Positions 1 to 23,690 of a DNA stretch of 23,690 nucleotides are shown piece by piece. Positions within the stretch are counted from its first letter, which is position 1; each line of letters starts with the position of its first letter. Below the pieces are notes generated by a model. The model saw only the letters and a program-made list of their open reading frames with translations. It had not been told where the DNA came from and did no database searches. The position numbers were made by a program, and so were the translations under genes. The stretch is from a virus: IMG/VR virus record IMGVR_UViG_3300042544_003919, positions 1 to 23,690 of that record. One strand, 5' to 3'.

Positions 1-279
1 CTTGCTTTCATCCAGTGCGAGGCGCTGGGCTTCGACCTTCAGCGCAAGCTGCGCGACCTTGAGGCGAGCGAAGGGCGTGCCCTCGGCCACCGCGCTGCCA
101 CTAAGCGGGGAGCGCTGCAGGTCTGCGGTGTCCAGCAGCCTGGCGCGTGTCTTGGCGATATCCCATTGGCCACCCGGTTAGCGCGCGATGCGTCCGGAGC
201 GTTCGGCCTTGTGCATGGTGGTGTCGCTGACGCCGAGGCGTCGCGCGACTTCGCGCGTGGAAGGTGTCAGTTCAGCCAT
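1..279 (-). pseudogene. Phage terminase small subunit-like (Nu1-type) gene, broken by an in-frame TAA; runs off the left edge
   Basis: Read on the minus strand from the ATG at 279, preceded by GGGAGG about 7 nt upstream. The first 33 codons encode a winged-helix/HTH-like segment (STREVARRLGVSDTTMHKAE, then SGRIAR) of the kind that starts Nu1-like terminase small subunits, which bind phage DNA for packaging. A TAA at 178-180 ends this reading. The same frame then stays open for 59 more codons to base 1 and still looks like protein: QWDIAKTRARLL, then SPLSGS, then a charged helical stretch ending LALDESK at the edge. That is what one expects between the HTH and the oligomerisation helix. I infer one gene disabled by a nonsense mutation, not two genes. 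Alternatives are a sequencing error or re-initiation downstream. The family call is moderately sure; the in-frame stop is seen directly. Confidence 0.6.
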
Positions 280-320
280 GGCGGCGACCTCCCGCCGCGC
301 GTTGGTGAGTGTTCAGGGCG

Positions 321-599
321 TCAGTGAGTGGCGCGGTGGCGCGCTGCGAGGAATGCGGAAAGGGCAGCCTGCCAGTTAGCTTCAGGCGCTACGCCTATCG
401 CGCGCAGCGGTTCCAGCGTCACCCTAGCCCGGCTGTAGTATTCGCCCTGCATGCGCGCGAGCCATCCGGAAAGCCCCTGCGCGGCAAGGGTGTCACTGGC
501 GGCCAAAACTTCTGCCTCGCTCGGCTCGGTGCGCCCGAGGGAAACATGCCGGCCATCGGTACCCAGCACGATCCATCGGGTTTCAGCTTCTGCCTTCAT
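321..599 (-). CDS. Conserved-looking small phage protein of unknown function (92 aa)
   Basis: I do not recognise the family. The frame is open further upstream, but the ATG at 597-599 is chosen because GGAGAG sits 8 nt before it and because the residues before it are low-complexity. The product begins MKAEAETRWIVLGTDGRHVS, looks like a small alpha/beta fold with a central helix (EAEVLAASDTLAAQGLSGWL), and has no signal peptide or membrane segment. It lies between DUF3489 and the terminase small-subunit gene. It is preceded by a copy of the repeated leader/hairpin element that also precedes the genes at 1601 and 2126, so these genes may be regulated together. Confidence 0.6.
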   Translation of the reverse strand: MKAEAETRWIVLGTDGRHVSLGRTEPSEAEVLAASDTLAAQGLSGWLARMQGEYYSRARVTLEPLRAIGVAPEANWQAALSAFLAARHRATH

Positions 600-690
600 C
601 GTCACTCTCCGTCTTGCGTGACGGACGCTTCGCGCTGTGTTTCGCGCCAGCCAAGGCAATAAAGCGCCAGGGATCGTGATGATCCCTGGC
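600..690 (-). promoter_or_regulatory. Repeated leader element, copy 1, with a perfect 10-bp hairpin
   Basis: This stretch lies upstream of the gene starting at 599. It shares with the copies at 1958-2081 and 2327-2452 the blocks TTCGCGCTGTG (629-639), AGCCAAG (649-655) and AGCG (663-666), in the same order relative to the start codon. It ends in a perfect inverted repeat, GCCAGGGATC (666-675) and GATCCCTGGC (681-690) with a 5-nt loop, 36 nt after the stop of DUF3489. There is no run of T after the stem on the minus strand, so an intrinsic terminator is possible but not typical. A combined transcript-end and promoter region for the next gene is my inference. Confidence 0.5.
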
Positions 691-726
691 TGATGCGTTG
701 ATAATCCAAACTGTGGCTGCGCAGCT

Positions 727-1494
727 TCATTCGGCGACGCGGTAGACGGTGTAGGATCCTTTCGCGCCCTGCTTGTTCGGGCCGACTTGGCGAATGCGCT
801 CGGCAATCTCCACCGTGATCCCCTGGCGTTTTTTCAGCCCGGCGAAAAACCCGCGCACCGTGTGTTGCGCCCAGCCAGTGGCCTCGGCGATTTGCGCCAC
901 CGTCGCACCCTCAGGGCGGCGGAGCATTGCAAGCACCACTTCTTGCTTCGTGCCCTCGCGTGGCTTGCGTGGCGCGCCTGTGGCGCGTGTACCGCGGCGT
1001 GAGAGCACGTTGCGCAGCATGTCCATCGCGCGCGTGATCGGGTCCTTGTCCGCATTGGGCGGTGGCGTTTCTTCCCAGGCTGCCAGCAAGCGCTCGGCAG
1101 CTTCGCGCAAGTTCACGCTTCCCATGTTGGGCGCCTCTGGTGCGGCCTGGGCGGGTTGTTCCACTACCGCGTCGTCCTGCTGCGGCGTCTTGTCTTCCCC
1201 GTCCTGCGGCGCCGTGTCGGGCGCGGTGCGGCCCTCATTCGGGTCAATGCCAATGGCGCGCAGCCCTTCATCCGTCACTTGGATCAGGATCGGCGTGCCA
1301 TCCGCATCCTTGCGCCAGACCATCGCCAATTGATCGCGTGGCGCGGCCACCTCAATCAGCAAGCGGCTTTTGATCAGGCTGTTCACCACCGCGCGGCAGG
1401 CAGCGACTGGCAAATGCTTCGGCGCAATCGCCAGCAATTGCGGGTGCTGCGCGCCATGGCTCAATACAATCCGCTGCGTGTCTGAAAGCTTCAT
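727..1494 (-). CDS. DUF3489 domain protein (255 aa)
   Basis: The C-terminal 75 residues or so match what I know of DUF3489: TKQEVVLAMLRRPEGATVAQ, followed by ATGWAQHTVRGFFAGLKKR and ending GSYTVYRV. This is a compact HTH-like fold. The N-terminal part (residues 1-90) looks like another small winged-helix region (SDTQRIVLSHGAQHP). Between them is a Pro/Gln/Asp-rich linker (about 90-125). The role is unknown; DNA binding is likely from the HTH character. In many alphaproteobacterial genomes DUF3489 genes sit next to DUF2924 and serine recombinase genes; here that cassette lies 17 kb away at the other end of the element. The start at 1494 has GGAGAC about 10 nt upstream. Confidence 0.85.
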   Translation of the reverse strand: MKLSDTQRIVLSHGAQHPQLLAIAPKHLPVAACRAVVNSLIKSRLLIEVAAPRDQLAMVWRKDADGTPILIQVTDEGLRAIGIDPNEGRTAPDTAPQDGEDKTPQQDDAVVEQPAQAAPEAPNMGSVNLREAAERLLAAWEETPPPNADKDPITRAMDMLRNVLSRRGTRATGAPRKPREGTKQEVVLAMLRRPEGATVAQIAEATGWAQHTVRGFFAGLKKRQGITVEIAERIRQVGPNKQGAKGSYTVYRVAE

Positions 1495-1569
1495 CGTCTC
1501 GGTCTCCGGTTGCGGGCGCCGACCATCGGCCCCTACTGCCGGGAGCCCCGCGGGCGGACCCTGCGGGGC
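1495..1569 (-). promoter_or_regulatory. Leader region with hairpin, most diverged member of the repeated set
   Basis: The sequence lies between the gene ending at 1601 and the DUF3489 start at 1494. A perfect inverted repeat GCCCCGC (1545-1551) and GCGGGGC (1563-1569), with an 11-nt loop, begins 31 nt after the upstream stop codon. That is the same placement as the hairpins of the other three leaders. The ribosome-site side (CATCGTCTCGGTCTCCGGTT and on) resembles the starts of copies 1 and 3. The central TTCGCGCTGT and AGCCAAG blocks are not recognisable here, so common origin is only a suggestion. Confidence 0.35.
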
Positions 1570-1600
1570 AGTGCGGCGCCGCCTTGCGACGGGCTGCGCT

Positions 1601-1957
1601 TCAGTCTTGCGCTTCGGCGGCGATGCCTTCGTTGATCACGAAGCCCGTCAGGTAGGGCAGGCCGGCGGGGATGCCCGTCTCGCGGCTGGTGCGCTGCGTG
1701 ATGCGCCAGCCCATCCATTCCGCGGTGGTTTTCGCAATCGCGTCCGCGAGGCTCGCGCCGTGATGCATCTGGCTATTCACCCCGTCCGCGAAGTGGCGTC
1801 CGTAGCGGCTGTCAAGGAAGGCGCGCACCGAGGCGGGATCCGTGCTGGTCGCGTTGTGGATCGCGGTGAAGGCGATCGGCCAAGCTTGCTGCGCGTGTTC
1901 GCGCATGGTGCCCCAGAAACCCCAGTCTTGGTGGTCGGTGGGAAGGATCTTGTTCAT
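1601..1957 (-). CDS. Small phage protein of unknown function (118 aa)
   Basis: I do not recognise a named family. The product begins MNKILPTDHQDWGFWGTMRE and is mostly helical, with several aromatic residues (WGFWG near residue 12, EWMGWRIT near 80) and a conserved-looking stretch RYGRHFADGVN. It has no signal peptide or membrane span. The start at 1957 has GGAGAC 7 to 8 nt upstream. It is flanked by repeated leader/hairpin elements and lies in the small-gene block after the methyltransferases, so expression together with DUF6900 and the 92-aa protein is likely. The HQDWGFWGT opening recalls small proteins of other prophages, but I cannot name them with certainty. Confidence 0.65.
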   Translation of the reverse strand: MNKILPTDHQDWGFWGTMREHAQQAWPIAFTAIHNATSTDPASVRAFLDSRYGRHFADGVNSQMHHGASLADAIAKTTAEWMGWRITQRTSRETGIPAGLPYLTGFVINEGIAAEAQD

Positions 1958-2081
1958 CTGTTTGTCTCCGTCATCGGCGGGGGAAATCCCTGCGCGTGAC
2001 AGACCATTCGCGCTGTGATGGGGGCTGAGCCAAGCGAAATAGAGCGTTATCTTGTTGCTATGATCAGCAGGCTTTGATCAT
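1958..2081 (-). promoter_or_regulatory. Repeated leader element, copy 2, with a 7-bp hairpin
   Basis: This copy lies upstream of the gene starting at 1957. Shared blocks are TTCGCGCTGTG (2007-2017), AGCCAAGCGA (2028-2037), GAGCGT (2042-2047) and GTTGCTATGAT (2054-2064). The distal end forms an inverted repeat, ATGATCA (2060-2066) and TGATCAT (2075-2081), with an 8-nt loop. Compared with copy 3 at 2327-2452, two base pairs of the stem are changed on both arms, so pairing is kept. The remaining 44 bp up to the stop of the DUF6900 gene at 2126 show nothing I can name. Confidence 0.6.
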
Positions 2082-2125
2082 GATGTGAGGGCCAGATGGC
2101 AGCACCATTCGGCCCTCGCTTTCGC

Positions 2126-2326
2126 TTATCGGCTGCGCTTTTTGCTGCGTTTCGCGGCGGCTTGGCCGGCGGCATATGCTTCCGCGAGCGAATTGCGGAT
2201 GGACCAGACCGCGACATCGTGGAAATCGAGCGCGTCGCGGTTTCTGGTTTCCAGCGTTTCCACCGAAGGCATGTGCCGCTTGGCGATTTCGAGGAAAAGC
2301 CGATCGGTTGAAAGGGTGTCGTTCAT
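2126..2326 (-). CDS. DUF6900-like small protein (66 aa)
   Basis: The reading frame extends upstream, but the ATG at 2324-2326 has AAGGAGA 7 nt before it and starts a compact, plausible protein: MNDTLSTDRLFLEIAKRHMP, then VETLETRNRDALDFHDVAVW. The pattern of ETLETRNxDxLDFHxVAVWxIRxxLxxAYxAG is what I remember of DUF6900, a small helical family of unknown role common in phages and plasmids of proteobacteria. The C-terminus is strongly basic (AAKRSKKRSR), compatible with nucleic acid binding. The gene sits between two copies of the leader/hairpin element and directly after the methyltransferase genes. Confidence 0.7.
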   Translation of the reverse strand: MNDTLSTDRLFLEIAKRHMPSVETLETRNRDALDFHDVAVWSIRNSLAEAYAAGQAAAKRSKKRSR

Positions 2327-2452
2327 CTTGGTCTCCTTGCTGTGGCGCCGGGGTAATTCCCTGTGCCTGAGGGACCATTCGCGCTGTAACGAGGGGCGAG
2401 CCAAGCGAGATTGAGCGTAACTTCGTTGCTATGATTGGGGAGTTTCAATCAT
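2327..2452 (-). promoter_or_regulatory. Repeated leader element, copy 3, hairpin overlapping the methyltransferase stop codon
   Basis: This copy lies upstream of the gene starting at 2326. Shared blocks are TTCGCGCTGT (2378-2387), AGCCAAGCGA (2399-2408), GAGCGT (2413-2418) and GTTGCTATGAT (2425-2435). The inverted repeat ATGATTG (2431-2437) and CAATCAT (2446-2452), with an 8-nt loop, spans the TGA of the methyltransferase gene at 2449-2451. The loop and stem lengths equal those of copy 2 although two stem pairs differ, which supports a real structure. Confidence 0.6.
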
Positions 2453-3696
2453 GATCGATTGGTTGTGCGTGTTGCAGTGACATCGGCAAAGGTGCGATCC
2501 TCACAATCAAGGATCGCCGCGTGCCTCGTTTCATCCTGCCAACGCTGGATGATTACATCGCAATAGGCGGGATCAATCTCCAGCAGCACAGCACGCCGCC
2601 CTGTACGCTCGGCCGCAATCATCGTCGTGCCCGAACCACCAAAACAATCCAGCACCGTATCGCGCGGCTTGCTGCTGTTGCGGATGGCGCGCTCGACCAG
2701 CGCCACCGGCTTCATCGTCGGGTGCAGATCGTTCCTGGCCGGCTTGTCGAAATGCCAGACATTCCCCTGGTCACGCGCGCCGCACCAGTAATGCTGCGCG
2801 CCAGCCTTCCAGCCATAGAGCATCGCTTCGAATTGCTGATGGTAATCTGCGCGCCCGAGCGCAAAGGTGTTCTTGGCCCAGATGATCGTGCTGGACCATT
2901 TGCCGCCTGCTTCCTGCCAGGCGCGATGCAGCGTTGGCCACTCGGAAGACGACATGCAAACATAGCTGGCGCCCTTGGTGACCGAGAGAAGGTTCGTCAG
3001 CGCCGGGCGCAGGAAATCCAGAAATCCCTTGCCCAGCGCGTCATTCGCGATGGTCATCTTGGCCGCCGTGCCGCCCTCGTAAGCAACATTATAGGGTGGA
3101 TCTAGAAAGGCCATGTCCGCGAGATGCCCCGCACCAAGGGCACGCTGCACATCGGCGGGCTTGGTCGCGTCACCGCAGAGCAACCGATGCTCTCCACAGC
3201 GCCAGAGATCTCCCTCGCGCGTGACGGGATTGACTGGCAGTGGCGGCGCTTCGTCAGCGTCCTCGCCATCAAGCCCAGCATCGGCGGCGGCCAGCAGCCG
3301 ATCCAATTCCATGCCGGAGAAGCCAAGCACGTCCAAATCCACCGTGCCTTCATCACGGATGCGCGCGATCTCCGCCGCCAGCAGCGCCTCGTCCCAACCG
3401 GAATTCAGCGCGATCTGATTATCCGCGAGCCGCAACGCGCGCGCCTGAGGTTCGCTGAGGTGCGCTAGCCGAATGGCGGGGACAGATGCCATGCCAAGCT
3501 GCTTGGCAGCCATGACGCGGCCGTGGCCCGCGACCAGAACACCCGCGCTATCCACCAGCACCGGGTTCACAAAGCCGAATTCGGCGATCGAGGATGCAAT
3601 CTGCGCTACCTGCGCCGGCGAATGCGTACGCGCATTTTCGGCATAGGGCACCAGCGCTGCAACCGGCAGCGAGACAACGGCAAGCTCAGGCTGCAT
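2449..3696 (-). CDS. ParB-domain DNA methyltransferase fusion, DPPY type (415 aa)
   Basis: This is an S-adenosylmethionine-dependent DNA amino-methyltransferase with a ParB/Srx-like N-terminus. Residues 5-95 are the ParB-like part (NPVLVDSAGVLVAGHGRVMA; AGHGR at 56-60). The methyltransferase part shows the catalytic DPPY at 199-202, a conserved HPTMKP at 325-330 and the cofactor-binding FGGSGTT at 352-358. DPPY before FxGxG is the beta arrangement, and DPPY favours N6-adenine methylation. The start at 3696 (AGGGGAA 8 nt upstream, 11-nt overlap with the preceding gene) is preferred over an ATG at 3747. Such fusions are common in alphaproteobacterial prophages and probably modify phage DNA against host restriction or regulate it. 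Target specificity cannot be read from the sequence. Confidence 0.9.
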   Translation of the reverse strand: MQPELAVVSLPVAALVPYAENARTHSPAQVAQIASSIAEFGFVNPVLVDSAGVLVAGHGRVMAAKQLGMASVPAIRLAHLSEPQARALRLADNQIALNSGWDEALLAAEIARIRDEGTVDLDVLGFSGMELDRLLAAADAGLDGEDADEAPPLPVNPVTREGDLWRCGEHRLLCGDATKPADVQRALGAGHLADMAFLDPPYNVAYEGGTAAKMTIANDALGKGFLDFLRPALTNLLSVTKGASYVCMSSSEWPTLHRAWQEAGGKWSSTIIWAKNTFALGRADYHQQFEAMLYGWKAGAQHYWCGARDQGNVWHFDKPARNDLHPTMKPVALVERAIRNSSKPRDTVLDCFGGSGTTMIAAERTGRRAVLLEIDPAYCDVIIQRWQDETRHAAILDCEDRTFADVTATRTTNRS

Positions 3697-5140
3697 CGGA
3701 AAGTTCCCCTTCGCGTGCTGCTGCCACCGCATCGTAATCGCGCCCATCGCCCGCCAGCGTCACCGGGTGATCTGGGTAAAGCATCCGCCAGCGTGCAATC
3801 GCCAAATCCACATAGACCGGCGCCAATTCAATGCCGCGCACAACGCGGCCCGTGCGCTCCCCGGCAATAAGCGTCGTGCCGCTGCCAGCAAAGGGTTCAA
3901 ACACCACCTCGCCAGTATCGGTGTACGCACGCATCAGGAAGTCCGGCAGCGCCACCGGAAACACGGCTGGATGTTCGGTCTCGATCCCACGCCCCTTATG
4001 GCGCGTGATGCGCAGCACGGCGTCGGGAATGCGCATGTCCTGCACCGGCTGGCCGATATGCGTGTAGGCCTTAACCTCGCCATCCGCCGCGCGCAGCCCG
4101 CTGCCCTTATTCGGCGTGCCTGCCCATTTGCAGGGGATGATCTTGTTGGCCTGACGCGCGCTGCGATTGAAGTGAAACACCAACTCAAACGCCGGTGCCA
4201 AGCGCCCATTCCAGTCACCCGGCAATCCCGGCCCCTGGTCCCAGGTGTAGAGCCCAAAGCGGCGCCAACCACGCGCGCGCATCCATTCCAGCCAGCCCTC
4301 CCAATAGGGCTGCCATTCATTTTCGCGATGGATCAGGCCGAGATTGACCAGCGCCTGGCCATCCGGCCGCAGCGCCTCGTCCAGATGCTGGAACACGCCC
4401 TGCATCAGCGCATCCCAATCGGAAACACCGCCGGTCGTATAGGCCCGCTGGTTGCCATAGGGCGGCGATGTGAACAGCATCGCGGCACGATCGCTTTCCA
4501 TCACGCGCGCGACCGTCGCCGCGTCGGTACTATCCCCGCACAGCAGCCGATGCGCGCCCAGCAGCCACAAATCGCCGGGGCGAGAGACCGCCTGGCGCGG
4601 TGCCTCAGGCTCTGCGTCAGCAGGATCGTCCGCATCTTCGGCAATTGCGGGCGCGGCAGGGTTCTCGGCGGTGTCCGCGGGCAGGGCCTCGGGCGCATCG
4701 CCGTCGGACACAGCATCTCCAGCCGCCGCGAGGATGCCCGCAAGTTCATCCGCCGAGAAACCAAGCGCGGCGAGGTCAATTTCTGCCGCCTGGACGCTCG
4801 CCAGTGCATCACGCAGCAGCGCCTGGTCCCAGGTGGCGTTCTCTGCGATGCGATTATCAGCAAGCCGCAGCGCTTCCTTTTGCGCGGGCGCGAGGTGCTT
4901 CAGCACAATCACCGGCACCTTGGCGATGCCGAGCGCTTCCGCCGCCGCCAACCGGCCATGCCCCGCGATCAGCACGCCGTCCTCGTCCACCAGCAGCGGA
5001 TTGGTGAAGCCGAAAGCCTGCATGCTGGCCATGATTTGCGCGAGCTGCGCCGCATCATGCACGCGCGCATTGCCGGCGTGCGGGCGCAGCGAGGCAATCG
5101 CGCGGAGTTGGATCCGCTCGGCCATCCAGGGAAGCGTCAT
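3686..5140 (-). CDS. ParB-domain DNA methyltransferase fusion, SPPY type (484 aa)
   Basis: The protein has the same plan as its downstream neighbour but with different catalytic sequence. A ParB/Srx-like domain occupies residues 9-100 (VLIAGHGRLAAAEALG, AGHGR at 59-63). An Ala/Asp/Pro-rich linker follows (about 140-186), then a methyltransferase with TSPPYGNQR at 224-232 and FAGSGTT at 417-423. SPPY in place of DPPY suggests N4-cytosine methylation, although some SPPY enzymes act on adenine. The two genes overlap by 11 nt and are presumably co-translated. The start is uncertain: neither ATG 5140 nor the in-frame ATG at 5125 has a good ribosome site. The upstream 660 bp separates the pair from the early operon, so they probably have their own promoter. 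Confidence 0.88.
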   Translation of the reverse strand: MTLPWMAERIQLRAIASLRPHAGNARVHDAAQLAQIMASMQAFGFTNPLLVDEDGVLIAGHGRLAAAEALGIAKVPVIVLKHLAPAQKEALRLADNRIAENATWDQALLRDALASVQAAEIDLAALGFSADELAGILAAAGDAVSDGDAPEALPADTAENPAAPAIAEDADDPADAEPEAPRQAVSRPGDLWLLGAHRLLCGDSTDAATVARVMESDRAAMLFTSPPYGNQRAYTTGGVSDWDALMQGVFQHLDEALRPDGQALVNLGLIHRENEWQPYWEGWLEWMRARGWRRFGLYTWDQGPGLPGDWNGRLAPAFELVFHFNRSARQANKIIPCKWAGTPNKGSGLRAADGEVKAYTHIGQPVQDMRIPDAVLRITRHKGRGIETEHPAVFPVALPDFLMRAYTDTGEVVFEPFAGSGTTLIAGERTGRVVRGIELAPVYVDLAIARWRMLYPDHPVTLAGDGRDYDAVAAAREGELSDAA

Positions 5141-5276
5141 TGGGAATATCCGGGAAGGGTTGGGCGGGGATGCGCGGTGCTAGGCGATTCGGGTTGCAAT
5201 TAAGCTGGCCCTCGATGTATCGATAAGTCGTTCTGATCCGACGTGCCGCCAACCGGCCTCGCCGCTCGGCAGGACA

Positions 5277-5305
5277 GATCGGGGGTGGGTTGGTCGCCCC
5301 CGATC
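5277..5305. terminator. Perfect 9-bp hairpin, possible terminator
   Basis: GATCGGGGG (5277-5285) pairs perfectly with CCCCCGATC (5297-5305) across an 11-nt loop. On the plus strand it is followed by ATTTC, a weak T-run. It could end a transcript entering from the left or be part of the leader of the minus-strand methyltransferase mRNA, because no plus-strand gene ends just before it. Confidence 0.35.
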
Positions 5306-5344
5306 ATTTCATCCGCATCTAAGCTGCTGAAATCACATCGAATG

Positions 5345-5420
5345 GGTGCAAACCAGGTGCAAACCTGAAGGGCCTAGGTTTGCACCTAAGTCATTGAATT
5401 CACGTCGCTATAGTGCAAAC
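5345..5420. repeat. Cluster of four GTGCAAAC boxes, including a 12-bp inverted repeat
   Basis: Three direct copies of GTGCAAAC (5346-5354 as GGTGCAAACC, 5356-5365, and 5413-5420) and one inverted copy (5377-5386) lie within 76 bp. The middle pair forms a perfect 12-bp inverted repeat AGGTGCAAACCT (5355-5366) and AGGTTTGCACCT (5376-5387) with a 9-nt spacer. The regular boxes look like binding sites of one DNA-binding protein: a repressor or activator of the methyltransferase or TctC promoters, or recombinase arm sites left by an insertion. Confidence 0.6.
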
Positions 5421-5799
5421 TGCAACCCATATTTTTGTTCTGACGCTAGAGGGGTCGGGCGCTTCCGCCCCCCGCATATCGCTGTGGCCAGAAGGAACCA
5501 TCAGGATCACTTGGGGTTTCGCTATTGCTCTCTTTGGCCTTCCGGACTGCGCTTGGCGACGACCTCACGATCAATCGCGATCACAATTCTTTAATGTGAG
5601 GGCATAATAGCCAAAGCGAATTCCGCTGTGCAACACGACAATTTCACGCGGCGCTGCGCTTGTTTTCGCCAACAGAATTTTTTTGTGACTCGCCCACGAT
5701 CGAAACCTTATTGGGCCCGCTATTGCAGGTTAGCGACCAGACACTTACGCTTTCAGTAAGCAGGGCTCATGAGCCATCATCAAGCGGGAGCTTCCTCGA

Positions 5800-6774
5800 A
5801 TGCTTAGTCGTCGATCCATTGTCGCTTTGCTGACGGGTACCTCTGCCCTTACCTCGCCGAGCTTTGCTCGCGCTCAAGGCTTTCCTAGTCGTCCAGTGCG
5901 CATCATTGCCCCTTACCCGCCAGGTGGAGGAATCGACACGGTCGCACGCCTGATCGCCGGTCCAATGTCTGAGTTTCTTGGGCAGTCAGTCGTGGTGGAG
6001 AACCGCGCTGGAGCCGGTGGTTCGATCGGTGCTGCCGCTGCCGCACAGGCTCAGCCCGATGGGCATACGCTTCTTCTCGATGCTTTGGGGCACGTGATCA
6101 ATCCGCTTTTGATCCGTGATTTATCCTTCGATTACGCTAGGGCCTTTGCCCCTGTTTCGTTGGTGGTGAGCCAACCGATCATTGTTGTTGGCAATCCAAA
6201 TCTGCCCATCCGCTCGCTCGCACAGCTGCTTGAGCGACTGAAGCAGCCCGGCGCAGATTTTTCATATGGCTCTTCAGGCAATGGAACAGGCCCTCACATC
6301 GCCGCTGAAAGTCTGCTTCGGCAAGCGGGCGTTCGCGCCACTCACGTGCCGTATCGCGGTGCTGCACCGGCGTTGCAGGACGTGATGTCTGGCAACCTAG
6401 CATTCGCTGTCGTGACTGCGGGTTCGACGGTTGCGCTTGCCCGTGAAGGAAAAGTCATACCCCTTGGCATACTGAGCCCGGAACGCATGGCATCTCTGCC
6501 AGATGTTCCCACAGCTAACGAAGGGGCGGTGCCAGGCTTTGTTTTCCAGGAGTGGAATGGTTTGTTTGTTCCGGCCGGTACTCCTGAAGGCGCTATAACG
6601 CGGCTTCATCAAGCGGCGCAGCACGCCGTAAACCAACAAGCAGTGCGTGACCGTCTTGCGACACTTGGTGCTGTGCCCGTGGGGTCATCCCCGAGCGCCT
6701 TTGCCAGCTTTCTATCCGCACAACGAGAGACTATTGCGCGGACGGTGGCCGCTGCGGGTATCACTGGAAGCTGA
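5800..6774 (+). CDS. TctC/Bug-family periplasmic solute-binding protein (324 aa)
   Basis: This is a tripartite tricarboxylate transporter substrate-binding protein of the Bug family, which binds small carboxylates or other solutes in the periplasm. It has an N-terminal export signal with a paired arginine (MLSRRSIVALLTGTSALTSP, likely cut after ARA near residue 25). The family hallmarks follow: FPSRPVRIIAPYPPGGGIDT, VVVENRAGAGGSIGA, the PDGHTLL motif, HVPYRGAAPALQDVMSGNL and GLFVPAGTP. Length is normal for the family. CGGGAG lies 9 nt before the ATG. No TctA or TctB permease gene is nearby, as is usual for orphan Bug proteins. It stands on the opposite strand inside the phage minus-strand gene series and looks less GC-biased than its neighbours, so I read it as inserted cargo. 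Confidence 0.93.
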   Translation: MLSRRSIVALLTGTSALTSPSFARAQGFPSRPVRIIAPYPPGGGIDTVARLIAGPMSEFLGQSVVVENRAGAGGSIGAAAAAQAQPDGHTLLLDALGHVINPLLIRDLSFDYARAFAPVSLVVSQPIIVVGNPNLPIRSLAQLLERLKQPGADFSYGSSGNGTGPHIAAESLLRQAGVRATHVPYRGAAPALQDVMSGNLAFAVVTAGSTVALAREGKVIPLGILSPERMASLPDVPTANEGAVPGFVFQEWNGLFVPAGTPEGAITRLHQAAQHAVNQQAVRDRLATLGAVPVGSSPSAFASFLSAQRETIARTVAAAGITGS

Positions 6775-6801
6775 TTGGGTAGGCAATGGTCGTGGCGCTC
6801 C

Positions 6802-7350
6802 TCACGCCGCCCTCTGCCGTCCCACCAGCCCGAGATGCCCCGCCAGCACGCTGAGCGTGGCCACCAGCATCCCTTGCGCCTGCGGCGGCGGGACGGGCCG
6901 CCCACCCCAGCCCTGGCGCATGGCCCATTCCCGCACCGACATCTCCAACCCCACTACATACCACGCGCAGGAGCCTGCCGCGCTGTCGTGGCCGCCCAGC
7001 GCATTGAGCGCGGCTGCTATCCTGCGCCGCGCATCCAGGCTGCGGTCGGAAAGCATGTCGGTCGAACCACCCGGCTGACGCACTAGGGCCGAGCGCGTCA
7101 CGCCATCCAGCGCAGCCACATAGAACAGGGCCCGGAAGGTACTGCCGGCGTCGTGCATTTCCTGCGTGATCGTCCCGTTGGCCAGCATCATCCCCAGCGT
7201 ATCCAACGCACGGCGATGCTGAACGGGTCTTCCGGTCTCGGGGTCGGCTTCCCGGATCGGTGGCGTGAAGTCGCCATGCTGCAGCCGCCATTGGGACGGG
7301 CCCATCGTATCCGGTGTCTTGGTGCGTTTCTGCTTGCGCTTAGCGGCCAT
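6802..7350 (-). CDS. DUF6456-like protein (182 aa)
   Basis: The last gene of the packed early operon. The central and C-terminal parts carry the pattern I know from DUF6456: HRRALDTLGMMLANGTITQE near residue 45, ARRRIAAALNALGGHDSAAG near 105, and SCAWYVVGLEMSVREWA followed by a GWGGRP turn near 150. The function is unknown; related proteins often carry an HTH domain and occur near phage replication genes. The N-terminus is short and basic (MAAKRKQKRTKT). The start at 7350 has AGGAGAAG 7 nt upstream and overlaps the previous gene by 11 nt. Its 3' end converges on the TctC gene with a 27-bp gap and no clear terminator. Confidence 0.75.
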   Translation of the reverse strand: MAAKRKQKRTKTPDTMGPSQWRLQHGDFTPPIREADPETGRPVQHRRALDTLGMMLANGTITQEMHDAGSTFRALFYVAALDGVTRSALVRQPGGSTDMLSDRSLDARRRIAAALNALGGHDSAAGSCAWYVVGLEMSVREWAMRQGWGGRPVPPPQAQGMLVATLSVLAGHLGLVGRQRAA

Positions 7351-7570
7351 GGTTCTTCTCCTGCGGCCGAGGCCCCCAGCGGCGCACGGCTTCGTTCTGG
7401 ACAGCCTGGCGCAGCCAGGGGTCGGTGATGTCCTCGATCGCGAGTGAGACCACTCCCTGCTGCTGCCAGACGCGGCGGCGGAGTGCTTCCATCTCGGGCG
7501 TGGTGGTTGGGCTGCGCGTGCCGCGGTTTAGGGACGAGCGCGGCGGCGCTGGAGAGCCTGGGAGGGTCAT
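7340..7570 (-). CDS. Small phage protein of unknown function (76 aa)
   Basis: I cannot name the family. The N-terminal 25 residues are Pro/Ser/Thr-rich; the rest is a likely helical domain (MEALRRRVWQQQGVVSLAIE then DPWLRQAVQNEAVRRWGPR). The ATG at 7568-7570 overlaps the TGA of the preceding ORF as ATGA, and the gene's own end overlaps DUF6456 by 11 nt, so it sits inside a translationally coupled string. An internal ATG at residue 27 could be the true start, but it lacks the overlap. The WLRQAVQNEAV element suggests a conserved phage protein made together with DUF6456. Confidence 0.6.
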   Translation of the reverse strand: MTLPGSPAPPRSSLNRGTRSPTTTPEMEALRRRVWQQQGVVSLAIEDITDPWLRQAVQNEAVRRWGPRPQEKNHGR

Positions 7571-7794
7571 GGCAGGGCCATCCCCTGAGGCTTGAGAGGG
7601 CGTGCCCCCCTATAGAGAGGGAGAAAATTCAATAATAATGATAATTCAATAGTTCTAGGGCCCCTTCCCAAGGCGCGTGCATGTGTACGTCTGCGCGCGC
7701 GCGGGAAATATTGAATTATTGAACTCTCCCCGCGATCCGGCCTTTTGCCTGGGGTTTCGGGAGGGCCAAATTTCAGCTTCGTCAGATAATTCAT
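7567..7794 (-). CDS. Short ORF (75 aa) spanning an AT-rich inverted repeat; coding status uncertain
   Basis: The ATG at 7794 overlaps the primase stop as ATGA with GGAGG 8 nt upstream, and the ORF's TGA overlaps the next ATG, again as ATGA. This perfect fit at both ends argues for translation. The protein itself is odd: MNYLTKLKFGPPETPGKRPD, then SSIIQYFPRARRRTHARA and TIELSLLLNFLPLYRGARP. The two hydrophobic pieces coincide with the inverted-repeat arms in the DNA, and the middle is arginine-rich. It may be a small peptide, or a leader whose translation couples primase to the genes below. I cannot assign a function. Confidence 0.5.
   Translation of the reverse strand: MNYLTKLKFGPPETPGKRPDRGESSIIQYFPRARRRTHARALGRGPRTIELSLLLNFLPLYRGARPLKPQGMALP
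7619..7730. repeat. AT-rich inverted-repeat island
   Basis: ATAATTCAATA (7641-7651) is exactly inverted as TATTGAATTAT (7709-7719). A second, imperfect pair lies outside it: GGGAGAAAATTCAATAAT (7619-7636) against ATTATTGAACTCTCCC (7715-7730). The repeat arms are strongly AT-rich while the bases between and around them are GC-rich (including CGCGCGCGCG). The element sits within the 75-codon ORF between primase and the downstream genes. It could be an RNA structure, a protein-binding site or an origin-like unwinding site. Confidence 0.6.
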
Positions 7795-10103
7795 GGCGCG
7801 GCCTCCGTGGATGGCCCTAACGGGGTCGGTGCCACAGCGGTGTAGAAGGTGATTGGCTTGGTCGTGCCGACCTCCTGCTCTACCAGGATGAGGCCCGCCT
7901 CCTGGAGGGAACACAGGATCTCCTCGCGCTCGCGGCGCGAAAGAAATTGAGATTGCCGCGTAATCTCACTGCGGGATTGCCGCCCGCCGTCACGGATGAT
8001 CTGCAGCAACCGCTTGTGCTTGGCTTCCGTATCGTTGTTCGAAACCCTGCGCTCTGCTTCCCGCAGCATGGTGCTGATGCAGTGCTCGACCAGACGGGAT
8101 GCCCATACGACGTCCTTCGCCTCGGTCACTGGCTGCGCCGGATCACGGCTCACGGCGGCGATCATGGCGAGCTTTGCAGCGTTTTCGGCGTGACGGCCGA
8201 ATAGCGCGGTTGCGTAGGTTCCGCGGTGCGACCGCAGCTTGTCGGTCGCTTCCCGCCGCACCACAGCCATGGCCGCCTCAGCCTCCAGGCTTAGGGGCAC
8301 GGTGTAGGCGTGCATCGGTGCGGTCGCTTCCATCAGATCGGCGAGATTGCCTCCATGGCTGTGTCCAGGCACGCCGAGGGCAATCGCCTGGATGGCGGCG
8401 ACAAGATCGGCTGGTGGATCCATTGGCGCCGGCGTCTCGTTGCGTTCCGGATAATCCTCGTCTGTCAGGAAGACCAAAAAGCGGGCGATGGAGCCATCTG
8501 CGAGCGCGCCGCCTTCCAGCGCCGTCCAGAATGGTCCCGGCACGGTAACGCCCCAAAGGCAGGCGCAGGGCTGTTCAATGGTGACGCGCGGCTTGGTTTT
8601 CTGGTCCGCGTATTCTGTGCCGATGTATGGCTCTGCTGCCGAGGTATAGAGCTTGGTCAATTCAGCCCAGATGGCCGCTTTATGTGCCGGCGCACGGGGG
8701 CTCAGGACGGCCTTTAGGAACTGGCCGAATTCGTCCACCTGGAACAGCCGCACGGGATGGCGCTGCAAGGATGTGAGTAGCCCGGCTGATGAGGCGAGTT
8801 CTTCGCCGCCAAGGTAGCGGTCCAGCTTTGCCGCGAAGATGGTGCGTTTGACGCAACGCCGTGCGTGATCCTTCCCGCCGCCGCTATCAGCAATGCCGAC
8901 GGCATAGACGTTGCTGCGCAAATCGGTGGGTGTGCGGTAGCGCCTGCCAGCGAGGGCGCCGATCATGCAGATACCTGCGCCAAGCGCGAGGAAGGGTTGC
9001 GGGCTTATGGCCGTCGCGTTCGCGTAGTCGAGAAAAAGCCGCAAGGCGCCGTCAACCTGCAGCAGTTCTGGCGGAACACGATAAGGCGCGGGTGGTGGTG
9101 CGCTCGGGGCAGCCGCAGTGTTTGCCTTTGCCAACAGCCCCGCCGCCGGATGCGGCATTGCCATTTGCTCCGCCACATTCCCATTCAGGATAATCTCAGG
9201 CGGTGGATTCCAACCGCGCTTTTCCGCCAGCCAATAGATTTTGCCCGCACCTGCGCTATGCGGCTTGAGTGTCGCCCAGCGCCGTTCTGGTGTATCCTTG
9301 CGCCCTGATTGTCCGGACTTGCTCGCATTGCGTGACCAGTCGAGCCAAAGCTGGCGGCCTTCCTCGCCAATCGCGGCTTTGATGGCGGCGCCGATGGTGA
9401 TCCATTCATTTCCAGGCAGATCGTCATTCGGCAGATAGGCCAGCGCGGCAGCGACGGCTTCTGGGGTGCCACGCGGATCGGATCGCCCGCGCCAGGTGTC
9501 GCTCGGGCTATCCATGTTCAGTGTTGTCTTGCGCAGCGCCGCCGGCACCATGTCCCACGCGGCGTCCAGGAAGGCGTTGCAGGCCGCTTCGGTTATCTCG
9601 GGTAGGTCGGCAAGCGGCGTGTCAGTCAGGCCGTCCTCTGGCCAGGCATAGGGCTGCCCGGTGACGGGATGGATGGCATAGGCGACGAATTGCTGCCCGC
9701 GTGCCAGCACTTCGAGTGGATGACGCTTGCGCCCGCGAAAGGCTGTGGCAGCGCGATAGACCAGCAGGCGCTTCGGCGCCTGACCGATGCGCAGACATGG
9801 CGTTTCGCCCAGCATGCGCTTCGCCAGATCGGTGAGCGTGACCGCGACCGAGGCATCGGGCACATCAATATCGATGCCGACCACGGCGCCGCAGGCGATG
9901 CCGACCGCGCAATCTGGCCAGCGACGCCAGATGTCTATCTCGAAGGTTTTGGTCGCCCGGTCGCAATGCCGCGTCCAATCCGGATAGGCGGCCCAGGCGC
10001 CTTTGCGGAAATGGCCCGGCACCTTGGCGCCCGGCATGATGGGAATGACCGGGTAGCCATTATCCACCAGGCGCGCGCCGAATTGGGCCATGAAATCCTT
10101 CAT
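7791..10103 (-). CDS. PrimPol / PriCT-2 / DUF3987 primase-helicase (770 aa)
   Basis: A phage replication protein expected to prime and unwind DNA. Residues about 8-185 are a bifunctional primase-polymerase domain with the metal-binding GIDIDVPD (76-83) and the following RIGQAPKRLLVYR strand. Residues about 213-298 are a PriCT-2 linker domain (EAVAAALAYLPNDDLPGNEW onward). A Pro/Ala-rich stretch (320-345) leads to a DUF3987 ATPase domain with a P-loop-like ADSGGGKDH (405-413, Asp in place of the usual Ser/Thr after Lys) and LFQVDEF (453-459) as Walker B. The C-terminal part has an HTH-like region (RSEITRQSQFLSRREREEIL). GGAGG lies upstream of the start, and the ATG overlaps DUF6511 by four bases. 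Confidence 0.9.
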   Translation of the reverse strand: MKDFMAQFGARLVDNGYPVIPIMPGAKVPGHFRKGAWAAYPDWTRHCDRATKTFEIDIWRRWPDCAVGIACGAVVGIDIDVPDASVAVTLTDLAKRMLGETPCLRIGQAPKRLLVYRAATAFRGRKRHPLEVLARGQQFVAYAIHPVTGQPYAWPEDGLTDTPLADLPEITEAACNAFLDAAWDMVPAALRKTTLNMDSPSDTWRGRSDPRGTPEAVAAALAYLPNDDLPGNEWITIGAAIKAAIGEEGRQLWLDWSRNASKSGQSGRKDTPERRWATLKPHSAGAGKIYWLAEKRGWNPPPEIILNGNVAEQMAMPHPAAGLLAKANTAAAPSAPPPAPYRVPPELLQVDGALRLFLDYANATAISPQPFLALGAGICMIGALAGRRYRTPTDLRSNVYAVGIADSGGGKDHARRCVKRTIFAAKLDRYLGGEELASSAGLLTSLQRHPVRLFQVDEFGQFLKAVLSPRAPAHKAAIWAELTKLYTSAAEPYIGTEYADQKTKPRVTIEQPCACLWGVTVPGPFWTALEGGALADGSIARFLVFLTDEDYPERNETPAPMDPPADLVAAIQAIALGVPGHSHGGNLADLMEATAPMHAYTVPLSLEAEAAMAVVRREATDKLRSHRGTYATALFGRHAENAAKLAMIAAVSRDPAQPVTEAKDVVWASRLVEHCISTMLREAERRVSNNDTEAKHKRLLQIIRDGGRQSRSEITRQSQFLSRREREEILCSLQEAGLILVEQEVGTTKPITFYTAVAPTPLGPSTEAAP

Positions 10104-10450
10104 GCGGCCCTCCCTGACAGAGGCGGTGCGGGATGGCTGCCGCTATCCAGGCGCTGCGCCAGCGCGTCCTGATAGGCGGTGACGATCACCTCCAGCAGCG
10201 TCAGCCATTCGGCATCGCTCAGCACCGCAAGATCGGTCTTGCCAATGCTTTCCAGATACTCGCCCGCCATGGGGCTTGCGGCCTGGATGGCGGCGATTTC
10301 GTGTTCGTCGGGATCAATCACGCCCCACCTCCGGCGCATCGCATGCATGCAGCGCATGGAACAGGCCCAACGTGGCGTCCCGGTTTTCAGCCGCGGATCG
10401 AACCAACCAAAGCAGCGCGCAGTGCGCAGACGACAGGCGGCGCATTTCAC
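10100..10450 (-). CDS. DUF6511-like zinc-finger protein (116 aa)
   Basis: A small protein with Cys pairs at the N-terminus (MKCAACRLRTARCFGWFDPR and WACSMRCMHAM) likely to bind zinc, then a helical domain with MAGEYLESIGKTDLAVLSDAE and LTLLEVIVTAYQDAL. This matches my memory of DUF6511, a family of unknown function found between helicase and primase genes of alphaproteobacterial phages. The start is GTG, overlapping the helicase stop as GTGA; the end overlaps the primase start as ATGA. The position suggests an accessory role in replication, but nothing in the sequence proves it. Confidence 0.8.
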   Translation of the reverse strand: MKCAACRLRTARCFGWFDPRLKTGTPRWACSMRCMHAMRRRWGVIDPDEHEIAAIQAASPMAGEYLESIGKTDLAVLSDAEWLTLLEVIVTAYQDALAQRLDSGSHPAPPLSGRAA

Positions 10451-12030
10451 ATGAACCTCACTGCGGTGATTTCGGTGTATTGGCCCGTGGGCCGGACTTG
10501 GATTGCGATGGGCCGGCGCAGATGCTGCTGTTGGGCCAGCGCCTCATCCACCGTCATGGGTGGCGGCAGATTGCCCGCACGACGTCGCCACCAGGACAGC
10601 GCCTTGTCGCGGGGAAATCCGGTGTGCTCGAAACACACCCATTCGCTGTGTTGGGTCAGGCCGCATTCGTAGGTGACGCGGAGCGACGCTGGCTTGCCGG
10701 GCTTTTCATGCCGCGCGTAGGCAATATCAGTGACATCGCACCAGGCCGCCTGGATCTGCGTCGACAGCAGCGCGTCAGACGCTGCCTTCGGCGCCACCTT
10801 CACCACCGGCGGCGGAAATTCATAGTCGCACTCGATGCAGTGCCGCACGCTCGCGTGGTTGATGGTTTTGCATTCTGGGCAGGTTTTGATCGGTGCCTTG
10901 CCGTCCTCGGCGGTTTCCTTCTTGCGGCCATCAACCGTGTCGATCGGGCCGTGCCGTGCTGTGTTGCCGGCGAAGTCCAGCACCAGGCAGTCATCCTTGC
11001 CCTCGGCAAGGCGCGTGCCGCGACCAACCATCTGAACATAGAGGCCGACGCTCTTGGTGGGGCGCAGTAGCGCGATCAGGTCTGTGCCCGGCGCATCAAA
11101 ACCGGTGGTGAGCACATTGGCGTTGGTGACGCAGCGCAGCCTTCCGGCCTTGAACGCGGTCAGGATGCCATCGCGTTCGGGGCCGGGCGTGTCGCCCGTG
11201 ACGGTCTCGGCTGAGATGCCATGCTCGCGGAGCGCGTCCCGCACATGCCGCGCATGGGCAACGCCGGAGCAGAATACCAGCCAGGATCCACGATCCGTGC
11301 CGTGCTCAACGATCTCGGCCACGGCGGCGCGTGTGACCTCATCGCGATCGACTGCGGCCTCAAGGTCCTTGGCGATGAATTCGCCGCCGCGCGTGCCCAC
11401 ACCACCGACATCAAGCTGGGTCGTGGTCTGCTTGGGAACCACCGGGCAGAGATAGCCTTGCTGGATCATCTCCAGCACCGGCACCTCATAGGCGATATCG
11501 GTGAAAAGCCGATCCTCGCCCTCGTGCAACAGGCCGCTATCCAGCCGGTAAGGTGTGGCGGTGAAGCCGACGACCTTGGTGAGGCCGGCGTTGATTTCCT
11601 TGAGCTGCGTGAGAAAGCGGCGATACATGCCGCTATCATTACGCCCGAGTAGATGGGCCTCATCAATTAGCACCAGATCGCAACGCTGCACCTTGTATGC
11701 GTGGCGGTGGATGGATTGAATGCCGGCAAAGAGGATCTGCGCGTGAATGTCCCGCCGCGACAGCCCGGCCGAATAGATACCGGCTGGCGCATCGGGCCAG
11801 GCGCGCAGCAGCGCCATGAAGTTTTGCTGGATTAGCTCCCTCTGATGCGTGACCATGAGGATGCGCGTCTCTGGCCACATGGCAATGGCGCGCTGCGTAA
11901 GGGCGGCGATGCAGAGGCTTTTACCTGTGCCTGTTGGGAGCACGACCAGCGGATTCCCGACTTGATGCTCAAAGTAATTGAAAACCTCATCGACTGCGCA
12001 AGACTGATATGGGCGAAGGGATAGGCTCAT
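10447..12030 (-). CDS. SF2 DEAH-type helicase with zinc ribbon (527 aa)
   Basis: An ATP-dependent DNA helicase of the UvrB/Res III class. Motifs in order: LRPYQ (Q-motif, 5-9), PTGTGKS (32-38), IDEAH (122-126), TATP (157-160), a second RecA domain with LTTGFDAPG (308-315) and QMVGRGTR (333-340). A four-cysteine zinc ribbon follows (C384, C387, C398, C401), then a C-terminal DUF-like domain of about 110 residues (SLRVTYECGLTQHSEWVCFE). This order is common in replication modules of alphaproteobacterial prophages, where the helicase is thought to act in origin opening or fork restart. ATGA overlap with the nuclease gene upstream suggests coupled synthesis. Confidence 0.92.
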   Translation of the reverse strand: MSLSLRPYQSCAVDEVFNYFEHQVGNPLVVLPTGTGKSLCIAALTQRAIAMWPETRILMVTHQRELIQQNFMALLRAWPDAPAGIYSAGLSRRDIHAQILFAGIQSIHRHAYKVQRCDLVLIDEAHLLGRNDSGMYRRFLTQLKEINAGLTKVVGFTATPYRLDSGLLHEGEDRLFTDIAYEVPVLEMIQQGYLCPVVPKQTTTQLDVGGVGTRGGEFIAKDLEAAVDRDEVTRAAVAEIVEHGTDRGSWLVFCSGVAHARHVRDALREHGISAETVTGDTPGPERDGILTAFKAGRLRCVTNANVLTTGFDAPGTDLIALLRPTKSVGLYVQMVGRGTRLAEGKDDCLVLDFAGNTARHGPIDTVDGRKKETAEDGKAPIKTCPECKTINHASVRHCIECDYEFPPPVVKVAPKAASDALLSTQIQAAWCDVTDIAYARHEKPGKPASLRVTYECGLTQHSEWVCFEHTGFPRDKALSWWRRRAGNLPPPMTVDEALAQQQHLRRPIAIQVRPTGQYTEITAVRFM

Positions 12031-13127
12031 GCCGCCACCCCCATCGTCAAGGCATCTGCCTTGCTGAGCCAGCGCCCGCCTCGCTCACAGCCGGTGCAGA
12101 TCAGTTCCGCGATATGCGGGCCCTTGCCGGGTCCCACGCGAAAGGTGGTGCTGCTGCAGGTCAGACAGGGACGGTGCGGGATCAGTTTCGGCGTTGGCGT
12201 ATCGGCAACGCCGTCGCGCCACTCTGTACCGTCGCGCAGCCGATAGCTTACCCAATCCTCACCCGCATCCTTCTGCTCGCCGGCGATGAAGTCCGGGATA
12301 AAGAGATGCGCGACGCAACCAGCCTCCTGGTCGCGCCTCCCAAGCTGATGGTTGTGCCGCGCGCAATGCCAGGCGCCGTCATTGGTGGGCGAGGCATGCA
12401 GGCAGGACCGGCAATGCCGCTCAGGCATCGCACCCTCGTGACAGGTGGCGTGATGCTCGCAGAAGCGGCATTGCCACCATGCGGGATCATCGCTGATGCG
12501 CGCAGGCGGTCGGTTCGCGGCAATGACCCGCTCAGCCTTGGCCATGATGCGCAATGCGGCCTCGGTGTCGTAATGCAGGCGTTCCTGATAGAGCTCGTCG
12601 GTGTTCTTGTTCACCGCGAGGTAAAAGGCGCGTTCCAACCCTGCCAGATGCATGTAGGTCTGCATTTGCGCCCAGTGCAGCGGCTTGGATTTGGCGACAC
12701 CCTCGCGCTTGAGTGCGAGGAAGGATTTTTCGCTATGGGTCTTGAATTCACAGACATGCCAGGTGCGAAGCGCTTCGGGTAAGCCGATCGCCACCGCATC
12801 CATGCTGCCGCCGAAATGGCCGCCCGTATCGCGTAGCTGCCATTGGCGCCCGGTGGCTGGATCGAGATCCAGCACCGTAACGCCGATACGGCGAAGGTCA
12901 GCGACAAAGCGTGCCTCCGCCAGATTGCCAGTATCGAACAACCGCAACAGCCGGCCCGTATGCTTCACGCGCGTAGTCCAGCGAAAGCCGTACCAGATGG
13001 CGCGCTCGCATTCGGTGCCGATCAGTGACGCGCCCAGATGTTCCCGAAAGCCGTGATCGGCCGCCGCCTCATAGGCGGTGTAGATGGCCGATACGGTGGG
13101 CGTTGGCGGGATTGGCAGGCTTACCAT
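12027..13127 (-). CDS. PD-(D/E)XK nuclease with Fe-S cysteine pattern and extra zinc-ribbon-like modules (366 aa)
   Basis: A RecB/Cas4/AddB-like exonuclease. Active-site residues visible are D110 (GGSMD), E127 and K129 (CEFKT) and Q154/Y158 (HWAQMQTYM). The four cysteines C40, C220, C223 and C229 (Cys far upstream, then CxxC and x5C) match the iron-sulfur staple of Cas4 and AddB. Beyond residue 230 are further Cys/His groups (HCRSC, WHCARH, GCVAH) and a late pair of CxxC motifs (PCLTC and ICTGC), likely zinc ribbons. The role is probably recombination or DNA-end processing together with the Sak4-like ATPase and DUF669. GGGAGGG precedes the ATG at 13127. Confidence 0.88.
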   Translation of the reverse strand: MVSLPIPPTPTVSAIYTAYEAAADHGFREHLGASLIGTECERAIWYGFRWTTRVKHTGRLLRLFDTGNLAEARFVADLRRIGVTVLDLDPATGRQWQLRDTGGHFGGSMDAVAIGLPEALRTWHVCEFKTHSEKSFLALKREGVAKSKPLHWAQMQTYMHLAGLERAFYLAVNKNTDELYQERLHYDTEAALRIMAKAERVIAANRPPARISDDPAWWQCRFCEHHATCHEGAMPERHCRSCLHASPTNDGAWHCARHNHQLGRRDQEAGCVAHLFIPDFIAGEQKDAGEDWVSYRLRDGTEWRDGVADTPTPKLIPHRPCLTCSSTTFRVGPGKGPHIAELICTGCERGGRWLSKADALTMGVAA

Positions 13128-13141
13128 GGCAACCCTCCCGA

Positions 13142-13672
13142 TCAGGCGCGCCGCCAGGGGGGCGTGCCGCCTGTGCCCGGGCGCGCAGCAGGCGGGGGCG
13201 TTGTCGCAGGGCGGGGCGTTGGCGCTGCTTGGCTCGGCGCAACACTGGTGCTCCCTGCTTTGGCGGCGGAATAGCCAGACACCTTGTTCCGCGCCTCGCG
13301 GTGCACGCCGTATTTGTCGGTACCGGCAGGCTCGACCTTCAGCGTCACGAACAGCGGTTTGAAGTGCAGCTGCTCGCTATCGCCGACATGCATCTGGCCC
13401 ACCGCGTGGCAGATGGCCGACAAGGTGCGCTGCGCGATCTCCACCGTCTGCTCGTTGCGGTTCACCAGGTTCAGCTGATCGAAGATCTTCCGACGCGCGG
13501 AGGGCCCTTCCAAGATCTCGAAGACCAGCTTCAGCAACTGCCCGTCGCCCGCCTTGGTCGGTGCCATTTCACTCTCGATAAGGTGCGCGAGGTATTTGCC
13601 GGGCGGCAGCACCTCGAGCGGAACGGCGGGGGCGACCTCGGTCGCATCAAAAGTACCATTGAGGGATGCCAT
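13142..13672 (-). CDS. DUF669 protein, probable phage ssDNA-binding protein (176 aa)
   Basis: The N-terminal half shows the DUF669 pattern: MASLNGTFDATEV, LPPGKYLAHLIESEM, QLLKLVFEILEGPSARRKIF and the DQLNLVNRNEQTVEIAQRTL stretch. The C-terminus is Ala/Pro/Thr-rich and low-complexity from about residue 135, as in many SSB tails, though it ends in WRRA and not in acidic residues. DUF669 genes commonly sit beside Sak4-type ATPases, and the family has been proposed to be a single-stranded DNA-binding protein; that role is taken from context. The start at 13672 begins the conserved domain; a longer open frame upstream overlaps the ATPase gene and looks non-coding. Confidence 0.85.
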   Translation of the reverse strand: MASLNGTFDATEVAPAVPLEVLPPGKYLAHLIESEMAPTKAGDGQLLKLVFEILEGPSARRKIFDQLNLVNRNEQTVEIAQRTLSAICHAVGQMHVGDSEQLHFKPLFVTLKVEPAGTDKYGVHREARNKVSGYSAAKAGSTSVAPSQAAPTPRPATTPPPAARPGTGGTPPWRRA

Positions 13673-13676
13673 GGGA

Positions 13677-14468
13677 TCAGTTCCCTGTGTCTTGGGTTGG
13701 GAGGACGGGGGTGCTTGGTGCTGCCGCGTAAAAGGGAATGCCGGCGGCCAGATCGGCCCAGGCGAGCGGCAGGGTTTCTTCAAGGCCAAAGCGGTTCTTG
13801 GCCAGGAAAGCAGGGCGTTCGATTGTGTGCAGCAGGCGATCACCACCGCTTACGCCGCGCACGACCTTCTTGTTAAAGCCGACGTCCGACTTCAGCGTGC
13901 TGACGCGATAATTCGCGAACAGCACGCCATCGACATGCTCCTGCACCAGCGCAGATGCGCTCCGATGCAGTTTCGGCTGATAACGGTCGTAGGGCTCGGT
14001 CTCCGGGCTATCAAAGCGGCGGATTTCCGCATGGGCGATCAGAAGAACGCCCATGCCGCATTCATCGCGCAGCGTATTCACCGCATCCAAAAAGGTGCGC
14101 CAGGTATCCAACGCGGCCTGATAGCCCTTGCCATAGCCGAAGGCTTCAATGTCGCGCTGATTGTGCTGCTGCGCCGTGTGCTGCCAGATCAGCGGTTCCA
14201 GCCAATCAAGGCTATCGATGACAAGCGTCTGGAATTCATGCGCTTCGGAATAAAGGGACCCAAGCGCTTCCATGACGGCGTCAAAGTTGCGCAGCAGCCC
14301 GAAGGTCGCGGCATCAATCCGCCCGAGGCCATCCTCGGTTTGCAGAAAGATCGGGTTCGGCGCATCTGCGGCAAGCTTCGTTTTGCCGACGCCAGCAACG
14401 CCATAGATCAGCAGGCGTGGGGGACGCGTATCGCCGCCCCGACGGAGTGATGCGAGGGAGATCGCCAT
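13677..14468 (-). CDS. Sak4-like phage AAA/RecA-fold ATPase (263 aa)
   Basis: A phage nucleotide-binding protein. Walker A is GVAGVGKT at 23-30, Walker B LVIDS at 82-86, and a sensor-like LLIAHAEIRRF follows near 165. The short RecA-like core with no large extra domains fits the Sak4 class of phage single-strand annealing or recombination ATPases. The adjacent DUF669 and PD-(D/E)XK nuclease complete a recombination set. The start at 14468 has a near-perfect AAGGAGG 7 nt upstream and overlaps the previous stop as TGATG. The frame continues upstream for 100 more codons, but those residues cover the neighbouring small genes and were excluded. Confidence 0.88.
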   Translation of the reverse strand: MAISLASLRRGGDTRPPRLLIYGVAGVGKTKLAADAPNPIFLQTEDGLGRIDAATFGLLRNFDAVMEALGSLYSEAHEFQTLVIDSLDWLEPLIWQHTAQQHNQRDIEAFGYGKGYQAALDTWRTFLDAVNTLRDECGMGVLLIAHAEIRRFDSPETEPYDRYQPKLHRSASALVQEHVDGVLFANYRVSTLKSDVGFNKKVVRGVSGGDRLLHTIERPAFLAKNRFGLEETLPLAWADLAAGIPFYAAAPSTPVLPTQDTGN

Positions 14469-14614
14469 CACGCAGCCTCCTTCGCTTCGAGGGCGTAGGA
14501 GGCCCGCAGCGTACCGACCTCTTCCAGCAGCAGCGCCAGATGATCGACAGGCAGGGGTGCGGCCTGCGCGGCGTCCATCTCGCGCAACTGCGCCAGTTGG
14601 GAGCGATTGCTCAT
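14468..14614 (-). CDS. Short protein upstream of the Sak4-like ATPase (48 aa)
   Basis: The product reads MSNRSQLAQLREMDAAQAAP, then PVDHLALLLEEVGTLRASYA, ending EAKEAA. The LP(V/I)DxLALLLEEVxxL pattern recalls the N-terminus of a longer phage protein usually encoded beside Sak4-like ATPases, so this may be a shortened version. AAGAGA lies 7 to 9 nt before the chosen ATG. A longer form from ATG 14704 (78 aa) overlaps the preceding stop as ATGA but has no ribosome site and a poorly protein-like first 30 residues. Its stop overlaps the ATPase start (TGATG). Confidence 0.6.
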   Translation of the reverse strand: MSNRSQLAQLREMDAAQAAPLPVDHLALLLEEVGTLRASYALEAKEAA

Positions 14615-14700
14615 TTGTGTCTCTTTGGAATGGGTGATGTCCGGCTCTGGCTTGCATGACGACGGCCGGACGGGCGTCGCCATTTTCATGGGGATGGGCG

Positions 14701-14829
14701 TCATGGCTGCACCAGCAGTTCCGCGATCCAGCAGAGCGCGATGAAACCGCCGGCAAAGACAGCGCCGATGGTGAAGTTGCGGAGCACACGGCCGATGCGG
14801 CGCAACCGGCGCATGGACCGCCGCGTCAT
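14701..14829 (-). CDS. Single-span membrane peptide (42 aa)
   Basis: The peptide starts with a basic segment (MTRRSMRRLRRIGRVLRN) and continues into one hydrophobic helix, residues 19-39 (FTIGAVFAGGFIALCWIAEL onward), ending QP. It is framed by ATGA overlaps on both sides: its start with the nuclease gene stop, and its stop with an ATG at 14704. Arginines before the helix suggest an N-in orientation. Small membrane peptides in phage early operons can act in superinfection exclusion or host takeover; there is no direct evidence for either here. Confidence 0.6.
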   Translation of the reverse strand: MTRRSMRRLRRIGRVLRNFTIGAVFAGGFIALCWIAELLVQP

Positions 14830-15176
14830 GACTTCACCTGCGGTGGCGGCAGCCCGCGTCCAATCAGTTCCAGCCAGACATGCAAGGGCACCACCACCAG
14901 CGGTGCGGCACGGTCGCGCCAGAGAAACAAGGCATCATGCGTGCCAAGCCAGCGCTCCAGCGTCTTGAAGCCCTCGCCATCTCCGCGGGCTTTGACCTCA
15001 GCCACCAACGGCGGTTCGGCCACGCCGCGGGCATAGATGTCGATATCGGCGCCATTGCCGCGATATCGCGTGGCACCCGATAGCGGCACACGCTCGGCGG
15101 CGATGCCGCTTTGTTTGTGAAGTTCCACCAGCGCGCGTTCGCGCCGCAGGCCCTTATCGCGAGATGCTTTACCCAT
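14826..15176 (-). CDS. Holliday-junction-resolvase-like PD-(D/E)XK nuclease (116 aa)
   Basis: A compact nuclease resembling archaeal-type Hjr resolvases. A Lys/Arg-rich first helix holds E13 (GLRRERALVEL), and the core shows D44/D46 (GADIDIY) and E60-x-K62 (LVAEVKAR), the expected order E, D, ExK. The length also fits Hjr. The probable job is resolving branched phage DNA during recombination or replication. The ATG at 15176 has GAGGTG 8 nt upstream; an alternative GTG at 15188 would overlap the upstream stop as GTGA and add four residues. The end overlaps the membrane-peptide start as ATGA. Confidence 0.82.
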   Translation of the reverse strand: MGKASRDKGLRRERALVELHKQSGIAAERVPLSGATRYRGNGADIDIYARGVAEPPLVAEVKARGDGEGFKTLERWLGTHDALFLWRDRAAPLVVVPLHVWLELIGRGLPPPQVKS

Positions 15177-15184
15177 GTCGCACC

Positions 15185-15547
15185 TCACGCGGCCTGCGGC
15201 AGCGATGACGCCGCCTGGGGGGAGGGGGGGGCCTGCAGGATCAAACGGGCGCTGCCCTGACTCGGCCGGGGACGCGCAATGGCGAGATAAAGGTAGTCAT
15301 CCCGCCCGAGGCGTTGCTGGACGAGATGCACCAAGCCCATCTCAGCCATGTGCAGCGTCAAGTTCTTCAGGCCACGCAGGTGGCGGCGCTCACTGTCGCC
15401 CAGCGGGCTCGCGGTCACAGATAGCTCAATGGCCAGATGCCCGCGCCAATAGGCGATGCGGTCACCGGGGCTCGCCGCCAGGAACCAAGCGAGCATTTCA
15501 GGCTCGCCGATCTGAGGCCGCAGCAGGGAAGGGGCACGGGTCAGCAT
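15185..15547 (-). CDS. Phage early protein of unknown function (about 120 aa)
   Basis: I know no name for this family. The core (WFLAASPGDRIAYWRGHLAI and the RHLRGLKNLTLHMAEMGLVH helix-loop-helix, followed by LVQQRLGRDDYLYLAIARP) looks like a conserved winged-helix-like domain. The final 20 residues are Pro/Ala/Ser-rich and disordered. It starts GTG-ATG; ATG 15547 is chosen, overlapping the upstream TGA as TGATG. It lies between an AlpA-like regulator and the resolvase-like nuclease, second block of the early operon, and may be a regulator. Confidence 0.7.
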   Translation of the reverse strand: MLTRAPSLLRPQIGEPEMLAWFLAASPGDRIAYWRGHLAIELSVTASPLGDSERRHLRGLKNLTLHMAEMGLVHLVQQRLGRDDYLYLAIARPRPSQGSARLILQAPPSPQAASSLPQAA

Positions 15548-15753
15548 CACTGCGCCCCCGCCGCTGCCGGCTGGTGCACCGCGTCACGCTCGTAAGCCTC
15601 GATATCTTCCAGCCGATAGAGAACCCTGCCGCCGATCTTTAGGTATCGCGGCCCTTGGTTGAGCCAGCGCCAGCGTTCCAGGGTGCGGGGGCTGACATTC
15701 CAGCGCCGCGCCAAGTGGATCTGGTTGAGGTGATTCGTAGGACTATTGTTCAT
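15547..15753 (-). CDS. AlpA/MerR-like excisionase-type DNA-binding protein (68 aa)
   Basis: A small winged-HTH protein. The pattern LARRWNVSPRTLERWRWLNQ, then GPRYLKIGGRVLYRLEDIEAYE, is the standard layout of AlpA/Xis-like HTH_17 proteins: a recognition helix, the GPxYxKxGxRVxYR wing and a helix with DIEAYE. It may act as the directionality factor for the serine recombinase or as a transcription factor of the early operon. It is translated in an ATGA overlap with the 76-aa gene before it. Confidence 0.88.
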   Translation of the reverse strand: MNNSPTNHLNQIHLARRWNVSPRTLERWRWLNQGPRYLKIGGRVLYRLEDIEAYERDAVHQPAAAGAQ

Positions 15754-15980
15754 GGGAATTTCGTCCTTTTTCCCGACGCTTGGCGGTCCTGCCTCACCTT
15801 TTCCATGAAGGCGCAGACCCGGTCTGCGGTCAGAAGGCTCGGCGATCGCCCTTTGCGTAAATGCCTAACAAAATTGGGATCCCCCATAGATTCTCGGCCA
15901 AAATCAGTGGCTTTCATCCGGGTGGCTTCCAGGAAGTCTTCAACTTCCGTGATGAACTGATCGCTGAATCGGGTCGTCAT
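15750..15980 (-). CDS. Cro-like small regulator, first gene of the early operon (76 aa)
   Basis: The sequence begins MTTRFSDQFITEVEDFLEAT and contains a short HTH-like region (KATDFGRESMGDPNFVRHLR, then GRSPSLLTADRVCAFMEKVR). The GDPxFVxxLRxGRxPxxxTxxRVxxFM pattern is frequent in small phage proteins that face the repressor gene. Position and size suggest a Cro-type counterpart of the S24 repressor transcribed divergently at 16070; this is inference. No good ribosome site precedes the ATG at 15980, so the transcript may be nearly leaderless or the gene may be weakly translated. Confidence 0.7.
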   Translation of the reverse strand: MTTRFSDQFITEVEDFLEATRMKATDFGRESMGDPNFVRHLRKGRSPSLLTADRVCAFMEKVRQDRQASGKRTKFP

Positions 15981-16069
15981 GAGGGCTAGGATTGACAGCC
16001 CAATTTACATGCGTCAATTAATTAAAATAGGCTATTACCTATCAATGGCAGATCAAGGAGTTAGGCACC
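15981..16069. promoter_or_regulatory. Divergent promoter/operator region between Cro-like and S24 repressor genes
   Basis: This 89-bp AT-rich gap separates the two divergent regulators. Inverted repeats are GGGCT/AGCCC (15983-15987 and 15997-16001), ATAGG/CCTAT (16027-16031 and 16038-16042, 6-nt spacer) and the palindrome AATTAATT near 16016-16023. On the minus strand TTGATA (16045-16040) and ATTAAT (16022-16017) are 17 nt apart, a possible early promoter overlapping the ATAGG/CCTAT operator. The repressor ribosome site AAGGAG lies about 10 nt before its ATG. Confidence 0.5.
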
Positions 16070-16786
16070 ATGGACCTCGATCCAACGCGTCTCAGGGTCA
16101 TGAAATTGATCCAGCAAAGGCGCACGGACCTGAAAAAAGCCTCGCTCGCGATCGGGCGAAACGCCGCCTATTTGCAGCAGTATCTCTATCGCGGGATTCC
16201 AAAGACGCTGCCTGAAGATGCGCGCGAAGCGCTTGCGGCGTTTCTTGAGGTGCCGGACGAAAGTCTGCGTCCCGCAAGGAAAGAATCGGCAAGCGAGGCA
16301 ACGCTGCCCGCCTTGCCATCAGCAGTTACAGCCGCTCCGCCACTTGCGTTGGCTGCGGCGGTGCCTGGATTTGCTCAGGTGCCGGAATTGGATGTGCGTG
16401 CCTCGGCAGGGCATGGCGCGTTTCACGAGGGTGACGAGGAAATAAAGGCAGTCTGGATGTTTCCTGATGCCGTAATTCGCCATGAATTGCGTGCACGATC
16501 TGCCAATCTCAGGATCATCACCATTGATGGGGATTCGATGGAGCCGCTTTTGGCCTCGGGCGATCGGGTACTGGTGGATACCGCACAGCGTGTGCCGGCG
16601 CCGCCAGGCATTTTCGTGATCTGGGACGGTCTTGGGATTGTGGCCAAGCGCATCGAGCACATCCCAACGGCGGAGCCATCACGCGTCGTGATCAAATCGG
16701 TCAATCCGCTTTACGGCGATTACGAGCGCCCGACAGAGGATGTGAATATCATCGGCCGCGTTATCTGGGCGGGGAAGAAGCTATGA
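16070..16786 (+). CDS. S24-family (LexA/CI-like) phage repressor (238 aa)
   Basis: A lysogeny repressor. The N-terminal 60 residues form a short HTH domain (LIQQRRTDLKKASLAIGRNA, with AYLQQYLYRGIPKTLP). An Ala/Pro linker (75-105) leads to the S24 peptidase domain: probable self-cleavage site A113-G114 (ASAGHG), catalytic S156 (GDSMEP) and K193 (GIVAKR). All residues needed for RecA-stimulated self-cleavage are present, so the element should respond to DNA damage. The gene is divergent from the Cro-like gene, and its stop overlaps the SUMF1 gene as ATGA, so repressor, SUMF1 protein and nuclease are likely one mRNA. Confidence 0.93.
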   Translation: MDLDPTRLRVMKLIQQRRTDLKKASLAIGRNAAYLQQYLYRGIPKTLPEDAREALAAFLEVPDESLRPARKESASEATLPALPSAVTAAPPLALAAAVPGFAQVPELDVRASAGHGAFHEGDEEIKAVWMFPDAVIRHELRARSANLRIITIDGDSMEPLLASGDRVLVDTAQRVPAPPGIFVIWDGLGIVAKRIEHIPTAEPSRVVIKSVNPLYGDYERPTEDVNIIGRVIWAGKKL

Positions 16787-17535
16787 CCATGCGCATGCTT
16801 GGGAAGACGCTGCTGGTTGCCCTTGGCTTACTCTCCGCCCCGGCTGCGCACGCCAATGGCGACATGCAGCCCATTGGCCGCTTTGCCATTGACCGGACCG
16901 AGGTTTCGGTCGGCGCATTTCGGCGCTTTGTCGCCGCTACGGGCATGGTCACCATGGCTGAGCGCCAGGGCGGTGGCTCCGTGTTTGAGGCGGGCTGGGT
17001 GCGCAAGCCTGGTTGGACCTGGAGCACGCCTTTTGGCGAGCCCGCTGATGAGCGCGAGCCAGCTGTACACATCACCTTCGACGAAGCCCATGCCTATTGT
17101 CGTTGGGCAGGCAAGCGCCTGCCGACCGATGCGGAGTGGCTGGAGGCCGCGCATACGGAGCGGCGCGCATCACCGTCCGCACCATTCCAGACCGGCGTGA
17201 CTTATCCCTATCCCACCGGCGAACGCCCGACCGGGGCGAATTGCCTGCGCGATTGCGGTCCAACACCTTTTGCCTTGGATCGCTCTGCGCGGCTCAACCG
17301 AGGCACTGGCCCTGCGCGCGTTGGCACCTCCCAGGCAGGGGTGAATGGCCTCTACGACATGGGGGCGAATGCTTGGGAATGGGTGGATACCGCGCTTGGC
17401 AGCGAGCGCATCACCCGCGGTGGTTCCTGGTGGTATGGCGCCTCGCAGATGCATCGCGACCACCGGGCCAGTAAGCCCCCGTCAACTGCGGTGGTTTATA
17501 TTGGCTTTCGTTGTGCGCAGGATCGAGGTTCCTGA
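16783..17535 (+). CDS. Exported SUMF1/FGE-fold protein (250 aa)
   Basis: The protein has a signal peptide (residues 1-25, hydrophobic LLVALGLLSAPAAHA, likely cut before NG) and a formylglycine-generating-enzyme-like domain. The hallmarks are IDRTEVSVGAFRRFVAATG (36-54), FDEAHAYCRWAGKRLPTDAE (99-118), GVNGLYDMGANAWEWV (186-201), RGGSW (212-216) and GFRC (241-244). The cysteine pair that binds copper in true FGE (after RGGSF in the family) is absent: the segment reads WWYGASQMHRDHRAS. Formylglycine formation is therefore unlikely, and a binding or structural role of the C-type-lectin-like fold is more plausible. Its start overlaps the repressor stop (ATGA); the nuclease gene follows after 4 nt. 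Confidence 0.9.
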   Translation: MTMRMLGKTLLVALGLLSAPAAHANGDMQPIGRFAIDRTEVSVGAFRRFVAATGMVTMAERQGGGSVFEAGWVRKPGWTWSTPFGEPADEREPAVHITFDEAHAYCRWAGKRLPTDAEWLEAAHTERRASPSAPFQTGVTYPYPTGERPTGANCLRDCGPTPFALDRSARLNRGTGPARVGTSQAGVNGLYDMGANAWEWVDTALGSERITRGGSWWYGASQMHRDHRASKPPSTAVVYIGFRCAQDRGS

Positions 17536-17539
17536 TCAG

Positions 17540-18040
17540 ATGAAATTGCTGTCCCGCCTTTCCCTGGCGCTGCTGGTTCTCGGCATTGCTGCGTCGCCCG
17601 CTCTGGCCAAGCGTATCGATCCCATCCTACTGCAAGGCGAGGCGCGCGCGGTTGATGGCGATACGCTGCAAGTCGGTGATACGCGGCTACGCCTGCATGG
17701 CATCGACGCGCCGGAGCTTCGTCAGACATGCGAGGATGAGACTGGCGAAGCTTGGGCCTGCGGGCGCCGCGCTGCATCCGAATTGGCGGCGGCGGTAGCC
17801 GGAGGTGAAATTCACTGCATCAGCCGCGAACGTGATCGTTATCAGCGCCTTGTTGCGACATGCTGGTCGCAGGGGCTGGATATCGGGCAATCACTTGTCT
17901 CGCATGGTTGGGCTGTCGCCTACCGCCGCTATTCGGTGGATTATGTGCGCGACGAGGATATCGCGCGCTACCTGACTCAAGGGATGTGGGCGGGACGATT
18001 CGAGATGCCCTGGGAATGGCGACAGGCGCGGCGGCGGTAG
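17540..18040 (+). CDS. Exported staphylococcal-type thermonuclease (166 aa)
   Basis: A secreted or periplasmic Ca-dependent nuclease of the SNase family. The signal peptide is MKLLSRLSLALLVLGIAASP with a probable cut after ALA at 23. The catalytic residues can be matched: D41 (VDGDT), R51, D56 and E59 (RLHGIDAPE) and R103 (DRYQRLVAT), the equivalents of D21, R35, D40, E43 and R87 of the staphylococcal enzyme. Cysteines at 64, 74, 93 and 108 could form disulfides in the periplasm. It follows the SUMF1 gene by 4 nt, with GAGG before the ATG, so it is expressed with the repressor. The role may be destroying DNA outside the cytoplasm. Confidence 0.93.
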   Translation: MKLLSRLSLALLVLGIAASPALAKRIDPILLQGEARAVDGDTLQVGDTRLRLHGIDAPELRQTCEDETGEAWACGRRAASELAAAVAGGEIHCISRERDRYQRLVATCWSQGLDIGQSLVSHGWAVAYRRYSVDYVRDEDIARYLTQGMWAGRFEMPWEWRQARRR

Positions 18041-18208
18041 TAGCAGCGCCATCTCCAGCCTTAGCGATTTTTCGCATTGATACCTTCTTTATCCTGTTGA
18101 TTCTCAACCGCCGAATTTTCTGTTTTCTGTCGTCGGAACTACGACCATGTTCGGTCCGCGAAAGGGCGTCCGAGTATCGCCCGCTGTTTCTAATTGCGGA
18201 AGGTCATC

Positions 18209-18430
18209 ATGCACGACGCTCTCTCCGGCCCCAATCCCCTCCCTGCCGAGTGCCTCTCGGCCCAGGAACGTCTGGATGAAGTCGCCTGCATCCTTGCAGG
18301 TGGCCTCAGGCGAATTCAGGCCCAGGAGGCAAGTTCTTTATCTGCCAAAAACGGAGAAAGTTCATTCGACATTCTCGCCCTCAAACGCCGTGTTGGTCGT
18401 CGTAAACCAAACACCCGCGTCGGAGAATGA
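18209..18430 (+). CDS. Small conserved protein of the DUF2924-recombinase cassette (73 aa)
   Basis: The product begins MHDALSGPNPLPAECLSAQE and continues RLDEVACILAGGLRRIQAQE. The pattern LSxxERLDEVAxILAxGLxRLxAR is common in short proteins encoded directly before DUF2924 genes in alphaproteobacteria. The function is unknown. GGAAGG precedes the ATG at 18209 (a TTG at 18194 would add five residues), and its TGA overlaps the DUF2924 start as ATGA. The 168 bp upstream of it (18041-18208) hold a T-rich stretch and an imperfect repeat GTCGT/ACGAC near 18129-18145, and probably the cassette promoter. Confidence 0.8.
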   Translation: MHDALSGPNPLPAECLSAQERLDEVACILAGGLRRIQAQEASSLSAKNGESSFDILALKRRVGRRKPNTRVGE

Positions 18431-18939
18431 TGATGGCAGTACTGAAGAGAAAACCTGAAGCAGAACCCTATCGGCAGTATCCCGGCACCAGCGACGCCAG
18501 CGTCGTCGCACAGCTGGCAGCGCTACAGAAAATGAGTGTGGTCGAGCTCAAGCAAAGATGGGAAATACTCTTTGGCTTGCCGGCGCCGAACAATAGCCGC
18601 AGCTACCTCGAACTACGGCTCGGCTACCGAATCCAGGAGCTGACGCTCGGCGGCCTGTCGCGCGAGACACGGCGAATGCTCGATCTCCTCGCCAATGAAA
18701 TCGACGGGAAGCTTGGCCGAAAAGCGATCATCGCAGACAGCCGCAACCCCGTCGTAGGCACGCGGCTGCTGCGCGAATGGAATGGCGTTGAGCATACCGT
18801 CACCGTTCTGCGGGATGTCTTCGACTGGCAGGGCCGCAGCTTCAAGTCGCTGTCCGCCGTCGCGCGGGCAATCACCGGTACGCAATGGAATGGCTACCGC
18901 TTCTTCGGGCTTCGTGAGGCCGGGAGGGATCCCCGATGA
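18427..18939 (+). CDS. DUF2924 protein (170 aa)
   Basis: The DUF2924 pattern is clear: VVAQLAALQKMSVVELKQRW near residue 25, LFGLPAPNNSRSYLELRLGY, the RIQELTLGGLS block, and the C-terminal TRLLREWNGVEHTVTVLRDV followed by FDWQGRSFKSLSAVARAITG and NGYRFFGL. The last part resembles a short DNA-binding domain shared with related recombinase-associated proteins. The role is not established, but the gene is nearly always linked to a serine recombinase in alphaproteobacteria. The start is one of three tandem ATGs (18427, 18430, 18433); the first overlaps the upstream stop. The end overlaps the recombinase ATG. Confidence 0.92.
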   Translation: MMMAVLKRKPEAEPYRQYPGTSDASVVAQLAALQKMSVVELKQRWEILFGLPAPNNSRSYLELRLGYRIQELTLGGLSRETRRMLDLLANEIDGKLGRKAIIADSRNPVVGTRLLREWNGVEHTVTVLRDVFDWQGRSFKSLSAVARAITGTQWNGYRFFGLREAGRDPR

Positions 18940-20273
18940 ACCGCGCGCCAACCACCGTCCTTCCCATGTCACGCCGTCAGCGCTGCGCGATCTACACGCG
19001 CAAGTCGAGCGAGGAAGGGCTAGACATGGAATTCAACTCGCTCGATGCACAGCGCGAGGCATGTGAAGCCTATGTCGCCAGCCAACGCGCCGAAGGATGG
19101 GCCGCGATCCGAGAGCCCTATGACGATGGCGGCGTTTCTGGCGGCACGCTTGATCGACCTGCGCTGAAACGCCTTCTGGCCGACGTCGAAGCAGGTCTGA
19201 TCGACGTGATCGTCGTCTATAAGATCGACCGACTATCGCGATCCCTCATGGATTTTGCCCGTTTGGTCGAGATCTTGGAGCGGCACCAGGTGACCTTTGT
19301 CTCGGTGACTCAGTCGTTCAACACGACCACCAGCATGGGTCGGCTAACGCTAAACATCCTGCTGTCCTTCGCGCAGTTCGAGCGCGAGGTGATCGGGGAG
19401 CGTATCCGTGACAAGGTGGCAGCATCCCGCAAGCGCGGCATATGGATGGGCGGCTATGTGCCGCTGGGCTACGACGTGCGTGACCGCAAGCTCATGGTCA
19501 ACCAGAATGAAGCTGCCACAGTCAGGATGATCTTCCAGCGCTTCGCTGCGATCGGCTCCGCGACCATGCTGGCCAAGGCGCTGGCGTCCGAAGGTGTGTT
19601 GAACAAGCGCGGGAAGGTGGTCGACAAGGGGTTTCTTTACAAGCTCATCAACAACCGGGTCTATCTCGGCGAAGCCGTTCACAAAGGAACGGCCTATCCC
19701 GGCGAGCACGCGGCGATCATTGATCAGGCTCTCTGGGACAACGTGCACGCTATCCTACAGGAGAGCCCGCGGCTCCGGGCCAATAACACGCGAGCCCAGA
19801 CGCCGGCCTTGCTCAAGGGGATCATCTTCTCGGAGACCGGCACAGCGATGACGCCGACCGCGACCAAGAAAGGCTCTCGTCTCTATCGCTACTACGTGTC
19901 GATGGATCTGATCAGGAGCCGCGCTATCGGCGAAAGCGCGGGACCGCTGCGTTTGCCAGCTGGTATGGTAGAGGACGCCGTCATCGGCGAGATCCGGCGC
20001 ATGATCCGCGCGCCAGAGATTGCAGCCCGCGTGATCAAGGCGCCGCGGGACGTGAGCGCTGCGGTGGATGAGAAGGCGGTCATCAAGGCGCTAGGCGAAT
20101 TCGACCAGATCTGGACCGCGCTCTATCCGGCGGAGCAGACCCGCATCATCCAGCTCCTGGTCGATAGGGTCACCGTGGGGGCGAGCGGCATCGCGGTCGA
20201 CCTGCGCCAGGAAGGGCTGGGATCTGTGCTGCGCGACATGATGGCGCCCCGCCAGAAGGAGGCCTGCGCATGA
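18936..20273 (+). CDS. Large serine recombinase, probable integrase (445 aa)
   Basis: A site-specific recombinase of the resolvase/invertase superfamily. The catalytic N-terminal domain shows Y20, R22 and nucleophile S24 (IYTRKSS), then DVIVVYKIDRLSRSLMDFA and SFAQFEREVIGERIRDK. The recombinase domain spans about 155-270 (GYVPLGYDV, FLYKLINNRVYLGEAVHKGT). The zinc-ribbon position near residue 290 has lost its cysteines (KGIIFSETGTAMTPT then RLYRYYVS), as I remember for this alphaproteobacterial subfamily, and a C-terminal LYPAEQTRIIQLLVDRV helix ends the protein. It is the likely integrase. An ATGA overlap joins it to DUF2924 upstream and to the HTH gene downstream. Confidence 0.93.
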   Translation: MNRAPTTVLPMSRRQRCAIYTRKSSEEGLDMEFNSLDAQREACEAYVASQRAEGWAAIREPYDDGGVSGGTLDRPALKRLLADVEAGLIDVIVVYKIDRLSRSLMDFARLVEILERHQVTFVSVTQSFNTTTSMGRLTLNILLSFAQFEREVIGERIRDKVAASRKRGIWMGGYVPLGYDVRDRKLMVNQNEAATVRMIFQRFAAIGSATMLAKALASEGVLNKRGKVVDKGFLYKLINNRVYLGEAVHKGTAYPGEHAAIIDQALWDNVHAILQESPRLRANNTRAQTPALLKGIIFSETGTAMTPTATKKGSRLYRYYVSMDLIRSRAIGESAGPLRLPAGMVEDAVIGEIRRMIRAPEIAARVIKAPRDVSAAVDEKAVIKALGEFDQIWTALYPAEQTRIIQLLVDRVTVGASGIAVDLRQEGLGSVLRDMMAPRQKEACA

Positions 20274-20653
20274 ACGGTTCGTCCGACACCATCCGGGTCG
20301 TCATTCCGCTGAGCATCCGCAAGCGCAACGGGCGGCCGAAGATCCTGCCACCTGAGGACCACTGCGTGAGGGAAGGCCGGACGCAGGATCCGCACGTGCT
20401 CCGTGCCATCGCTCGGGCATGGAAGTGGCGGCGACAGCTGGAGAGCGGCGCCGTCTCCACCATTCAGGACATCGCTGTGGCGGAGAACGTCTCCGACCGC
20501 TTCATCGGGCGGATGATCCGGCTTGCTTATTTGGCCCCGAACGTCCTGGAGGCGCTGGTCATTGCCCGGCGACCGCCGGCGATAGCGATCAATGACCTGA
20601 TGACCGTGGTTGAGTTGCCGTGGGATGGGCAGATGCAGCGGGTGTTTGGGTAA
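20270..20653 (+). CDS. ParB-like HTH protein linked to the recombinase (127 aa)
   Basis: A small DNA-binding protein that commonly follows this recombinase type. Residues 40-75 (HVLRAIARAWKWRRQLESGA) lead to an HTH in the order STIQDIAVAENVSDRFIGRM with recognition helix IRLAYLAPNVLEALVIARRP and the ending INDLMTVVELPWD. This resembles the central HTH of ParB/RepB. It might help the recombinase choose or orient its sites. It starts in an ATGA overlap with the recombinase. After its TAA come 116 bp of convergent spacer (20654-20769) with no gene; an attachment site could lie there, but none can be recognised from one end. Confidence 0.8.
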   Translation: MNGSSDTIRVVIPLSIRKRNGRPKILPPEDHCVREGRTQDPHVLRAIARAWKWRRQLESGAVSTIQDIAVAENVSDRFIGRMIRLAYLAPNVLEALVIARRPPAIAINDLMTVVELPWDGQMQRVFG

Positions 20654-20769
20654 GCAGGTCCGCACCGTTGGTTCTTGAGATAGCAAGATTATCGGTGGGG
20701 AGCGGTTGCGGCTACCAAGCGCATTTGTTGGCAGGAATAGGCCATCCCATAAATCCTATCGCTTCAGAC

Positions 20770-23690
20770 CTATGAAAGTGGATGAGCGACGTGTCCGCCG
20801 GTTGGCGTATTAGCCATCCAATCCATTACTGAGCGCACACAACCATCGGGATCATCACGCACCTGGCTCCCCCAAAAACGACGAACGTGCCAACCTAGCT
20901 CGATAAGGCGCTGGTTCCTGATAAGATCGTGGCGCACCCTTTCACCATCCCAGTGGTACAAGCGACCATCTACTTCGATGTCGAGTTTCCGATCACCATC
21001 GAAGATGGCAAGATCGAGGTGGTAGGCCCCAACAGGAAATTGCGGATACGGTTTGATGCCTGCTTTATACAGCGCCAAATATAGAAGCCGTTCCTCGTCT
21101 GAGACAGGCTTTGCGCCGCGTGGGAGAGACGGATAGTTCGGGCCAAAATCTCGGGTTACCTCGACAGCGGACATGGATGGCTGTTGAAGCGCGTCTACGT
21201 GCCGTACAAAGGCTTCAAGATAAGAGACACCGGACCGAGACGCTGCGACCTTGTCTCCAACAACAATCAATGCGGCGCGCGCGCGAGTGACGGCAACGTT
21301 GAATAGGTTTCCGTTCCCGCGAAGGAAGGCGAGCGCGCCCTCCGTCATCCCAGGTCCGCAAACAAGCGAGAAGAGCATGGTATCCCGCTCATTACCTTGA
21401 AAACTGTGCACTACGTCTACCATCAGATCAGCGTTTGCAGCTCGCGCAGTAATTTCCGGTTCAGTTTCAATCAACTCCTGCAGAAGTCTTTTTTGTGCGC
21501 GGAACGGTGTAACGACACCCACGGTGCCACCGTAATTTCTGTCTACGAGCAGGTCCCGGAGCGCAGCAACTGTAGCCCTGGCCGTTTCGTTTTGCAGGGC
21601 GCCGCCATTTAACGGTCGCGTCACCGGGCCAGAGGCATCTCGCCACGAGATGATCTTATCAGTTCTGGGCGGCACACGTAGCCGATCATACCGCGTCGCG
21701 ACGCGCAGCTTACCCTCGTAAAAATGCTGGTTCGAAAAATCGATGATATCTGCGTGTGATCGATGGTGATCCTTCAAGACCACGACATGCTCCGCTCCAA
21801 CTAGCGTGGCAGCGAGGTTGAACAGCGAGGACTGGGTGAAGGACCAGTAAGCCGAGTCCTCCGCCAAACCAAAGCGCTGCAGTAGCCGTTGGTCTTCAGC
21901 GGTTGAAAGCGTCGTGATGTGTGGAAGCTGCATAGGATCGCCGAGAATGACAGCTCGCTTCGCACGGTAGAGGAGTGGAAGCGTTGAGCCGATATCGCAT
22001 TGGCTCGCCTCGTCAATCACGACCAGGTCGAAGACGCCAGCCTCATAGGGAATACGCCCCTTCGCGGATAGCGCAGTCACCGCCCAGCAGGGTATGAGGC
22101 TTCGTAGGCTTTTTAACATTCCAATCCAGTCTATCTTTCGGCTTGCCTGCTCCGATCCCCCGCTCAGCTGCATCTTCAGGGTACTAGCAAAATTCGAAAC
22201 TGCCTTTCGCTCGTCAGCAGCCATCCTGGCCGCTCTCTCCGATAGAGACAGTCGCCAAAGGGCGCCGGCAATATCGGTTTTCTGAGCGCCGACCCTATTC
22301 AAAATTAGCGCTATGTCGGCATCCGATGTGCCGGTCTTTAGCCGTTCTGCGGCTTCTACATACTCAGCGACCTTTGGGAGTAACGCCACCCGTTCCCGAA
22401 GCCTATCTAAAGTCCCGGCAAGGCTTATTTCATTGTCAAGTGATAGACCGTGGGCGATGGTGTGCTGGGCGACAGAGGACCGCGCTTCTAGGAACGCAAC
22501 TTGCCGGCCTTTCCGGATAAGCGGCCAGATTAGCTTCAAGAAAATACTGTGTTGCCACCGATCGCAACGCCGCACTTGTTTATCAAGCTCTTCGACAAGG
22601 TCGCGCGACATTGTCGCTTCAACGGCAAGACGTCGCAGACGAGCCTCTCCAAGAGCTTGCTTAAGTGGGGCAATGTCGTCTTCAAGTTCTGCAATTCTAT
22701 TTCGTAATTTGACAACATCGTCCAGTTGCTTGTTGGCCTGTTCCGCTTGTACCGCGAGGGCCGCATACTGCTTCCGGAATACCTCAAGCTGCGTCGCTTG
22801 CAGCAGATCTGTGCCAGACGCGAGCAATCGCCCTAGTTGTTCAGCAAGTTTGGTAATGAACTCGTTGCGGTTCGCGATGCGCACCATCACGGGGCGATCG
22901 GCGAGCCCGTTGACGCGCTCTTCCACAACATCGACAGCCCGATTGTTGTGGCTTGAAAAAAGGACTGTCTGTCCGTTCCAGACCGCATTTGCGATCAAAC
23001 TTGTGACAACCTGGGATTTACCCGTTCCAGGGGGGCCAGTTATCACCGTAAGTGGCTCGGTGAGCCCCTTTTGAACAGCGTCTCGCTGCTCCGCATTCAG
23101 AGAAACTACTTCAATAAGACCGTGCGGAGTTTGCCCCCGCTGCTGGTGCGCCCCATCGACCCATCCGCCTAGCGCAGTTCCAGCCAAGCTCTCCTGCCGT
23201 TGACGCCCAAGTGCTTCCAATTCGTTCTCGAGGCCGGCCGTGAATTTTTTTTGTTTAACTAGAAAAACTGCGGCTCGATTCAGAATACCCTCGGCTGTTG
23301 GCGACGTAAGCGGATTACCTGTGCTGAGAACGAATGGATCGATACGCTCGACCCAAGGCCAGTCGGGCCGCACATTAGGAAGCCGGAACAGGACGTCCTC
23401 CAGATCCGGCAGATCTGTCGCATCCGCCCTTAGCCCGAGCGCACTCGAGATCTCGACACCCTCGGCAACCGCGGCTGACGGGCCACCTGGCGCAAAGTGG
23501 GCCAAAAGACTGTGGTTGAAAGAAATGCGCCCGACAGGTGCATCGGTACCATCCGGTGAATAAGGCAACAGGAGGAGAGGCTCGAGCATCCAGAAGGTGT
23601 TGCCCTTCTTGCTCATGAGCTGTCGCGCGAAGATGGGATAGCCGATATATAAGTCTTGCTCTTTTGATTTCGCAGCCTTGCTGACAAGTC
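20770..23690 (-). CDS. SF1 (UPF1/Dna2-like) helicase with C-terminal Vsr/DUF559-like nuclease; 5' end outside the window
   Basis: The frame is open to the right edge and the residues before the ATG at 23616 read as protein (KAAKSKEQDLYIGYPIFARQ), so the start lies outside; at least 972 residues are visible. Numbered from that ATG: GPPGTGKS (194-201), a long coiled-coil insertion with WPLIRKG (about 275-480), VVIDEASQ (532-539), GDPMQLP (559-565), HSFQGNERD (737-745), NVAVTRAR (773-780), then a nuclease domain with D868 (YHLDLAI), E881 and D883 (DIEVDG), H888, and RRFWGSQV. That is a helicase joined to a small Vsr-fold endonuclease, a plan known from bacterial defence proteins. It lies convergent to the integrase cassette. 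A defence role is inference. Confidence 0.9.
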   Translation of the reverse strand, partial: LVSKAAKSKEQDLYIGYPIFARQLMSKKGNTFWMLEPLLLLPYSPDGTDAPVGRISFNHSLLAHFAPGGPSAAVAEGVEISSALGLRADATDLPDLEDVLFRLPNVRPDWPWVERIDPFVLSTGNPLTSPTAEGILNRAAVFLVKQKKFTAGLENELEALGRQRQESLAGTALGGWVDGAHQQRGQTPHGLIEVVSLNAEQRDAVQKGLTEPLTVITGPPGTGKSQVVTSLIANAVWNGQTVLFSSHNNRAVDVVEERVNGLADRPVMVRIANRNEFITKLAEQLGRLLASGTDLLQATQLEVFRKQYAALAVQAEQANKQLDDVVKLRNRIAELEDDIAPLKQALGEARLRRLAVEATMSRDLVEELDKQVRRCDRWQHSIFLKLIWPLIRKGRQVAFLEARSSVAQHTIAHGLSLDNEISLAGTLDRLRERVALLPKVAEYVEAAERLKTGTSDADIALILNRVGAQKTDIAGALWRLSLSERAARMAADERKAVSNFASTLKMQLSGGSEQASRKIDWIGMLKSLRSLIPCWAVTALSAKGRIPYEAGVFDLVVIDEASQCDIGSTLPLLYRAKRAVILGDPMQLPHITTLSTAEDQRLLQRFGLAEDSAYWSFTQSSLFNLAATLVGAEHVVVLKDHHRSHADIIDFSNQHFYEGKLRVATRYDRLRVPPRTDKIISWRDASGPVTRPLNGGALQNETARATVAALRDLLVDRNYGGTVGVVTPFRAQKRLLQELIETEPEITARAANADLMVDVVHSFQGNERDTMLFSLVCGPGMTEGALAFLRGNGNLFNVAVTRARAALIVVGDKVAASRSGVSYLEAFVRHVDALQQPSMSAVEVTRDFGPNYPSLPRGAKPVSDEERLLYLALYKAGIKPYPQFPVGAYHLDLAIFDGDRKLDIEVDGRLYHWDGERVRHDLIRNQRLIELGWHVRRFWGSQVRDDPDGCVRSVMDWMANTPTGGHVAHPLS

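What the first reader, a model, noticed from the sequence alone, without database searches (positions are those of the whole stretch)
16070..18040. Repressor operon carrying an exported SUMF1-fold protein and an exported nuclease
The S24 repressor stop overlaps the SUMF1 start (ATGA) and the nuclease begins 4 nt after SUMF1. Both downstream products have signal peptides. The nuclease keeps its catalytic residues, while the SUMF1 protein lacks the copper-binding cysteines of true FGE. Because the repressor is the gene expressed in the lysogen, the pair would be constitutively present outside the cytoplasm. A two-part periplasmic barrier, in which the SUMF1-fold protein binds a surface structure or incoming phage/plasmid DNA machinery and the nuclease cuts the DNA, is an attractive undescribed superinfection-exclusion system.
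Basis: partly seen in the sequence, partly recalled or inferred. Interest (0 to 1): 0.75.

Follow-up and report, generated by a model that had tools for sequence, protein, structure and literature searches.

The report
Prophage repressor operon exports a nuclease
A family of bacterial viruses that lie dormant in their hosts keeps a gene for a DNA-cutting enzyme sent outside the cytoplasm directly behind the gene that maintains dormancy, and some of them have slipped a second exported protein of unknown role between the two; it probably guards the carrier cell and the resident virus against incoming DNA, but nothing has been tested at the bench.

Summary
An S24 repressor (16070-16786) overlaps an exported SUMF1-fold gene (16783-17535, ATGA), and an exported staphylococcal-type nuclease (17540-18040) starts 4 nt later. 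Its catalytic residues are intact. The SUMF1 protein has Tyr and Met, invariant in 30 relatives, where formylglycine-generating enzyme has its copper cysteines.

Comparison changes the emphasis. Among 43 non-redundant phage or prophage loci carrying this repressor with at least 1 kb downstream, 30 have the exported nuclease (repressor and nuclease distances correlate, r = 0.845) but only 9 have SUMF1, and all 9 of those also have the nuclease. So repressor plus exported nuclease is the core, and SUMF1 is optional. One near relative has the nuclease coupled directly to the repressor with no SUMF1. The pair also occurs outside the phage behind another regulator, once beside a type III restriction system. 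The same slot elsewhere holds restriction genes, a candidate defence system or an unrelated exported nuclease.

Most likely this is a lysogen-expressed exported nuclease acting against incoming DNA, like the prophage nucleases YokF and Dns that block transformation, with SUMF1 as accessory. The two-part superinfection barrier is possible but unproven. Novelty: a new variant of a known kind.

The parts
15750..15980 (-). Small divergent gene, Cro-like by position (76 aa)
   Evidence: Conserved divergently from the repressor in nearly all relatives; no Pfam or PHROG match
15981..16069 (.). Divergent control region; candidate operator ATAGG-N6-CCTAT at 16027-16042
   Evidence: Largely invariant in 8 phages; the palindrome occurs once in the window, 0.25 expected with 1 mismatch allowed
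16070..16786 (+). LexA/CI-type S24 repressor, 238 aa
   Evidence: PF00717 47.2 bits; phrog_4 transcriptional repressor; S156, K193 and an A-G site invariant
16783..17535 (+). Exported SUMF1-fold protein, 250 aa, optional insert between repressor and nuclease
   Evidence: PF03781 118.6 bits; model pLDDT 86.7, best PDB hits are FGEs; copper cysteines replaced by Y218/M223; absent in 34 of 43 loci
17540..18040 (+). Exported staphylococcal-type nuclease, 166 aa; conserved core partner of the repressor
   Evidence: PF00565 47.4 bits; model pLDDT 89.7 matches staphylococcal nuclease; present in 30 of 43 repressor loci
18194..18430 (+). Small conserved ORF before DUF2924
   Evidence: Conserved in relatives; no Pfam family
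18427..18939 (+). DUF2924 protein next to the integrase
   Evidence: PF11149 163 bits
18936..20273 (+). Large serine integrase; right border of the cargo slot
   Evidence: Resolvase and Recombinase domains; phrog_95 integrase E=7.7e-101

Best explanation
This is the immunity operon of a temperate phage family whose known members in bacterial genomes lie in Alphaproteobacteria, several of them Roseomonas-like. The autocleavable S24 repressor gene is followed, in the same direction and often translationally coupled, by an exported staphylococcal-type nuclease; some phages, including this one, have inserted an exported SUMF1-fold protein between them. In a lysogen the repressor transcript would carry these genes, so the nuclease would be present in the periplasm or outside the cell, where it cannot harm the host chromosome but can cut DNA arriving from outside. 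The most likely benefit is protection of the resident prophage and its host against incoming DNA: transforming DNA that could replace the prophage, and possibly DNA injected by rival phages. SUMF1 is an accessory protein, probably non-catalytic as an FGE, perhaps binding or positioning something outside the cytoplasm. Shown: gene order, conservation, folds, catalytic residues, purifying selection. Inferred: export, lysogen expression, the target, the role of SUMF1.
For: 30 of 43 non-redundant repressor loci with at least 1 kb downstream carry the nuclease; repressor and nuclease distances correlate (Mantel r=0.845, p=1e-4, n=30), so they have long been inherited together. The nuclease follows the repressor even when the integrase is a tyrosine type (L116) or when the repressor is a distant XRE-S24 protein that overlaps the nuclease start (L195). 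Every intact repressor-linked nuclease starts with a hydrophobic signal-like segment, and nearly all keep the catalytic motifs. L300: repressor 95% and nuclease 89% identical to the window's, no SUMF1, TGATG coupling. Strong purifying selection. The slot also holds HNH and type IV restriction genes (L308), a PDC-M41/M30-like pair (L139) and an exported GmrSD_C-type nuclease (L135). Prophage or ICE nucleases YokF, Dns and IdeA block transformation (PMC4774983, PMC10893306). ComEC is present in 7 of 8 host genomes.
Against: 13 of 43 loci lack the nuclease and it is truncated in L112-L114, so it is useful but not essential. No expression, localisation or activity data. A PilQ-type secretin did not pass its cut-off in any of the 8 host genomes, so natural competence of these hosts is unproven. 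Other SNase-family genes exist in the host genomes, and an exported nuclease could equally serve nutrition. No PADLOC model covers these genes beyond a weak SNc+LTD hit.
Confidence: 0.5

Rival explanations
1. Two-part periplasmic superinfection-exclusion system: the SUMF1-fold protein recognises incoming phage or DNA-transfer machinery and the nuclease cuts the DNA.
For: All 9 phage loci with SUMF1 also have the nuclease downstream; the pair also moves as a unit behind an Xre/MbcA-like regulator in L020/L021, with a 92.8% identical block ending at the nuclease stop, and in L021 lies beside a type III restriction-modification system; the phage SUMF1s fall in two clades, suggesting two recruitments into the same slot (0 of 200 bootstrap trees unite them).
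Against: 21 of 30 nuclease loci lack SUMF1. In L005 and L009 other genes lie between SUMF1 and the nuclease. A single SUMF1 acquisition is not formally rejected (AU p=0.059). No receptor, tail or complex evidence.
Confidence: 0.15
2. SUMF1 is an independent host-benefit gene that hitchhikes in the cargo slot and has no functional link to the nuclease.
For: The family is a widespread, mostly solitary exported chromosomal gene in Beta-, Alpha- and Gammaproteobacteria with no common neighbour; the slot takes many unrelated inserts.
Against: SUMF1 was found with the nuclease in 9 of 9 repressor loci and in both complete Xre-regulated cassettes, but beside no nuclease in the chromosomal orphans examined.
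Confidence: 0.25
3. The exported nuclease is a lysogenic-conversion gene for nutrition or eDNA turnover (growth on DNA, biofilm dispersal).
For: Other SNase-family genes occur in the host genomes; freshwater hosts may scavenge DNA phosphate (general knowledge).
Against: Long co-inheritance with the immunity repressor and restriction or candidate defence genes in the same slot point to competition between elements.
Confidence: 0.2
4. The nuclease acts in the lytic cycle, degrading host or released DNA at lysis.
For: Phages often carry nucleases (general knowledge); no tool result favours this.
Against: It lies behind the repressor, divergent from the small Cro-like gene and the minus-strand replication genes, and has an export signal.
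Confidence: 0.08

Closest known systems
Prophage and ICE exported nucleases that inhibit transformation: B. subtilis YokF, C. jejuni CJIE1/2/4 Dns, V. cholerae IdeA (PMC4774983, PMC10893306)
   Same: Mobile-element-borne nuclease acting outside the cytoplasm; YokF, from the SPbeta prophage, is to my knowledge also an SNase-type nuclease
   Different: Here the gene is tied to the immunity repressor operon across a phage family and can be accompanied by an exported SUMF1-fold protein; no activity shown
SNIPE membrane-bound nuclease (PMC13190303)
   Same: Nuclease placed to meet phage DNA during injection
   Different: SNIPE is an inner-membrane protein with cytoplasmic DUF4041 and GIY-YIG domains; here a soluble-looking exported SNase
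Repressor-operon exclusion genes such as lambda rexAB (own knowledge)
   Same: Cargo cotranscribed with the lysogeny repressor
   Different: rexAB act from inside the cell; here products are predicted outside the cytoplasm
Formylglycine-generating enzyme / SUMF1 (PDB 5nyy, 2q17, 6muj; CalU17 7ml6)
   Same: Fold; conserved C106/C244 positions compatible with a disulfide
   Different: Copper cysteines replaced by invariant Tyr and Met; extra invariant C154-x3-C158
SUMF1-type gene in halovirus YPCBV-1 (PMC9769972)
   Same: Phage-borne SUMF1/EgtB/PvdO-type gene
   Different: A Mu-like phage with a diversity-generating retroelement; no repressor-nuclease context reported in the passages read

Membership tests
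Staphylococcal nuclease family (PF00565) | Profile match above cut-off and fold | tested here: met
   47.4 bits vs 21; model matches SNase structures, prob 1.00
Staphylococcal nuclease family (PF00565) | Catalytic Asp/Arg/Asp/Glu/Arg set | tested here: met
   D39, D41, R51, D56, E59, R103 invariant in 19 sequences
Formylglycine-generating enzyme | SUMF1 fold | tested here: met
   PF03781 118.6 bits; FGE structures are best hits
Formylglycine-generating enzyme | Two copper-binding cysteines | tested here: not met
   Y218 and M223, 30 of 30
Formylglycine-generating enzyme | Acts on a sulfatase (sulfatase gene near by) | tested here: not met
   No sulfatase among the window proteins scanned with Pfam
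S24 autocleaving phage repressor | S24 domain with Ser/Lys dyad and Ala-Gly cleavage site | tested here: met
   PF00717; S156, K193, A113-G114 invariant
Mobile-element anti-transformation DNase | Exported nuclease encoded by an integrated element | tested here: met
   Prophage loci in MAGs; signal-like N-termini; export itself only predicted
Mobile-element anti-transformation DNase | Lowers transformation | not testable with these tools
   Host ComEC present in 7 of 8, but no assay
Superinfection-exclusion system | Lysogen resists related or other phages because of these genes | not testable with these tools
   Needs plaque and adsorption assays
Known anti-phage systems in PADLOC | Match to a system model | tested here: not met
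   None for repressor or SUMF1; nuclease only weakly to SNc+LTD, 27 bits

The most novel reading that the evidence does not exclude
A temperate-phage family has built an extracytoplasmic DNA barrier into its immunity operon: a lysogeny-linked exported nuclease, upgraded at least twice by adding an exported pseudo-FGE-fold protein that targets or licenses the nuclease at sites of DNA entry, with the pair also moving as a defence cassette outside phages.
Probability: 0.15. Interest if true: 0.8.

Novelty: new variant of a known kind. Interest (0 to 1): 0.5.

Why it matters
Prophage-borne exported nucleases are known one at a time. Here one is tied to the lysogeny repressor across a whole phage family, in a slot that otherwise holds restriction or candidate defence genes. 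If confirmed, some prophages guard their place in the genome by cutting DNA before it enters the cell, which makes the idea that mobile elements suppress transformation directly testable. It also draws attention to a widespread, uncharacterised exported SUMF1 subfamily without the FGE active site.

Tried and rejected
Searches failed on coordinates or scope and were repeated correctly. Known phage records and plasmids gave only distant SUMF1 relatives, all under 60% identity; annotated Rhizobium relatives lie next to an aldo/keto reductase, with no nuclease. Rejected: SUMF1 as a working FGE (copper cysteines absent); SUMF1 as a hypervariable lectin-like DGR target (dN/dS 0.04-0.11, no hypervariability); the nuclease as a partner of the serine integrase (it stays with the repressor when the integrase is a tyrosine type). 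Literature searches for an SNase or SUMF1 repressor-operon exclusion system found no direct report; the library is open-access only, so absence there is weak evidence. A complex prediction was not possible with single-chain folding.

Full report
The window is a 23.7-kb virus record. Its minus strand carries a phage replication block (primase, helicase, Cas4-type exonuclease, Sak4-like annealing protein) and a small Cro-like gene that diverges from the S24 repressor. On the plus strand the order is repressor, SUMF1, nuclease, a small ORF, DUF2924, serine integrase. All stated details of the finding are correct: ATGA overlap, 4-nt gap, signal-like N-termini, intact nuclease residues and missing copper cysteines.

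Relatives of SUMF1. Ten viral contigs and prophage loci in MAGs labelled Roseomonas carry it in this setting; where the contig reaches far enough the order is repressor-SUMF1-nuclease. Beyond these, 55-76% identical SUMF1 proteins are common, mostly solitary exported chromosomal genes of Beta-, Alpha- and Gammaproteobacteria with no shared neighbour. The phage copies fall in two clades inside that family: the window group with L009, and L011 with L034. No bootstrap tree unites them, but the AU test is borderline (p=0.059), so two recruitments are likely, not proven.

Relatives of the repressor gave the key result. I collected repressor relatives from viral contigs and from a sample of 397 genomes of the host order, merged near-identical loci, and required at least 1 kb downstream: 43 clusters. 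The nuclease is present in 30, SUMF1 in 9, and all 9 SUMF1 loci have the nuclease. Repressor and nuclease protein distances correlate strongly (r=0.845). The nuclease stays with the repressor when the integrase is of another type (L116/L117) and sits behind a distant XRE-S24 repressor in L195. L300 is a close relative without SUMF1, where the nuclease start overlaps the repressor stop (TGATG). So the exported nuclease is the core and SUMF1 an optional insert that took over the coupling position. Other inserts in the slot are a PolB-type exonuclease, a 150-aa protein shared by several loci, small membrane proteins and a 408-aa exported protein; RecD2 helicase often follows the nuclease.

Hints about function. 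Where the nuclease is absent or joined by other genes, the slot can hold HNH and type IV restriction enzymes (L308), a PDC-M41/M30-like pair (L139/L140) or an exported GmrSD_C-type nuclease (L135). Outside phages, L020 and L021 share a three-gene block (Xre/MbcA-like regulator, SUMF1, nuclease; 92.8% over 1.7 kb, ending at the nuclease stop), and in L021 it lies beside a type III restriction-modification system. The regulator's Pfam match is below the curated cut-off, and MAG binning errors cannot be excluded. SUMF1 and nuclease are both under strong purifying selection.

Structure. The nuclease model (pLDDT 89.7) matches staphylococcal nuclease. The SUMF1 model (pLDDT 86.7) matches FGEs first, then CalU17, SUMF2, PvdO and EgtB-type enzymes. 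Tyr218 and Met223 stand where FGE has its copper cysteines and are invariant in 30 sequences; the only conserved cysteines are C106, C154, C158 and C244, consistent with two disulfides in an oxidising compartment. It is therefore not an FGE by its defining feature; whether it has another activity is open.

Mechanism. The best-supported account is a lysogen-made extracytoplasmic nuclease that destroys incoming DNA. Published precedents are prophage and ICE nucleases that reduce transformation by one to three orders of magnitude (YokF, Dns, IdeA; PMC4774983; PMC10893306), and SNIPE shows that a nuclease can meet phage DNA during injection (PMC13190303). ComEC in 7 of 8 host genomes makes transformation a possible target, though a PilQ-type secretin did not pass its cut-off. 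Shown here: anatomy, recurrence, selection, folds, catalytic residues. Inferred: export, transcription in the lysogen, the target, and any contribution of SUMF1.

Noticed in passing
window 20770-23616 (-): Large helicase with an MTES_1575 nuclease domain, resembling MkoA/MkoC, PDC-S37 and Hhe defence proteins (PADLOC), just beyond the integrase: a likely further defence gene.
   Followed up: partly
window 5800-6774 (+): A TctC-type tricarboxylate receptor gene (PF03401), host-like, inside the phage replication block on the opposite strand; L300 also has a TctC-like ORF after its nuclease.
   Followed up: no
window 2449-3747 and 3686-5140 (-): Two adjacent ParB-domain plus DNA methyltransferase proteins of the same family (phrog_498), overlapping by 62 nt: apparent duplication.
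   Followed up: no
L135 6311-7111: An exported-looking GmrSD_C (HNH) nuclease with a Cys/His-rich N-terminal motif in the position usually held by the SNase: a possible non-homologous replacement.
   Followed up: partly
L308 (reverse strand) 2453-4703: HNH and type IV-like restriction genes between the repressor and the SNase.
   Followed up: partly
L139 6117-8045: DUF5131 plus partner resembling candidate defence systems PDC-M41/M30 in the repressor-integrase slot, no SNase.
   Followed up: partly
L020 1-1738 and L021 7327-9246: SUMF1-SNase pair behind an Xre/MbcA-like regulator outside the phage, as a shared 1.7-kb block; beside type III restriction-modification in L021.
   Followed up: yes
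L022-L097: Widespread solitary exported SUMF1 subfamily with invariant GGSWWYG...M and four cysteines, no shared neighbour, function unknown.
   Followed up: partly
L109 5831-6223 and 8864-9325: One phage carries two SNase genes, one after the repressor and one after the integrase.
   Followed up: no
window 16027-16042: Palindrome ATAGGCTATTACCTAT in the conserved divergent control region, a candidate repressor operator.
   Followed up: partly

What the first reader, a model, noticed from the sequence alone, without database searches (positions are those of the whole stretch)
20770..23690. Large helicase-nuclease beside the integrase as a candidate defence gene
A UPF1-like SF1 helicase with a long coiled-coil insertion and a C-terminal Vsr/DUF559-type nuclease stands convergent to the serine recombinase cassette, the usual place for prophage or island cargo. 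Helicase-Vsr fusions are known among antiphage proteins. The lack of its N-terminus in this window leaves open whether partner domains or genes exist.
Basis: partly seen in the sequence, partly recalled or inferred. Interest (0 to 1): 0.6.

Follow-up and report, generated by a model that had tools for sequence, protein, structure and literature searches.

The report
Helicase-nuclease in a prophage defence hotspot
A large helicase fused to a DNA/RNA-cutting domain is carried inside a bacterial virus, in a slot beside its integrase where related viruses carry known anti-virus systems, so it is very probably a defence gene that the dormant virus supplies to its host.

Summary
Window 20770-23688 (-) is an intact UPF1-like SF1 helicase with a helical insertion and a C-terminal Vsr/MTES_1575 nuclease, cut at its N-terminus by the window edge. 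A second viral contig (L002, 99.98% identical DNA) supplies the rest: 1103 aa, no partner gene, and tRNA-Ser(GCT) 625 bp upstream.

Comparing 24 contigs with related recombinases shows where it sits. Downstream of the recombinase and its 127-aa companion comes variable cargo (0.1-6 kb). Then a conserved ~230-bp element end follows, which in 13 loci abuts the 3' CCA of a tRNA-Ser gene of any isoacceptor. The helicase is therefore prophage cargo in a hotspot, not a host gene. In the same slot siblings carry Gabija, a CBASS cyclase plus phospholipase, a DrmD-like helicase, ABC-3C/PDC-M68, PDC-S36, or nothing. A separate helicase-Vsr lineage sits at the matching place in a sister element.

By tree (100/100) the protein groups with the helicase-Vsr subunit (CnuH) of operons matching type III-B CoCoNuTs. 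It stands alone, without CnuA-D, and its first 260 residues are unrelated. It is a CnuH-like solo variant, not a CoCoNuT. Defence function is inferred and was not tested.

The parts
20770..23690 (-). helicase-Vsr gene, C-terminal 972 of 1103 codons; the N-terminal 131 codons lie beyond the window (L002:724-1116)
   Evidence: ORF open at window edge; L002 is 100% identical in protein and completes it
23014..23037 (-). Walker A GPPGTGKS (residues 349-356 of the full protein)
22132..22812 (-). helical insertion with coiled-coil-like heptads between Walker A and Walker B (about residues 424-650)
   Evidence: 341 residues separate Walker A and B, against 163 in an IGHMBP2-like helicase; helices in the model, low pLDDT
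22000..22014 (-). Walker B DEASQ (residues 690-694)
20824..21090 (-). Vsr-like PD-(D/E)xK nuclease domain (residues 998-1086), motif IEVDGRLYH with E1036 and D1038
   Evidence: model order of elements H-E-E-E-H-E-H
18427..18939 (+). DUF2924 gene, first gene of the recombinase cassette
   Evidence: Pfam E 6e-48
18936..20273 (+). serine recombinase (Resolvase + Recombinase domains), the integrase of the element
20270..20653 (+). 127-aa companion gene of the recombinase (phrog_14161); the cargo slot begins after it
20654..23690 (.). cargo slot of the prophage; continues to the conserved element end at L002:99-330, which abuts tRNA-Ser(GCT) at L002:6-98

Best explanation
It is a single-gene anti-phage cargo of a temperate phage. 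The prophage integrates at the 3' end of a tRNA-Ser gene, most likely by its serine recombinase. Between the recombinase cassette and that attachment end it carries an exchangeable defence gene, here a solo relative of the CnuH helicase-nuclease. Proposed mechanism (inferred): the UPF1-like motor loads on an invader's single-stranded nucleic acid and translocates with ATP; the helical insertion couples the motor to the C-terminal Vsr-like nuclease, which cuts the invading RNA or DNA; the 260-residue N-terminal region, unlike that of CnuH, would supply recognition. Shown: the gene's structure, intact motifs, location inside the element, the company it keeps, and its kinship. Inferred: defence activity, substrate, and the trigger.
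For: Complete 1103-aa gene, identical in two metagenome records; the shared 12.9 kb of phage DNA is 99.98% identical. 24 recombinase loci end in the same ~230-bp element end; 11 of them built the model and 13 were found independently. 13 loci abut tRNA-Ser genes of four isoacceptors, so the conserved sequence belongs to the element and not to the host. Empty slots in L037 and L039. Cargo of siblings: GajA/GajB, CD-NTase plus phospholipase, DrmD, PDC-M68B, PDC-S36. A second helicase-Vsr lineage at the same position in sister element L097. Foreign composition: GC3 0.57 against 0.63-0.83 for all other prophage genes measured but one. Kinship with CnuH of type III-B-like operons, in one rhizobial plasmid beside Shedu and restriction genes. 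Structure search ranks RNA/ssDNA helicases Senataxin, IGHMBP2 and UPF1 among the best.
Against: No phage challenge exists. All copies seen are of one phage lineage. PADLOC and NCBIfam defence models match only in part and far below the NCBIfam cut-offs. No sigma-70-like promoter was recognised upstream. Some cargo in the same slot is not recognisably defensive: a ribonucleotide reductase, a methyltransferase, unknown proteins. The model is poor outside the core (mean pLDDT 54).
Confidence: 0.75

Rival explanations
1. A lone remnant of a type III-B CoCoNuT operon that lost its GTPase and coiled-coil partners and no longer works by itself.
For: Its nearest kin are CnuH proteins of five-gene operons, and none of the partners is present here.
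Against: The frame is full length with every helicase and nuclease motif intact. The region upstream of residue 261 is unrelated to CnuH, which suggests an independent architecture rather than a fresh deletion. The gene fills the slot between the recombinase cassette and the element end.
Confidence: 0.12
2. A phage replication, recombination or exclusion factor that serves the phage and is not defence cargo.
For: It lies in a phage genome, and helicase-nuclease pairs do serve phage recombination.
Against: Sibling phages lack it and carry other genes, or nothing, in its place. The phage has its own primase, DEAD helicase, Cas4-type exonuclease, SSB-like protein and Sak4 annealase. Its codon composition is foreign. 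Exclusion of competing phages is not ruled out and would itself be defence.
Confidence: 0.1
3. A core host gene beside the prophage.
For: It is convergent to the recombinase and was at the edge of the record.
Against: The element end lies beyond it and is conserved at tRNA-Ser genes of different isoacceptors. No close relative was found in 84,980 genomes.
Confidence: 0.03

Closest known systems
CnuH of type III-B CoCoNuT systems (PMC11090510); examples read here: L004, L005, L096
   Same: UPF1-like SF1 helicase, helical insertion after Walker A (Walker A to B 341 against 282-288 residues), Vsr-like nuclease fused at the C-terminus; 33-39% identity over best segments; one clade in the tree, 100/100
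   Different: Stands alone, without CnuA, CnuB, CnuC and CnuD; residues 1-260 have no detectable relation to CnuH
Hhe and ProA (NF042953, NF058533), large helicase-Vsr anti-phage proteins
   Same: SF1 helicase followed by a Vsr-like nuclease; the last ~430 residues align
   Different: Models of about 1,800-1,900 positions with further regions; scores 132 and 184 bits against cut-offs of 2000 and 1500; related DUF3320 proteins fall in a different clade
Mokosh MkoA/MkoC
   Same: SF1 helicase core matches (E about 1e-51)
   Different: The match covers the helicase only; the nuclease here is Vsr-like (Mokosh type II has a PLD nuclease, from general knowledge)
PDC-S37 (PADLOC candidate)
   Same: Helicase core plus Vsr region, profile 916-1336 of 1550
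   Different: Most of the profile is not covered

Membership tests
CoCoNuT type III-B | UPF1-like SF1 helicase (CnuH) | tested here: met
CoCoNuT type III-B | Vsr-like nuclease fused to the helicase, no separate CnuE | tested here: met
CoCoNuT type III-B | large helical/coiled-coil insertion after Walker A | tested here: met
   341 residues between Walker A and B, helical in the model though with low confidence
CoCoNuT type III-B | N-terminal wHTH domain of CnuH | tested here: inconclusive
   profile comparison aligns only from residue 261 on; the N-terminus has no Pfam match and no confident model
CoCoNuT type III-B | operon with CnuA, McrB-like CnuB (NxD motif), DUF2357 CnuC and CnuD | tested here: not met
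   upstream only tRNA-Ser and the element end, downstream the convergent recombinase cassette
Hhe / ProA | full-length match above the NCBIfam cut-off | tested here: not met
   132 against 2000 bits and 184 against 1500 bits
Mokosh (MkoA/MkoC) | full-length profile match including the nuclease region | tested here: not met
   only the helicase part matches
cargo of the tRNA-Ser / serine-recombinase prophage hotspot (described here) | lies between the 127-aa companion gene and the conserved element end next to tRNA-Ser | tested here: met

The most novel reading that the evidence does not exclude
A widespread, undescribed family of serine-recombinase/DUF2924 prophages inserts at the 3' end of any tRNA-Ser gene and keeps a dedicated slot for interchangeable defence systems between integrase and attachment end. 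In that slot a CnuH-like helicase-Vsr has become a self-sufficient one-protein restriction factor, possibly against RNA, with its own recognition region.
Probability: 0.4. Interest if true: 0.65.

Novelty: new variant of a known kind. Interest (0 to 1): 0.52.

Why it matters
It adds a solo form to a helicase-nuclease family known so far from multi-gene CoCoNuT operons, small enough to test as one gene. It also gives a reproducible place to find new defence genes: the slot between this recombinase cassette and tRNA-Ser. It supplies a probable integration site for a common class of serine-recombinase prophages; a survey of Paracoccus prophages found no site for its largest cluster, 11 of 15 serine recombinases (PMC6536676), though that those belong to the family studied here was not checked.

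Tried and rejected
A structured RNA in the element end: one sequence folds slightly better than shuffles (z -2.5), but the consensus has only 12 pairs with little covariation and Rfam finds only the tRNA above its gathering score; the invariant GAGAC/GTCTC boxes look more like DNA binding sites. A first tree with long rows was unstable and was rebuilt without them. The far end of the element was sought in Shinella: a CCTCCGCCA repeat with a similar flank exists, but chance copies of that 9-mer occur, so it is not claimed. Paper searches for this hotspot found no description of it. A further viral scan with a CnuH query found no more solos.

Full report
Observation. The window is a linear viral record of 23,690 bases. 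On its right edge a 972-codon open frame runs leftwards from 23688 to 20770. Pfam recognises AAA_11 and AAA_12, the two halves of a UPF1-like SF1 helicase, and a C-terminal MTES_1575/DUF559 (Vsr-like) nuclease. Solved-structure searches rank Senataxin-, UPF1-, SEN1- and SMUBP-2-type helicases first by sequence and by fold. The motifs GPPGTGKS, DEASQ, QGNERD, NVAVTRA and IEVDGRLYH are intact. The gene is convergent to a DUF2924 / serine recombinase / 127-aa gene cassette.

The missing part. A second viral contig, L002 (from another metagenome), carries the same protein at 100% identity and matches window 10773-23690 at 99.98%. There the gene is complete: L002:724-4035, 1103 aa from an ATG. Upstream lie only 625 bp and a tRNA-Ser(GCT) at L002:6-98. 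The gene therefore has no operon partner.

Where it lies. Related recombinases were fetched from 80 viral contigs, plus two large replicons of Paracoccus versutus and Shinella. In 13 distinct loci, L002 included, a tRNA-Ser gene of one of four isoacceptors (gct, gga, cga, tga) lies downstream of the recombinase, always in the same orientation. Directly after its CCA begins a conserved stretch of about 230 bp. A profile of 11 such ends finds the same end in 13 further loci, each once and each downstream of the recombinase and its companion gene. Sequence shared next to different tRNA genes of different hosts must belong to the element. In seven loci the end abuts other DNA that shares only about the last 8 bases, CTCCGCCA, with the tRNA end; what follows there in L016, L029 and L030 is another mobile element (restriction genes, a tyrosine integrase), consistent with tandem insertion at the same site. 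L021 is an exception without that core. The helicase of the window lies between the companion gene and this element end, so it is inside the prophage.

What else uses this place. The interval between companion gene and element end is 104-107 bp in L037 and L039 (empty) and up to 6 kb elsewhere. Its contents include Gabija genes in L031 (GajA E 9e-73, GajB 8e-47), an oligonucleotide cyclase and phospholipase effector of a CBASS type in L080 (5e-116, 2e-160), DrmD in L092 (9e-295), a PDC-M68B/ABC-3C set in L024 (5e-50) and an HNH-NACHT protein in L027 (partial matches). The 278-aa NOV_C protein of L029 and L050 is a full-length match to the candidate family PDC-S36 (5e-129), and close copies are in L030, L069 (interrupted by a transposase) and L073. 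About nine of 24 loci thus hold near full-length matches to known or candidate defence families. Other contents are not recognised as defence: a ribonucleotide reductase in L053, a methyltransferase in L074, a 216-aa protein in L012 and L016. No statistical enrichment was computed. In a sister element (L097) with a related recombinase, a companion gene 34% identical (E 7e-13) is followed, in the same convergent arrangement, by another helicase-Vsr from a different clade. The two genes therefore came to this position independently.

Kinship. Tblastn against plasmids finds full-range relatives only in rhizobia, 32-39% identical. There the gene is the first of five: helicase-Vsr, coiled-coil protein, coiled-coil plus McrB-like AAA with an NxD motif (TMNED), DUF2357 protein and a further large protein, beside Shedu and restriction genes in one case. 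A viral contig (L096) holds the same five genes near a tyrosine integrase. This matches the published description of type III-B CoCoNuT systems: CnuH with a fused Vsr, then CnuA, CnuB, CnuC and CnuD (PMC11090510). A tree of the core and nuclease places the window protein with these CnuH proteins, support 100/100, apart from DUF3320 proteins and from the lineage of L097. The clade is a split in an unrooted tree of 16 rows. The first 260 residues show no relation to CnuH. The window protein is thus a CnuH-like solo variant and not a CoCoNuT system, since the operon that defines one is absent.

Mechanism. Shown: an intact motor and an intact nuclease motif, a long helical insertion, a foreign composition (GC3 0.57 against 0.63-0.83 for the other prophage genes measured save the TctC gene at 0.53) and the location in a slot rich in defence genes. 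Inferred: that it restricts competing phages or plasmids by translocating on single-stranded RNA or DNA and cutting it. CoCoNuTs are predicted to act on RNA (PMC11090510), but PD-(D/E)xK nucleases such as Vsr generally cut DNA, so the substrate is open. A prophage that carries such a gene would protect its host, and itself, from rivals.

Limits. The copies seen belong to one phage lineage. The host is not identified; relatives of the element lie in Alphaproteobacteria. The predicted model is confident only in parts of the core and the nuclease. Literature searches cover open-access papers only.

Noticed in passing
L002:6-330 and the ends of 23 related loci: The serine recombinase family appears to integrate at the 3' end of tRNA-Ser genes of four isoacceptors; the integration site of many serine-recombinase prophages was unknown in a Paracoccus survey (PMC6536676).
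   Followed up: partly
L002:180-240 (alignment A5): The element end holds invariant GAGAC, GTCTC and GTCTC boxes spaced some 15-25 bp apart, likely binding sites of the recombinase or its companion protein.
   Followed up: partly
L096:6104-16220: A five-gene operon matching type III-B CoCoNuT lies near a tyrosine integrase and a primase-like gene in a viral contig, so this system travels on mobile elements.
   Followed up: partly
window 5800-6774: A TctC (tripartite tricarboxylate transporter receptor) gene sits among phage early genes, with the lowest GC3 (0.53) of the genes measured.
   Followed up: no
window 16783-18040: An FGE-sulfatase-domain gene and a staphylococcal-nuclease-like gene lie between the repressor and the recombinase cassette.
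   Followed up: no
window 2449-5140: Two overlapping ParB-nuclease/DNA-methyltransferase fusion genes stand in tandem.
   Followed up: no
L053:8170-11088: A ribonucleotide reductase large subunit (recognised by eye) occupies the cargo slot of one related element.
   Followed up: no
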